From the NCBI RefSeq assembly GCF_003258295.1, contig NZ_QKYN01000161.1:1-53808 (forward strand): a stretch of 53,808 bases of DNA, given 5' to 3'. The position numbers and the translations under genes are program-made. Within the stretch, counting starts at the first letter, position 1. Every line of letters begins with the position of its first letter. This document shows positions 1 to 53,808 of the stretch, in pieces. Source of the DNA: Streptacidiphilus pinicola (lineage in GTDB: Bacteria; Actinomycetota; Actinomycetes; Streptomycetales; Streptomycetaceae). The notes beneath the pieces are model-generated. The model was not told the origin of the DNA. It did not search any database and worked only from the letters and a program-made list of their open reading frames with translations.

Positions 1-1827
1 CCGCGGCCGTCGACGGCCGCGGAGGCGGCCGAGGCGCCCCACGAGGCCGCGACGGCGCGGCCGAGCGCCGAGGCCGTGCCCATGACCCCGGTGAAACCCG
101 CCCAGGTGCCCGCGACCGCGGGGCACGGCGCGGGCGCGGGTGGGGCGGCCCGTGTGGCCGGGGCGCAGGCAGAGGCCGCTGTGCCCGCGCAGTCCGGGCC
201 GGCGCGGGCCGCGCAGCCGGATGTCACCGTGATCGTCGCGGTGTACAACACCATGCCCTACCTGACGACCTGCCTGGAGTCGCTGCTCGCGCAGACGCTC
301 GGCACCGCGCGGATGCAGATCGTCACCGTCGACGACGGCTCGACCGACGGCAGCGGTGCGGTGCTGGACGCGTTCGCGGCCGAGCACCCCGGGTTGGTCG
401 ACGTCGTGCACCAGGCCAACTCCGGTGGCCCGGCGGCGCCGAGCAATCGGGCGCTGGATCTCGCCCGCGGGCGCTTCGTGTTCTTCCTCGGCGCCGACGA
501 CCACCTCGGCCCGGAGGCGCTGGAGCGCCTGGTCGCCGCCGCCGACGCGCACGGCACCGACGTCGTCGCGGGCCGGATGGTCGGCCTGAACGGCCGCTGG
601 GTGCCGAAGGCCGCGTTCGAGCGGCAGCGGCACGACGCCACGCTCGGCAACTCCGCGCTGGCCTGGGCACTGTCGAACACCAAACTGTTCCGCCGCTCGC
701 TGATCGAGCGGCTCGCGCTGCGCTACGACGAGGACCTGCCCGTCCTCAGCGACCAACCCTTCACGCTGGCCGCCCTGTTCGCCGCGGGCCGGGCGTCGAT
801 CCTGAACGACTACGACTACTACTACGCGGTGCGCCGCTACAACGCCGACAACATCACCTACCGGGGCGGACCGGAGCCGCGGTTGCTCGGCACCGAGCGG
901 ATCATGGCCCTGACCGGCCGGCTCGCCGAGTCCCCCGAGGTCCGCGACCGCGTGCACCGGCGCCACCTGGAGGGCGAGCTCGCGGACATCCTCGGCCCGG
1001 CGCTGCTGGAGCTGGACCGGGAGGCGCAGGAGCGGATCACGGCGCGGGTGGGCGCGCTGGTGCGCGAACACGCCACCGACGAGCTGCTGCTGAAGGTGCC
1101 GACCGCCGCCCGGATCCGGCTGCTGCTGGCCCGCGCGGGCGAGGTGGACGCGCTGCTGGAGGCGCTCCGCTTCGAACAGCGGCACCCGCGGCTGCCGCTG
1201 CTGATCCGCGGCGAGCGCGCCCTGCTGGACCACCCGGCCCTCGGCGACGCCCGACTCGGCCTCGACGAGCGGTTCTTCGCCACCGACGCCTCGCTGACCC
1301 GCCTCGACGGCCTGACGGCCGCCCTCGCGCTGGACGCGCGCCGCCGCCCCTGCCTGACCGTCACCGCGCACAGCCCGCTGCCGGGCTACGGCGGGCCGGT
1401 CGCCCGGCTCTGGGCGGAGACCTTCCGGCCCAGCGGCGCCTCGGCCGTGGGCGAGCAGTTCATCGCCCATCCGGCGCTGGTCTCCTACGCGCCCGCCCCC
1501 GACGGCGGGACCACGGTGACCGCGCGCGTCCCGCTCGGGCTGCTGCTGCGGCAGACCCACCTCGGCGCGGCGTCCGGCCCCTGGTCGCTGCGGCTGCGCC
1601 TGCACGGCCGGGCCGCGACGGGGAGCCGCACCCACGAGCTCGGTCCCGTCGGGTGCGACGCACCGGTCAAGCTGCGCGCCTGGCGCGGCCCCCATCTCTT
1701 CCGGGTCTCCGCGACCGTCGGCGCCGAGGGCGAGTTGCAGCTCTCGGTCGCCGCGCTGAGCCTGGTCCGCTCGCTGAAACGACGGCTGCGCCCCACCCCT
1801 CGCGCCGCCCAGGAAGGAAAGACGTGA
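1..1827 (+). CDS. GT2 family glycosyltransferase, 5' end open at window edge
   Basis: Predicted inverting glycosyltransferase of the GT-A fold, probably adding a sugar to a surface polysaccharide or teichoic-acid-like polymer at the inner membrane face. Counting from a GTG at 76, residues 1-48 are a low-complexity Ala/Pro/Gly leader, the GT2 domain begins at DVTVIVAVYN (49-58), the nucleotide-binding segment is VDDGSTDGS and the metal-binding segment is GADDH. The C-terminal 200 residues are Leu/Arg-rich and beta-like, as in polymerising teichoic acid transferases, but I do not recognise them firmly. The frame is open to base 1 with no stop, so the true start may lie outside the window; the GTG at 76 has no convincing ribosome site. 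Its stop overlaps the next gene by 4 bases (GTGA), showing one operon. The acceptor sugar is unknown. Confidence 0.85.
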   Translation, partial: PRPSTAAEAAEAPHEAATARPSAEAVPMTPVKPAQVPATAGHGAGAGGAARVAGAQAEAAVPAQSGPARAAQPDVTVIVAVYNTMPYLTTCLESLLAQTLGTARMQIVTVDDGSTDGSGAVLDAFAAEHPGLVDVVHQANSGGPAAPSNRALDLARGRFVFFLGADDHLGPEALERLVAAADAHGTDVVAGRMVGLNGRWVPKAAFERQRHDATLGNSALAWALSNTKLFRRSLIERLALRYDEDLPVLSDQPFTLAALFAAGRASILNDYDYYYAVRRYNADNITYRGGPEPRLLGTERIMALTGRLAESPEVRDRVHRRHLEGELADILGPALLELDREAQERITARVGALVREHATDELLLKVPTAARIRLLLARAGEVDALLEALRFEQRHPRLPLLIRGERALLDHPALGDARLGLDERFFATDASLTRLDGLTAALALDARRRPCLTVTAHSPLPGYGGPVARLWAETFRPSGASAVGEQFIAHPALVSYAPAPDGGTTVTARVPLGLLLRQTHLGAASGPWSLRLRLHGRAATGSRTHELGPVGCDAPVKLRAWRGPHLFRVSATVGAEGELQLSVAALSLVRSLKRRLRPTPRAAQEGKT

Positions 1828-3107
1828 ACGTCTGCGTAGTCGCCCTCGGCAAGATCGGCCTGCCGTTGGCGGTGCAGTTCGCGAGCAAGGGCCACCAGGT
1901 CGTCGGCGCGGACGTGAACCCGGCCGTCGTGGAGCAGGTCAACGCCGGGACCGAGCCGTTCCCGGGCGAGGCCGAGCTGGACCTGCGCCTCAAGCAGGCC
2001 GTCTCCGCCGGTCTGCTGACCGCCACCACGGACACGGCCGCCGCCGTGGCCGGCAGCGACGTCGTGGTGCTGGTCGTCCCGCTCTTCGTCGACGGCGAGG
2101 GCACGCCGGACTTCTCCCACCTCGACGCCGCCACCGAGGCCGTCGCCGCCGGACTGCAGCCCGGCACCCTGGTCTGCTACGAGACGACGCTGCCGGTCGG
2201 CACCACCCGGGACCGCTGGGCGCCGCTGCTGGAGCGCGGCTCGGGCCTGACCGCGGGCCGCGACTTCCACCTGGTCTTCAGCCCCGAACGGGTGCTCACC
2301 GGCCGGGTCTTCGCCGACCTGCGCCGCTACCCCAAGCTGATCGGCGGCATCGACGCCGCCTCCGCCGCGGCCGGACGCGCCTTCTACGAGGCCGCGCTGG
2401 ACTTCGACGAGCGCCCCGAACTGCCGCGCCCCAACGGCGTCTGGGACCTCGGCACCGCCGAGGCCGCGGAGCTGGCCAAGCTCGCCGAGACCACCTACCG
2501 GGACGTCAACATCGGCCTGGCCAACCAGTTCGCGCGCTTCGCCGACCGGGTCGGCGTGGACATCGCGCAGGTCATCGCGGCCTGCAACAGCCAGCCGTAC
2601 AGCCACATCCACACGCCCGGCATCGCCGTCGGCGGCCACTGCATCCCGGTCTACCCGCGCCTGTACCTGTGGAACGACCCGGAGGCGACCGTCGTGGCCT
2701 CCGCCCGCGCGGCCAACACGGAGATGCCGGCCTACGCCGTCGACCTGCTGGCCGAGGCCTACGGCGAACTGAAGGACGCGCACGTGCTGGTGCTCGGCGC
2801 GGCCTACCGCGGCGGCGTCAAGGAGACCGCGTTCTCGGGCGTCTTCCCGACGGTCGCGGCGCTGCGCGAGCGCGGGGCGATCCCCTACGTCAGCGACCCG
2901 CTCTACACCGACTCCGAACTGGTCGCGCTCGGCCTGCCGCCGCACCGCGGCGAGCCGGTGACGGCGGCCGTGGTCCAGGCGGACCACCCCGAGTACCAGG
3001 CGCTCGGCTCCGCCGACCTGCCCGGCGTCCGGGCCCTGGTCGACGGCCGCCGCACCACCGACCCGGCGCGCTGGCAGGGCGTGCGCCGCGTCGTCATCGG
3101 CGGCTGA
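1824..3107 (+). CDS. nucleotide sugar dehydrogenase (UDP-HexNAc/UDP-glucose dehydrogenase family)
   Basis: Predicted NAD-dependent four-electron oxidation of a UDP-hexose or UDP-N-acetylhexosamine to its uronic acid in the cytoplasm. 427 aa, normal for the family. It shows an N-terminal Rossmann motif (VALGKIGLPLA), the central dimerisation helix, the catalytic cysteine in GGHCIPVYP and the C-terminal UDP-binding domain (VLVLGAAYRGGVKE). Conservation around GGHCIPVYP and the GKIGLPLA start resembles the WecC/WbpA (UDP-ManNAc or UDP-GlcNAc dehydrogenase) branch more than the Ugd at 17548; this assignment is inference. The GTG start is chosen because AGGAAGGA lies at 1811-1818 and the start overlaps the upstream stop by 4 bases. 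It lies between two glycosyltransferase genes, so it probably feeds them a uronic-acid donor. Confidence 0.9.
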   Translation: MNVCVVALGKIGLPLAVQFASKGHQVVGADVNPAVVEQVNAGTEPFPGEAELDLRLKQAVSAGLLTATTDTAAAVAGSDVVVLVVPLFVDGEGTPDFSHLDAATEAVAAGLQPGTLVCYETTLPVGTTRDRWAPLLERGSGLTAGRDFHLVFSPERVLTGRVFADLRRYPKLIGGIDAASAAAGRAFYEAALDFDERPELPRPNGVWDLGTAEAAELAKLAETTYRDVNIGLANQFARFADRVGVDIAQVIAACNSQPYSHIHTPGIAVGGHCIPVYPRLYLWNDPEATVVASARAANTEMPAYAVDLLAEAYGELKDAHVLVLGAAYRGGVKETAFSGVFPTVAALRERGAIPYVSDPLYTDSELVALGLPPHRGEPVTAAVVQADHPEYQALGSADLPGVRALVDGRRTTDPARWQGVRRVVIGG

Positions 3108-3149
3108 ACCCCCGCCCCGCAGAACCATCCAGAGAAGGGCGCGACCGCC

Positions 3150-5807
3150 GTGAACGCGGAGCAGCAGCAGGACCAGGCGGCCGACCTGGCGGACCCCGAC
3201 GAGCGGCTCGACCTCGACGACCGGCCCCGGCTGGCGGTCATCGTCGGCAACGGCATCACCGGCGACTCCCGGGTGCAGAAGACGGCGATCGCCGCCGCCC
3301 GGGACGGCTGGCGGGTCCTGCTGCTCGGCCGCAGCCGCAGCGGCCGGGTGGAGCGCTCCTGGATGGGCCCGATCGAGGTGGTCCGCGTCCCGGTCTGGCA
3401 CAACGTGCGCCGCCAGGTCGCCCACGACCGCGCCCGCGGGCCGCGCAGCCTGGTCACCCGCTTCCGGCTCGACGACGTCGACGCGCTCAAGCGCTACCAG
3501 GCCGCGCACCGCACCTGGGACCGCGCGCTGAGCGCCGAGGTCGGCACGCTGGAACGCGAGGGCCGCGCCTCCGTGCGCCGCAACACGCTCAAGGCCGCGC
3601 TGCGGGCCCGCCGGACCGTGTACCGCGCCCGCAACTGGGCCTTCCGCTGGGAGGGCCGGCAGCAGCCGGACCCGACCGTCCCGGTCGGCGAGTGGCGCCT
3701 GGACTGGCCCGAACTGCTCGACCTGGACCTGGCCTTCGGCCCGGCCATCGAGGAGTTCCGCCCGCACGTCATCCACGCCAACGACGTCACCATGCTGGTC
3801 CCGGCCGCCCACAGCGCCGCCCGTCTGTGGGCCGCCGGCCACCGCTGCTCCTGGCTCTACGACTCGCACGAGTACGTGGCCGGCGTCGAGTGGGGCAACC
3901 CGCTGCGCCAGGCCGCGTACCCCGCGCTGGAGACGGAGTTCATCGGCCGCGCCGACGCCGTCGTCACCGTCTCCCCCGAGATCGCCGGGCTGCTGCGCGA
4001 GGCTCACGGCCTGCGGGAGACTCCGCTCGTCGTCGCCAACACCCCCGTGCGCGAGGCGGTCGGCGTGGACGCGCCCGGCACCGGCGTGCGCGCCCTGTGC
4101 GGGCTCGACGAAAGCGTCCCGCTGCTGGTCTACGCGGGCTGGGTGGACCGCCAGCGCGGGCTGGAGACGGTGGTCGCCGGGCTCGGCGCGCTCCCCGAGG
4201 TGCACCTGGCCCTGGTGACGAACCGCCAGAATCCCTTCGTCCAGGTGCTGCTGGACCAGGCGGCGGAGGTCGGCGCGGCCGACCGCGTGCACGTCCTGCC
4301 GTACGTGCCGCAGCACGCCGTGGCGGACTACATCGCCTCCGCGGACCTCGGCCTGATCCCGTTCCGGCGCACGCCCAACTGTGAGCTGTCGCTGCCGACG
4401 AAGATGGCCGAGTACCTCCACGCCGGCCTGCCGGTGCTGGCCAGCGACGTGAAGACGGTCCGCGCGTTCACCGAGGAGCACGGCATCGGTGAGGTCTTCA
4501 CCGCCGGCGACGCCGTCTCCTTCGCCGAGGCCGCGGCCAAGGCCGTCGCCGCACGCGACGCCCTCGCCGAGCGGATCACCGAGCCGCTGCTGGCCGAACT
4601 CTCCTGGGAGGCCCAGACCGGCACGCTGCTCGACCTGTACCGCCGCCTCGCCGGGACCGGCCCGGAGGCCCCCCGCCCCGACGTGCCGTGGACCGTCACC
4701 GAGCAGGTGCAGCGCCCCGCGCAGAGCGAGGACGGCGCCTCGGCGGTCAACCGCTGGCGGTCCCTGGACGCGTCGGGCGACGTGCGCCTCGGCCTGGGCA
4801 TCGCCAACTACGCGGGCCAGCTGGCCGCGTTCGCCTCGGCAGTCAGCCGCGAGCGCGAGGACGTCTCCTGCGAGGTCGTCATGGCCAGCAGCGCGACGGG
4901 CTTCGGCTACCCCGCCGACGCCTACCTCGACAACTCCCGTCTGGGCTCCGTCGATGTGCAGGTCGAGCAGGTCCGCCGGATCCTCTCCGGCCGCTACACC
5001 CACCTCCTCACCGACGCGTTCCGTCCCGTGCTGGGCTTCCTGAACGGCGACCACATCGGCGCGGACCTCCCCGCGCTGCGGTCGGCGGGCCTCAAGGTCG
5101 CGCTGCTGGCCCACGGCAGCGAGATCCGCCATCCAGGTCGTCACCTGGAGCGCCACGCCGAGTCCCTCTTTCTCGACGCCCCCGCCGAGCAGGTCGCGGC
5201 GATGACCGCGATCGCGGAACGCAACCGCCGCACGGCGGCGGACAGCGGCCTGCCCGTGTACGTCACCACCCCCGACCTGTTGATCGATCTGCCGTGGGCG
5301 ACGTGGGCCCCGCTGGTCGTCGACGTCGACGCGTGGTCGAGCGACGCGCCCGTGCTGGAGCGCAAGCGCCCCGTCGTGGTCCACGCCCCGTCGAAGCGGT
5401 GGACGAAGGGCAGCGGCCGGATCCTCCCGGTGCTGGAGTCGTTGCACGACCAGGGCGCCATCGACTTCCAACTCCTGGAGGGCGTCCCGTGGGAGGAGGT
5501 CCGCCGCCGCATCAGGTCTGCCGACATCGTGGTCGACCAGTTCGCCATCGGCGCCTACGGCACGTTCTCCTGCGAGGCGATGGCGGCCGGCCGCCCGGTC
5601 CTCTGCTACATCTCCGACGAGGTCGAAGCGGTCACCGGCCCCCTCCCCATCGTCAACGCGACGAGCGCGACGCTGCGCGAAGCGGTGGAGTCCCTCCTGG
5701 ACGACCGCGAGGCGGGCGCGCGAATCGGCGCGGAGTCCCTGGCCTTCGTCCGCGAGCACCACGACGGCCGCAGGACGGCCGCGGCGCTGTCGAGCTTCCT
5801 GCAGTAG
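3150..5807 (+). CDS. tandem two-domain GT-B glycosyltransferase (GT4-like)
   Basis: 885 aa, about twice the size of one GT4 enzyme. Residues 28-510 form a complete GT-B protein: the N-terminal half begins LAVIVGNGITGDSRVQKTA, a DSHEY segment follows, and the C-terminal half carries the retaining-enzyme pattern around PTKMAEYLHAGLPVLASD. Residues about 545-885 form a second GT-B-like unit with a HAPSKRWTKGS segment and a second donor-site pattern, GTFSCEAMAAGRPVLCYISDE. The protein may add two sugars in sequence, or the second unit may be a binding module. No signal peptide or membrane helix is visible. The GTG start has a loose AGAAGGG 10-15 bases upstream. It follows the dehydrogenase by 42 bases and is probably in the same operon. 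Confidence 0.85.
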   Translation: MNAEQQQDQAADLADPDERLDLDDRPRLAVIVGNGITGDSRVQKTAIAAARDGWRVLLLGRSRSGRVERSWMGPIEVVRVPVWHNVRRQVAHDRARGPRSLVTRFRLDDVDALKRYQAAHRTWDRALSAEVGTLEREGRASVRRNTLKAALRARRTVYRARNWAFRWEGRQQPDPTVPVGEWRLDWPELLDLDLAFGPAIEEFRPHVIHANDVTMLVPAAHSAARLWAAGHRCSWLYDSHEYVAGVEWGNPLRQAAYPALETEFIGRADAVVTVSPEIAGLLREAHGLRETPLVVANTPVREAVGVDAPGTGVRALCGLDESVPLLVYAGWVDRQRGLETVVAGLGALPEVHLALVTNRQNPFVQVLLDQAAEVGAADRVHVLPYVPQHAVADYIASADLGLIPFRRTPNCELSLPTKMAEYLHAGLPVLASDVKTVRAFTEEHGIGEVFTAGDAVSFAEAAAKAVAARDALAERITEPLLAELSWEAQTGTLLDLYRRLAGTGPEAPRPDVPWTVTEQVQRPAQSEDGASAVNRWRSLDASGDVRLGLGIANYAGQLAAFASAVSREREDVSCEVVMASSATGFGYPADAYLDNSRLGSVDVQVEQVRRILSGRYTHLLTDAFRPVLGFLNGDHIGADLPALRSAGLKVALLAHGSEIRHPGRHLERHAESLFLDAPAEQVAAMTAIAERNRRTAADSGLPVYVTTPDLLIDLPWATWAPLVVDVDAWSSDAPVLERKRPVVVHAPSKRWTKGSGRILPVLESLHDQGAIDFQLLEGVPWEEVRRRIRSADIVVDQFAIGAYGTFSCEAMAAGRPVLCYISDEVEAVTGPLPIVNATSATLREAVESLLDDREAGARIGAESLAFVREHHDGRRTAAALSSFLQ

Positions 5808-5811
5808 CCCA

Positions 5812-5919
5812 CCCAGGGGCGCGAGGCTCTGCGCGACAAGCCACCGGCGTGCGGATGGTCCTCATCGAACAGGGCCATCCGCGCAGGGGGGGTTTCTCGC
5901 GCAGTTCCTCGCGCCCCTG
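5812..5919. repeat. nested inverted-repeat intergenic element, copy 1 (bidirectional terminator)
   Basis: Outer arms at 5812-5836 and 5895-5919 pair over about 25 bases with two mismatches (CCCAGGGGCGCGAGG core). An inner hairpin, GCGGATGG at 5851-5858 with CCATCCGC at 5875-5882, sits in the loop. The element fills the space between the convergent glycosyltransferase and acetyltransferase genes, so transcription termination on both strands is the likely role. A second copy with the same CAGGGGCGCG arms lies at 44930-44968, also between convergent genes. Confidence 0.75.
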
Positions 5920-5934
5920 GGGAGTGCAGCTACC

Positions 5935-6528
5935 TCAGAGCTCGAAAAGTGATCCGTCACGCTCGGCGTAGCGCGAGTCCGTCTGGGGGCAGACCCACTC
6001 CCCCGTCGCGGCGTCCTGCTCCAGACGGACGCCCGCGCGGCCCACCCAGCCGATGCGCCGCGCCGGGACCCCCGCGACCAGGGCGAAGTCCGGGACGTCC
6101 CGCGTCACCACCGCGCCGGCGGCGACCAGGGACCAGCGACCCACCCGGACGGGGGCGACGCACACCGAGCGGGCGCCCAGGGACGCGCCCTCGGCGACGA
6201 CGACGCCGACCGGCTCCCAGTCGCCGCCGCGCTTCAGCTTGCCCTCGGGGTCCACGGAACGTGGGTAGTGGTCGTTGGTGAGGACGACCGCGGGGCCGAC
6301 GAAGACGCCGTCGGCCAGCTCGGCCGGCTCGTAGACCAGGGCGTGGTTCTGGAGTTTCACGTTGTTGCCGATGCGGACGCCGGGGCCGACGTACGCGCCG
6401 CGGCCGATCACGCAGCCGGTGCCGAGGCGGGCCTGCTCGCGGATCTGGGCGAGCTCCCAGACGGTGGTGCCGTCACCGAGCTCGGCCGTCGGGTCGACCT
6501 GGGCCGTGGGTTGGACGCGTGCGTTCAT
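5935..6528 (-). CDS. left-handed beta-helix N-acetyltransferase (WbbJ/WlbB-like)
   Basis: 197 aa hexapeptide-repeat acyltransferase, a cytoplasmic trimer in known relatives, using acetyl-CoA. Repeated hexads run from about residue 10 to 150 (for example LGTGCVIGRGAYVGPGVRIG). The catalytic-loop histidine fits TNDHYPRS, and the family signature GAVVTRDVPDFALVAGVPAR is present. The order of motifs resembles UDP-2-acetamido-3-amino-2,3-dideoxy-glucuronate N-acetyltransferases (WbpD/WlbB), which act after a UDP-HexNAc dehydrogenase. Such a dehydrogenase is encoded nearby at 1824, but the intermediate oxidase and aminotransferase are not in the window. Convergent with the glycosyltransferase operon. 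A generic sugar O-acetyltransferase remains possible. Confidence 0.87.
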   Translation of the reverse strand: MNARVQPTAQVDPTAELGDGTTVWELAQIREQARLGTGCVIGRGAYVGPGVRIGNNVKLQNHALVYEPAELADGVFVGPAVVLTNDHYPRSVDPEGKLKRGGDWEPVGVVVAEGASLGARSVCVAPVRVGRWSLVAAGAVVTRDVPDFALVAGVPARRIGWVGRAGVRLEQDAATGEWVCPQTDSRYAERDGSLFEL

Positions 6529-6567
6529 GCGCCGACCGTACGGCTTCCCGGTGAAGCGCAGGGGACG

Positions 6568-8220
6568 TCAGGCCTTCAGGCGGGTGACGAGGTTCCGTGT
6601 CGCGATCTGCGCCTGCGGGATCTCCAGCTTCGGTCCGCCGCCCAGCGCCAGCGCCCAGCCGAAGGTGCCGGCGTTGAAGACCCACCCGCCGGCCGTGGCG
6701 CGGTAGAGCGTGGTGTTCTGCTGCTGCATCCGGCTGCGGCCGGCCGCGCGGAACTGGGAGTCGGAGAGCAGCAGGTGCTCGCTCGCCGCGGGCAGCGGCA
6801 CCCCGCGCTGTTGGCCGTCGGCCTCGCCACTGACCAGGTCGGGGAGGAAGTCGCCGTCGATCAGGTCGGTGCCCTGCCAGAACCAGTGCGTGGCGGTGCT
6901 GACCGTCAGCGGGAACGTGCCGACGACCGCTCCGGTGTACTGGCCGCCGAGCAGCCGCTGCTCGGCCAGCGCGCCGTTCGGGGCGGCACGGCGCCAGAAC
7001 GTGGTCGGGCCGGTGGGGTCGTGGATCGGGTCGGGGTCGGTCTTGTAGCAGGTCATCAGCGGGAAGCCGGTGGGGTCCCGGTCGATCCGCACCTTCCAGT
7101 AGCAGTCGTTGGCGGCGAAGGTCGCCAGCGAGAGGCCCCCGGCCACGCCCTGCTCGACGGTCTGCCGCATCTCCTGCGACCAGTACTCGTCGTGGCCGCT
7201 GAAGAGCAGCGCCTGGTGCCGGCTCGGCACGACACGGCCCTCGTGCAGGTCGAGGTTGGTGGCGTAGGTGACGTCCCAGCCCTCGCGCTCGGCCCAGGAG
7301 ACGAAGGCCAGGTCGAGAGCGAACTCGGCGGGCATGCCGTCGTGCTGGTAGGGGCGTCGGAAGCTGACGGCCCGGGAGCGCTGCGGGTAGTGCCGGACGT
7401 ACCGCTGGCGCGCCACCGGCTCGGCGGGGTAGGTGTGGCCGTCGGGCGCCTTGGCCCCGGCCGCAGGGTCCGTGGCGGAGGGCAGGAAACCGTAGTAGAG
7501 GCTGCGGCCCAGCGTGCCGTCGAACGGGTACTGGTTGTAGGCCTGGTAGGTGTTGAACGGCAGCACCACCAGGAACGTACTGGCCCGGCTGTCGTCGCGG
7601 ACCGCGAACGGCACGGCGGTGCGCTCGCCGCGCTCGGTGGTGAAGGAGGCGAGGTAGAGGCCGCTGACCCAGTCGCGCGGGATCTCCAGCGACCAACTGG
7701 GCTGCCAGCTCGTCCGGACCGTGCCGTTCGGCCCGTCCACCTCCGGTGCCGGCTGTTGCTGACCCCGCTGCTTGGGACTGGTCGTCAGCAGCCGCCCGCC
7801 CGCGCCGCCGTAGTGGCCCATCCGGTAGACGGCGACGGTGTAGGACTGCGGGGCGGCGGTGGCGACGTGGAAGGCGATCTGCTCGCCGTGGGTGACGCTG
7901 GTGGTGTCGGCGAAGGCCTTGATCTGGCTCAGGTCGTCGGTGACGGGCGTCGCGCCGCGGTCGGCGGACATCCAGCCCCGGCTGCCGGCCTCGCGGTTCT
8001 CGCGGGTGATCGGGTTGCCGGTGCGCACGTCGGCCGGCCGGGCCGTCGCCGAGCCGTTCCCGGCCCCGCCGCCGTCGTTCTCGGAGCACCCGGCCAGGCT
8101 CGACAGCCCGGCCGCCCCGGCGGCCACTCCCGCGGTCGCGGCGGCGGCTCGACCCACCCCACGCAGCAGGCCGCGTCTTGTGACTTCCCGCATCCGCAGG
8201 TCCCTCGTCCTCGCAGGCAT
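6568..8220 (-). CDS. Tat-exported lipoprotein, N,N-dimethylformamidase beta-subunit-like family
   Basis: About 550 aa. The N-terminus carries a twin-arginine motif in EVTRRGLLRG followed by a hydrophobic stretch and a lipobox ending LAGC, so a Tat-exported lipoprotein is predicted. The body contains the pattern seen in proteins related to the C-terminal domain of the N,N-dimethylformamidase large subunit: YTVAVYRMGHYGG near the start, SGHDEYWS (a Zn/Fe-site-like HDEYW segment) in the middle and NGALAEQRLLGGQYTG later. Its enzymatic substrate is not known; the dimethylformamidase label is by family only. The ATG at 8220 has GGAAG six bases upstream. An ATG at 8193 with GAGGGA upstream is also possible and keeps the whole signal peptide. 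Transcribed alone. Confidence 0.8.
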   Translation of the reverse strand: MPARTRDLRMREVTRRGLLRGVGRAAAATAGVAAGAAGLSSLAGCSENDGGGAGNGSATARPADVRTGNPITRENREAGSRGWMSADRGATPVTDDLSQIKAFADTTSVTHGEQIAFHVATAAPQSYTVAVYRMGHYGGAGGRLLTTSPKQRGQQQPAPEVDGPNGTVRTSWQPSWSLEIPRDWVSGLYLASFTTERGERTAVPFAVRDDSRASTFLVVLPFNTYQAYNQYPFDGTLGRSLYYGFLPSATDPAAGAKAPDGHTYPAEPVARQRYVRHYPQRSRAVSFRRPYQHDGMPAEFALDLAFVSWAEREGWDVTYATNLDLHEGRVVPSRHQALLFSGHDEYWSQEMRQTVEQGVAGGLSLATFAANDCYWKVRIDRDPTGFPLMTCYKTDPDPIHDPTGPTTFWRRAAPNGALAEQRLLGGQYTGAVVGTFPLTVSTATHWFWQGTDLIDGDFLPDLVSGEADGQQRGVPLPAASEHLLLSDSQFRAAGRSRMQQQNTTLYRATAGGWVFNAGTFGWALALGGGPKLEIPQAQIATRNLVTRLKA

Positions 8221-8366
8221 CGCGTCTTCCGGCGGGAGTCTAGGCGGCGCCACCAGGCCCGAACCGGCCTCCGGAGGCCCGGTGACCGACTGTGACCCGA
8301 TTGCGTCCGCGCGGTCCCCAGGACCTCACGCGCCGTCCAGCCGCCGTTCAATCTCACGGCTCGAAC

Positions 8367-9053
8367 TCACGGCTCGAAGCGGTAGCCCATGCCCGGCTCG
8401 GTCACCAGGTGGCGCGGGTGCGCCGTGTCCGGCTCCAGCTTGCGGCGCAGGCCGGCGAAGTAGACGCGCAGGTAGTTGGTGCTGCCCTCGTGTCCCGGCC
8501 CCCAGACCTGCTGCAGGATGTGACGCCCGGTCACCAGGCGGCCGGGGTGCTGCAGCAGCACGGTCAGGATCCGCCACTCGGTCGGCGTCAGCCGTACGTC
8601 CGCGACCCCGTCGACCGCCGGGGTCACCACGCAGCGGTCGAGGTCGACCAGGTGGTCGCCGATCCGCAGCGGTCCCGACGAGGGCTCCTCGCTGGTCGGG
8701 CGGCGCAGCGCCGCCCGCAGCCGGGCCAGGAGTTCGTTCATCGCGAAGGGCTTGGTGACGTAGTCGTCGGCCCCGGCGTCGAGCGCGGCGACCTTCTCGC
8801 CGGAGTCGGCACGGCCTGACAGCACGATGACGGGGGCGGAGGTCCAGGCCCGCAGGGAGCGCAGCACCTCCATACCGTCGAGCTCGGGCAGGCCGAGGTC
8901 CAGGATGACGGCGTCGGGGGGATTCCGGGTGGCCTCGTGGAGCGCGCGGCGCCCGTCGGACGCGGTGGCCACCTCGTAGTGGCGGGCCCGCAGGTTGATC
9001 TGCAGGGCCTTGAGCATCTGGGGTTCGTCGTCGACGACGAGGATCCGGCTCAC
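8367..9053 (-). CDS. kdpE: KdpE response regulator (OmpR/PhoB family)
   Basis: 228 aa DNA-binding response regulator, cytoplasmic. The receiver domain is residues 1-115, with acidic pocket DDE (8-10), phospho-acceptor Asp52 in VILDLGLPE and the conserved Lys in VTKPF. The C-terminal winged helix (about 130-225) has TPTEWRILTVLLQHPGRLVT and ends GYRFEP, typical of OmpR-type effectors. Its ATG overlaps the kdpD stop by 4 bases, so the pair is translationally coupled. In other bacteria KdpE activates the KdpFABC potassium pump; the pump genes are not in this window, so the target promoter must be elsewhere. Confidence 0.93.
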   Translation of the reverse strand: MSRILVVDDEPQMLKALQINLRARHYEVATASDGRRALHEATRNPPDAVILDLGLPELDGMEVLRSLRAWTSAPVIVLSGRADSGEKVAALDAGADDYVTKPFAMNELLARLRAALRRPTSEEPSSGPLRIGDHLVDLDRCVVTPAVDGVADVRLTPTEWRILTVLLQHPGRLVTGRHILQQVWGPGHEGSTNYLRVYFAGLRRKLEPDTAHPRHLVTEPGMGYRFEP

Positions 9054-11614
9054 GCGGGCTCCTCCTCCCTCTCGTCCGCATCGTCCGGTGTCTCCTCCGT
9101 CGGTGCGGAGGGCAGCGACAGCACCATGGTCAGGCCGCCACCGGGGGTGTCCTCGGGCCGCAGGGTGCCGCCCATCGCCTCGGTGAGGCCGCGGGCGAGC
9201 GCCAGGCCGAGGCCGACGCCCGTCGCGTTGTCGGTGTCGCCGAGCCGCTGGAACGGCTGGAACATGTGCTCGCGGTCCTGCTCGGGCAGGCCCGGTCCGC
9301 GGTCGACGACCCGCAGTTCGACCCGCTCGCCCAGGGCGCTCGCGCTGACCAGCACCGGGCGGCCGGAGGCGTGTCGCAGCGCGTTTCCGACGAGGTTGGC
9401 GACGACGCGCTCCAGCAGCGGCCCGTCCACCAGCACGTCCGGGACGTCGGCCAGGCCTCGGGTCGTCACGGGGACCTCCGCCTCGGCGGCGCCGGAGCCG
9501 AGCGAGTCGAGCGCCGTCGCGACCACGTCCTCCAGCGCGTTCGGGTGCAACTGCAGTGAGAGCGCGCCCGCCTGGAGCCGGGACATGTCGAGCAGGTTCT
9601 CCACCAGCCGGGTCAGCCGCTCCAGCGAGACCTCGGCGGTGCCGAGCAGCTCGCGCTGGTCCTCGGGGCTGAACTCGACGTCGTCGCTGCGCAGCGAGGA
9701 GACCGAGGCGAGGGCGACGGCGAGCGGGGTGCGCAGGTCGTGGCTGACGGCGGCGAGCAGCGCGGTGCGCAGCCGGTCGGCAGCCTTGACCGGCTCGATC
9801 TCGGCGGCGGCCTCCGCCAGCCGGGCCCGCTCCAGGGCGACGGCGACGTGTGCGGCGAAGGCCGCGAGCACGCGCCGGTCGGCGGCGGGCAGCGGGCGGC
9901 CGCGCAGCACGAGCGAGGCGCTGCCGCCGACGGGCACCACCTCCGCGCCCGGCTGGTCCGCCAACTCCTCGGGCTCCACCACCGTTTCCACCAGGTCGAC
10001 GCTGTTCAGCGCGAAGGTCTCCCGCAGCCGGGCGAGCAGGGCGGGCACGGCCTGGTCGCCGCGGAGCACGCTGCCGGCGAGCGCGGAGAGCGTCTCGGCC
10101 TCGGCGGTGGCACGCGCCGCCCGCCCGGCGAGTTTGGTCGCCGTGTCGACGATCCCCGCCACGACCAGGCCCACCAGCGCGAAGACCACCAGCGCCAGCA
10201 CGTTGTTGGGCTCGGCGATGGTGAACTGGTGGATGGGCGGGATGAAGTAGTAGTTCAGTAGCACCGACGCCGCGACCGAGGCCACCAGCGCGGAGACCAG
10301 CCCGCCGAGCGTCGAGATGCCGACGACCAGGGCGAGGAAGAGGAGCGTCTCACTGGTCAGGTTGATGGTGTCCCTGGTCCGGCACAGGATCGCGGTCAGC
10401 ACGAAGGGCAGCACGACGGCGCAGGCCAGCCCGGCCCAGCGGCGGGTCGCCGACCGGCCGTGGCGGGCGGCCTGTGCGCCGCCGAGCCGCTCGGTCAGGT
10501 GGCGCCCGCGGCCGGAGGACTCGTGGGTGACCATGTGGACGTCGATGTCGCCGGAGAGCTCGATCGTCGTCTCGCCGATGCCGCGGCCGCCGGTGAGCGC
10601 GCGGCGCAGCAGGCCGCGGCGGCTGGTGCCGAGCACCAGTTGGGTGGCGTTGGCGGCGCGGGCGAAGTCGAGCAGCGCGCTCGGCACGTCGTCGCCGACG
10701 ACGGAGTGGTAGCTGCCCCCGAGCGACTCCACCAGCCGCCGCTGCGCGGCGAGCGCGGCCGGGTCGGCGTCGGCGAGCCCGTCGCTGCGCGCGACGTGCA
10801 CGGCCAGCAGCGCCCCGTTGCCGGCCCGGTCCGCAATCCGTGCGGCGCGGCGGATCAGCGTCGCGCCCTCGGGCCCGCCGGTCAGCGCGACGACGACGGT
10901 CTCGCGGGTCTCCCAGACCTTGTGGATCTCGTGCTCGGCCCGGTAGCGACGCAGGCCCTCGTCGACGCGTCCGGCCAGCCAGAGCAGCGCGAGCTCGCGC
11001 AGCGCGGTCAGGTTTCCGACGCGAAAGTAGTTCGACAGCGCGGCGTCGACCTTCTCCGCGCCGTAGACGTTGCCGTGCGCCAGGCGCCGGCGCAGGCCCT
11101 CCGGGGCCATGTCGACCAGCTCGATCTGGTCGGCCCGGCGAACCACCTCGTCGGGCACGGTCTCCCGCTGCGGCACGCCGGTGATCTTCTGAACCACGTC
11201 GTTGAGCGATTCGAGATGCTGGACGTTGACGGTGGTCAACACGTCGACGCCGGCGTCGAGCAGCTCCTGGACGTCCTGCCAGCGCTTGCCATGGCGCCCG
11301 CCGGGGATGTTGCTGTGGGCGAGCTCGTCCACGAGCGCGACCTCGGGCCGCCGGGCCAGTACGGCGTCGACGTCCAGTTCGTCGAAGCGGCTGCCGCGGT
11401 ACGCGCGCTCGGAGCGCGGCAGCACCTCCAGGCCGGCGACCCGCTCCTCGGTGTGCCGGCGCCCGTGGCACTCCACGAACCCGACGACGACGTCCTGGCC
11501 GCGTTCCGCCCTGCGGTGGGCCTCGTCCAGCATCTTGTAGGTCTTGCCGACTCCCGGCGCCGACCCGAGGAAGACCTTCAGCCTTCCCCGGCCCGAACCG
11601 GTGCTTCCCGCCAT
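9050..11614 (-). CDS. kdpD: KdpD potassium/turgor sensor histidine kinase
   Basis: 854 aa membrane sensor kinase. Domains in order: KdpD N-terminal domain with Walker A GSAPGVGKT near residue 20 and a DELAHSNIPG segment; universal-stress (USP) domain ending LVLGTSRRG; four closely packed membrane helices of the DUF4118 type at about 410-510; a GAF-like linker; HisKA with H-box SHDLRTPL; and HATPase with N-box LVGNALRHA and G-boxes DRGPGL and GVGLGLA. Start chosen at 11614 because AGGAGG lies nine bases upstream; a longer frame to 11710 has no ribosome site and codes for an unlikely N-terminus. USP domains of some KdpD proteins bind cyclic di-AMP, which is possible but unproven here. Confidence 0.93.
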   Translation of the reverse strand: MAGSTGSGRGRLKVFLGSAPGVGKTYKMLDEAHRRAERGQDVVVGFVECHGRRHTEERVAGLEVLPRSERAYRGSRFDELDVDAVLARRPEVALVDELAHSNIPGGRHGKRWQDVQELLDAGVDVLTTVNVQHLESLNDVVQKITGVPQRETVPDEVVRRADQIELVDMAPEGLRRRLAHGNVYGAEKVDAALSNYFRVGNLTALRELALLWLAGRVDEGLRRYRAEHEIHKVWETRETVVVALTGGPEGATLIRRAARIADRAGNGALLAVHVARSDGLADADPAALAAQRRLVESLGGSYHSVVGDDVPSALLDFARAANATQLVLGTSRRGLLRRALTGGRGIGETTIELSGDIDVHMVTHESSGRGRHLTERLGGAQAARHGRSATRRWAGLACAVVLPFVLTAILCRTRDTINLTSETLLFLALVVGISTLGGLVSALVASVAASVLLNYYFIPPIHQFTIAEPNNVLALVVFALVGLVVAGIVDTATKLAGRAARATAEAETLSALAGSVLRGDQAVPALLARLRETFALNSVDLVETVVEPEELADQPGAEVVPVGGSASLVLRGRPLPAADRRVLAAFAAHVAVALERARLAEAAAEIEPVKAADRLRTALLAAVSHDLRTPLAVALASVSSLRSDDVEFSPEDQRELLGTAEVSLERLTRLVENLLDMSRLQAGALSLQLHPNALEDVVATALDSLGSGAAEAEVPVTTRGLADVPDVLVDGPLLERVVANLVGNALRHASGRPVLVSASALGERVELRVVDRGPGLPEQDREHMFQPFQRLGDTDNATGVGLGLALARGLTEAMGGTLRPEDTPGGGLTMVLSLPSAPTEETPDDADEREEEPA

Positions 11615-11879
11615 CGTGCCGTGCCTCCTCGCCACCCCCGTCCGGCATCCCACCCAACTGCACACCGGCCGGGCGCCGGACCGCTTTGACGGCACCTTGT
11701 CGGTCCCCACCGCTCCCCATACGCAATCTTGACGCCGCCCGACGGGTATCGATCCGTCGATCCTGAGGTGAGCAGCGCATTGATCCCGTTAAAACGGATG
11801 CGAAAACTCCGGATCACTTGCTAATGTGAAGGCACCGAGGCCATCGGGGCCTGGGAATCACGGAAAGAACCGATACGTC
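11615..11879. promoter_or_regulatory. divergent promoter region between kdpD and the USP-like gene
   Basis: 265 bases separating divergent starts. A GAGGAGG ribosome site for kdpD is at its left end and a weak GGAAAG for the right-hand gene. The stretch 11780-11830 is less GC-rich than its surroundings and contains TAATGT at 11822-11827, a possible minus-10 for the rightward gene, but no good minus-35 pairs with it. No clear operator was found. Confidence 0.4.
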
Positions 11880-12320
11880 ATGTCCGAGACCGCCACCGCA
11901 GCAGTGACCGCCCGTGTCATCGTCGGTGTCCGCGACTCCGCGAAGGGCCGCGCGCAGCTGCGCCGGGCCGCGGCGGAGGCCCGCCGCCAGGGCGCGGAGC
12001 TGGTCCCGGTCCTCGCCTGGTCCCCCTCCGGCGGCGAGCTGCTCTACCGTGCCCGCCCCTGCCCCGAGCTGGCCCACGCCTGGGAACGCCGCGCCTGCGC
12101 GAAGCTCGACGAGGTCGTCACCGAGACCCTCGCCGCCGAGCAGCTGCCCGCCGCGGTCCGTCCCGTCACCGTCCGCGCGGAGTCCCTGGCCGAGGCCGTC
12201 ACCGCCACGGCCACCGCCCCCACGGACCAGGTCTTCGCCCCGGCGGAGCGCCCCGGTCTGCTGACCCGCCTGGGCTTCTACCACCACACCCCGAACCGCG
12301 GCGTGGCCCTGGCCCACTGA
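11880..12320 (+). CDS. universal-stress-protein-like protein, degenerate
   Basis: 146 aa. The N-terminal half follows the universal stress protein pattern, starting ARVIVGVRDSAKGRAQLRRA and continuing AAAEARRQGAELVPVLAW, which matches the first strand-helix-strand of the USP fold. The C-terminal half does not contain the usual ATP-binding G-2X-G-9X-G-(S/T) motif, so nucleotide binding is doubtful. It is divergently placed next to kdpD, which itself carries a USP domain, suggesting shared stress or osmotic control, though this is inference. The ATG at 11880 is preceded only by a weak GGAAAG. Confidence 0.65.
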   Translation: MSETATAAVTARVIVGVRDSAKGRAQLRRAAAEARRQGAELVPVLAWSPSGGELLYRARPCPELAHAWERRACAKLDEVVTETLAAEQLPAAVRPVTVRAESLAEAVTATATAPTDQVFAPAERPGLLTRLGFYHHTPNRGVALAH

Positions 12321-12339
12321 GCGGGACGCCACCCGCGGA

Positions 12340-13848
12340 TCAGCGGAACTCGCGCAGCCGCGGCGCGGCGCCCAGGCCCACCAGGGCCAGGACGCCCGCC
12401 ACACAGCCCAGTTGCAGCCACAGCGCCGAGTCCGCGCGGTGCGCGCCGGTCGCGGAGGCGGCGGCGTAGGCCTTCTCGTTGATGCCGATCAACGACTGCA
12501 GGGCGGTGTCGTGGGCGTCGAAGTCCGCGTTCGAGCCGCCGGGAGCGAGGCTGGTGCAGTAGGCGATCGCATCCTCCAGCCGGCCCGAGGTGACCAGCGC
12601 GCGGATCTTGCGGTCGTCGACCTGGTACGCCTGGAAGGCCAGCAGGGTGTGCGTCGCCGCCTCGCGCTCGCCGGGGAAGGTGATGTTGCGGAACTCCCTG
12701 CCGTACTCACCGCCGAAGCCGACGTCCGAGGGGTTCTCCTTCAGCCGCGCCACCGCGGTGGCCAACGCGCTGTCGTAGGTGTCGAGCCCCGCGCCGTCCA
12801 GGGAGAGGACCTGGTCGGTGTCGGTGACGAAGTCCGCCTGGTACTGGGCCCGCCGGCCGACGTCGAGGACGTAGCGGCTCTCCGCCGCGTTCGAGTCGGC
12901 GACGATCGCGCGGGCCTGGGTCAGCGCGACGACGGAGTCGTACGCGTCCTTGCGGGCGGTGGAGAGGTCCTGGCCCTCGCCGCCGAGGAACGAGCCGGCC
13001 GTGGAGAGCAGCACGACGACCAGCACGCCGGCGGCCGCCAACGCGGGACTGACGACGCGTCGGAACCGCACCGCGAGCCAGATCTGCGTACCGACCACGG
13101 CCACCAGCAGCCCGCCGCCGAGCAGCGCGAACCAGAGTCCGGCCGTGTCCAGGCCGCGCCGCTCGTCGCCGTAACTCTGCTCGAAGGCCTGGTCGTTGGC
13201 CTGCACCAGCGAGTGTGCCGCGGGCAGCAGCTGCTGCCGCATCAGGTCGGTGGCCTGGCGGTAGTCGGCGAGGGCGGCGGGGTCCGGGTGACCGGCGGTC
13301 GCGTTCGCGTGGGAGTCCAGCTCCAGCGCGCGGGCCGCCAGGTCCTGGTAGCGGCCCATGCCGTCGAGGATCGCGGCGAGCGCGGTCTGTGCGGCGGCGT
13401 TGCCGGAGGCGTCCAGCGTGGCCTGCTGCAGGTCCCTGTCGGCGTCGGTCCGGTCGGTGGCGTACTGCTGCCGGGCGGTGGCGAGGTTCGTCGTCAGTCT
13501 GAGGTCGTCGCCGAACATCAGCTGGTTCGCGGCCTGCGCGTCCAGGTCGGTCAGCGCCTGGTAGAGCGCGCCGGCGTCGGTGACCTGCGGCGCCTCGTGC
13601 CGGGTGATCTGGTCCCAGGTGTCCCGCGCCCCCGTGGTCGTCGCGTAGAGCACCCCGCCCAGCGCCAGCGCGAGCACCGCGCACAGCGCGCTCGCCCAGC
13701 GCAGGCGCGCGGGCACGCTCAGCCGCGTCCCGGCGCGGACCCTCCCCCACCGTGGCCGCGTGGGAGGCCCCGGCTCCGGCCCCTCCCCCGAGGAGCGCTC
13801 CCCTTGTGCGCGCTCCGGCACTGCGACCCGTTCCCCCACCGTCGTCAT
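12340..13848 (-). CDS. four-helix membrane protein with two extracytoplasmic helical domains
   Basis: 502 aa, function not recognised. A Pro/Arg-rich cytoplasmic N-terminus (about 1-48) precedes membrane helices near 49-70, 233-258, 262-285 and 473-495. Two external, mostly helical domains of about 160 and 190 residues lie between them (for example DLDAQAANQLMFGDD), reminiscent of four-helix-bundle sensor domains of chemoreceptors. The topology is like GlnX, the membrane partner of GlnH and PknG in other actinobacteria, but neither glnH nor pknG is adjacent, so that is only a suggestion. No kinase, HAMP or signalling domain is present in the protein. The ATG at 13848 follows GGCGGGG. Confidence 0.75.
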   Translation of the reverse strand: MTTVGERVAVPERAQGERSSGEGPEPGPPTRPRWGRVRAGTRLSVPARLRWASALCAVLALALGGVLYATTTGARDTWDQITRHEAPQVTDAGALYQALTDLDAQAANQLMFGDDLRLTTNLATARQQYATDRTDADRDLQQATLDASGNAAAQTALAAILDGMGRYQDLAARALELDSHANATAGHPDPAALADYRQATDLMRQQLLPAAHSLVQANDQAFEQSYGDERRGLDTAGLWFALLGGGLLVAVVGTQIWLAVRFRRVVSPALAAAGVLVVVLLSTAGSFLGGEGQDLSTARKDAYDSVVALTQARAIVADSNAAESRYVLDVGRRAQYQADFVTDTDQVLSLDGAGLDTYDSALATAVARLKENPSDVGFGGEYGREFRNITFPGEREAATHTLLAFQAYQVDDRKIRALVTSGRLEDAIAYCTSLAPGGSNADFDAHDTALQSLIGINEKAYAAASATGAHRADSALWLQLGCVAGVLALVGLGAAPRLREFR

Positions 13849-13995
13849 CCCCGCCGAGCCTTCTCCCCGTCTCCGGCCTGTCGGCCTCGGGGATCACTCT
13901 GCTGGGGAACGCGAGCGCGCCGACGCGTCCTAACGCTCTCTTAGCGCTCGGCTGCCGGTTCTTGACGCCTTGTTGGCGGGAGGCGAGCCGACGCC

Positions 13996-14301
13996 CTACG
14001 CGGGCACGCTCTCCGGCATCGGCAGTTTCCGGCCCTCGGTCAGCAGCGTGCAGACGGGCGTGTGCGGGCGGTGGCCGCCGTGGTGGGGGTGGTCGACCCG
14101 CACGCTGATGGGCGTCGGCGGCTCGCCGGGCAGCTCCGCCTCCAGCACCGTCGTGCCGGTGCCGCGCTGGTGGTGGTAGCCGACCTCCTTCCCGTCGACG
14201 AGGAGCAGGAGGTCCTCGGTGCGCCAGGTGAACCCGGTGCGCAGGTCGAGCGAGACCGAGTGGCCGTCGATGTCGAGGTGGTAGTGGTGCCGCGTGGTCA
14301 T
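13996..14301 (-). CDS. small conserved-looking hypothetical protein
   Basis: 101 aa, His-rich at both ends (MTTRHHYHLDIDG and VDHPHHGGHRPH), with no signal peptide or membrane helix. The composition suggests a small beta-rich soluble protein, possibly metal-binding through the histidines, but no family is recognised. Codon usage with strong third-position G/C supports a real gene. It stands between the four-helix membrane protein and the DedA gene, both also on the minus strand. Confidence 0.6.
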   Translation of the reverse strand: MTTRHHYHLDIDGHSVSLDLRTGFTWRTEDLLLLVDGKEVGYHHQRGTGTTVLEAELPGEPPTPISVRVDHPHHGGHRPHTPVCTLLTEGRKLPMPESVPA

Positions 14302-14363
14302 CCTGGCCTCCCGGGCCGCCGGACGTCCCCCTCAGCTACCACGATAAGCCCGGCCCGCGGCCC

Positions 14364-14969
14364 CTACCCCTGGCGCTTGTGGCGCCGCCAGGCCCAGACA
14401 CCGACCACGGCGATCACGATCACCGCGATTACCACGGCGGCGATCTGGCCGGCCTGCTTCTCCACCCGCTGGTAGGCCTGTCCGGCCAGGTACCCCAGCA
14501 GCGTGAAGCCGATCCCCCAGGTGATCCCGCCCAACGCGTTGAACAGCAGGAACCTGCGGTAGGGCATCTTGGAGATGCCGGCGAGGGCGGGCATGACCGC
14601 ACGGAAGAAGGCGATGAACCGGCCGAAGAAGACGGCGGCGGCGCCGCGGTCCCGGATCATCTCCTGCGCCGCCCCGAGCCGGTCCTGGTGCCGGCGCAGC
14701 GGCCGGATCCCCAGGATCCGGCCCCCGAAGTGGTGGCCGATCTCGTAGCCGACGCTGTCACCCGCGATGGCGGCGACGACGACCACCAGCGCGACGGCCC
14801 AGTAGGAGACGTGCCCCTGGTTGGCCAGCACACCACCGAGGACGGCGGCGGTCTCGCCCGGGAGGACGAAGCCGATGAAGATCGCGTCCTCGAGGAAGAC
14901 GAGCGCGCCCACGACCGCGTACACGACGGGCCCGGACAGGCCGGCCAACCAGTTGGTGATCGCTCCCAT
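14364..14969 (-). CDS. DedA family integral membrane protein
   Basis: 201 aa. DedA/SNARE-associated domain protein with the family signatures: FLEDAIFIGFVLPGE near the N-terminus (glutamate-containing re-entrant segment), GDSVGYEIGHHFG in the middle and the arginine-containing FFGRFIAFFRAVMPALAG downstream. The last resembles the second re-entrant loop. Members flip or carry phosphatidyl lipids or lipid-linked carriers and affect membrane-potential homeostasis; the substrate here is unknown. The C-terminal membrane helix is followed by a basic tail (WRRHKRQG). Start chosen at 14969, where the family homology begins and GGGGG precedes the ATG. Confidence 0.87.
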   Translation of the reverse strand: MGAITNWLAGLSGPVVYAVVGALVFLEDAIFIGFVLPGETAAVLGGVLANQGHVSYWAVALVVVVAAIAGDSVGYEIGHHFGGRILGIRPLRRHQDRLGAAQEMIRDRGAAAVFFGRFIAFFRAVMPALAGISKMPYRRFLLFNALGGITWGIGFTLLGYLAGQAYQRVEKQAGQIAAVVIAVIVIAVVGVWAWRRHKRQG

Positions 14970-15028
14970 GGCCCCCAGTCTGCGCCATCGCGCAGGGCTC
15001 CCGGGCGGAGGCTCATGGAGTGGCGGGC

Positions 15029-15190
15029 ATGAAGATCTTTCTGGCCGGGGCGGGCGGGGCCATCGGGCGGCGGTTGGTGCCACTGCTGCGGGACGCGGGG
15101 CACGAGGCCGTCGGTACCTCGCGGAGCGCGGAGGACGCGCGGCGGGTCCGCGCGCTGGGCGCGGGGGCCGTGGTCGTGGACGGCAAAAGG
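15029..15190 (+). pseudogene. truncated NAD(P)-dependent epimerase/SDR remnant
   Basis: The frame from ATG 15029 encodes MKIFLAGAGGAIGRRLVPLL and then about 33 more residues ending AGAVVVDG, exactly the first beta-alpha-beta unit of an extended SDR/NmrA-type epimerase with its dinucleotide-binding GxxGxxG motif. Family members run to about 290-330 aa. Here homology stops near 15183 and the frame runs into the perfect terminator hairpin of the convergent S53 peptidase gene and ends at 15289 in junk. This looks like a 3' deletion leaving only the N-terminal 50 residues. Confidence 0.7.
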
Positions 15191-15230
15191 ACGGGGCGCG
15201 AGGGGTGGACGGTCACCCTCGCGCCCCGTC
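15186..15230 (-). terminator. intrinsic terminator of the S53 peptidase gene
   Basis: Perfect 15-base arms at 15190-15204 and 15216-15230 (GACGGGGCGCGAGGG and its complement) with an 11-base loop. Read on the minus strand the stem is followed by CCTTTTG (T run at 15185-15188), a textbook factor-independent terminator 19 bases after the peptidase stop. Confidence 0.85.
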
Positions 15231-15248
15231 AGCTCAAGCGGTCAGCCG

Positions 15249-16625
15249 TCAGCCGCGCGCCAGCGCGTCGACGAAGGCCGGGCCGTTGATCGTGCCCCAG
15301 CCGCTGGCCAGGTCGTAGCCCTTGGCGGCGGTGTAGCCGTTGACCTTGCCGAAGGAGTTGTTGCCGGTGGTCACGTCCACGATGCCGTGGCGGGCGGCGC
15401 CGGTCTCACCCATCAGGTACAGCTTCGGGTTGATCAGGCCGAGGTCGTGGCCCGCCTTCTGGTCCGCCATCGCGACGATGCCGGAGAAGATCGGGGTGGC
15501 CTCGCTGGTGCCGCCGACCAGGCCCCAGCCGTCGTTCGCCTTGTTCGGGTCGAAGGTCTGGTAGACCCAGGCCGCGCCGTTGACCGCCGCGGTCATGCTG
15601 ATGTCCGGGGTGCCACGGGTGGCGCCGGTCACCTTGGCGACGCCCTTCTGGAAGGGCGGACGGGCGAAGACGCCGGACTTGCCGCCGCCGCCCGCGCCGT
15701 AGCCGTCGTTCCACACCATGTCGGCCTTGAGGCGGTTGCCGTTGTCGTCCAGCGTCAGCTGGGTGCCGCCGACGGAGGTGACCATCGGGTCGGAGGACGG
15801 CCAGGAGTTGACCTTGTACGGGTAGAGCCCGGTGGTGCTGGTGGAGTCGGTGGCGCCGTTGTCGCCGGAGGCACCGAGCACGGTCACCTTCTTGGCGAGC
15901 GCGTCATGGAATGCATAGCGCAGGTCCTGGATGGACTTCGCACCCTTGCCGTAGTCGGGGAAGGTGTTCTCGGTGGCGCCGAAGCTCTGCGAGATCACGT
16001 CGCCGATGTGGTGGTCGATCGCCCACTTCTCGGCGGACATCATCTCCGGGAAGCCGGTGGTGCCTTCGGTCTCGGAGACACCGGTCTCTATCAGGACGAT
16101 CTTGGCGCCGGGGGCTATCGCGTGGGCGTACTCGACGTCCAGCGTGGTCTCGCCGGCCCAGCCGAGCTGGTCCGGGGTGCCGGTGAAGGTCGGGACGTTG
16201 CCCCACTTCTTCACCTGCACGGAGGTGTTCGGCAGGCCGAAGGTCTTGTCGAAGGTGTTCAGGTCCTTCTGGATCGTCGGCGACCCGAAGGAGTCGACGA
16301 TGACGATGGTGCGGCCCTTGCCGGTGATGCCGGCCTTGTAGAGCGGGGCCAGGTTGTAGGCCTTGCGGTACTGCGTCGGGGTGTAGCAACGGATGTGGAG
16401 CTTGCTCGCCAGGCAGGCGCTGGTCGGCAGGACCGAGCTCATGCCGGAGGCGAGGAAATGACCGGCCGAGGCCGGGACCGGCTTGGGCAGCGCGGCCGAC
16501 GCGGTCGCCCCGGAGGCGACGGCGGTGCCGGGCGCACCGGCGGTGAAGGCGAACAGGGCGGCTGCGCCCGCGGTGACCGCGGCAGCAGCTCGGAGGGAAC
16601 GCGCACGCGCGCTGGAACGACCCAT
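15249..16625 (-). CDS. secreted S53 family (sedolisin) serine-carboxyl peptidase, short form
   Basis: 458 aa. The signal peptide has basic residues (MGRSSARARS), a long Ala-rich core and a cleavage region near AVASGATASA. The peptidase domain begins about residue 85 at YTPTQYRKAYNLAPLY. The sedolisin Glu/Asp pair fits ETTLDVEYAHAIAPGA, the oxyanion-hole Asp fits GASGDNGAT, and the nucleophile serine is in GGTSEATP. The usual 180-residue activation prodomain is absent: fewer than 50 residues separate the signal peptide from the mature domain. Start taken at 16625 because GAGGAG lies five to six bases upstream; upstream in-frame codons extend the frame but destroy the signal peptide. Followed by a strong terminator, so monocistronic. 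Confidence 0.9.
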   Translation of the reverse strand: MGRSSARARSLRAAAAVTAGAAALFAFTAGAPGTAVASGATASAALPKPVPASAGHFLASGMSSVLPTSACLASKLHIRCYTPTQYRKAYNLAPLYKAGITGKGRTIVIVDSFGSPTIQKDLNTFDKTFGLPNTSVQVKKWGNVPTFTGTPDQLGWAGETTLDVEYAHAIAPGAKIVLIETGVSETEGTTGFPEMMSAEKWAIDHHIGDVISQSFGATENTFPDYGKGAKSIQDLRYAFHDALAKKVTVLGASGDNGATDSTSTTGLYPYKVNSWPSSDPMVTSVGGTQLTLDDNGNRLKADMVWNDGYGAGGGGKSGVFARPPFQKGVAKVTGATRGTPDISMTAAVNGAAWVYQTFDPNKANDGWGLVGGTSEATPIFSGIVAMADQKAGHDLGLINPKLYLMGETGAARHGIVDVTTGNNSFGKVNGYTAAKGYDLASGWGTINGPAFVDALARG

Positions 16626-16968
16626 GGTTCTCCTCAGGCTCACAATGGCGTGCACGCGAGCACCGGGGGAAAAGTCTGAATACATGTCACCCCCACCCCC
16701 CCGGGCGCGGCACTGCCGCAACAGTGCGGACGATGCTGCCTCACCGATCCCGTCGGGCACCACCCCCCGACCGGGGGTTGCAACCCCGCGACGTGGTGCA
16801 CCTGTGCGTTCCGTTTCCGGAGGTCACCTCGTCAGTTCCGCGTCGTCCCGGTGTCAGCTCCAGGCCGTCGCACTGTCAGGCCCCGGCCGTCGCGCCGTCA
16901 GCCGCGCTCGGTGCGAATGGCCGCTGTGGCGCAGATCACCAACAGCGCGGCGGACTCCGGCAACGCGA
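16626..16968. promoter_or_regulatory. intergenic region upstream of the S53 peptidase with palindrome and 22-base periodic repeats
   Basis: 343 bases without a gene. It holds a perfect 14-base palindrome, GGGGTTGCAACCCC, at 16774-16787, about 150 bases before the peptidase start, and four direct repeats of a 22-base unit at 16814-16901 (see separate entry). No strong sigma-70-like promoter pair was identified. The region also contains the 3' flank of the YrdB-like gene. Confidence 0.5.
16814..16901. repeat. four 22-base direct repeats ending in GTCAG
   Basis: Units at 16814-16835, 16836-16857, 16858-16879 and 16880-16901 each end in GTCAG, at exactly 22-base spacing. All four also share C at unit position 4, G at 7, the triplet GTC at 10-12 and C at 14. 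Units 3 and 4 are the most alike (GGCCGTCGC shared). Two helical turns per unit is the spacing expected for a regulator array on one DNA face. Confidence 0.6.
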
Positions 16969-17316
16969 TCAACGCACGGTCAGTTCCAGGACGGTGGACA
17001 GCGCCCAGGCCGCGAGGTACCAGCAGCCCGCGCGTCGCCGCCCCGCGGCGAACAGGGCGGCGGCGCCCGTGCCGAACCAGACGAGCTCCAGCGCCGCGCG
17101 GCCGACGCCGTGCAGCGGGTACGCCGCGCTGGGCGCGCCGAACAGCGCCCAGACCACGACCAGCAGCACCAGGGCGCCGACGGCGAGCAGGATCCGCAGC
17201 GGCCGGGCGAGCGCACTCCGGGTCAGGCCCCAGTACCCGGCGCAGCCATAGACGGCGAGTTCGAGCAGGAAGGCGAGCGTGGCGCTCACTCCACCGAGAA
17301 CGGTCCCGGCGCTCAT
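16969..17316 (-). CDS. YrdB family (DUF2568) membrane protein
   Basis: 115 aa with four predicted membrane helices. The pattern FLLELAVYGCAGYWG near the N-terminus and the later ALELVWFGTGAAALFAAG are typical of the YrdB family of small integral membrane proteins, whose function is not known. Its ATG overlaps the stop of a 17-residue leader ORF by 4 bases (ATGA), and no independent ribosome site precedes it, so translation is probably coupled to that leader. Confidence 0.75.
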   Translation of the reverse strand: MSAGTVLGGVSATLAFLLELAVYGCAGYWGLTRSALARPLRILLAVGALVLLVVVWALFGAPSAAYPLHGVGRAALELVWFGTGAAALFAAGRRRAGCWYLAAWALSTVLELTVR

Positions 17317-17366
17317 CGCACGAGCCTCAGCGCCGCAAGGGCGCTGACGACCAGTCGTGTGTTCAT
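17313..17366 (-). CDS. 17-residue leader ORF coupled to the YrdB-like gene
   Basis: Reads MNTRLVVSALAALRLVR and then TGA. It has an excellent ribosome site, GGGGGAG, six bases before its ATG, better than that of the downstream gene, and its stop overlaps the YrdB-like start (ATGA). Tiny ORFs of this kind usually serve translational coupling or attenuation; the peptide itself (hydrophobic with three Arg) could also be a membrane microprotein. Not recognised as a known family. Confidence 0.55.
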   Translation of the reverse strand: MNTRLVVSALAALRLVR

Positions 17367-17408
17367 TGAATCTCCCCCATAATCATTCGAGCCATGAACG
17401 ATATGGAG

Positions 17409-17439
17409 AAGCTACCATTCTGTTCCTGAGGGATGTCAA
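17409..17439 (-). promoter_or_regulatory. candidate promoter for leader ORF and YrdB-like gene
   Basis: A perfect TTGACA lies at 17434-17439 on the minus strand, with TAGCTT at 17409-17414 as a possible minus-10 (19-base spacer, longer than ideal). It is placed 43 bases upstream of the leader ATG in a locally AT-richer stretch. Confidence 0.45.
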
Positions 17440-17547
17440 GGGCGACGACGTCAGGGCGTCCCACCCCACTGCCGCGTACACAGGACAGTCGACTAGGCTC
17501 ACCGAACTCATATGGAACGCCTAACGAGCTGTGGAGGACGTGCGCGT

Positions 17548-18867
17548 ATGCGGCTCACGGTGATCGGCACCGGCTATCTCGGGGCCACGCACGCGGCGTG
17601 CATGGCGGAACTCGGGCACGAGGTCCTCGGCGTCGACGTCGAACCGGACCGGATCGCCGCGCTCCGCTCCGGCCGACTCCCCTTCTACGAGCCGGGCCTG
17701 GACGAGCTGGTGGCCAAGCACGTGGCCTCCGGCCGCCTGCGGTTCTCCACCTCCTACCAGGAGGCGGCGGACTTCGCCGACGTGCACTTCTCCTGTGTCG
17801 GCACCCCGCAGCGCGCCGACGGCAACGGCGCGGACCTGCGCTACGTCGACGCCGTCGTGGAGACCCTCGCGCCGTTCCTGACACGCCCGGCGCTCATCGT
17901 CGGCAAGTCCACCGTCCCGGTCGGCACCGCCGCGCGTCTCGCCGCCCGGATCGCCGAACTGGCCCCGGCCGGCGCCGCGGCCCGGCTCGCCTGGAACCCC
18001 GAATTCCTGCGCGAGGGCTACGCGGTGGCGGACACCCTGCACCCGGACCGGCTGGTCTTCGGCATCGACCCGGCCGCGCCGGAGACCGAGGCCGTACTGC
18101 GCGAGGTCTACGCGACGCCGCTCGCCGAGGGCGTGCCCGCCGTGGTGACCGACTTCCCCACCGCCGAGTTGGTGAAGACCGCCGCCAACGCCTTCCTGGC
18201 CACCAAGATCTCCTTCATCAACGCGATGGCCGAGGTCTGCGAGGCGAGCGACGCGGACGTCACCCAGCTCTCCCGCGCGCTCTCCTACGACGAGCGCATC
18301 GGCGGCCGGTTCCTGGGCGCGGGCGTGGGCTTCGGCGGCGGCTGCCTGCCCAAGGACATCCGCGCGTTCCGGGCGCGGGCCGAGGAGTTGGGTGTCGGTC
18401 CGGCCCTGGCCTTCCTGGGCGAGGTCGACGCGATCAACCTGCGCCGGCGCGAGCGGGTGCCGGCGCTCGCGGAGGAGCTGTGCGGGGGCGACCTCACCGG
18501 ACGCCGGGTGGCCGTCTGGGGTGCGGCGTTCAAGCCCGAGTCGGACGACATCCGCGACTCACCCGCGCTGGACGTCGCCTCCCGGCTGCGTCGCCGCGGC
18601 GCGCTGGTGAGCGTCTACGACCCCAAGGCGATGGACAACGCCCGCAAGCTGCACCCGGAACTCGACTACGCCACCGGCGCGCTGGAGGCCGCCCAGGACG
18701 CGGAGCTGGTGGTCCACCTGACCGAGTGGGCCGAGTTCCGCGCCCTGGACCCGCGGGCCGTGGCCGGGGTCGTGCAGACGCCGCGGCTGATCGACGGCCG
18801 CAACGTGCTCGACGTGGCGGCCTGGCGGGCGGCCGGCTGGAGCGTGCGCTCGCTCGGCCGCCCGTGA
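17548..18867 (+). CDS. ugd: UDP-glucose 6-dehydrogenase
   Basis: 439 aa, normal length. Catalyses NAD-dependent oxidation of UDP-glucose to UDP-glucuronate. Motifs: Rossmann GTGYLGATHA at residues 7-16, the FYEPGLDEL segment, STVPVGT, the catalytic cysteine in GFGGGCLPKDIRAF and the C-terminal GAAFKPESDDIRDSPAL. These are the canonical Ugd/TuaD signatures, distinct from the WecC-like enzyme at 1824. Start at ATG 17548 with GGAGG at 17533-17537. It lies 2.7 kb upstream of a hyaluronan-synthase-like gene, so the UDP-glucuronate may be consumed by that synthase. That link is inference. Confidence 0.93.
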   Translation: MRLTVIGTGYLGATHAACMAELGHEVLGVDVEPDRIAALRSGRLPFYEPGLDELVAKHVASGRLRFSTSYQEAADFADVHFSCVGTPQRADGNGADLRYVDAVVETLAPFLTRPALIVGKSTVPVGTAARLAARIAELAPAGAAARLAWNPEFLREGYAVADTLHPDRLVFGIDPAAPETEAVLREVYATPLAEGVPAVVTDFPTAELVKTAANAFLATKISFINAMAEVCEASDADVTQLSRALSYDERIGGRFLGAGVGFGGGCLPKDIRAFRARAEELGVGPALAFLGEVDAINLRRRERVPALAEELCGGDLTGRRVAVWGAAFKPESDDIRDSPALDVASRLRRRGALVSVYDPKAMDNARKLHPELDYATGALEAAQDAELVVHLTEWAEFRALDPRAVAGVVQTPRLIDGRNVLDVAAWRAAGWSVRSLGRP

Positions 18868-18883
18868 CCGGGCCGGCGGCGGC

Positions 18884-19954
18884 TCAGCTGTTCTGCTCGA
18901 TCTTCAGCAGCGAGCTGAGCACGTAGCTCTCGGCGGCGTGCCCGGCCGCACCGGACAGCGCGTCAGGCTTGCTGGCCGAGGCACCCGTCAGCCCGGACTC
19001 CGAGACGTACAGGAAGCGGTCGCTCACCGCGTGCGTCACCTGGCAGCCGGCCTTGCCGACGCAGAACGAGTCGACGTTGCCGCCGTAGAGCGGGGTCACC
19101 TTGCCGGTGAAGGCGCTCGCGGCGGCCTGGGCGTCGGCCTTGCTGTGGAAGACCACCACCGCGACGGTGACCGCGTGGTTGCCGTTGTTGTAGGTGCCGC
19201 GCAGCACCTGGGCGCAGCCGTTCTTGGTGAGCACCGAGCCGAGACCGTCCATGCTGGCCTTCCAGCACGTGTCGTTGTTGTCGTCCGCGGTGCGGGTGAA
19301 GGTCTTGCCGTCCGCGGTCAGCGTCGTCTTGGCGAAGACGTCGGCGGGCGCCAGCGGCGGGGTGTGCGTGGCCGAGGGCGAGGCGGAGGGCGAGGCCGGA
19401 GCACTGCTCGTGGAGGCGACGGGCGTCGGCGTGGTGGAGGGCCCGGCGTTCGTGTGGTTCTTGGAGCCGGAGAGCCCGAACCAGACCACACCCCCGATCA
19501 CGGCCAGGCCCGCGACCAGCGCGGCGGAGATGACGACGGTGCGCTTGCGCTTGCCCGTGCGCTCGTAGTCGTCGGCCATGCTCGCCCAGTCGGGCTCCTG
19601 CGAGCCGCCGCCAGGCCCGCCAGGGCCGCCGCCGAACGCGGACGCGGGCTGCGTGGGCTGCTGCGCGTACATCTGCTGCTGCACCGGGGGCTGCTGAGCC
19701 TGCTGGGCCTGCTGGGCCTGCTGGGGCTGCTGGGGCTGCTGGGGCTGCTGCGGGTAGCCGTAACCGGGCGCGGGGTACTGCTGCTGCTGCTGAGGTATCT
19801 GCTGCTGCGGTGTGGGCTGCTGGTACTGCTGCGGCTGGGGCTGCTGGGGCTGGGGTTGAGCCTGGGGAGCAGGCTGCGGCGGCACCGGCTGCTGCTGCTG
19901 CGGGTAGAGCCGCGGATCCGGCGGAGAGGCAGAGCCTGACGAGGCTTCGGACAT
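18884..19954 (-). CDS. Q/P-rich single-pass membrane protein with extracytoplasmic domain
   Basis: 356 aa, function unknown. Residues 1-110 are almost entirely Gln, Pro, Ala and Tyr (a disordered cytoplasmic tail), followed by a conserved-looking WASMADDYERTGKRKR segment. One membrane helix lies at about 143-163 (VVISAALVAGLAVIGGVVWF), then a Ser/Thr/Pro linker and a C-terminal domain with four cysteines (DTCWKAS, NGCAQVLRG, SFCVGKAGCQVTH) probably paired outside the cell. The layout is common in streptomycete cell-envelope proteins. ATG 19954 is supported by GGAGGA. It lies between ugd and the synthase gene but in the opposite direction. Confidence 0.8.
   Translation of the reverse strand: MSEASSGSASPPDPRLYPQQQQPVPPQPAPQAQPQPQQPQPQQYQQPTPQQQIPQQQQQYPAPGYGYPQQPQQPQQPQQAQQAQQAQQPPVQQQMYAQQPTQPASAFGGGPGGPGGGSQEPDWASMADDYERTGKRKRTVVISAALVAGLAVIGGVVWFGLSGSKNHTNAGPSTTPTPVASTSSAPASPSASPSATHTPPLAPADVFAKTTLTADGKTFTRTADDNNDTCWKASMDGLGSVLTKNGCAQVLRGTYNNGNHAVTVAVVVFHSKADAQAAASAFTGKVTPLYGGNVDSFCVGKAGCQVTHAVSDRFLYVSESGLTGASASKPDALSGAAGHAAESYVLSSLLKIEQNS
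19691..19753. repeat. seven 9-base repeats encoding PQQ/AQQ
   Basis: Seven near-perfect CTGCTG(G/A)G(C/G)-type units in tandem inside the Q-rich coding region, read on the minus strand as Pro/Ala-Gln-Gln triplets. Simple repeats like this change length readily, so strains may differ here. Confidence 0.75.
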
Positions 19955-20257
19955 GGCGGTTCCTCCATCGATGACGTTCGGTGCCAGGACGAGTCTGACC
20001 GATGCCGGCCTGGAAGGGGGTGCCCGGGGAGCAATCCACCGTCGGACGGAACTCGAGGAGATGTCCCCTCCCACCAAGTTCCTTACAAAATCATGCCTTA
20101 TTCATTCATCACCGATGCATAACAGTTCGTCGAAGGCCTTTTGGTCTGCACGGATTTGTCCAGATTTGACATGCGTCACCGTCATACCATCTCTGTTGCT
20201 GCCGCTTCGCGGCCCTTTTGGATCGATGCGGTGAGCCGCAGGCAAGAACGGGTGGAC
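19955..20257. promoter_or_regulatory. AT-richer intergenic region upstream of the synthase gene
   Basis: 303 bases without a clear gene. The part 20080-20200 is markedly less GC-rich than the rest of the window and contains TTGACA at 20166-20171, a possible minus-35 about 90 bases before the synthase start, with no convincing minus-10 at normal spacing. An ATG-headed frame from 20171 is continuous with the synthase, but its codons are atypical and it is more likely 5' leader. No riboswitch was recognised. Confidence 0.45.
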
Positions 20258-21577
20258 ATGCTGGCCTTCCTGCTCGAACTCGGCAGGTGGTGGACCGACG
20301 GGTCGGTCTATCCGTTTGCCGTGTTCATGGCACTGATCTGGTTCCTCTGGGTCGTCAGGATCGCCCTGGCCCGTCGGTACAAGCCCTGGAAGCGGCCGTG
20401 GACCGCCACCACGTCGGTGATCATCCCGGTGGTCGACGAACCGGAGGAGCTCTTCCGCGACGTGCTGCGGCGCATCATGGTGCAGCGGCCGACCGAGATC
20501 ATCGTGGTCATCAACGGACGCCGCAACCCTGTGCTGGAGAAGATCTGCGCGGATATCGGCATCCACTGGGTGTGGACCGAAATCCCGGGCAAGCGCAACG
20601 CGTTGAAGATCGGCCTGGAGGAGTCCTCCGGCGAGATAGCCGTGCTGGTGGATTCCGACACCATCTGGACCGACAACACGCTCAGCGAGTTGATCAAGCC
20701 GTTCCGCGATCCCGAGGTCGGCGGCGTGACCACCCGTCAGCGCATACTCGAGCCGAGCCGCGCCGTGCTGACCCGCTGGGCGGACTGGCTGGAGAGCGTC
20801 CGCTGCCAGTACTCGATGCCGGCCATGAGCGTGCTCGGCACCGTCGGCTGCCTGCCCGGCCGCACCATCGCCTTTCGCAGCAGCATTCTCTTCGACTGCC
20901 TCGACGACTTCCTCTCCGAGAAGTTCCTCGGCGTCTTCCTCGAGGTGAGCGACGACCGGACGCTGACCAACTACACGTTGAAGCGCGGATATCGGACGGT
21001 CTACCAGTCCACGTCCCTGGTCTACACCGACGCGCCGCTGCAGCTCACCAAGCTCGCCAAGCAGCAGTACCGCTGGGCCCGCGGCTCGCAGTACAACACC
21101 CTGCGCATGCTGCCCTGGATGCTGCGGAACGCGAAGATGCTCTGCCTCTTCTACCTGACGGACATCGCCGTGCCGTTCGTGCTGCTCGGCACCTTCGGCT
21201 CCTGGGTGGCGGCCGCGTTCCACCAGGCGCGCCCCGGCATCTACAACGCGCTGCCGCTGCCCGGTGATCCGACCCGGTCCCTGGTGCTGGTGATCGTGCT
21301 GGCCGCGGTGATGTCGCTGCTGTCCATCGCCATCCGGTTCGGGCGCCACTTCGCCTACCGGCCGCAGGACCTGCTGTTCCTGCCCACATTCATGATCATC
21401 AACACCCTGCTGCTGCTCCCGGTGCGGCTGCTCGGTTTCTTCCGCTGCGCGCACAACGCGAGTTGGGGCACCCGGAAGGACAGCTTCGCCGGTGAGAAGA
21501 GCCGCAGCCCGCTCGTTCTCGTGCCCTATCTGATCGGAGCCATGATGCTGGCGGGTTCGGTGATGATGAGTGTCTAG
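20258..21577 (+). CDS. processive GT2 polysaccharide synthase, hyaluronan-synthase-like
   Basis: 439 aa membrane glycosyltransferase of the HAS/NodC/cellulose-synthase class, expected to polymerise a beta-linked glycan and move it through the membrane. One helix at 17-37, the catalytic domain at 50-300, and about three C-terminal helices. Key sites: VIIPVVDE (54-61), VDSD (131-134, UDP-metal site), SDDRTLTNYTLKRGYRTVYQ (231-250) and QQYRW (269-273). The SDDR-LTNY-TVYQST-TD-P-QL-QQ-RW series follows streptococcal HasA very closely, which supports a hyaluronan-type enzyme, though linkage and sugars cannot be read from sequence. Start taken at ATG 20258; GTG 20231 or 20252 are alternatives because no ribosome site is clear. 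Its 3' end overlaps the GH26 gene by 8 bases. Confidence 0.88.
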   Translation: MLAFLLELGRWWTDGSVYPFAVFMALIWFLWVVRIALARRYKPWKRPWTATTSVIIPVVDEPEELFRDVLRRIMVQRPTEIIVVINGRRNPVLEKICADIGIHWVWTEIPGKRNALKIGLEESSGEIAVLVDSDTIWTDNTLSELIKPFRDPEVGGVTTRQRILEPSRAVLTRWADWLESVRCQYSMPAMSVLGTVGCLPGRTIAFRSSILFDCLDDFLSEKFLGVFLEVSDDRTLTNYTLKRGYRTVYQSTSLVYTDAPLQLTKLAKQQYRWARGSQYNTLRMLPWMLRNAKMLCLFYLTDIAVPFVLLGTFGSWVAAAFHQARPGIYNALPLPGDPTRSLVLVIVLAAVMSLLSIAIRFGRHFAYRPQDLLFLPTFMIINTLLLLPVRLLGFFRCAHNASWGTRKDSFAGEKSRSPLVLVPYLIGAMMLAGSVMMSV

Positions 21578-22769
21578 GTCGGACCAACGACGGGTCCGCC
21601 GCCTGCACTGGTGGAACCGCGGCAGCGGGATCCGGCTGCGGGTCTGGATGGTCGTCAACGTGCTGCTGCTCAGCACGATCAGCTACGGGGTCTACGCCGC
21701 CGTCCAGTCCAAGGCCCAGGGGGCGCCCTTCGCCGGCCTGGGCGTCGCGCCCAGCGCCCCCGGCCTGCTCTCGGGTCTCGGCAGTGGCGGCAAGAAGAAG
21801 CCGGCCGCCACCGTTCCGGACAAGTCGCTCTTCCTGGACCCGAAGGGCGTCTACTTCGGCGCGGCCACCCCCGGCGCGCCCTACAGCTCCGGTGAGGTCT
21901 CCGAGGTGGCCGCCGCGGCCGGCGGGGTGCGCCCGACCATGACGGAGTTCTTCGTCAACTGGACCCAGGACTTCCGGCCCGCCATGATCACCTCCGCCTA
22001 CGACCACGGCACCCTGCCGGTGATCTCCTGGGAGCCCTGGGCGGGCGGCCAGGAGAACAACCTCGGCGGCGGCCAGACCCCGGCGGACCAGACGAACCAG
22101 CCCAAGTACCGGCTGGCCAACATCATCGACGGCTCCTTCGACTCCTACATCACCGCGTTCGCCCAGGGCGTCGCCGCCGCCAAGTGGCCGGTCGCGCTGC
22201 GCTTCGCGCACGAGATGAACGGCACCTGGTACCCGTGGTCGGAGAAGGCCAACGGCAACAAGGCCGGCCAGTACGTCGCCGCCTGGCGGCACGTCCACGA
22301 CCTCTTCCAGAAGGCCGGGGCCACCAACGTCATCTGGGTGTGGAGCCCGAACATCGTCCGCCCGGTGCCGCACACCAAGCTCAGCACCCTCTACCCCGGG
22401 GACGCCTACGTCGACTGGGTCGGCCTGACCGGCTACGGTGTCCGCGAGGCCAGCCCCGCGGACACTTTCGACCCGACGCTGCGTCAGGTCCGGACGTTGA
22501 CCAAGAAGCCGATGCTGATCACCGAGACCGGCGCGCAGCCCGACAAGGACAAGGTCTCCTGGGTGCGCTCCTTCTTCCCGTGGCTCGAGCAGAACCACGA
22601 CATCGTCGGCTTCGTGTGGACCGAGAAGACCAAGACCACCGGGGCCCTCGCGGACTGGCGTTTCGACGGCGACGCCCAGAGCCAGGACGCGTTCCAGACC
22701 GGCATCAGCACGGCGCCGCTGGTGACCGGGCTCGGCGTCACCGAACCTTCGAGCGGGAGCACCCCATGA
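21570..22769 (+). CDS. membrane-anchored GH26 glycosyl hydrolase
   Basis: 399 aa. A basic N-terminus and one uncleaved helix (about 25-45) anchor it with the catalytic domain outside. The GH26 fold is shown by RFAHEMNGTWYPW, with the acid/base Glu215, and LITETGA, with the nucleophile Glu319; both are intact. GH26 enzymes cut beta-mannans, beta-1,3-xylan or mixed-linkage glucans. Here the glycan is unknown, but the GTG start lies inside the synthase gene (8-base overlap), strongly suggesting it trims or releases the polymer made by that synthase. The stop overlaps the GT39 start by 4 bases. It is paralogous to the lipoprotein at 24660. Confidence 0.87.
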   Translation: MSRSDQRRVRRLHWWNRGSGIRLRVWMVVNVLLLSTISYGVYAAVQSKAQGAPFAGLGVAPSAPGLLSGLGSGGKKKPAATVPDKSLFLDPKGVYFGAATPGAPYSSGEVSEVAAAAGGVRPTMTEFFVNWTQDFRPAMITSAYDHGTLPVISWEPWAGGQENNLGGGQTPADQTNQPKYRLANIIDGSFDSYITAFAQGVAAAKWPVALRFAHEMNGTWYPWSEKANGNKAGQYVAAWRHVHDLFQKAGATNVIWVWSPNIVRPVPHTKLSTLYPGDAYVDWVGLTGYGVREASPADTFDPTLRQVRTLTKKPMLITETGAQPDKDKVSWVRSFFPWLEQNHDIVGFVWTEKTKTTGALADWRFDGDAQSQDAFQTGISTAPLVTGLGVTEPSSGSTP

Positions 22770-24634
22770 CCCCCGAGCCCGGCCCAGACGGCGACGAGTC
22801 CGGCTGGTTCACCCGCTCCCGCCCCGAGCCGGACCCGCAGAACCCGATCCCGCACCAGCAGCAGCGCCCCGAGCCGCAGCCGTACCGCCCCCAACCGCTG
22901 CCCGAGTACGGCGGATACGGCGAGAACGGCCAGCACGGCCACTACGCCGCCGCCGAGCCGGACCGCGGCGGCGCCACGCTGCTCCAGGAGGAGGCTGCGG
23001 GCGGCGCCGGCGCCGACGACGACGAGCAGTACATGTGGACGCACCCGGACGAGGAGCCCCGCTACCCCGTCACCGAGGCGGAGCCGCAGGCAGACCCGTT
23101 CGAGGAGGACCACGCCGAGGAGGAGGGCGCCGGCCGCGGCGCCCGCGCGCTGCGCACCGCGGCGCTGCTGCTGGTGCCCTCGGTGGTCACCCTCGTGGTC
23201 GCCGGCTACCAGCTGGGGCAGCGTCAGCTCTGGCAGGACGAGTCGGCGTCCTGGTGGGCGGCCACCCTCTCCTGGTCCCAACTGCTGCACCTGCTCGGCA
23301 ACATCGACATCGTGCTGGCGCCGTACTACGCGCTGATGCACCTGTGGGTCTCCGTCGCCGGCACCTCCGCGGTGGCGCTGCGGGTGCCCTCGCTGGCGGC
23401 CATGTGCCTGTCGGCGGGACTGCTCGGACTGCTCGGCCGCCGGATGTTCAACGCCCGGGTGGGCCTGGTCGCCGGTCTGCTCTTCGCGATGCTCCCGGTC
23501 ACCAGCCGCTACGGGCAGGAGGCGCGTCCCTACGCCCTCACCGTGCTCGCGGTGCTGGCGGCGACGCTGCTGCTCTACCGCGCCCTCGACGACCCGCGCG
23601 CCGACCGCTGGGGCGGCTACGCCCTCTCGCTGCCGTTCACCGGCATGTTCCATCTGGTCGCGGCGCTGGTCCTGGCGGCGCACCTGGTGCTGGTGCTGGT
23701 GGTGGCCAGGAAGCGCTGGGGCGCGTGGGCGGCGGTGGTCGGCTTCTGCGCCGTCCCGGTGCTGCTGATCGCGCTGCTCGGGCACACCCAGTCCGCGCAG
23801 GTCTCCTGGATCTCCACGGACCTGAAGAGCCTGCCGCAGTTCCCGGGCCAGTTCTTCCAGTCCACGCAGGGCATGTACGTCGTCGTCGGCGCGGCGCTGC
23901 TGGGCCTGTTCTTCGCGCGGCGGTACGCGTTCGTGCTGCTGACCTGGACGCTGGTGCCCCCGGTGCTGCTGTTCGCGTCGCGCTCGATGCTGAACCTGTT
24001 CCTGCCGCGGTACCTGCTCTTCACGCTGCCGGCCTGGGCGCTGCTCGGCGCCGTCGGCATCTGCGGCCTGGCCGGGCTGCTCGGTCCGCGCCGCAAGGGG
24101 GTGGCCGTACGGCAGTTGGTCGCGGGCGTCGCCGTGGTCGCGGCGCTCGTCGCGGTCTCCCTGCCGGACCAGCGCACGGTCCGGGCCAACCCGCTGGCGG
24201 GTCAGCCCGACTTCCAGAGCGCGGCCGGCTGGCTGCTCGGTCAGCAGCGGCCCGGCGACGGGATCGCCTTCGCGGGCACCCGCGGCGTGCCGATCCGCAC
24301 CATGGCCTACAACATGCGCGGGTCGAGCCTGCAGCCCAAGGACGTGTTCCTGGCGGAGTCCCCGGCCGACTCGGGCACCTACGAGGGCAAGCCGTGCGTG
24401 GTGCCGTCGACCTGCGCGGCCGGCGTCCAGCGGATCTGGCTGATCTCGACGTCGACCACCGCGTCCTTCTACGACGGGCTGCCGACCAAGCAGCAGATGG
24501 TGCTGACGCAGCAGTTCAAGGTGGTGTCCGAGCAGCGCTTCGTCGGTCAGCTGCGCGTGGTGCTGCTGGAGCGCCGCCCGCCGGCCACGCCGTCGCTGCC
24601 GGTGAAGAAGCCCCACACCAAGGCCAAGCACTGA
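22766..24634 (+). CDS. GT39-type membrane glycosyltransferase (polyprenyl-phosphate sugar dependent)
   Basis: 622 aa. Residues 1-125 are a disordered acidic Pro/Gln/Glu-rich cytoplasmic tail, followed by about 11 membrane helices and a C-terminal soluble domain. The first external loop has the catalytic-type acidic pair in QLWQDESASWWA, and YGQEARPYAL is a conserved signature of PMT/ArnT-like mannosyltransferases. Such enzymes transfer a sugar from a polyprenyl phosphate carrier to a protein or glycan on the outer face. Start ATG 22766 overlaps the GH26 stop (ATGA). As third gene of the synthase operon it may decorate the polymer or a partner protein. Confidence 0.87.
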   Translation: MTPEPGPDGDESGWFTRSRPEPDPQNPIPHQQQRPEPQPYRPQPLPEYGGYGENGQHGHYAAAEPDRGGATLLQEEAAGGAGADDDEQYMWTHPDEEPRYPVTEAEPQADPFEEDHAEEEGAGRGARALRTAALLLVPSVVTLVVAGYQLGQRQLWQDESASWWAATLSWSQLLHLLGNIDIVLAPYYALMHLWVSVAGTSAVALRVPSLAAMCLSAGLLGLLGRRMFNARVGLVAGLLFAMLPVTSRYGQEARPYALTVLAVLAATLLLYRALDDPRADRWGGYALSLPFTGMFHLVAALVLAAHLVLVLVVARKRWGAWAAVVGFCAVPVLLIALLGHTQSAQVSWISTDLKSLPQFPGQFFQSTQGMYVVVGAALLGLFFARRYAFVLLTWTLVPPVLLFASRSMLNLFLPRYLLFTLPAWALLGAVGICGLAGLLGPRRKGVAVRQLVAGVAVVAALVAVSLPDQRTVRANPLAGQPDFQSAAGWLLGQQRPGDGIAFAGTRGVPIRTMAYNMRGSSLQPKDVFLAESPADSGTYEGKPCVVPSTCAAGVQRIWLISTSTTASFYDGLPTKQQMVLTQQFKVVSEQRFVGQLRVVLLERRPPATPSLPVKKPHTKAKH

Positions 24635-24659
24635 GCCACGGTGGGCCGTGCTGCCGTTC

Positions 24660-25727
24660 TCAGCCGCTCGCGGTGGGTGAGGGCGGCAGCACCGAGGCCA
24701 CCGGCCAACGACGCAGCGTCAGTCCGGCCAGCCCCGACCGGAACGCGGTCTGGGTGGCCGGGTCGACGGTGAACCGGTAGTCGTGCCAGGCGCCTTCGGC
24801 GACGCTGTGCTGGAACCAGACGAAGCCGATCACCTGCGGATGCCGGTGCAGCCAGCTGAACAGACTGGCCGTCCACCCGGGCTGCTCGGCGCCCGGCTGG
24901 GCCCCGGTCTCGGCGATCAGGATCGGCTTCCGGGTGAGCTGCAACAGCTGCACCACCGTCGGGTCCAGCACCTCGCCCGCGGTCTTCTCCCCGAAGCCGT
25001 AAGCGTCGACGCCGACCATGTCCACGTAGTCCACGCCCGGGAAGTACGGCTCCACCGACTGCTCCGGCGTGCCCCGCACCGTGTTCGGGCTCCACAGCCA
25101 GATCGCGTTGGTGACCCCGGCGTTGGCGAACACGTCGTGCGCGTGGCGCCAGGCCTTCACGAAGTCGCCCGGCGCGTTCCCGCTGTTCTGCTCCGACCAG
25201 GGGTACCAGTTGCCGTTCATCTCGTGCGCGAAGCGGATGATGACGGGCAGTCCGACCGCTTTCACGGCGAGGGCGTACTGGGTGATGTAGCTGTCGAACG
25301 AGCCGTTCGCGATCCGCTTCAGCGCGTACTCGGGCTGGTCCGTCGCCTTCGACTGCGACGCGGGCTCCCAGGTCAGCAGCGGCACCGCGCCCTCGTCCCA
25401 ACTCTCGCGCACCGCGTCGGGATCGAACGGCTCGGTCCAGTTGCGGAAGTACTCCAGGATCGTCGGATGCTGCCCGGCCGCGGCCACGACACTCGCCGTC
25501 TCCTGCGGCTGCGGCGAACCGACGGTGCTCACCCCGAAGTAGTCCCCGTCGGGGTTCAGCAACTGCGTCGTGGTTGGCACGTTCGGCGTCGGCGCCGCAC
25601 TGGCCCGCCCCGTCGGCCTGACCCAACTCCCGGGCGCCCCCCGCCCCACCCCGTCCGCGGACTCCCCACAACCGGCCGCGCAGAGCACGAGCAGCAGCGC
25701 GAGCAGGGCTGCACGGGTGGTGCGCAA
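24660..25727 (-). CDS. GH26 family lipoprotein
   Basis: About 355 aa lipoprotein: RTTRAALLALLLVL is followed by the lipobox CAAGC. The catalytic domain keeps both glutamates, RFAHEMNGNWYPW (Glu169) and LIAETGA (Glu273). It shares with the GH26 at 21570 the segments NGSFDSYIT, RFAHEMNG, WYPWSE and ETGAQP, so the two are paralogues. Start: a TTG at 25727 gives a compact lipoprotein signal and sits seven bases after GGGGG; an upstream GTG at 25781 would add 18 residues and lacks a ribosome site. Convergent with the synthase operon, separated by 25 bases, and presumed to act on the same polymer. Confidence 0.85.
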   Translation of the reverse strand: MRTTRAALLALLLVLCAAGCGESADGVGRGAPGSWVRPTGRASAAPTPNVPTTTQLLNPDGDYFGVSTVGSPQPQETASVVAAAGQHPTILEYFRNWTEPFDPDAVRESWDEGAVPLLTWEPASQSKATDQPEYALKRIANGSFDSYITQYALAVKAVGLPVIIRFAHEMNGNWYPWSEQNSGNAPGDFVKAWRHAHDVFANAGVTNAIWLWSPNTVRGTPEQSVEPYFPGVDYVDMVGVDAYGFGEKTAGEVLDPTVVQLLQLTRKPILIAETGAQPGAEQPGWTASLFSWLHRHPQVIGFVWFQHSVAEGAWHDYRFTVDPATQTAFRSGLAGLTLRRWPVASVLPPSPTASG

Positions 25728-25842
25728 GAGAAAACCCCCAGGGAACTTCCGGTTCGCCGGGGAGTCTATCCGCCCGCACACACGAACGACCCGTACGCCT
25801 CACGAGTGGCCGGCCAAGGGCGCCAGGAGCCTGGGAACGACG

Positions 25843-25881
25843 AAGGCCCAGGGTGGGGATCATGTCCCTGACCTGGGCCTT
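25843..25881 (-). terminator. stem-loop 3' of tRNA-Gly
   Basis: Perfect arms AAGGCCCAGG at 25843-25852 and CCTGGGCCTT at 25872-25881 start 10 bases beyond the 3' end of the tRNA gene. Probably the tRNA terminator, and it also insulates the GH26 lipoprotein gene. Confidence 0.6.
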
Positions 25882-25890
25882 TACCTGTGG

Positions 25891-25961
25891 AGCGGGCGAC
25901 GAGAATCGAACTCGCGCTCTAAGCTTGGGAAGCTCATGTTCTACCATTAAACTACGCCCGC
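25891..25961 (-). tRNA. tRNA-Gly (anticodon CCC)
   Basis: 71-base cloverleaf on the minus strand: acceptor GCGGGCG pairs with CGCCCGC, D-arm around TTTAATGGTAGAAC, anticodon loop TTCCCAA with CCC, and T-arm GCGAGTTCGATTCTCGT. The terminal CCA is not encoded. Reads GGG codons. Confidence 0.93.
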
Positions 25962-26174
25962 CTGATCACCCGTCAGAGACGGTCGATCCATTCTCACTCT
26001 ACCCCATCGTGCGCCTCACGTGCAGCGGTGGTGTGCCCGTGCGGCGTGGGCGTACTGTGACGCGCGGATGGCCGGGGTAGGAGTCAGGGCCGGGGTCGGC
26101 GAGCCTGTGGGCGGTATGTCCGGAAGATCCCCTAATGTGGCAGGGCTGGCCTACGGCGTTGGGGAGAGGATGCA

Positions 26175-26393
26175 ATGGAGCGCACTGTCGTCCGTTGTGC
26201 CGAAGGGCACCTGTTCAGCACCGGGAGTTTCCCGCTTCAGAATCTGCGACCCGCACGGATCGGCCCAGGCCGACTGATGCGGTGTCCTCAGTGCGCACGG
26301 CTGCGCAGCGCCGTGCCCGCGGATCTGGCGGTGCTGTCGACGGAGCAGATCACGCGGGCGCTGCGGCGGGAGGCTGCAGACTTCCTCGCGTAG
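26175..26393 (+). CDS. small zinc-ribbon-like protein
   Basis: 72 aa with two cysteine groups, RCAEGHLFS (single Cys plus His) and MRCPQCARL (CPxC), consistent with a minimal zinc-binding fold. Function unknown. The ATG is preceded by GGGGAGAGGA at 26161-26170, an optimal ribosome site. It ends in DFLA, and its last codons fall inside a 30-base tandem duplication that follows the gene. Confidence 0.75.
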   Translation: MERTVVRCAEGHLFSTGSFPLQNLRPARIGPGRLMRCPQCARLRSAVPADLAVLSTEQITRALRREAADFLA

Positions 26394-26456
26394 CGCGGAA
26401 AAAGAGTGACCGAGCCTCGCGTAGCGCGGAAAAGAGTGACCGAGCCTCGCGTAGCG
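26384..26456. repeat. 30/31-base tandem repeat, 2.4 copies, at the end of the small gene
   Basis: Units at 26384-26414 (31 bases, five As) and 26415-26444 (30 bases, four As) and a partial third at 26445-26456. Each begins CCTCGCGTAGCG. The first unit contains the last codons and TAG stop of the zinc-ribbon gene, so the stop context has been duplicated downstream. Confidence 0.85.
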
Positions 26457-26484
26457 ATCACGCACACGCAGGGTGGAAGTGGAC

Positions 26485-26514
26485 GGACCCCCGCGCCGGA
26501 TTGGGCGGGGGTCC
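26485..26514. terminator. hairpin between the small gene and dcd
   Basis: Perfect 10-base arms GGACCCCCGC at 26485-26494 and GCGGGGGTCC at 26505-26514 with a 10-base loop. No T run follows. It probably terminates the small gene and overlaps the predicted minus-35 of dcd. Confidence 0.6.
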
Positions 26515-26531
26515 TGCCATGCACGTAGTCT
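26501..26531 (+). promoter_or_regulatory. candidate leaderless promoter of dcd
   Basis: TAGTCT at 26526-26531 ends six bases before the GTG start at 26538, so transcription would start at the start codon. TTGGGC at 26501-26506 is a weak minus-35 (19-base spacer). No ribosome site precedes the GTG, in agreement with a leaderless message. Confidence 0.5.
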
Positions 26532-26537
26532 CGACCC

Positions 26538-27113
26538 GTGCTGCTCTCAGACAAGGACATCCGGAGCGAGATCGAGTCCGGTCGCGTGGTCATCGACCCG
26601 TTCGACCCGGAGATGATCCAGCCGTCCAGCATCGACGTGCGTCTCGACCGGTTCTTCCGGGTCTTCGAGAACCACAAGTACCCCCACATCGACCCGGCGG
26701 TCGAGCAGCCCGACCTGACCCGGCTCGTCGAGCCGGACGGGGACGACCCGTTCATCCTGCACCCGGGTGAGTTCGCGCTGGCCTCCACCTACGAGGTGGT
26801 GACCCTGCCGACGGACATCGCCTCCCGTCTGGAGGGCAAGTCCAGCCTCGGCCGGCTCGGCCTGCTGACGCACTCCACCGCCGGCTTCATCGACCCCGGG
26901 TTCAGCGGCCACGTGACGTTGGAGCTGTCGAACGTCGCCACGCTGCCGATCAAGCTCTACCCGGGCATGAAGATCGGCCAGTTGTGCATGTTCCGGCTGA
27001 CCTCGCCGGCCGAGTTCCCGTACGGGTCCGAGCGCTACGGTTCGCGCTACCTCGGCCAGCGTGGTCCGACGCCTTCCCGGTCCTACCTGAACTTCCACCG
27101 GACCAAGATCTAG
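26538..27113 (+). CDS. dcd: dCTP deaminase (bifunctional dCTP deaminase/dUTPase type)
   Basis: 191 aa, full length. Converts dCTP to dUTP, and in actinobacterial relatives on to dUMP, supplying the thymidylate pathway. Signatures: [42 protein letters not shown] (nucleotide site), [19 protein letters not shown] with the catalytic Glu, and GQLCMFRL. The actinobacterial bifunctional form is inferred from its close match to that group, not from a single residue. Read from a GTG without ribosome site (leaderless promoter proposed). Confidence 0.95.
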
Positions 27114-27119
27114 GACAAC

Positions 27120-27986
27120 CTAGGCGCGCTTCGGCGTGGTGGTGACGGTCAGCTCGCTGCCGTCCTCGGACAGGCGCAGTTCCGCGCCGAGCGCGGCCAG
27201 CTCGCCGAGGTGGTGCAGGTGGGTGCCGCCGCAGAAGATCGAGGCGTGGCCCTCGGGCAGCTCCGCGTGCCACTCGCGGCGCGCGGTGAGCTCGGGGCCC
27301 GGGGCCTCGATGCGGACCGCGGAGTCCGCGGCGACCCAGGCGGCCAGGCGGGCGTTGACGGCGTCGGTGATCGCCGGGAGGTCCTCGGCCAGGCCGTCGG
27401 CCGTGAAGCCCTTCTTCCGCAGCGACTTGCCGATCCGGTAGACGTCGTAGCTCGCGGCGGCGTCCATCCGCGAGGTGTCCATCGCGAGCGAGTCGAAGTC
27501 CGGGTTGCCGTGCGAGTCGGCGCGGCCCGGGTCCTTGCGCCAGCGCGACGCCAGCGCCGCGTTGAGGGCCAGCGCCAGCAGGTGGCAGCCGGTGTGGGAG
27601 GCGCTCAGCGCCGCCCGGCGGTCGGCGTCGACGAGCAGCTCGACCTCCTCGCCCACCGCGACCGGCTCGGCGACCACGTGGACGACCAGCCAGGCCCACT
27701 CGGCGTCGCCGCGCCGCACGGGGATGTCCGCGCCGAGCGCGAACTCGCCCTCGGGGCCGACGGCGCCGGTGACGCAGTCGAGCACGGCCCGGCCGCCCAG
27801 CGTGCCGGTGTCGGCGGGCTGGTCGGGCCAGGTGTGGTCGAGCGGGTGGAACGGCGTGCGCTCGACGACGACGCCGTGGCGGCCGTCGGGCAGCGGCAGA
27901 CAGGCCACGACCGCGGACCGGTCCGCGACGCCTCCGGCGGGGAAGGTCACCTGGGTGGAGACGGCGGGAAGGGACGGCGCGGTCAT
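27120..27986 (-). CDS. AlaX-type alanyl-tRNA editing protein
   Basis: 288 aa. Contains the AlaRS second-additional-domain metal motifs: HTGCHLL (HxxxH) and CGGTHLHH (CxxxH), preceded by an N-terminal beta-barrel-like segment with PFHPLDHTWPDQP. Such free-standing proteins hydrolyse Ser or Gly wrongly attached to tRNA-Ala, using zinc. It lacks the AlaRS catalytic core, so it is not an alaS fragment. Start at 27986 with GGAG eight bases upstream; upstream in-frame residues have no homology. Convergent with dcd, six bases apart. Confidence 0.82.
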   Translation of the reverse strand: MTAPSLPAVSTQVTFPAGGVADRSAVVACLPLPDGRHGVVVERTPFHPLDHTWPDQPADTGTLGGRAVLDCVTGAVGPEGEFALGADIPVRRGDAEWAWLVVHVVAEPVAVGEEVELLVDADRRAALSASHTGCHLLALALNAALASRWRKDPGRADSHGNPDFDSLAMDTSRMDAAASYDVYRIGKSLRKKGFTADGLAEDLPAITDAVNARLAAWVAADSAVRIEAPGPELTARREWHAELPEGHASIFCGGTHLHHLGELAALGAELRLSEDGSELTVTTTPKRA

Positions 27987-28107
27987 GAGCGGGCTCCGTT
28001 GCACGGTCGGGTGGGCACGGTCGGAACGACACGGTCGGGGTCGCCGCCGTGCGATCGAACGATCGAGGGTCTGCCGACCATTGAACAACAAACCGGGCAG
28101 CGCGGGC

Positions 28108-28902
28108 TCAGCCCAGGGTCGGCAGCTTGATCAGCACCAGCAGCATGATCAGCTGCAGCGCGCCGGCCGTCAGTGCCTTGCCCCACGGCAGGTCGTGCAA
28201 CTGCCGCACCATCGCGGCCAGCAGCCAGGCGCACAGCGCCCAGGTCGCCCAGCCCAGCGTCTGCACCACCGCGTTGCCCGCCGGCAGGAACAGGGCCAGC
28301 ACCAGACGCGGCGCGTCCGTCAGCCAGGAGATCAGCATGGCCAGGGTGACGGTCGGCGCGTAGGCGCCGTCGCCGCCGAGGCGGCGGGCCAGGGCGTGGG
28401 TGACCGAGCCGAGCATCAGCCCGCACAGCACGAAGCCGGCGGCGCTGCTCAGCAGGATGGTGAGGGCGATGGCGAAGGTCGAGTGCATCACCTGGTCGCT
28501 GGTGCTGCCGAAGGCCAGGCCGGCCACCAAGCCGTAGACCGCGGAGACGACCAGCGCCGGGCCCCAGGCGTGGTGGGTGCGCATCTGCGCGAAGGTGCGC
28601 GTGGGCTGCCGCAGGATGCCGCGCAGCAGCTCGCGCCACGGCAGCCGCTCGGAGCCGACCTGCGGGTGAGGCTGGCCCGCCCGGTAGACGGCGACGTGCT
28701 CGTCCCGGTCGTCACCCTCGCCGTAGCCGCCGCCGCGACCCGCCTGACCGTACGGGCCGTAGCCGTCGTAGCCCGCGGCGGGCATCTCCGGCACGGTGAA
28801 CGCGCGGGTGTGACCGGGCTCGTCGGCCGGGTCGACCGCGACCGGGCGCGGAGCCGTGACCTGCTCGGCCTGCTGCCCCCGCGCTCCCCCGCCGAACTTC
28901 AT
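28108..28902 (-). CDS. Yip1 family membrane protein
   Basis: 264 aa. A disordered Gly/Tyr/Pro-rich N-terminus (1-85), then LPWRELLRGILRQPTRTFAQMR, the usual entry segment of Yip1-domain proteins, and five predicted membrane helices from about residue 113 to the C-terminus. Function unknown in bacteria. The ATG at 28902 has AGGA too close to it; a GTG at 28917 is an alternative, so the start is uncertain. Confidence 0.72.
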   Translation of the reverse strand: MKFGGGARGQQAEQVTAPRPVAVDPADEPGHTRAFTVPEMPAAGYDGYGPYGQAGRGGGYGEGDDRDEHVAVYRAGQPHPQVGSERLPWRELLRGILRQPTRTFAQMRTHHAWGPALVVSAVYGLVAGLAFGSTSDQVMHSTFAIALTILLSSAAGFVLCGLMLGSVTHALARRLGGDGAYAPTVTLAMLISWLTDAPRLVLALFLPAGNAVVQTLGWATWALCAWLLAAMVRQLHDLPWGKALTAGALQLIMLLVLIKLPTLG

Positions 28903-29010
28903 TCCTCGTAGACGCACAACCCGACGGTACCCGCCCGTGCCACCCTCGAACGATCTTGTGATCACCCGGAACAGAGCTGTGACACGTGCGGAACGATCTC
29001 CCGGAGCGTC

Positions 29011-29940
29011 CTAGCTCACCAACCAGGAGTGCGCCGGGGCCACGCCCGACCTGTCGTGGACGGCGCCCGCCACCTGGGCCGCGGTCAGCGTCCTGGTCCA
29101 GATCTGGACGTGCGCGACGGCGCCGTCCCAGCTGTCCGTCCAGCCGTTCCGGTAGCGGGTCCGGCCCAGCTGCAGCGCGCCGCCGTTCTGCCAGATGCCC
29201 GCCGCGGGGCTGGTCCCCGCGAGCTTGCCGTCCACGTAGAGGGCGACGCTGTGGTGGACCGCGTCGTAGCTGCCGGTCAGGTGGACCCAGGTGTCGAGCT
29301 TCGCCTCGCCGCTGCTGTCGGCGGCGCGCACGTAGGAGTCGGAATTCCCGGCCCGCGTCTGGACCTTGAAGACCCAGCCGTGGTGGCCGGGCCAGTAGTC
29401 GCGGCCGAGTGCGAAGGCGTAGTAGCCGCCGTCGCCCTGACTGACCGCGATGGACCCGCCCTGGGGCTGCTTCAACAGCACCCAGGCGGAGACGGTGAAA
29501 CCGTGGGCGGTGTCCACCACAGGTCCCGGGGCGGACGCGTAGCCGTTCGCGGAGCCGTCCAGCCAGAGCACCTTGCTGCCGTTGCCGGGACGCACCTGCG
29601 CACCGCTCCCGTACGTCAGCGACACCCCGCCGACGGAGTCGGCGAGGACGGCCGAGGCGGGGGAGGCGCTCGCCGACGCCGAGGGCGATGCCGCCGCCGA
29701 GCTGGAGGCGCCGGTCGGCGCCGGCGAGGACGACGCGGCGGGCGTGTTGCCGCCACCGCCGTCCACGACCTTCATGCCGACCCCACCGGCCACCGCGCCC
29801 AGCAGGAACGCCCCGCCGATCGCGCCGATCAGACGCACCCGGTTGCGGCGCTGCTCCTCGTCGTGCCGGTCCGCGAGCGCGTTCCAGTCCGGCTCGGGTG
29901 GACGGATCGGGGAGGGAGGTTGGTAGCCGCCGTAACTCAT
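29011..29940 (-). CDS. membrane-anchored LamG/concanavalin-like lectin domain protein
   Basis: 309 aa. Cytoplasmic N-terminus (MSYGGYQPPSPIRPPEPDWNAL), one helix at about 37-55, a Ser/Ala-rich linker to about 98, and a LamG-like jellyroll domain to the end. The LamG pattern is clear: GFTVSAWVLLKQ, KLDTWVHLTGSYD, VALYVDGKLAG and AVAHVQIWTRTLTAAQVA. These domains bind glycans or cell-wall polymers; no catalytic residues are present. A damaged copy of a similar domain follows immediately at 29987. The ATG at 29940 has only a weak AGG upstream. Confidence 0.8.
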   Translation of the reverse strand: MSYGGYQPPSPIRPPEPDWNALADRHDEEQRRNRVRLIGAIGGAFLLGAVAGGVGMKVVDGGGGNTPAASSSPAPTGASSSAAASPSASASASPASAVLADSVGGVSLTYGSGAQVRPGNGSKVLWLDGSANGYASAPGPVVDTAHGFTVSAWVLLKQPQGGSIAVSQGDGGYYAFALGRDYWPGHHGWVFKVQTRAGNSDSYVRAADSSGEAKLDTWVHLTGSYDAVHHSVALYVDGKLAGTSPAAGIWQNGGALQLGRTRYRNGWTDSWDGAVAHVQIWTRTLTAAQVAGAVHDRSGVAPAHSWLVS

Positions 29941-29986
29941 GCGGGCGAGCCTAACCACCCTCCCCGAACACCAGGACGGCGGCCGG

Positions 29987-30665
29987 TCAGGCGACCAGCC
30001 ACGCGTGCGCGGCGCGGACCCGGCGCGGGCCGCCGTACTTCTTGATCTCCGCGATCTGAGCCGGGGTCAGCGCCTGGTTCCACACCTGGACGTGGCCGAT
30101 CAGGCCGCTCCACGGGTTGTCCCAGGTGTTGGCCGCGCGCTGGCCGTCACGTGAGACGCCGAGCACCAGGCCGCCGGGGTTGGTGGTGACGTTCGGCGCG
30201 TAGTGCGAGGCCGCCAGGACGCCATCGACGTAGAGGTACGCGCGGTGGGCGGTCGGGTTCCAGATGCCGGTCAGCAGCGCCCAGGTGTTCGACGCGTGGA
30301 ACCGGGCCGGGGCGTAGGCGGTGTACTGACCGCCCACCTGGCCGTCGACCTTGAAGCTCCACAGCGCCGGACCGCCGGGGTGCACGCGGAGACGGTGAAG
30401 GCGTGCTTGATGTTCACCGCCGCCGTGGCCGACTGGGCGGTGGCGTAGGCGCCCGGGTGCGTGTTCAGCACCCAGCCGCCCTTGATGTGCGCGATGGCGC
30501 CCTTCGGGCCGCTGACGGTCAGCCGCAGGTGTCCGGTGGCGTCGGCGAGCTCGGTTCGGGTGGCCCGGAACGGTCGGGCCACCGCTGTGCGGCGCCGGTG
30601 GTGGCGCCGGCCGTGGCGGACGCCGAGGGAGCCACGGCGGCCACGCCGCCGGCCAGGGCTGCCAA
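29987..30665 (-). pseudogene. broken LamG-domain secreted protein gene
   Basis: The minus strand reads an export-like segment (LAALAGGVAAVAPSASA, TTG near 30665), then in a second frame RTELADATGHLRLTVSGPKG through NIKHAFTVSA, then in a third frame HPGGPALWSFKVDG to HAWLVA at 29987. The break after FTVSA lies at about 30382-30385: comparison with the intact neighbour (FTVSAWV) suggests loss of four bases between two GTG copies. The earlier frame change, around 30560-30590, is less precisely located. The reconstructed protein would be about 220 aa with an N-terminal signal and one LamG domain. Either a true pseudogene or a sequencing error at high-GC repeats. Confidence 0.65.
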
Positions 30666-30670
30666 ACGCT

Positions 30671-30706
30671 GACGGCCCACCAGATCCCGGGATCCGGTGG
30701 GCCGTC
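30671..30706 (-). terminator. terminator of the Fe-S oxidoreductase gene
   Basis: Perfect 11-base arms GACGGCCCACC at 30671-30681 and GGTGGGCCGTC at 30696-30706. The 14-base loop includes GATCCCGGGATC, itself a palindrome. It starts 20 bases past the stop of the upstream minus-strand gene; no strong T run. Confidence 0.7.
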
Positions 30707-30725
30707 GGGGCGTTCAGGCGCAGGC

Positions 30726-32924
30726 TCAGGACGAGACCGGCTCCGGCTCCTCGGCCGGGGCCTCCGGCGCGGCCGGGTCGGCCTTGACCGACTCCAGCAG
30801 CAGCTGGGCGACGTCCACGACGCGCAGCGACTCCTTGGCCGCGCCCTCGTTCTTCTTGCCGTTGACCGAGTCGGAGAGCATCACCAGGCAGAACGGGCAG
30901 GCGGTGGAGACGATGTCGGGGTTGAGCGACAGCGCCTCGTCCACGCGCTCGGTGTTGATGCGCTTGCCGATCCGCTCCTCCATCCACATCCGCGCGCCAC
31001 CGGCGCCGCAGCAGAAGCCCCGCTCCTTGTGGCGGTGCATCTCCTCGTTGCGGAGCCCGGGGACCTTCTCGATGATCTCGCGCGGCGGCGTGTAGACCTT
31101 GTTGTGGCGGCCCAGGTAGCACGGGTCGTGGTAGGTGATCAGACCCTCGACCGGGTTGACCGGCAGCAGCTTGCCCTCGTCGATCAGGTGCTGCAGCAGC
31201 TGGGTGTGGTGGATGACCTCGAAGTGGCCGCCCAGCTGCGGGTACTCGTTGGCGAGGGTGTTGAAGCAGTGCGGGCAGGTGGCGACGATCCGCTTGACCG
31301 GAGCATCCTCCAGGGCCGCGTTCAGCGTCTCGACGTTCTGCGCGCCGAGCATCTGGAACAGGAACTCGTTGCCCAGGCGGCGCGGGGAGTCACCGGTGCA
31401 GGTCTCCTCCTTGCCGAGGATCGCGAACTTGACGCCCGCGGTGTGCAGCAGCTCGGCGAAGGCCTTGGTGGTCTTCTTGGCCCGGTCCTCGAGGGCGCCG
31501 GCGCAGCCGACCCAGTACAGGTACTCGACCTCGGCGGGCTCGATGTCCTCACCGATGATCGGCACCTCGATGCCGGTCTCCTTCTTGAGCTCCTTGACCC
31601 AGTCCAGGCGTGCCTTGGTGGCCAGACCCCACGGGTTGCCCTTGTTCTCCAGGTTCTTGAGCATCGTCCCGGCCTCGGTCGGGAAGTTGCTCTCGATCAT
31701 CACCTGGTAGCGGCGCATGTCGACGATGTGGTCGATGTGCTCGATGTCCACCGGGCACTGCTCGACGCAGGCGCCGCAGGTGGTGCAGGACCACAGCACG
31801 TCCGGGTCGATGACGCCGCCCTCTTCGGCGGTGCCGATCAGCGGGCGCTCGGCCTCGGCAGCGGCGGCGGCCGGGACGTCGGACTTGTCCTCGCCGGCGA
31901 GCAGGTACGGGGCCTTGTTGTAGGCGTGGTCCCGCAGGCTCATGATCAGCAGCTTGGGCGACAGCGGCTTGCCGGTGTTCCAGGCCGGGCACTGCGACTG
32001 GCAGCGACCGCACTCGGTGCAGGTGGAGAAGTCGAGGATGCCCTTCCAGGAGAACTCCTCGACCTGGGAGACACCGAAGACGGCGTCGTCCGCCGGGTCC
32101 TCGAAGTCGATCGGCTGACCACCGGAGTGCATCGGCAGCAGCGCGCCGAGCGCGACCTCGCCCTTGGCGTTGCGCTTGAACCAGATGTTCGGGAAGGCGA
32201 GGAAGCGGTGCCAGGCCACGCCCATGTCGGTCTTGAGCGAGACCGTGATCATCCAGATGAAGGAGGTCGCGATCTTGATCATCGCGAAGAGGTAGGTCAG
32301 GTTCTGCAGCGTGGAGACGCTGAGGCCCTTGAGCGCGGCGACCAGCGGGTAGGTGAGGAAGTACTCGGCCTGGTAGTGGTCCACGTGGTGCAGCGCACCC
32401 TCCAGGGAGTGGAGGGTGTAGATGCAGAGGCCGATGATCAGGATGACGGTCTCGACGAAGTACGCCTGGCCGAAGTTGGAGCCCGCGAACCGGGACTTGC
32501 GGCCCGGACGGCGCGGGTGGCTCAGCTGCCGGATCACGATCAGCGTCAGGATGCCCAGCGTCGTCATCACGCCGATGAAGTCGACGAACGCGCCGTAGAT
32601 CTGCCAGTCCCCGATGACCGGCAGCAGCCAGTCGGCCTGGAAGAGCTGACCGAAGGCGTTGACGATGGTCAGGAACAGCGTGAAGAAGCCGACCGCCACG
32701 AACCAGTGGGCGAAGCCGACGATGCCCCACTTGTTCATGCGCGTGTGACCGAAGAACTCGCGGGCGACGGTGACCGTGCGGTCCTTCCAGTCGTTGGTGC
32801 GCGAGCCGGCGGGCACGTTCTGACCGAGCCGGACGAAGCCGTAGATCACAAGGAACGCGCGCGCGAAGAGCGCCACGCCGACCACGGCCAGGACCAGCGA
32901 CACGATGATCGCGGCGATTTGCAT
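30726..32924 (-). CDS. membrane-bound heterodisulfide-reductase-like Fe-S oxidoreductase
   Basis: 732 aa. N-terminal membrane part with about five or six helices (1-250) including histidines that could bind b-type haem (FAHWFVAVGF, HHVDHY). Two 4Fe-4S motifs follow (CTECGRCQSQCP and CTTCGACVEQCP), then two cysteine-rich CCG-type domains as in HdrB/GlpC (ETCTGDSPRR with CPHCFN; HDPCYLG with FCCGAGG and CPFCL). The protein thus looks like a quinone- or menaquinone-linked electron carrier to a cytoplasmic partner, common in actinobacteria but with no assigned physiological donor. ATG 32924 with GAGGAG six bases upstream. Monocistronic, upstream of and divergent from dnaK. Confidence 0.87.
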   Translation of the reverse strand: MQIAAIIVSLVLAVVGVALFARAFLVIYGFVRLGQNVPAGSRTNDWKDRTVTVAREFFGHTRMNKWGIVGFAHWFVAVGFFTLFLTIVNAFGQLFQADWLLPVIGDWQIYGAFVDFIGVMTTLGILTLIVIRQLSHPRRPGRKSRFAGSNFGQAYFVETVILIIGLCIYTLHSLEGALHHVDHYQAEYFLTYPLVAALKGLSVSTLQNLTYLFAMIKIATSFIWMITVSLKTDMGVAWHRFLAFPNIWFKRNAKGEVALGALLPMHSGGQPIDFEDPADDAVFGVSQVEEFSWKGILDFSTCTECGRCQSQCPAWNTGKPLSPKLLIMSLRDHAYNKAPYLLAGEDKSDVPAAAAAEAERPLIGTAEEGGVIDPDVLWSCTTCGACVEQCPVDIEHIDHIVDMRRYQVMIESNFPTEAGTMLKNLENKGNPWGLATKARLDWVKELKKETGIEVPIIGEDIEPAEVEYLYWVGCAGALEDRAKKTTKAFAELLHTAGVKFAILGKEETCTGDSPRRLGNEFLFQMLGAQNVETLNAALEDAPVKRIVATCPHCFNTLANEYPQLGGHFEVIHHTQLLQHLIDEGKLLPVNPVEGLITYHDPCYLGRHNKVYTPPREIIEKVPGLRNEEMHRHKERGFCCGAGGARMWMEERIGKRINTERVDEALSLNPDIVSTACPFCLVMLSDSVNGKKNEGAAKESLRVVDVAQLLLESVKADPAAPEAPAEEPEPVSS

Positions 32925-33074
32925 GCGGGCTCCTCAAAGGACCACGGAGCGACAACTACCCAGCAGTAACTTATCTCAGTTCAAGCTGAGCGTAGCGATT
33001 CACGTACCCAATCCCCAGTCGAACCAGAGGTGACATAGCGCACCACCGCCCATGCGGCGTAGGGGCGACATAAA

Positions 33075-33095
33075 GTTGAGCCAGCCTCGCTCATG
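33075..33095 (+). promoter_or_regulatory. HAIR-like HspR operator, distal copy
   Basis: GTTGAGC-N7-GCTCATG, a degenerate match to the HspR-associated inverted repeat CTTGAGT-N7-ACTCAAG with the right 7-base spacing, about 95 bases before dnaK. Confidence 0.5.
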
Positions 33096-33099
33096 TCTG

Positions 33100-33147
33100 T
33101 TGACGAACGCCGAGGCTTCGGGCACTCTTGAGTCTGTTCAGCTCAAC
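33100..33147 (+). promoter_or_regulatory. dnaK promoter with proximal HAIR operator
   Basis: TTGACG at 33100-33105 with CACTCT at 33123-33128 (17-base spacer) is a plausible minus-35/minus-10 pair. The operator CTTGAGT-N7-GCTCAAC at 33127-33147 overlaps the predicted transcription start. HspR binding here represses the operon whose last gene encodes HspR, giving negative autoregulation. The operator match is direct; binding is inferred from known streptomycete dnaK operons. Confidence 0.7.
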
Positions 33148-33170
33148 TTCCTCTCTTGGAGGGTTCCACG

Positions 33171-35024
33171 ATGGCTCGTGCGGTCGGAATCGACCTCGGT
33201 ACGACGAACTCTGTCGTCAGCGTCCTCGAAGGCGGTGAGCCCACCGTCATCACCAACGCCGAGGGCGCCCGGACCACACCGTCCGTCGTCGCCTTCGCGA
33301 AGAACGGCGAGGTTCTCGTCGGCGAGGTCGCCAAGCGACAGGCGGTCACCAACGTTGACCGCACCATCCGGTCCGTGAAGCGCCACATGGGCACCGACTG
33401 GAAGATCAACCTCGACGGCAAGGACTTCACGCCGCAGCAGATCTCGGCCTTCGTGCTGCAGAAGCTGAAGCGCGACGCCGAGTCCTACCTGGGCGAGAAG
33501 GTCACCGACGCGGTCATCACCGTGCCGGCCTACTTCAACGACTCCGAGCGTCAGGCGACGAAGGAGGCCGGTGAGATCGCGGGCCTCAACGTCCTGCGCA
33601 TCGTCAACGAGCCGACCGCCGCCGCCCTGGCCTACGGTCTCGACAAGGACGACCAGACCATTCTGGTCTTCGACCTCGGTGGTGGCACCTTCGACGTGTC
33701 GCTGCTGGAGATCGGCGACGGCGTCGTCGAGGTCAAGGCGACCAACGGTGACAACCACCTCGGTGGTGACGACTGGGACCAGCGCGTCGTCGACCACCTG
33801 GTCAAGCAGTTCCAGAACGGCCACGGCGTCGACCTGTCCAAGGACAAGATGGCGCTGCAGCGTCTGCGCGAGGCGGCCGAGAAGGCCAAGATCGAGCTCT
33901 CCTCCTCCAGCGAGACCACGATCAACCTGCCCTACATCACGGCCTCCGCCGAGGGCCCGCTGCACCTGGACGAGAAGCTCTCCCGCTCCCAGTTCCAGCA
34001 GCTGACCTCGGACCTGCTGGACCGCTGCAAGACCCCGTTCCACAACGTCATCAAGGACGCCGGCATCGCGCTGTCCGAGATCGACCACGTGGTCATGGTC
34101 GGTGGCTCCACCCGTATGCCGGCCGTCGCCGAGCTCGTCCGCGAGCTGACCGGCGGCAAGGAGCCCAACAAGGGCGTCAACCCGGACGAGGTCGTCGCCA
34201 TCGGCGCGTCCCTCCAGGCCGGTGTCCTCAAGGGCGAGGTCAAGGACGTCCTGCTGCTCGACGTCACCCCGCTGTCCCTCGGCATCGAGACCAAGGGCGG
34301 CATCATGACCAAGCTGATCGAGCGCAACACCACGATCCCGACCAAGCGCTCCGAGATCTTCACCACGGCCGAGGACAACCAGCCGTCCGTGCAGATCCAG
34401 GTCTACCAGGGCGAGCGCGAGATCGCGGCGTACAACAAGAAGCTCGGCATGTTCGAGCTGACCGGTCTGCCGCCGGCGCCGCGCGGCGTCCCGCAGATCG
34501 AGGTCACCTTCGACATCGACGCCAACGGCATCATGCACGTCTCCGCCAAGGACCTCGGTACCGGCAAGGAGCAGCGCATGGCCGTCACCGGCGGCTCGGC
34601 CCTCCCCAAGGAGGACATCGAGCGGATGATGCGCGAGGCCGAGCAGTTCGCGGAGGACGACCACCGTCGCCGCGAGTCCGCGGAGACCCGCAACACCGCC
34701 GAGCAGCTCGTCTACACGACCGAGAAGTTCATCAAGGACAACGAGGACAAGGTCCCCGGCGACATCAAGGACGAGGTCAACGCGGCCGTCGTCGACCTGA
34801 AGGACAAGCTGAAGGGTGAGGACAGCGCGGCCATCCGCGAGGCCTCCGAGAAGCTGTCCACCGTCTCCCAGAAGCTCGGCCAGGCGCTCTACGCCCAGGC
34901 CGGCGAGGCTTCGGCCGCGGCCGGCGGCCCGCAGGACGCGCCGCACGCCGACGCCCACGTCGAGGACGACGTCGTGGACGCCGAGATCGTCGACGACGAG
35001 AAGCGCGAGGGCGGTGCCAAGTGA
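33171..35024 (+). CDS. dnaK: molecular chaperone DnaK (Hsp70)
   Basis: 617 aa. ATPase domain begins [14 protein letters not shown], with phosphate-binding [17 protein letters not shown] and the signatures [13 protein letters not shown] and [13 protein letters not shown]. The substrate-binding domain follows from about 365, and a C-terminal helical lid ends in an acidic tail. Folds and refolds client proteins in an ATP cycle driven by DnaJ and GrpE, and in Streptomyces is also the co-repressor of HspR. ATG 33171 with GGAGGG at 33158-33163. Its stop overlaps the grpE GTG by 4 bases. Confidence 0.97.
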
Positions 35025-35707
35025 CGGAAGAGACGCGGGGCACTGCTGAGGAGCCCGGCGCCGCTTCCGGCAAGGCCGCCAAGGGTCGCGGCGCGGCGGG
35101 CACCAAGCCCGCCGCGGCCGCGGCCGCGGCGGAGGAGACGGAGGCGGGCACCGAGTCCGTCGCCGACCTGCGCAAGCAGCTGGCCGAGCGCACCGCTGAC
35201 CTGCAGCGGCTCCAGGCGGAGTACCAGAACTACCGCAAGCGCGTCGAGCGCGACCGGGTGACGGTCCGTGAGATCGCCGTCGCGGCGATCCTGGAGAACC
35301 TCCTCCCGGTGCTCGACGACATCGGCCGCGCCCGCGACCACGACGAGCTGACGGGTGGCTTCAAGTCCGTCGGCGAGTCGCTGGAGACGGTCGTCGCCAA
35401 GCTGGGCCTGCAGCAGTTCGGCAAGCAGGGGGAGGTCTTCGACCCCCAGCTGCACGAAGCACTGATGCACAGCTACTCGCCGGACGTCGAGGAGACGACC
35501 TGCGTGCAGATCCTCCAGCCTGGGTACAAGATCGGCGACCGGATCATCCGCCCCGCGCGGGTGGCCGTCGCCGAGCCGGAGCCGGGCGGCTCCTCCGTCC
35601 CGGAGGGTGCCAAGGAGGAGAAGGACGCAACGGCAGACGACTCCGAGGACGCCAAGGGTGCGAAGAGCGCCAAGGGCTCCAAGGACGAGAGTGCCGCCGA
35701 GAAGTAA
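35021..35707 (+). CDS. grpE: nucleotide exchange factor GrpE
   Basis: 228 aa. A low-complexity Ala/Glu/Lys N-terminus, a coiled-coil ([20 protein letters not shown] onward), the RVERDRVTV segment and the beta-domain signature around [37 protein letters not shown]. The C-terminal 45 residues are an additional charged, disordered Lys/Glu/Ala tail, as in other actinobacteria. Speeds ADP release from DnaK. GTG start overlaps the dnaK stop. Confidence 0.95.
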
Positions 35708-35800
35708 CCGACCGGGGCCGACCGCGAGCACGCAGGAGCGGGCCTCGCGGCCGGCCCCTGGTCGTACGATCACGATCAGCAGTGGTGAGGAGGGAGCGCG

Positions 35801-36970
35801 TTGAGCGGCAAGGACTACGTGGAGAAGGACTACTACAAGATCCTGGGCGTGCCCAAGGACGCCTCCACCGCTGAGATCAAGAAGGCCTACCGCAAGCTGG
35901 CCCGGGAGAACCACCCGGACGCCAACAAGGGCGACAAGGCCGCCGAGGAGCGCTTCAAGGAGATCTCCGAGGCGAATGACGTCCTGTCGGACCCCAAGCG
36001 CCGCAAGGACTACGACGAGGCGCGCGCCCTCTTCGCCAACGGCGGTTTCCGCCCCGGTGGCGCGGGCGGCGGTTTCAACTTCGACCTGGGCGACCTCTTC
36101 GGCGGCAGCGCCGGCCAGACCTCTCAGGGCGGCGGCTTCGGCGGCGGCGTGGGCGACCTGTTCGGCGGCCTCTTCGGCGGCCGCGGCCGGGGCACCACCA
36201 CGCAGCCGCGGCGCGGCGCGGACGTGGAGTCTGCGGTCACGCTGAGCTTCGTCGAGGCGGTCGAGGGCGCGACGGTCCCGATCCGGATGACCAGTCAGGC
36301 CGCGTGCAAGGCCTGCGCGGGCACCGGCGCGAAGGCGGGCACCACCCCGCGCGTCTGTCCCACCTGCGTCGGCACCGGCTACGTCAGCCGCGGCCAGGGC
36401 AACTTCGCGCTCAGCGAGCCCTGCCGGGACTGCAAGGGCCGCGGCCTGCTGGTCGACGACCCGTGCGAGGTCTGCCACGGCAGCGGCCGCGCGACGTCCG
36501 CCCGGACGATGCAGGTCCGTATCCCCGCCGGCGTCGGCGAGGACCAGCGCATTCGGCTCAAGGGCAAGGGCGCGCAGGGCGAACGCGGCGGCCCCGCGGG
36601 CGACCTGTACGTCACGGTCCACGTCACCCCGCACCCGGTCTTCGGCCGGCGCGGTGACAATCTGACGGTGACCGTGCCGGTCTCCTTCCCCGAGGCGGCG
36701 TTGGGCGGCACCATCAAGGTGCCGACGCTCGGCGGTTCGCCGGTCACCATGAAGCTCCCCGCCGGCACGTCCAACGGCCTGACCATGCGGGCCCGCGGCA
36801 AGGGCGCGGTGCGCAAGGACGGCACGCGTGGAGACCTGCTGGTGACGGTCGAGGTGGCGGTCCCTCCGAAGACGGAGGGGGAGGCCAAGGCGGCTCTGGA
36901 GAAGTACCGCGACGCGACCTCCGCGGAGGACCCGCGGGCGGCGTTGTTCAAGGCAGCGGAGGAGGCGTGA
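35801..36970 (+). CDS. dnaJ: co-chaperone DnaJ (Hsp40)
   Basis: 389 aa. J-domain with HPD in ARENHPDANKG, G/F-rich stretch (about 85-140), zinc domain with four CxxCxGxG-type repeats (CKACAGTG, CPTCVGTG, CRDCKGRG, CEVCHGSG), and C-terminal substrate-binding domains. Stimulates DnaK ATPase and delivers clients. TTG start at 35801 is supported by GGAGGG about seven bases upstream. It follows grpE after 93 bases, with no clear extra promoter. Confidence 0.95.
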   Translation: MSGKDYVEKDYYKILGVPKDASTAEIKKAYRKLARENHPDANKGDKAAEERFKEISEANDVLSDPKRRKDYDEARALFANGGFRPGGAGGGFNFDLGDLFGGSAGQTSQGGGFGGGVGDLFGGLFGGRGRGTTTQPRRGADVESAVTLSFVEAVEGATVPIRMTSQAACKACAGTGAKAGTTPRVCPTCVGTGYVSRGQGNFALSEPCRDCKGRGLLVDDPCEVCHGSGRATSARTMQVRIPAGVGEDQRIRLKGKGAQGERGGPAGDLYVTVHVTPHPVFGRRGDNLTVTVPVSFPEAALGGTIKVPTLGGSPVTMKLPAGTSNGLTMRARGKGAVRKDGTRGDLLVTVEVAVPPKTEGEAKAALEKYRDATSAEDPRAALFKAAEEA

Positions 36971-36971
36971 G

Positions 36972-37421
36972 ATGGCAGGCATGACGGACGGTCCGGGCGG
37001 CGGCCCCCGCAGGGTGGCCTACCAGCTGACGGAGTACACCCCGGTCTACGTCATCTCCGTCGCGGCTGAGCTGAGCGGGCTGCACCCGCAGACCCTGCGT
37101 CAGTACGACCGCCTCGGCCTCGTCTCCCCCGACCGCACGGCCGGCCGCGGCCGGCGGTACTCGGCCCGGGACATCGAGCAGCTGCGCGAGGTCCAGCGCC
37201 TCTCCCAGGAGGAGGGCATCAACCTGGCGGGCATCAAGCGCATCATCGAGCTGGAGAACCAGGTCACCGCGCTCCAGGCCCGCGTCGCCGAACTCCAGGG
37301 CGCCGCGGAGGCGGCCGCCGCCGCGGTCCACGCCTCCTACCGCCGCGACCTGGTCCCGTACCAGCAGAGCTCCGCCCTGGTCGTCTGGCGCCCCAAGCCC
37401 CGTCCGGACGGCTCGCGCTGA
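36972..37421 (+). CDS. hspR: HspR heat-shock repressor (MerR family)
   Basis: 149 aa. The MerR-type helix-turn-helix runs from PVYVISVAAELSGLHPQTLRQYDRLGLVSP, with the DNA-contact segment RGRRYSARDIEQLREVQRL, followed by a coiled-coil (ENQVTALQARVAELQ) for dimerisation. With DnaK as co-repressor it binds HAIR sites; candidates are present upstream of dnaK. The ATG is one base after the dnaJ TGA region, in the same operon. Confidence 0.95.
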   Translation: MAGMTDGPGGGPRRVAYQLTEYTPVYVISVAAELSGLHPQTLRQYDRLGLVSPDRTAGRGRRYSARDIEQLREVQRLSQEEGINLAGIKRIIELENQVTALQARVAELQGAAEAAAAAVHASYRRDLVPYQQSSALVVWRPKPRPDGSR

Positions 37422-37455
37422 GGCCGGTCCGAGCCGAGCGCCCGATGGGCATGCG

Positions 37456-37497
37456 AAACCGAGGGACCGTGTCCGGGGAGGCACGGTCCCTCGGTTT
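37456..37497 (+). terminator. intrinsic terminator of the dnaK operon
   Basis: Perfect 16-base arms (37456-37471 and 37482-37497, AAACCGAGGGACCGTG and complement) with a 10-base loop, followed by TTCT. One of the strongest stem-loops in the window; it lies 35 bases after hspR. Confidence 0.9.
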
Positions 37498-37505
37498 TCT
37501 GCAGA

Positions 37506-37534
37506 CCCCGGTCGTCGAGGAGGATCGACCGGGG
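37506..37534 (-). terminator. stem-loop 3' of the small secreted peptide gene
   Basis: Perfect 9-base arms CCCCGGTCG at 37506-37514 and CGACCGGGG at 37526-37534, with an 11-base loop. It begins four bases beyond the peptide gene stop, so it may terminate that transcript. Confidence 0.55.
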
Positions 37535-37538
37535 AGAT

Positions 37539-37682
37539 TCAGCGCTGTGCGGCGACCGCGATGGAGTGGCCGGCACCCCACGAGCTGTCAGCGGGAGCCG
37601 GGCCGGAGGTCATGAGCAGTGCCACGACGGCAACTCCTCCAGCGAGAGCGGCCCTCCACAACATACGGTGCGATGTGCGCAT
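37539..37682 (-). CDS. short secreted peptide
   Basis: 47 aa. Sec-type signal peptide: basic MRTSHRMLWR, hydrophobic AALAGGVAVVALLM, and an A-x-A cleavage site in SGPAPA, leaving a mature peptide DSSWGAGHSIAVAAQR of 16 residues. No Cys, so not a bacteriocin-type disulfide peptide or lanthipeptide. The ATG at 37682 has GGGAAGG five bases upstream, among the best ribosome sites in the window. It is divergent from a LuxR-type regulator 168 bases away. A signalling peptide is an attractive reading but not shown by sequence alone. No known family recognised. Confidence 0.65.
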   Translation of the reverse strand: MRTSHRMLWRAALAGGVAVVALLMTSGPAPADSSWGAGHSIAVAAQR

Positions 37683-37850
37683 TGAGCCTTCCCTCTCTCT
37701 AGGGGATCGAACAGCGAAGTATGCAGGAAGCGATCCAGTGGTGGTCAGCCGCCGACCGGAGGGCGACCATCCACCACAATGGGGTACGGATCTGGCACGA
37801 GTCAGTGTTCGATAGTGGCAACAAGTGACCAGACCTGAAGTGGCCACAGG
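37683..37850. promoter_or_regulatory. divergent promoter region between the secreted peptide and LuxR-type regulator
   Basis: 168 bases. CATACT around 37721 on the minus strand and GATAGT near 37810 on the plus strand are possible minus-10 elements, with no clear minus-35 partners. GTGGCCAC, an 8-base palindrome, lies at about 37840-37847, just before the regulator start, and could serve autoregulation. Confidence 0.4.
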
Positions 37851-38900
37851 ATGAAACCGGATAAGGCAGGCAAAACTCCGATGACGAGCCCGCAACTGCC
37901 CACTGCTCTGACCGCAGAAGCAGTCACCGTCTACCGGCGCGCCCTGGTGGACGGGGAGTTCATCTGGGACAGCGCCGCCGAGGTGACCGGCCTGGACAAG
38001 GAAGGCCTCGCCAAGTGTCGCGACGAACTGGTCGCCCACTTCCTGCTTCAGTCGGAACCGAACGGCGACTCACGCCTTCGACCGGTGAGCCCGGAGTTCG
38101 CCGCCGCCAAGCTGGCCGAGCCGTTCGAGGACGCCATCCGCGCCGCACGGTCGGCCGTGGACACCACGCGGGAACGCCTTTTGCAGCTGATGCCCGCCTA
38201 TCTCGGTCGGACCGTATCAGGGCCTGTGCCCGGCGGTCTGGAGATCGTCGCGGACCCCGCCGAGGTCCAGCTGATGATCAACAATGCCGTCTCCAAGTGC
38301 ACCCGTGACTTCATGACCGTACAACCGGGCGGTCGACGCAACCCCGACCAGCTGGAGAGTTCCCTCCCGCTCGACCTGACGATCGCGCGGCGCGGTGTCC
38401 GCTTCCGGATGATCTACCAACACACCACCCGCACCCAGCTGAGCATGCGGTCGTACGTGAGCGCAATGGTCGAGGCGGGAGCGGAGATTCGCACGGCCGA
38501 CCAACTGCCCGACATTCTCTTCATCGTCGACCGCGAGATCGCGTTCATTCCGAAGAGAACCCACCCGGACCAGAAGCCGGGAGCCCTCGTCGTCCGCGAG
38601 CCGGTGCTCATCTCTTTCCTGTGCGCGCTCTTCGAGCAGTTCTGGATCACCTCCACGCCGTTCATCGACGAGGGTCCCGGTTACCAGAACGCGTCCGACG
38701 ACCTCAAGCGGTCGGTGCTGGAACTCCTGGCGCAGGGCCTCAAGGACGAGGTGGTGGCTCGCAGACTCGGGATGTCGGTGCGCACCTGCCGCCGGCACAT
38801 CGCCGCCCTGATGCAGGAGCTCGGCGCCGAGAGCAGATTCGAGGCCGGAGTGCGGGCTGCTCAGCTCGGGCTGCTCAAGCGCGAGGGTCTGGAAGGCTGA
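37851..38900 (+). CDS. LuxR-type HTH regulator with TrmB/PLD-like sensor region
   Basis: 349 aa. N-terminal winged-helix-like segment (about 20-80: VYRRALVDGEFIWDSAAEVTG), a coiled region, then a central domain of the TrmB/phospholipase-D-like type (TVQPGGRRNPDQLESSL through VLFIVDREIAFI-like segments, here DILFIVDREIAFIP). The C-terminal LuxR/GerE helix-turn-helix is about 285-340 (LLAQGLKDEVVARRLGMSVRTCRRH). The ligand is unknown. Divergent from a short secreted peptide gene and followed by a deoxyribosyltransferase-like gene. ATG 37851 lacks a clear ribosome site; ATG 37881 is an alternative. Confidence 0.82.
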   Translation: MKPDKAGKTPMTSPQLPTALTAEAVTVYRRALVDGEFIWDSAAEVTGLDKEGLAKCRDELVAHFLLQSEPNGDSRLRPVSPEFAAAKLAEPFEDAIRAARSAVDTTRERLLQLMPAYLGRTVSGPVPGGLEIVADPAEVQLMINNAVSKCTRDFMTVQPGGRRNPDQLESSLPLDLTIARRGVRFRMIYQHTTRTQLSMRSYVSAMVEAGAEIRTADQLPDILFIVDREIAFIPKRTHPDQKPGALVVREPVLISFLCALFEQFWITSTPFIDEGPGYQNASDDLKRSVLELLAQGLKDEVVARRLGMSVRTCRRHIAALMQELGAESRFEAGVRAAQLGLLKREGLEG

Positions 38901-39068
38901 CGCCCTCTCGTGCCACCGCGCGGCAGTTTGATGTCACCGGGCGCCGCTGGACGCTCACGTGTTCTCCCCAGCACCATCGAAGCATCCCCCCAAGGGTCGC
39001 CGGCGCCGGCACCTGATCCCCCGTATGACCGACCGACACCCATCCCGCAACGTACGGGAGTTGTCGTT

Positions 39069-39629
39069 GTGCGGTCAACCATGTCGATGGAGCCCATCGT
39101 GATGACCGAGCTGTCCGACGCGGAACTCGCGGCAGACGCACGCCGCACCATGCGCGTCTTCCTCGCCGCCCCGTCTCTGCGCCTCACCGGTCCTGCCGAC
39201 GGCGTCTTCAGTCTGGCGCTGCGCGGTCGGATATCCGCCCTGCGCGAGGCCCTGCTCGACGCCGGCGTGAGCGTCTTCAGCACGCACCACGACGACGTGT
39301 GGACCACCCGCGGTGTGGGCGTCGGTCTCCGGGTCCCCTCCGCGTTCCGCGCGATGCAGTCGGCCGACCTGGCGATCGCCTACGTCGGCTCGCCGCTGTC
39401 CGCCGGGGTCGGCATGGAACTGGGCTGGGCCACCGCGCTGCGCAAGCCGGTCGTGCTGCTCGTCGACAAGGCCGTCGCCCACAGCCCGATGATCTCCACG
39501 CTGGAGGAGGTCTCCCCGGTGCTGCCGCTGGAGTTCGACACCTCCTGGACCGACTCCCAGCTGCGCCACACCATCATCACCGCGCTCGACTGGGCCGACA
39601 CCTCGGTTACCTACCCCGAGGCGTCCTGA
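39069..39629 (+). CDS. nucleoside 2-deoxyribosyltransferase-like protein
   Basis: 186 aa. Rossmann-like fold with MRVFLAAPSLRL near the N-terminus and AYVGSPLSAGVGMELGWATAL in the middle, matching the NDT/PF05014-type pattern in which the Glu of the GxxxELGWA segment is the catalytic nucleophile. Substrate unknown: relatives exchange bases on deoxynucleosides or hydrolyse nucleotides. GTG 39069 is chosen for GGGAG eight bases upstream; ATGs at 39081 and 39102 are possible. Same strand as the LuxR-type gene, 168 bases downstream. Confidence 0.65.
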   Translation: MRSTMSMEPIVMTELSDAELAADARRTMRVFLAAPSLRLTGPADGVFSLALRGRISALREALLDAGVSVFSTHHDDVWTTRGVGVGLRVPSAFRAMQSADLAIAYVGSPLSAGVGMELGWATALRKPVVLLVDKAVAHSPMISTLEEVSPVLPLEFDTSWTDSQLRHTIITALDWADTSVTYPEAS

Positions 39630-39642
39630 CCCCTCGGCGCGT

Positions 39643-40716
39643 TCAGCTCCGCACGAAGGCCGGCAGGGAACGGGCCGTGCGCACCGCCGCCACGGCCCAG
39701 GCCGACACCAGCAGCCCGAACAGCGCCACCGAGATCACCGCGAACGCGGCCAGCCCGGTGCGGGCGTAGAGGCCGGCCGCGCCGGTGACGCAGGTGCCGA
39801 CCGGGAAGGTGTAGGCCCACCAGGTCATCGCGAACGGCATGCCCTTGCGCAGTCCGCGCACCGTCGCCGCGCCCGCGACCGCCAGCCACAGCAGCGCGAA
39901 GCCGAACACCGGCACGCCGTAGAGCAGGGCGAAGCCGCCGAAGACGGCCGGGCCGTGAGCCGCGAACTGGGTCGCGGCGGTCACGGACTGCCCGAGCGGG
40001 CCCAGCACCAGGAAGAGCGTGGGGATCAGGGCGGGCGGCAGCGGACCCTCGTGGGCGAGCCGGGCGAAGAGCGACGGCAGCAGCACCAGCACCGAGATCA
40101 GGCTCAGGCCGAACATGGCCACACACGCCAGCAGCATCGTCTGCTGCGGCTGCCCGGCCGGCAGATGGGGGATCAGCGCCGGCCCGAGCGCGGCGGAGAC
40201 CATCGGCGCGACCACGGGCAGCAGCCAGGTGGGCGCGGCGTCGGCGCGGGCGACGTCGTAGTGCGTCACGAGCTTGAACATCACCGTCCCGGCCGCCCAG
40301 AGCCCGTAGAGGGTCCCCAGGGTCCACAGCACGGCGTCCAGGGCCACCGCGTTCCCCGCACCCAGCAGCGGCTCGCCCGCGCCCAGCGCGCCGAAGCCGA
40401 CGGCCAGCAGCGCCATCGGCGGGCAGCCCAGGAAGACGGCGACGGACGGGTCGTCCAGCGGACGGACCCGGGCGTGGTGCAGCCGGCCCGCCAGCCGGAT
40501 CCCGCCCAGCGCCAGCAGCCCGGCGAAGCCCAGCGCCCAGAACACCTCCGCGAACTGCGCCGGCACTCCGCCGGGCAGGACGTGCGCGCCGTTGGCGACG
40601 ATCGCCGTGCCCATCACGGCCGCGTACCAGTTCGGCCCGAAGCGGCCGGCGGCCTCGATGACGGGGTGGTCGGTGAACCGCCTGGTGAGCGGGGTGGGGA
40701 GCACGGTGGTAGCCAT
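39643..40716 (-). CDS. TehA/TDT family transporter (tellurite resistance/C4-dicarboxylate type)
   Basis: 357 aa with about ten membrane helices. N-terminal FGPNWYAAVMGTAIVANGAH and the central LWTLGTLYGLWAAGTVMFKL fit the TDT superfamily (SLAC1/TehA fold), anion or monocarboxylate channels and transporters. A conserved Phe-gated pore cannot be confirmed by eye. Divergent from the LysR-family regulator at 40787, the classic arrangement for regulator and target. ATG 40716 with GGAG upstream; the longer frame to 40929 runs through the regulator. Confidence 0.83.
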   Translation of the reverse strand: MATTVLPTPLTRRFTDHPVIEAAGRFGPNWYAAVMGTAIVANGAHVLPGGVPAQFAEVFWALGFAGLLALGGIRLAGRLHHARVRPLDDPSVAVFLGCPPMALLAVGFGALGAGEPLLGAGNAVALDAVLWTLGTLYGLWAAGTVMFKLVTHYDVARADAAPTWLLPVVAPMVSAALGPALIPHLPAGQPQQTMLLACVAMFGLSLISVLVLLPSLFARLAHEGPLPPALIPTLFLVLGPLGQSVTAATQFAAHGPAVFGGFALLYGVPVFGFALLWLAVAGAATVRGLRKGMPFAMTWWAYTFPVGTCVTGAAGLYARTGLAAFAVISVALFGLLVSAWAVAAVRTARSLPAFVRS

Positions 40717-40786
40717 GTCTCCAGCCTCGGTCCGCGCCGTTCGTGCCGGTAGGGACCAATCTTCGATCGGGGCATAAGCTGGATCT

Positions 40787-41746
40787 ATGAGCTCGTCCCC
40801 GGCGCCCCTCTCCTCCCACGTGCCCGAGCTCGGCGGGCTGGAGCTGCTGCTCGCGGTCGTGCGACTGGGCAGTCTTGGCCGCGCCGCCGCGGAGGTCGGG
40901 ATCACCCAGCCCGCCGCCTCGGCACGCATCGCGGCGATGGAGCGTCAGATCGGCGTCACCCTCCTGGAGCGCTCACCGCGAGGATCGCGGCCCACGGAAG
41001 CGGGCGCGCTCGTCGCCGAGTGGGCGGCGCAGGTGGTCAGCGCCGCCCAGGCGCTCGACGCCGGGATCGCCGCGCTACGGGAGCGCCGTGACGCCCGCCT
41101 GCGGGTGTCCGCGAGCCTGACCGTCGCCGAGTACCTGATGCCGGGCTGGCTGCTGGCCCTGCACGCCGCGCTCCCCGGCACCGCCGTGACGCTGCGCGCC
41201 GCGAACTCCACCGAGGTCGCCGCCCAGGTCCTGGACGGCGAGGCGGACCTCGGCTTCGTCGAGGGCATGCGGATCCCGTCCGGGCTGGACACCACAGTGA
41301 TCGCGAGGGACCGGCTGGTGCTCGTGGTCGCCCCCACCCACCGCTGGGCGCGCCGCCGGGCGCCTGTGCCGCCCTCGGAGGTCGCCGCGACGCGGCTGGT
41401 CCTGCGGGAGCAGGGCAGTGGCACCCGCGAGGTGTTGGACGCGGCACTCGCGTCCGCGGGTGGCCTCGCCGAACCGTTGCTCACACTCGCGTCGACGACC
41501 GCCCTGAAAGCCGCGGCGACCACGGGAGCCGGCCCGGCCGTGCTGAGTGAACTCGCCGTGGCCGACGACCTGGCCGCAGGCCGCCTGGTGGCCGTTCCGG
41601 TCACCGGCCTCGACCTGGAACGACCCCTTCGGGCGGTCTGGCCCATGGGCGCGAAGCCCAAAGGCCCTGCTCGCGAACTCCTCGCCCTCATCCGCACCAA
41701 GCGCGGCCCGCGGCCCGAGCAGCGCGACCGGACCCGGCCGTCCTAG
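40787..41746 (+). CDS. LysR family transcriptional regulator
   Basis: 319 aa. N-terminal winged helix-turn-helix (LELLLAVVRLGSLGRAAAEV, then GITQPAASARIAAMERQIGV), linker helix and a two-lobed effector domain from about 100, as in CysB-type co-inducer-binding proteins. Only 70 bases separate it from the divergent TDT transporter gene, which it probably controls along with itself. Its stop TAG lies on the same CTAG as the stop of the convergent MFS gene. Confidence 0.9.
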   Translation: MSSSPAPLSSHVPELGGLELLLAVVRLGSLGRAAAEVGITQPAASARIAAMERQIGVTLLERSPRGSRPTEAGALVAEWAAQVVSAAQALDAGIAALRERRDARLRVSASLTVAEYLMPGWLLALHAALPGTAVTLRAANSTEVAAQVLDGEADLGFVEGMRIPSGLDTTVIARDRLVLVVAPTHRWARRRAPVPPSEVAATRLVLREQGSGTREVLDAALASAGGLAEPLLTLASTTALKAAATTGAGPAVLSELAVADDLAAGRLVAVPVTGLDLERPLRAVWPMGAKPKGPARELLALIRTKRGPRPEQRDRTRPS

Positions 41747-43026
41747 GTCTCCGGGATGTCCCGCCACCGGCGCAGCGGCGAGGCCAGCAGCCAAGGGCCG
41801 GTGGCGGCGAGGCAGCACGCGGCAACCCACAGTGCGGTGTGCAGGCCGAGCCAAGCGCCGAGCACGCCGCCCAGGAGTGCCCCCAGCGGCATCGTGCTCC
41901 ACACCACCCAACGGATGCCGGCGTTGACGCGACCGAGCAGCTCCTTCGGGATGATCGACTGGCGGTAGGCCATCTGCGCGGTCTGATAGACGGCGCCGCC
42001 GGCATTGAAGACTGCCCAGCCGAGCGAGTAGAGGATCAGCCCGAAACCGGAAGAGGCCAGCGGCATCAGCAGCGCGAACGGAGCACAGACGATCAACGCC
42101 AGCCACATCACCCGTGCGTTGCCCACCCTGGCGGTCACGGGGCGTGCGACCAGGCTGCCTGCGAAGCCGCCCAGCACTCCGGTGCCGAGCACCACACCGG
42201 CCACGGGAGCGGACGTATGCAGGCCGCGCACCAGGTAGACGACCTCCAGGCTGCCGATGGCGATGATGCCGAGGTTGGCGGTCGCGGTGCAGCAGGTGAT
42301 GGCACGCAGCACCGGATTGCCCCAGGCGTAGCGCAGGCCCTCCGTCATGGCCGCACGGAAGCTGACCGGAACGGCCTTGGCCCGGTCCGCTTCGGATCCG
42401 GCGTCCGGGGTGCGCATCAGCAGTAGGGTGGCAGTCGCGATCACGTAGGAGACGGAGTCGACCGCGACAGCCCGCGCCGCCGTGAGTACACCGGCCAACA
42501 GGGCACCCAGAGCCGGTCCGGCCGCATCGGAGGCCGTCTCGGTGGAGTTGAGTTTCGCGTTACCGTCCACGAGCTGTTCGCGCGTCAGCACGCTGGGGAG
42601 ATAGCTGATATTGGCGATGCTGTAGAAAACGGTGACGCTCCCGACCAGAGCCGTGACCAGGTAGAGCTGCCAAAGGTGTACGTGTCCGAAGAAAGCCACG
42701 GCCGGCACGGATCCCATGGCCAGCGCACACAGAATCTGACACCAGATCATCAGCCTGCGCTTGCGGACCCGATCGACCACGACGCCGGCCGGAAGCGTGA
42801 ACAGCGCCGCCGGAAGTCTGCGGGCCAGGCTGAGCATGGCGATCTGGAAGGTGGTCGCACCCAGGTTCTGGACAGCCATCAGCGGGATGAGCAGAGTTGA
42901 CACGGCCGAGCCGAGGTCGCTTGCCGCCCCGCCGCTCCAGAGCAGCAGGAAGTCCCTGTCGCGCCACAGCGATGAGCGCGCCTGTGAGGGGAGAGGCGTC
43001 GTTGTCGACGCTGTTTTGTCAGGCAC
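41743..43026 (-). CDS. MFS transporter, drug-efflux-like
   Basis: 427 aa, 12 helices. Family pattern: WRDRDFLLLWSGGAASDLGS near the N-terminus, the loop-2 motif GVVVDRVRKRRLM, and VFYSIANISYLPSVL, all typical of macrolide/enterobactin-type exporters. Substrate unknown. Start GTG 43026 is the only one in frame before a stop, without a ribosome site (TTATGATGAGTG), so it may be leaderless or poorly translated. GTTGG-N7-CCAAC at 43046-43062 lies just upstream as a possible operator. Convergent with LysR, stops overlapping by 4 bases. Confidence 0.85.
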   Translation of the reverse strand: MPDKTASTTTPLPSQARSSLWRDRDFLLLWSGGAASDLGSAVSTLLIPLMAVQNLGATTFQIAMLSLARRLPAALFTLPAGVVVDRVRKRRLMIWCQILCALAMGSVPAVAFFGHVHLWQLYLVTALVGSVTVFYSIANISYLPSVLTREQLVDGNAKLNSTETASDAAGPALGALLAGVLTAARAVAVDSVSYVIATATLLLMRTPDAGSEADRAKAVPVSFRAAMTEGLRYAWGNPVLRAITCCTATANLGIIAIGSLEVVYLVRGLHTSAPVAGVVLGTGVLGGFAGSLVARPVTARVGNARVMWLALIVCAPFALLMPLASSGFGLILYSLGWAVFNAGGAVYQTAQMAYRQSIIPKELLGRVNAGIRWVVWSTMPLGALLGGVLGAWLGLHTALWVAACCLAATGPWLLASPLRRWRDIPET

Positions 43027-43045
43027 TCATCATAATTACCGCATA

Positions 43046-43062
43046 GTTGGTCGCGGGCCAAC
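43046..43062. promoter_or_regulatory. inverted repeat upstream of the MFS gene
   Basis: GTTGG-N7-CCAAC, 20 bases before the GTG start of the MFS gene, in an otherwise AT-richer stretch of 157 bases holding no gene. A TetR- or MarR-type operator is possible; no adjacent regulator of those families is present. Confidence 0.4.
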
Positions 43063-43183
43063 CAAAATGGGGTATGAGCGCGCGTCATCATGGTCGCTTT
43101 ACGGAGCCATCACCAGATCTGCCACCACGGGCATCGGTGACATCTTCCTGCCACTCGCACGTTTACCGTTTCCGGCCACTGAC

Positions 43184-43978
43184 TCACCACTTCTGACGGT
43201 CCCGCAGCACCGGGAACTCGGCGCGGGTTCGCGCGACGACCGCCGGGTCGAACTCGACCGTCAGCACCTCCTCCGTACTGCCGGACTCACCGCCGTTCGC
43301 CTCGCCGAGGACCGTGCCCCACGGGTCCACCACGACGCTGAGACCCGCCTGCGGGACGCCCCCGTGGGTGCCCGCGGTGTTGCAGGCGAAGACCAGCGCC
43401 TGCTCCTCCACCGCGCGGGCGCGGGCCAGCAGGGACCAGTGGCCGGCGCGGCGGGCCGGCCAGGCCGAGGGGAGGACGAAGAGCTCCGCGCCCTGGTCGA
43501 GCACCGCCCGGAACAGCTCAGGGAAACGCAGGTCGTAACAGGTCGCCAGGCCCATCCGCCCGAAGGGCGTGTCCACCACGCAGAGCTCCTGGCCCGCCGC
43601 CATCAACGCGGCCTCGCCGCTGTCGAAGCCGAAGCGGTGGATCTTGCGGTACCAGGCGTGCAGCTCGCCGTCGGGCGCGAAGAGCAGCGAGGTGTTGCAG
43701 AGCGGCCCCTCCGGGTCGCGCTCCACGATCGAGCCGGCGTGCAGCCAGACGCCCGCGTCGCGGGCGGCCGCGGACATCACCTCGGCGGTGGGGCCCTCCA
43801 ACGACTCCGCGCCGTCCGCCCACGCCTCGTAGGCGAAGCCGCCCAGCGGCCACAGCTCCGGCAGCACCACGAGGTCGGCGACCCCGCGCTGGGCGCGGAC
43901 CAACTCCGCGATCCGGGCCCGGCGTTCGTCCGCCGACTCGCGCTCGTTGACATCGATCTGGACAAGAGAAGCGCGCAC
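43184..43978 (-). CDS. carbon-nitrogen hydrolase (nitrilase superfamily amidase)
   Basis: 264 aa. Shows the Glu-Lys-Cys triad: VVLPELWPLG (Glu), WYRKIHRFGF (Lys) and ATCYDLRFPELF (Cys), the pattern of omega-amidase/NIT2-like hydrolases. Probably removes the amide of an alpha-keto-dicarboxylate amide such as 2-oxoglutaramate, or repairs deaminated glutathione-like thiols; the exact substrate cannot be fixed. GTG 43978 begins VRASLVQIDVN, the conserved start of the family. Divergent from the mycothiol-type isomerase gene. Confidence 0.88.
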   Translation of the reverse strand: MRASLVQIDVNERESADERRARIAELVRAQRGVADLVVLPELWPLGGFAYEAWADGAESLEGPTAEVMSAAARDAGVWLHAGSIVERDPEGPLCNTSLLFAPDGELHAWYRKIHRFGFDSGEAALMAAGQELCVVDTPFGRMGLATCYDLRFPELFRAVLDQGAELFVLPSAWPARRAGHWSLLARARAVEEQALVFACNTAGTHGGVPQAGLSVVVDPWGTVLGEANGGESGSTEEVLTVEFDPAVVARTRAEFPVLRDRQKW

Positions 43979-44089
43979 GGTACCACCCGTTTCGTCAAGA
44001 GCCCTACGATCGACACCGGAAAGCGCTGCCTGGGCACTCCAGGCAGCGTAACGTGCCGATAGCGCAGTTGGCTGCTCCGCCGAGGGGTC

Positions 44090-44923
44090 GTGAACGTGAC
44101 CGACAAGCAGACCGTCCAGGCGTACGCCGATGCTTGGACCCAGTCCATCGAGGCCATATCCGAGCTGGTCGCCCCGCTCCCCGAGGGAGCGTGGAACCGA
44201 CCCACCGAATGCCCGGGGTGGTCCGTGCGGGACGTCGTCTCGCACATCATCGCCATGGAGTCCGAACTCCTGGGCGATCCACGCCCCATCCACACGCTGC
44301 CACGCGATCTGCGGCACGTCGTGGACGAGTTCAGCCGCCACTGCGAGGTGCCGGTGGACAAGCGGCGCTGCCACACCGCGGTGGAGATGGCCTCGGAGCT
44401 TGAGTACACCGTGATCCGCCGGGGCCGTGCCCTGCGGAGCACCCGGTACGAGCCGCTGGACGAGGTCCGCTGGCCGATGGGCCCCTACAGCCGGGACGTC
44501 CCCTACCACCAGCTGCTGCGCACGCGCGTCTTCGACGTGTGGACCCACGAGCAGGACATCCGGCGGGCCCTGGCCCGCCCCGGCAACCTGGACTCCCCGG
44601 CGGCCGCGATCACGCGCGACTACCTGATCGAGATGCTCCCGCGCGCCGTGGCCAAACTGGCCGGCGCCCCGTCGGGCTCCACGGCGGTCTTCGACGTCCA
44701 CGGCGAGCAGGAGTTCATGCGCACGGTCCACGTGGACGTCGACGGCCGCGGCCGGGTGGACGGCGAGGTGCTGTTGGTCCCCTCGGTCCGCCTCAGCATG
44801 GACTGGGAGACCTTCTCCCGCCTCGCCTGCGGCCGCGTCCCCGCGCACGCCGCGGAGGCGAAACTCGAGGGCGACGAGTCCCTTGGCCACCGCATCCTGG
44901 ACAACTTCGCCGTCACGCCCTGA
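44090..44923 (+). CDS. maleylpyruvate isomerase family (mycothiol-dependent, DinB-like) protein
   Basis: 277 aa. N-terminal DinB-like four-helix domain with the metal histidines in VRDVVSHIIAMESELLGD and RVFDVWTHEQDIRRAL (His about 55, Asp/His later), and a C-terminal MDMPI-type domain. Members use mycothiol as cofactor and bind zinc; the true reaction here is unknown. GTG 44090 follows GAGGGG closely; GTG 44096 is also possible. Divergent from the nitrilase-family gene by 111 bases. Confidence 0.8.
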   Translation: MNVTDKQTVQAYADAWTQSIEAISELVAPLPEGAWNRPTECPGWSVRDVVSHIIAMESELLGDPRPIHTLPRDLRHVVDEFSRHCEVPVDKRRCHTAVEMASELEYTVIRRGRALRSTRYEPLDEVRWPMGPYSRDVPYHQLLRTRVFDVWTHEQDIRRALARPGNLDSPAAAITRDYLIEMLPRAVAKLAGAPSGSTAVFDVHGEQEFMRTVHVDVDGRGRVDGEVLLVPSVRLSMDWETFSRLACGRVPAHAAEAKLEGDESLGHRILDNFAVTP

Positions 44924-44929
44924 CCACCT

Positions 44930-44983
44930 CAGGGGCGCGGGGACGCCGGCAACCGGCTCGCGCCCCTGGGTAGGTGCACCTAC
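44930..44983. repeat. nested inverted-repeat intergenic element, copy 2
   Basis: Arms CAGGGGCGCG at 44930-44939 and CGCGCCCCTG at 44959-44968, with an inner GCCGG/CCGGC hairpin at 44945-44957. A perfect 14-base palindrome, GTAGGTGCACCTAC, is attached at 44970-44983. Same outer arms as the element at 5812. It separates convergent genes, and the stop codon of the MFS gene (44980-44982) lies within the palindrome. Confidence 0.7.
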
Positions 44984-46377
44984 CGGCGGGAGCGTGCGCG
45001 AGGAACCGACGTCCCGATGATCTCGCGCTCGCGCGCGAGCGCGCGCTTGCGGAGGCGGAGGATCTGGAGGAGGCCGAAGGCCATCGGCAGGTAGAGCATG
45101 GCGAAGGCCGCGCGGAAGCCGGAGGCGGTGTAGTCGGTGCCGCCGCCTGGGGTGTTGAGGTCCAGGACGAGGCCGATCAGGAAGAGGGCCAGGACCGCGG
45201 CGATGAAGCCGCCCATGTTGACGATGCCGGAGGCCGTCCCGACCCGCTCCGGCGGGTTGACCGGGCGGGCGTAGTCGAGGCCGATGAGGGACGCGGGCCC
45301 GTTGCTGCCCATGACGACCGCCAGGGCGATCAGCAGCCACATCGGGACGTGGCCGGCCGACGGCCAGGTCAGGACCGCGGCCCAGACCCCGCCCGTGGTG
45401 GCGACGACGGCGAAGACGGTCGGTGTCCGCCAGGACGGTCGGCGGGACATCAGCTGGCCGAAGAGGACCGCGAAGCCCATGCCGGCGACGATCACCAGGC
45501 TGAGCAGCGCGCCGGCGAGGGCGCGCGACAGGTGCTGGCCGGACATGAGGAACGGCATGCCCCACAGCAGCAGGAAACTTGAGGCCGGGAACGCCGTGGT
45601 GAAGTGGACCCACATGCCCAGCCGTGTACCGGGCTCCCGCCAGGACGAGCGGATCTGGTCGCGCAGCGAGAAGCCGGGGGCGGGCGGCGGGGCGTCGGGG
45701 ACGCGTGCGCCCCGGCGCACGAACAGCGGCTCGCGCCGCGCGCTGTCCGGCGTCTCACGCAGGACCAGGACGACGAGCGCCAGCACGCCGAAGCCGAGCA
45801 GCGCGGTGGTGCCGAAGGTCGCCGTCCAGCCGGCGCTGTGCAGGACCTGGGAGAGCACCATCGTCGAGACGAGGTTGCCGATCGTGCCGACCAGGCCGGT
45901 CAGCTGGGCGATGAAGGGGTTGCGGAAGAGCGGGAACCAGCGCGAGCCGATCCGCAGCACGCTGACGAACGTCATCGCGTCGCCGCAGCCGAGCACGCCG
46001 CGCGCGAGCAGCGCCGGGGTGAAGGAGGTCGCGAGCGCGAAACCGAGCTGGCCTGCGGTGAGCAGTACGAGGCCCGCGCTGAGGATCCGGCGCGGGCCAT
46101 GACGGTCGACCAGCAGGCCGACCGGGATCTGCATCCCGGCGTAGACCAGGACCTGCAGGATGGAGAAGGTGGACAGCGCGGAGGCGTTGATGCCGAACCG
46201 CGCCGCCGCGTCCACCCCGGCGACGCCGAGGCTGGTGCGGTGGACGACCGCGAGGACGTAGACCGTGACGCCGATGCCCCAGGCCAGCCACGCGCCCCTG
46301 CCGCCCGGCGGCTCCCGCCGCACCTGGGCAGGGGCGAGGGGAGTCTCGGCGGCGCTGGTGGCGGGATCGACAGGCAT
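44980..46377 (-). CDS. MFS transporter
   Basis: 465 aa, about 12 helices. It carries VVHRTSLGVAGVDAA in helix 1, the loop motif GLLVDRHGPRRIL and a later AVVMGSNGPASLIGLDY segment. The pattern is that of actinobacterial NarK/organic-anion-like permeases without enough detail to name a substrate. A basic C-terminal tail (RLRKRALARERE) follows the last helix. Monocistronic on the minus strand. A possible efflux or nutrient role cannot be chosen. Confidence 0.83.
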   Translation of the reverse strand: MPVDPATSAAETPLAPAQVRREPPGGRGAWLAWGIGVTVYVLAVVHRTSLGVAGVDAAARFGINASALSTFSILQVLVYAGMQIPVGLLVDRHGPRRILSAGLVLLTAGQLGFALATSFTPALLARGVLGCGDAMTFVSVLRIGSRWFPLFRNPFIAQLTGLVGTIGNLVSTMVLSQVLHSAGWTATFGTTALLGFGVLALVVLVLRETPDSARREPLFVRRGARVPDAPPPAPGFSLRDQIRSSWREPGTRLGMWVHFTTAFPASSFLLLWGMPFLMSGQHLSRALAGALLSLVIVAGMGFAVLFGQLMSRRPSWRTPTVFAVVATTGGVWAAVLTWPSAGHVPMWLLIALAVVMGSNGPASLIGLDYARPVNPPERVGTASGIVNMGGFIAAVLALFLIGLVLDLNTPGGGTDYTASGFRAAFAMLYLPMAFGLLQILRLRKRALAREREIIGTSVPRARSRR

Positions 46378-46449
46378 GGTGCCGTCATCCTAATTGGTAT
46401 GACGAATTGCCCTGCCTGGTGTCCGCCCTGTGAACGATGCAGGCAGCAA

Positions 46450-47454
46450 CTAGTGGGTCTCGGCCCAGTTGAACAGGGTGAAGACCCGACTGTCGAAGAA
46501 CGGGCTGTAGCTGGTCCAGCTGTTGGGGCCGCCGGTGTCCAGGCCGCCGGTGATGCCGACGAGGTAGCCGGTGTTGCCGTTGAAGCCCAGCAGCCACGGG
46601 CCGCCGGAGGTGCCGCCGTAGAAGCCGGTGCAGTACAGCACCATCTGCCGGTAGCCGGAGAGGTGGCTGGTCGGGTAGCTCGGGTGGCAGCGGATCGCCT
46701 CGTCCGCGGAATCGGCGCTGATCTTCGGGTAGCCGAGCGCGGTGACGTACATGCTGTACGTCGAGGGGTGGCTCAGCCAGTTGCCGCCGGTGACGCTCTG
46801 GACCGTCTGGCCCTTGCTGTTGTCGGCGACCTGCGCGAAGGCGTAGTCGTAGTCGCTGCCGGAACCGATGCCGGAGTAGTGGGAGTCCTTGAAGACCTTG
46901 GTGACGGCCCAGATCCCGTAGGGCTGCTGCGCGGCGCCGTGCTGGTACTTCGGCACGTAGGCCATCCAGCTGCCCGGGTTGCAGTGGGCGGCCATGATGA
47001 TCAGGTTGCCGTGGGTGCTGTCCACGACGCTGGCGGTGCAGTAGTGCGTGGTCAGGTCCTGCGAGGCGTAGACGATGATGCCGGTGCTCGAGGCGCCCGT
47101 GAAGTGGCTCGCGTGGGCGATCGTGCTGCCGGTCGTCGCGTGGGCGCCCACCGACGTGGTCGACTTCGCCGGCGCGTCGACCGAGGTGGCGGCGGCCAGG
47201 CGGGCCGGCGTCCAGAACTTGGCGGCGGAGGAGGCGTTCCAGGTGCTCGGGGCGGCGGCGGCCATGCGCGGCGAGGCCGCCATCGAGCCGCCCGGCAGCG
47301 CGGACGCCTGGGCGCCGGCCGTGGCGGTGCCGCTCGGTCCGTTGATCTCCGCCAGCGCGGAGGGCACGAACACGGCCCCCAGCACGCCCGCGGCGAACAG
47401 CGCCGCGACGCCCGCCTTGATCCCTCCGAAACGGCGCCGTCTGCGCTCGCCCAC
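46450..47454 (-). CDS. secreted trypsin-like serine peptidase (S1 family)
   Basis: 334 aa. Signal peptide: MGERRRRRFGGIKAGVAALF with cleavage near PSALA. A long Ala/Ser linker of about 90 residues precedes the protease domain. Triad: His in IMAAHCNPG, Asp in DYDYAFAQV and Ser in FYGGTSGGPW. Cysteines near the His and Ser suggest two disulfides. Start moved to GTG 47454, seven bases after GGGGAG, instead of GTG 47469 with no ribosome site. Probably an exported digestive or envelope-processing peptidase. Confidence 0.85.
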   Translation of the reverse strand: MGERRRRRFGGIKAGVAALFAAGVLGAVFVPSALAEINGPSGTATAGAQASALPGGSMAASPRMAAAAPSTWNASSAAKFWTPARLAAATSVDAPAKSTTSVGAHATTGSTIAHASHFTGASSTGIIVYASQDLTTHYCTASVVDSTHGNLIIMAAHCNPGSWMAYVPKYQHGAAQQPYGIWAVTKVFKDSHYSGIGSGSDYDYAFAQVADNSKGQTVQSVTGGNWLSHPSTYSMYVTALGYPKISADSADEAIRCHPSYPTSHLSGYRQMVLYCTGFYGGTSGGPWLLGFNGNTGYLVGITGGLDTGGPNSWTSYSPFFDSRVFTLFNWAETH

Positions 47455-47577
47455 CGTGGAACTCCCCACCCTTTGCCTATTTGTCTTTACACACTCTCAT
47501 ATGACTGCCCGTCCGCCCGAGGTGTGACCGGCTCCCGTTAGCAGGCCGTGACCTGTGGATTTCCTCTGAACCCCGCG

Positions 47578-48693
47578 TCACACCCGGCCCACCAGCCACT
47601 CGGCCCGGCCGCTCATCCGCGCCTGGCGGAACGCCTCGTCCCTGACCCACGGCGTCCGGTCGGTGACGACGGCTCGGACGGTCGCCCGCGCATTCGCCCC
47701 CACGCCCAGCGCACCGGTGTCCAGCGCGCCACCCCCGTCCCGCAGCGCGCCCGACGGCACCGGGCGCCCGTCCACGGTCCAGCTGACGGAGAGTCGGGCG
47801 CCGTCGCCGGCGAGCGGCAGCGTGTCGAGGCGCAGCGTCCGGCCCAGCGGCACCGGCCCGGCCTGCGGCGCGGGTTCGGCGTCGTCCACGAGCCGGAGCT
47901 GCCGGTAGAAGGACTCGATGATCGCCTCCCGGCAGGGGAGGTTGTAGACGCCGCCGAGGGTCCGCATGATCGAGTCCTGGGTGGGCCGGTAGAGGCCGTT
48001 GGCGCTCCGGTACGCGCCGACCACGCCGCCGGTGGGGTCGGCGGCGCCCAGCCAGCGCCACCACTTCGCGTGCGCCGTGGTCATCGCGTCGGCGCCCTGG
48101 GTGGACAGGTTCGGGAAGTCGGCGTTGTCGCCCGGCGCGGCGTCGTACTCGTCACCGAGGCCGCCCACGGTGTGTCCCATCTCGTGCTCGATGATGCGGG
48201 CCGCGTCCGGCGAGCCCGCCGCCAGTGTGGTGACGCCCGGACCGCCCGCGCCGCCGTACTGTGTCGAGTGGGCGAGCGCGATCACGTAGCGGGGTCCGGC
48301 GGCCGGGCCGACCCAGTGCGAGACGGCCGCGTCGTCGGCGCAGAGCAGGCGCGGCGTGCCGCCGCAGTCGAAGTGCATGCCGAGCGGAGAGCCGTCGCCG
48401 ATGCCGGAGTGCGGGGAGACCAGGTCGACCCGGCGGACGTCGAAGAGGCGCGCGTAGCTCCGGAAGGGTTCGACGGAGCCGAGCGCCCGCCAGGTCGCCG
48501 CCGCCTGCGCGCGGAACTGCGGCAGTTCGTCGGAGGTGTAGCCGTCGCCCACCAGGACGATGCTGATCCGGTTGGCGGCCGGGCCGTTGTCGACGAGGTC
48601 GACCGTGTCCACGACGCGCGCCTCGGACGCGGACGCGGGAGTGGCGCCGAAAAGGAGTGCGAGCAACAGCAGCAGAGCGGCAGAAAGCTTCAC
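47578..48693 (-). CDS. secreted M64 family metallopeptidase (IgA-peptidase-like)
   Basis: 371 aa. Signal peptide MKLSAALLLLLALLFGATPA with cleavage near SASEA, then an M64 domain beginning ISIVLVGDGYTSDELPQF. The zinc site is HEMGHTVGGLGDEY (HExxHxxGxxxEY-type). Another 130 residues follow, ending in an Ig-like segment (LSVSWTVDGRPVP). M64 members cleave IgA in gut bacteria, but in soil actinomycetes the target is unknown. GTG 48693 has no ribosome site; the compact signal peptide supports it. Confidence 0.87.
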   Translation of the reverse strand: MKLSAALLLLLALLFGATPASASEARVVDTVDLVDNGPAANRISIVLVGDGYTSDELPQFRAQAAATWRALGSVEPFRSYARLFDVRRVDLVSPHSGIGDGSPLGMHFDCGGTPRLLCADDAAVSHWVGPAAGPRYVIALAHSTQYGGAGGPGVTTLAAGSPDAARIIEHEMGHTVGGLGDEYDAAPGDNADFPNLSTQGADAMTTAHAKWWRWLGAADPTGGVVGAYRSANGLYRPTQDSIMRTLGGVYNLPCREAIIESFYRQLRLVDDAEPAPQAGPVPLGRTLRLDTLPLAGDGARLSVSWTVDGRPVPSGALRDGGGALDTGALGVGANARATVRAVVTDRTPWVRDEAFRQARMSGRAEWLVGRV

Positions 48694-48812
48694 TCAAGAC
48701 AGAACGAGCGTGCTGGGCAACAGATGTTGAGCCATTCGGTCAAAAGGGACATTCCACAGCGAAAGGAGCCCGGGGCCGCGAACGGCGACCCCGGGCTCCC
48801 TCGGCAGTCCGG

Positions 48813-50261
48813 CTACTGCCAGCTGATCAGCTTCTTCGGGTCCGCCAGGATCGCCGCCGTGTCGGCGAGGACCTTGGAGCCCAGCTCGCCGTCGACCATC
48901 CGGTGGTCGAAGGAGAGCGCCAGCGTCGTCACCAGACGCGGGACCACCCGGCCCTTGTGCACCCAGGGCAGCTCCCGGACCTGACCGAACGCCAGGATCG
49001 CGGCCTCGCCCGGGTTCAGGATCGGGGTGCCCGAGTCGACGCCGAAGACGCCGACGTTGGTGATGGTCACCGTGCCGCCCTGCATCGCGGCCGGCGAGGT
49101 CTTGCCCTCGCGGGCCACCTCGATCAGACCGGTCAGCGCCTGGGCCAGGTCGGGCAGCGTCATGCTGCCCGCGTCCTTGATGTTCGGCACGATCAGGCCG
49201 CGCGGCGTCGCCGCGGCGATGCCGAGGTTGACCGAGCGCTTGTAGACGATCTCCTGGTTGGCCTCGTCCCAGCTGGCGTTGACCTCCGGGTGGCGCCGGA
49301 TCGCGATCAACAGGGCCTTGGCGACCAGCAGCAGCGGGCCGACGCGGACGCCCGCACCCAGCTCGCCGGTCTCCTTGAGCTTGGCGACCAGCCGCATCGT
49401 GCGGGTGACGTCCACCTGGACCCACTCCGTCACGTGCGGGGCGGTGAACGCCGAGGCGACCATCGCCGCCGCCGTCGCCTTGCGCACGCCCTTGATCGGG
49501 ACGCGGGTGTCACCGTCCGCGGACACGACCGGCGCCGCCGGGACGGCGGCCTCGGCCACCGGGGCCGCGACCGGAGCGGACGCGGCGGGCGCGGTCGTCG
49601 CGGCGACGTGCGCGTGCACGTCCTCGCGGGTGACCGTGCCGTGCGGGCCGGTCGGGGTGATCACGGCGAGGTCCACGCCGAGGTCCTTGGCCAGCTTCCG
49701 CACCGGCGGCTTGGCCAGCGGACGCTCGCCCGAGACCGGGGCCGCGCGCGCGGCCAGTGCCGGAGCCTCGGGAGCGGCCGGCGCGGGCGCGGCGGCCGGG
49801 GCCGGGGCCGGGGCGTAGTACGTCGCCTCGCCGCCGGACTGCACCACCGTCGGCGCGGGCGCCGCGGCGGGCTTCCGGGCACGGCGGCGGGACGAGCCCG
49901 AGCGCGGGCCGTAGCCGACCAGCACCTCGCGCCGCTCGGGCTCCGGCTCCTCGGCCGACGCGGCGGCAGCGGCGGGAGCCGCGGCCTCCTCGGCCGGGGC
50001 GCCGCCCGCGACGGCGACGCTGATGATCGCCATGCCGACGTCGACCGTCGTGCCCTCGCTGAAGAACAGCTCCTGCACCACCCCGTCGAAGGGGATCGGC
50101 AGCTCGACGGCGGCCTTGGCCGTCTCGACCTCGCAGACGATCTGGCCGTCGGTGACGGTGTCACCCGGCTGGACGTACCACTTGAGAATCTCGGCCTCGG
50201 TGAGGCCCTCGCCGACGTCCGGCATCTTGAACTGGCGGACGTTCGAAACAGCAGTGCTCAT
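48813..50261 (-). CDS. bkdC: branched-chain 2-oxoacid dehydrogenase E2 (dihydrolipoamide acyltransferase)
   Basis: 482 aa. Lipoyl domain with Lys49 in CEVETAKAAVELP, an Ala/Pro-rich flexible linker (about 90-180), a peripheral-subunit-binding domain (VRKLAKDLGVDLAVITPTG), and a catalytic acyltransferase core ending with SFDHRMVDG (catalytic His and Asp). Moves the acyl group from lipoate to CoA. ATG 50261 with GGAGAG five bases upstream. Last gene of the minus-strand operon. Assignment to the branched-chain rather than pyruvate complex rests on the split E1 alpha/beta and single lipoyl domain. Confidence 0.9.
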   Translation of the reverse strand: MSTAVSNVRQFKMPDVGEGLTEAEILKWYVQPGDTVTDGQIVCEVETAKAAVELPIPFDGVVQELFFSEGTTVDVGMAIISVAVAGGAPAEEAAAPAAAAASAEEPEPERREVLVGYGPRSGSSRRRARKPAAAPAPTVVQSGGEATYYAPAPAPAAAPAPAAPEAPALAARAAPVSGERPLAKPPVRKLAKDLGVDLAVITPTGPHGTVTREDVHAHVAATTAPAASAPVAAPVAEAAVPAAPVVSADGDTRVPIKGVRKATAAAMVASAFTAPHVTEWVQVDVTRTMRLVAKLKETGELGAGVRVGPLLLVAKALLIAIRRHPEVNASWDEANQEIVYKRSVNLGIAAATPRGLIVPNIKDAGSMTLPDLAQALTGLIEVAREGKTSPAAMQGGTVTITNVGVFGVDSGTPILNPGEAAILAFGQVRELPWVHKGRVVPRLVTTLALSFDHRMVDGELGSKVLADTAAILADPKKLISWQ

Positions 50262-50279
50262 CGTGCTCTCCAACCCCCG

Positions 50280-51263
50280 TCAGAAGGCGAGGGCGCGGTC
50301 GACGGCGTCGAGCACCCGGTCGAGGTCCGGCAGGTACGTCTCCTCCACCCGGGACGGCGGGTACGGGGCGAAGTAGCCGCCCACCCGCAGCACCGGGGCC
50401 TCCAGGGAGTAGAAGCAGCGCTCGGTGATCCGCGCGGCCAGCTCCGCACCCATGCCCAGGAAGACCGGCGCCTCGTGCACGATCACGGCGCGGCCGGTGC
50501 GCTTGACGGAGGCCTCGAGGGTGTCGAAGTCGACCGGGGAGAGCGAGCGCAGGTCGACGACCTCGATCTGGTGGCCGTCCTCGGCGGCGGCCTCGGCCGC
50601 CTCCAGGCAGACCTTGACCATCGGGCCGTAGGCGACCAGGGTCAGGTCCTTGCCGGCACGCGCGACGCGCGCGGCGTGCAGCGGGAGCGCGGCCTCGCCC
50701 AGCGGGTCCACGACGCCCTTGTCCCAGTAGCGGCGCTTCGGCTCCAGGAAGATCACCGGGTCGTCCGAGGCGATCGCCTGGCGCAGCATCCAGTGCGCGT
50801 CCACCGGGTTCGACGGGGAGACGACCTTCAGGCCGGCCGTGTGGGCGAAGTAGGTCTCGTGCGACTCGCTGTGGTGCTCGACGGCGCCGATGCCGCCGCC
50901 GAACGGGATGCGCACGGTGATCGGCAGCTTGACGTGGCCGAGCGCACGGGCGTGCATCTTGGCCAGCTGGGTGACGATCTGGTCGAAGGCCGGGTAGACG
51001 AAGCCGTCGAACTGGATCTCCACCACCGGGCGGTAGCCGCGCAGGGCCAGGCCGATCGCGGTGCCCATGATGCCGGACTCGGCCAGCGGGGTGTCGATGA
51101 TCCGGGCGTCGCCGAAGTCCTTGTGCAGGCCGTCGGTCACGCGGAAGACGCCGCCGAGGCGGCCCACGTCCTCGCCCATGACGAGGGTCTTCGGGTCGGC
51201 CTCCAGCGAGCGCCGCAGCGCCTCGTTGAGGGCCTTCACCATCGAGTACTTTTCAGCGGCCAT
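50280..51263 (-). CDS. bkdB: 2-oxoacid dehydrogenase E1 beta subunit
   Basis: 327 aa. Transketolase pyrimidine-binding and C-terminal domains: LVMGEDVGRLGGVFRVT, IDTPLAESGIMGTAIGLALRG (thiamine-site Glu), PFGGGIGAVEHHSES and SPVDFDTLEASVKRTGRAVIVHEAP. Forms the alpha2beta2 E1 that decarboxylates branched-chain 2-oxoacids (products of Val, Leu and Ile), supplying branched CoA primers for fatty acids. ATG 51263 sits one base after the E1 alpha TGA; GGGGAGG upstream. Confidence 0.92.
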   Translation of the reverse strand: MAAEKYSMVKALNEALRRSLEADPKTLVMGEDVGRLGGVFRVTDGLHKDFGDARIIDTPLAESGIMGTAIGLALRGYRPVVEIQFDGFVYPAFDQIVTQLAKMHARALGHVKLPITVRIPFGGGIGAVEHHSESHETYFAHTAGLKVVSPSNPVDAHWMLRQAIASDDPVIFLEPKRRYWDKGVVDPLGEAALPLHAARVARAGKDLTLVAYGPMVKVCLEAAEAAAEDGHQIEVVDLRSLSPVDFDTLEASVKRTGRAVIVHEAPVFLGMGAELAARITERCFYSLEAPVLRVGGYFAPYPPSRVEETYLPDLDRVLDAVDRALAF

Positions 51264-51264
51264 C

Positions 51265-52386
51265 TCAGCGGCCCTCCCCAACCTCTTCGGAGCCGTCGAA
51301 GCTCGCCGCGTATGCCACGTACTCCTCGCGCTCCTCGTCCACGAGCGCGTGCCCCTCGGCGTAGACGTTCTCGAAGATCGCGCTCGGGTCCGGGTCGGGC
51401 ATGTTGCGGACGCCCTCACGCACGCGGCGGGCCAGCTGCTCGCTCTCGGCGTCGACGGCGTCGAAGAACTCCTGGTCCGCCCAGCCCTCGCGGACCAGGT
51501 AGGCCTTGACCCGCTCGATCGGGTCCTTGAGCTTCCACTCCTCCAACTCGTTCGCGATCCGGTAGCGGGTCGGGTCGTCGGAGGTGGTGTGGGCGCCCAT
51601 GCGGTAGGTGAAGGCCTCGATCAGCGTCGGGCCCTCGCCGGCGCGGGCGCGCTCGAGCGCCCAGCGGGTGACCGCGAGGCAGGCCAGCACGTCGTTGCCG
51701 TCCACACGGACGCCGGGGAAGCCGAAGCCGGCGGCGCGCTGGTAGAGCGGGACGCGGGTCTGCCGCTCGGTGGGCTCGGAGATGGCCCACTGGTTGTTCT
51801 GGCAGAAGAAGACCACGGGGGCGTTGTAGACCGAGGCGAAGGTGAAGGCCTCGTTGACGTCGCCCTGGCTGGACGCGCCGTCGCCGAAGTAGGCGACCAC
51901 GGCGTCGTCGGTGCCGTCCTTGGTGATGCCCATCGCGTAGCCCGTCGCGTGCAGCGTCTGCGAGCCGATGACGATGGTGTACAGCTGGAAGTTCTTCTCG
52001 TACGGATCCCAGCCGCCGTGGTTCACACCCCGGAACATGCCGAGCAGGTTCAGCGGGTCGACGCCCTTGCACCAGGCGACGCCGTGCTCCCGATAGGTGG
52101 GGAAGGCCCAGTCGCCCGGACGCTGTGCGCGTCCCGAGCCCACCTGGGCGGCCTCCTGACCCAGCAGGGAGGCCCACAGGCCCAGCTCGCCCTGGCGCTG
52201 CAGCGAGGTCGCCTCGCCGTCGAAGCGGCGTACAAGGACCAGGTCACGATAGATGGAGCGCAGCTCCTCCGGAGTCGTCTCCAGGGAGAAGCGCGGATGC
52301 TCCACTCGCTCCCCTTCCGGGGTGAGCAGCTGCACCAGCTCCGGGACGGCAGCGGTCGCCGTCCCCGCCGTGCTCTCGACGGTCAC
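51265..52386 (-). CDS. bkdA: 2-oxoacid dehydrogenase E1 alpha subunit
   Basis: 373 aa. Carries the thiamine diphosphate motif from YFGDGASSQGDVNEA to VVFFCQNNQWAIS and the helper FPTYREHGVAW. Catalyses 2-oxoacid decarboxylation with the beta subunit. Start at GTG 52386, chosen because GAGGAG lies five bases upstream; the longer frame to 52428 adds residues with no homology and crosses the promoter. First gene of the operon. Confidence 0.92.
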   Translation of the reverse strand: MTVESTAGTATAAVPELVQLLTPEGERVEHPRFSLETTPEELRSIYRDLVLVRRFDGEATSLQRQGELGLWASLLGQEAAQVGSGRAQRPGDWAFPTYREHGVAWCKGVDPLNLLGMFRGVNHGGWDPYEKNFQLYTIVIGSQTLHATGYAMGITKDGTDDAVVAYFGDGASSQGDVNEAFTFASVYNAPVVFFCQNNQWAISEPTERQTRVPLYQRAAGFGFPGVRVDGNDVLACLAVTRWALERARAGEGPTLIEAFTYRMGAHTTSDDPTRYRIANELEEWKLKDPIERVKAYLVREGWADQEFFDAVDAESEQLARRVREGVRNMPDPDPSAIFENVYAEGHALVDEEREEYVAYAASFDGSEEVGEGR

Positions 52387-52416
52387 GTTCACTCCTCGGT
52401 ATTGCCGGCCATCCGG

Positions 52417-52430
52417 GGTTGCCGGCAACC
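52417..52430. promoter_or_regulatory. 14-base palindrome upstream of the 2-oxoacid dehydrogenase operon
   Basis: GGTTGCCGGCAACC, perfectly palindromic, 30 bases before the E1 alpha start within the 257-base divergent region shared with the response regulator gene. Suitable for an Lrp- or TetR-type operator; the binding protein is unknown. Confidence 0.5.
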
Positions 52431-52643
52431 GGTCCGGTCGCCTGCTCCGTGCGTCCTCGCTTCGGGTGGGCGACGACTGCGGATCGGCGGATAGGTGTGC
52501 CCTGATCCTCTTCGAGAACGTTACCCAGGGGAAGACCCAATTTCTTCTGTGCTAGGACGTCCAACTACCATCCTCACCCACAAAACCGGACAAACCTTCG
52601 CCCCCGCCCGACCTGTTCGCGACCCGTGTGCGAGGCTGTCCCC

Positions 52644-53300
52644 ATGAGCGAATCGGGACAAATCCGCGTTTTCCTACTCGATGACCACGAAGTGGTGCGC
52701 CGCGGCGTCCACGAGCTGCTGTCGCTCGAGTCGGACATCGAGGTCGTCGGCGAGGCCGGCACCGCGGCCGAGGCACTGGTCCGCATCCCCGCCACCCGTC
52801 CGGACGTCGCCGTGCTGGACGTCCGCCTCCCCGACGGCAGCGGCGTCGAGGTCTGCCGGGAGATCCGCTCGCAGCTGCCCGAGGTCAAGTGCCTCATGCT
52901 CACCTCCTTCCCGGACGACGAGGCGCTCTTCGACGCGATCATGGCCGGGGCGAGCGGATACGTCCTCAAGGCCATCCGGGGCACGGACCTGCTCTCCGCC
53001 GTCCGTGACGTCGCGGCCGGAAAGTCCCTGCTCGACCCGGTCGCCACCGCCCGCGTCCTGGAGCGGCTGCGTGACGGCGGCCAGAAGGAGGACGAGCGCC
53101 TCTCCGGGTTGACGAAGCAGGAGCGGAAGATCCTCGACCTGATCGGCGAGGGCATGACCAACCGGCAGATCGGGGCCGAGCTGCACCTGGCGGAGAAGAC
53201 CGTCAAGAACTACGTCTCCAGCCTGCTGGCAAAACTGGGCATGGAACGGCGCACGCAGGCCGCCGCGTATGTCGCGAAGATGCACGCGACGGAGGGTTAA
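52644..53300 (+). CDS. NarL/FixJ family response regulator (DevR-like)
   Basis: 218 aa. Receiver domain with DDH (13-15), phospho-acceptor Asp59 in VAVLDVRLP and Lys in YVLKA, then a LuxR-type helix-turn-helix ([20 protein letters not shown] through [19 protein letters not shown]). Resembles DevR/DosR-type dormancy regulators. No histidine kinase is adjacent, so its partner is encoded elsewhere. ATG 52644 with GAGG eight bases upstream. Divergent from the bkd operon, sharing the 257-base upstream region. Confidence 0.9.
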
Positions 53301-53357
53301 CGGTCACAGAAGATCAGCACGGGCTGCCGCTCACGTCCCGGCAGTAGCATCTGCCGC

Positions 53358-53808
53358 GTGACGCAGGGCCAGACACTCACGCTGACAAGTCGGTTATCAG
53401 CCGTTCCCGCCGCCTCCCGGGCCCGGGTGAACACGGTGCTGGAACGCTTCGGCGTGGACGCGCCCGTGGCCGTGGAGCGCACCGCGCACGGGCTGCTGAA
53501 CCGGGTCTGGCGGATCGACGCGGAGGACGGCCGCCGCTGGGTCCTCAAGCAGTACCTCGACGACGCGGGCCACGCCTCCAGCGGCGCGATCGCCGCCCAG
53601 CACCGCACGATCGCCGCGCTGGCCGCGGCGGGCCTCCCCACCGTGCCCCCCGTCGCGGCCGAGGACGGCCGCACGCTGGTCCTGCTCCGGGGCCGCCGCT
53701 ACGCGCTCTTCCCCTTCGTGGACGGCGCCGCCCCCGGTCCGCTCCCGCTCACCGCCGCGGCCGAGCTCGGCGTGTATGGAGCCGAGGAGCGTGCCGAGCT
53801 CGGCACGC
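53358..53808 (+). CDS. aminoglycoside/choline-kinase-like phosphotransferase, 3' end outside window
   Basis: The visible 150 residues begin MTQGQTLTLTSRLSAVPAAS and include HGLLNRVWRIDAEDGRRW, VLKQYLDD with the nucleotide-binding Lys, and YALFPFVDGAAPG, the N-lobe pattern of the APH/homoserine-kinase-II family. The catalytic HGDLH-type motif would lie beyond the edge. GTG 53358 is the first in-frame start and the homology fits it, though the ribosome site is weak. Near the edge, CCGAGCTCGGC occurs twice 33 bases apart (53761 and 53794), inserting about 11 residues where family members have a simple helix. Confidence 0.7.
   Translation, partial: MTQGQTLTLTSRLSAVPAASRARVNTVLERFGVDAPVAVERTAHGLLNRVWRIDAEDGRRWVLKQYLDDAGHASSGAIAAQHRTIAALAAAGLPTVPPVAAEDGRTLVLLRGRRYALFPFVDGAAPGPLPLTAAAELGVYGAEERAELGT

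Follow-up and report, generated by a model that had tools for sequence, protein, structure and literature searches.

A hyaluronan-synthase-like glycosyltransferase and a lichenase-type GH26 hydrolase form a conserved gene pair, probably for a surface polysaccharide, in Streptacidiphilus pinicola and other bacteria

A gene set of the actinomycete Streptacidiphilus pinicola, judged from its sequence, probably makes, secretes and trims a surface sugar polymer. It lies in a stretch of 53,808 nucleotides that was analysed as a whole and is called the window here. At its core are a processive-type family 2 glycosyltransferase (GT2) synthase and a glycoside hydrolase of family GH26, a pair which recurs in several bacterial phyla and often stands beside a UDP-glucose 6-dehydrogenase (UGD) gene. 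It is very likely that the two act as a synthase and its cognate hydrolase. The explanation that we favour as a whole, with a probability of about 0.5, is a synthase-dependent surface-polysaccharide module with a supply of glucuronate (GlcA) and a beta-linked 1,3/1,4 product.

The gene set and its stop-start overlaps, as described in a sequence-only reading of this DNA, were recovered in full by Pfam and NCBIfam searches and from the DNA itself. UGD (17512..18867, + strand; start more likely at 17548) carries the N-terminal, central and C-terminal UDPG_MGDP_dh domains and scores above the cut-off for nucleotide sugar dehydrogenases (TIGR03026, 415 bits), its best equivalogs being TuaD (363 bits) and AglM (351 bits), both below their own cut-offs. 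It stands outside the operon, as a minus-strand gene for a predicted glutamine-rich protein (18963..20039), a candidate member of the module with no Pfam or NCBIfam match, intervenes. Next comes the hyaluronan synthase (HAS)-like, putatively processive GT2 synthase (20258..21577, +; Glyco_tranf_2_3), which overlaps the first GH26 gene, GH26a (21570..22769, +), by 8 nt (GTGTCTAG, 21570..21577, +). GH26a in turn overlaps by 4 nt (ATGA, 22766..22769, +) a gene for a PMT_2/GT39-type, polyprenol-dependent glycosyltransferase (22766..24634, +; PF13231, 43 bits against a cut-off of 26), whose match to mannosyltransferase MT1671 (NF052499) reaches 110 bits, below the cut-off of 900. The second GH26 gene, GH26b (24660..25781, − strand), is convergent and encodes a predicted lipoprotein with a lipobox-like AAGC. 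No PilZ or BcsB domain was found among the window proteins scanned.

The pairing of synthase and GH26 was followed in 77 named relatives (synthase identity 42-97%), of which 72 loci were testable for a downstream GH26. A GH26 gene lies directly downstream of the synthase on the same strand in 71/72 of these, the one exception being locus L098, and we therefore regard the pairing as more than chance. The paired loci span Actinomycetota, Bacillota and records labelled Saccharimonadia and Melainabacteria. Of the 71, 47 have a start codon placed as in the 8-nt overlap of the window, and in 65 a possible GH26 start overlaps or touches the synthase stop. Co-occurrence, suggested earlier as a check on the whole gene set, thus holds for the core pair but not for GT39, an accessory gene found at only 17/77 relative loci.

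Both GH26 proteins match PF02156 (GH26a 68 bits, GH26b 64 bits; cut-off 20), are 41% identical to each other and, by sequence and fold, group with the Clostridium thermocellum lichenase Lic26A (endoglucanase H), their best match in the PDB, rather than with mannanases. With the GH26 profile, Lic26A reaches 190 bits across almost the whole of its length, against at most 69.5 bits for the other GH26 chains listed, and the fold comparison agrees (3e-23 for Lic26A vs 5e-15 for mannanase/xylanase-type GH26), so that a mannanase-type GH26 was rejected. The catalytic pair is intact, with the acid/base Glu215 (HEMNG; 22212..22214, +) and the nucleophile Glu319 (TETGA; 22524..22526, +) of GH26a each being Glu in 72/72 downstream GH26s, window included, and the same pair being present in 39/39 other GH26 domains and in Lic26A. 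Unlike Lic26A, to which they are 26-27% identical in the structural alignment, the module GH26s are linked to a synthase and predicted to be membrane-anchored or lipoproteins; in the structure model of GH26a a helix at residues 3-49, the likely anchor, precedes an extracytoplasmic Lic26A-type domain. An Excalibur-like domain suspected before the GH26 domain in locus L060 was not found by Pfam. By analogy with the lichenase, and unremarked in the sequence-only reading, these enzymes point to a beta-1,3/1,4 gluco-configured backbone.

UGD genes were found within the examined flanks of 36/77 loci, in five arrangements, with 19 of the 36 having UGD downstream of the GH26 on the same strand, compared with a chance expectation of about 1.5% per locus (calculated from a count of 6 UGD-family genes over 8.43 Mb). 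On the Curtobacterium plasmid pTCL, GT2, glycosyl hydrolase and UGD genes follow each other with overlaps. The UGD neighbours belong to two lineages that are 24-26% identical to each other, and the window UGD is 54-91% identical to those near synthase relatives in Actinomycetota. A UGD or related dehydrogenase also lies near 10/19 loci of non-module cousins of the synthase. No UGD was seen in the examined flank of the other 41/77 loci, some flanks being incomplete, and no PF03721 hit over the cut-off was found in three of ten non-actinobacterial genomes searched (G946, G951 and G952). If these genomes are near complete, GlcA is therefore not universal in the product. The uronate-containing glycan suggested earlier is accordingly plausible for Actinomycetota, where we lean towards GlcA in the product, but does not extend to the whole family.

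The same distribution bears on another reading, i.e., that a neutral mixed-linkage beta-glucan is what the core pair produces in every lineage, and that the UGD neighbours serve other glycans. The Lic26A-type GH26 and the existence of UGD-free loci and genomes are what one would expect from it, whereas the frequency of UGD nearby, and its position after GH26 at 19 loci, speak against it. Furthermore, a Gram-positive GT2 making 1,3;1,4-beta-glucan is already described, RiGT2 of Romboutsia ilealis, but it is a BcsA-like enzyme with a PilZ domain (PMC10374906), and E. coli BcsA scores just 3.7 bits with our synthase-family profile; GH26 is not mentioned in the main text of that paper. We regard a neutral glucan throughout as unlikely, if deserving of attention. 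A BcsA-type synthase was excluded on the same score, as was a PgaC-type synthase (63 bits).

The synthase itself was searched by profile, by fold and in a tree. Only hyaluronan synthases and one archaeal mannosyltransferase were matched by the family profile among PDB sequences at E<1e-6, with no match to cellulose or chitin synthases at that threshold. The predicted fold is closest to CvHAS with UDP-GlcA (E 1.6e-18, TM 0.70), followed by lesser matches to cellulose synthase (2e-12) and Chs1 (2e-11). In the tree, in which HAS is represented by the long-branched rows of CvHAS and XlHAS1 and not by streptococcal HasA, the module synthases form a separate clade outside HAS (support 100/100), and CvHAS and XlHAS1 cluster with G495, Lactococcus and NodC rows. 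The HAS affinity proposed earlier thus stands as the nearest profile and fold among solved structures, but not as membership of the HAS clade. The two outcomes that had been named as counting against that proposal, a synthase among cellulose or chitin synthases with no HAS affinity and a neighbourhood lost in relatives, were not what we found, because profile and fold favour HAS and the synthase–GH26 neighbourhood is conserved.

At the level of residues, the synthase has the motifs expected of its superfamily: GKRNA (20588..20602, +; 78/78 aligned rows), in which Lys112 aligns with CvHAS Lys177; QQYRW (21062..21076, +; QQxRWxxGSQYN in 77/78), in which Arg272 aligns with CvHAS Arg341; and WGTR (21464..21475, +; 78/78), common to CvHAS, where it has a gating-loop role in HAS (PMC11750622). 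SDDRTLTNY, TVYQST and QQYRW, previously taken for HasA acceptor-site motifs, are better seen as general processive-GT2 motifs, and the family's own signature, made up of EVSDDR[TS]LTN, GCLPGRTIAFR (20846..20878, +; 76/78) and QQxRWxxGSQYN, differs. Lys177 and Arg341 of CvHAS hold the GlcA carboxylate (PMC12987647); their equivalents occur in the module synthases but also in other GT2s, NodC having both, and by this alignment they are not specific to GlcA users. The charge following QQxRW, Arg in actinobacterial and Glu in clostridial rows, was considered as a marker of UGD use and abandoned because locus L091 has Glu, yet has UGD immediately upstream.

These residues also weigh on whether the actinomycete enzyme is a true hyaluronan (GlcNAc/GlcA) synthase and its GH26 partner a novel type of hyaluronidase. 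The nearest solved sequence and fold, the UGD neighbour and the WGTR gating loop would suit it. However, the synthase stands in its own clade, and the GDD glycine of HAS (compared in CvHAS and XlHAS1) is Ser231 in the window synthase, giving SDDR for GDDR (20948..20959, +; EVSDDR[TS]LTN in 76/78, SDDR in all aligned module rows). Arg348, called conserved among HASs (PMC12987647), lies seven residues past the QQxRW Arg, where CvHAS, XlHAS1 and NodC have Arg and 76/76 module rows have Tyr, although a gap in one CvHAS alignment row would instead set Arg348 against Arg283. The uracil-pocket His or Trp of HAS occurs in 0/76 module rows, and the GH26 partner is Lic26A-like. Because of the tree placement and residue differences hyaluronan was dropped as the lead product, GlcNAc use finding no support, and we consider it improbable.

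That the GH26s are scavengers of plant beta-glucan placed beside the synthase by chance, as the naming of most solved GH26 chains as mannanases, xylanases or the lichenase might suggest, is very improbable given the stop-start coupling, the 71/72 conservation, the membrane helix on GH26a and the presence of GH26 beside only 1/19 non-module cousin loci (L140), some of which are short.

On the explanation that we favour, the GT2 synthase, related to class 1 HAS, would sit in the inner membrane, polymerise UDP-sugars and thread the growing chain through its own membrane channel. Outside the membrane, the co-translated and anchored Lic26A-type GH26 would cut or edit the emerging chain, as BcsZ does with cellulose. 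UGD would supply UDP-glucuronate in the actinobacterial versions, and GT39 and GH26b could decorate and further trim the polymer. The product would most likely be gluco-configured, its residues joined by beta-1,3 and beta-1,4 bonds. In Actinomycetota the chain would probably contain GlcA, e.g., together with Glc, as in the type 3 pneumococcal capsule, or with HexNAc; in UGD-free lineages it would perhaps be a neutral mixed-linkage beta-glucan.

Several known systems resemble this arrangement in part. Class 1 HASs share the GKR, DSD, DDR and QQxRW motifs and the supply by UGD, but are not paired with GH26. The type 3 capsule of Streptococcus pneumoniae is made with the cps3D UGD and the cps3S synthase, a comparable two-gene logic of UGD and processive GT2; among the module loci, UGD lies near the synthase at 36/77, not in all lineages. 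An alternating 1,3/1,4 Glc/GlcA product would suit a Lic26A-type hydrolase, though the capsule locus is not known to contain a GH26, and such an alternation in the product here is a tentative suggestion. The bcsA-bcsB-bcsZ system of E. coli likewise joins a synthase to a dedicated extracytoplasmic hydrolase, as does Streptomyces CslA/GlxA, but the cellulose system differs in its synthase, in its hydrolase family and in the BcsB and PilZ domains absent from the window scan.

A description of the synthase–GH26 (+UGD) module was not found in the openly licensed literature, most subscription papers being outside the scope of this search. At its broadest, we can propose only with reserve a widespread system in which HAS-related synthases of a new clade are co-translated with lichenase-type GH26. 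In Actinomycetota it would make a mixed 1,3/1,4 glucurono-glucan, an equivalent in non-pathogens of the type 3 pneumococcal capsule; the pair also occurs in Clostridia and a Saccharimonadia-labelled genome. If true, this would add to the HAS/chitin/cellulose synthase superfamily a branch with a dedicated GH26 partner, tie a hydrolase family associated chiefly with the degradation of plant fibre to the processing of bacterial self-glycans, and make a possible uronic-acid polymer available from non-pathogens. It opens the directly testable question of what UGD-linked HAS relatives produce outside pathogens. Separately, 48 viral contigs carry relatives of the GH26 proteins; among 50,697 named phage records, just 3 do.

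Between 17.5 and 25.8 kb the window (contig G000:C99 of a genome totalling 8.43 Mb) carries, in order, genes for UDP-glucose 6-dehydrogenase (UGD), a glutamine-rich protein, the GT2 synthase, the membrane-anchored GH26a, a PMT_2/GT39-type glycosyltransferase and the lipoprotein GH26b. The synthase overlaps GH26a by 8 nt and GH26a overlaps the GT39 gene by 4 nt, while GH26b lies on the strand opposite to these three and the predicted glutamine-rich gene, on the minus strand, separates UGD from the synthase. The evidence supports a synthase paired with a hydrolase of its own product, with UGD as the supplier in Actinomycetota. The synthase would polymerise and secrete a beta-linked chain, the extracytoplasmic hydrolase coupled to it would act on that product, and UGD would provide the sugar in Actinomycetota; the product's sugars and bonds we infer. 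The general synthase-plus-hydrolase arrangement is already known and the module is a variant of it, a description of which was not found in the literature searched, where coverage excluded most subscription journals.

One scan of genome contigs gave 77 named loci, and in 71 of them a same-strand GH26 gene lies directly 3' of the synthase. Five loci (L064, L071, L076, L077 and L091) end within 1.2 kb, and one, L098, lacks a downstream GH26. GT39 was detected by profile in 17 of the 77 loci as well as in the window, and Pfam places PMT_2 genes near the synthase in Actinocrinis and Actinospica loci outside that count. On a Curtobacterium plasmid, GT2, glycosyl hydrolase and UGD are annotated as an overlapping trio. 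The distribution of the family is patchy: orthologues above 700 bits occur in 4/147 genomes of the order, including that of the window, and above 300 bits this genome stands alone among 396 of its phylum, as does G531 among 398 of its own. A more distant synthase outside the module clade (L140:443-2943, 168 bits) also has a GH26 gene (254 bits) directly 3', which may mean that the pairing predates the module clade or that it evolved on two occasions.

GH26a is modelled (mean pLDDT 88) as one N-terminal helix, residues 3-49, followed by the catalytic domain. The top PDB match of both hydrolases is the Clostridium thermocellum lichenase Lic26A (GH26a 95 bits, GH26b 94 bits), which the GH26 family profile scores at 190 bits over nearly its full length, against at most 69.5 for the other GH26 chains listed; it is also nearest to the GH26a catalytic domain by fold (3e-23 vs 5e-15). 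Among the GH26 domains examined, the catalytic Glu pair is intact in every one of the 72 downstream and 39 other domains, and 32 of the 77 loci have a further GH26 besides the directly downstream one. Relatives of the module GH26 are also encoded on 48 viral contigs (L169-L216; top score L169, 39% identity), and in only three of 50,697 named phage records. One 16-kb contig filed as viral (L168 and L194) carries both a synthase (44%) and a GH26 and is possibly host sequence.

The closest synthase to that of the window is from Streptacidiphilus anmyonensis (97% identity). Against PDB sequences, hyaluronan synthase (HAS) chains ranked first in phmmer and in two profile searches (CvHAS 59, 72 and 99 bits; XlHAS1 53, 69 and 89 bits), with an archaeal mannosyltransferase (29, 38 and 42 bits) as the sole non-HAS molecule among the matches listed. 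In the fold search with the AlphaFold model (pLDDT 88), CvHAS with UDP-GlcA came first (E 1.6e-18, TM 0.70), followed by other HAS states, PcManGT (1e-12), cellulose synthase (2e-12) and Chs1 (2e-11). A family profile of 76 rows scored CvHAS at 100, NodC at 97.5, XlHAS1 at 90 (over a 230-residue stretch), PgaC at 63 and BcsA at 3.7, and since NodC scores about as high as HAS, "HAS-like" here means the HAS/NodC branch. Nearer cousins scored higher, i.e., 225-244 for beta-helix-linked synthases, 220 for L138 and 181-183 for the GT2s paired with UGD in Lactococcus.

In CvHAS the glucuronate (GlcA) carboxylate is held by Lys177 and Arg341 (PMC12987647), which align with Lys112 and Arg272 of the window synthase; because NodC has both residues too, they are compatible with GlcA use without demonstrating it. 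The WGTR motif, in which Trp and Gly are required for CvHAS activity (PMC11750622), is kept in 78/78 rows (the 77 loci plus the window), and the signatures GCLPGRTIAFR, EVSDDR[TS]LTN and QQxRWxxGSQYN in 76, 76 and 77 of them. The glycine of the HAS GDD motif is replaced by Ser231. Seven residues beyond the QQxRW Arg, all 76 module rows have Tyr, a position occupied by Arg in CvHAS (Arg348), XlHAS1, NodC, Lactococcus and the beta-helix cousins, although the gapped CvHAS row of one alignment would pair Arg348 with window Arg283 instead. The tree comprised 59 rows, i.e., 35 picked module sequences including the window and 24 references and cousins, without streptococcal HasA or Cps3S. The module sequences and the Curtobacterium plasmid formed a 36-row clade (support 100/100), and CvHAS, XlHAS1, NodC, L139 and Lactococcus another group (96/91). 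Deep placement is unsure because BcsA, PgaC, NodC, CvHAS and XlHAS1 are long branches. Judged by the tests applied, the module synthase is not a HAS member.

UGD is present in the available flanks of 36/77 loci: 3' of GH26 in the orientation of the synthase, no more than 2.7 kb from the synthase domain, in 19, upstream and divergent in 12, upstream in the same orientation but separated by a gap in three, immediately upstream in L091 (a Lachnospiraceae contig) and convergent in L089. The latter two UGDs group with that of Lactococcus, at 24-26% identity to the window UGD, which suggests independent recruitment. Chance would place a UGD nearby in about 1.5% of loci (six UGD-family genes in 8.43 Mb); no p-value is claimed because the loci are related. 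The window UGD was searched for in 32 genomes, namely that of L089 and those behind 31 of the 41 loci whose available flank lacks UGD, and matched at E <=1e-20 in 28, exceeding 300 bits in 19 of 21 Actinomycetota (weaker or split in G941 and G943). PF03721, which also covers other sugar dehydrogenases and is thus not proof of UGD, was above cut-off in seven of ten non-actinobacterial genomes and was not found above cut-off in the other three (G946, G951 and G952), whose members cannot use UGD-made UDP-GlcA unless the genomes are incomplete, as those of MAG-titled loci may be. An eleventh such genome, G533 (L056, labelled Melainabacteria), gave a 606-bit window-UGD match.

The sister to the module clade (seven rows, support only 90/50) has beta-helix neighbours in six rows and a BNR-repeat protein in one (L138). 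In this beta-helix clade (L020, L021, L022, L135, L136 and L137) the synthase adjoins parallel beta-helix proteins (PF13229/NosD), which in L020 and L021 include a Chondroitinase B match below cut-off; L020, L021, L022 and L137 also have a UGD (456-698 bits). The arrangement resembles one in which a lyase or epimerase processes a uronic acid polymer, possibly a second such system. On Lactococcus plasmids (L101 and L104) a GT2 with about 30% identity to the synthase of the window directly follows UGD, much as in the two-gene arrangement of the type-3-capsule locus. Of the non-module cousin loci, 10/19 showed UGD or a related dehydrogenase. Judging from these neighbourhoods, UDP-GlcA use may be common in the wider branch.

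Elsewhere in the window, positions 76-5807 hold a separate glycan locus, distinct from the module, where a second UGD-family gene (1653-3107) is flanked by a TarS-linker GT2 and a group-1 glycosyltransferase gene. A gene at 6568-8253 encodes a C-terminal domain resembling the beta subunit of N,N-dimethylformamidase (PF20254), with a hexapeptide transferase on one side and a KdpD-type two-component pair on the other.
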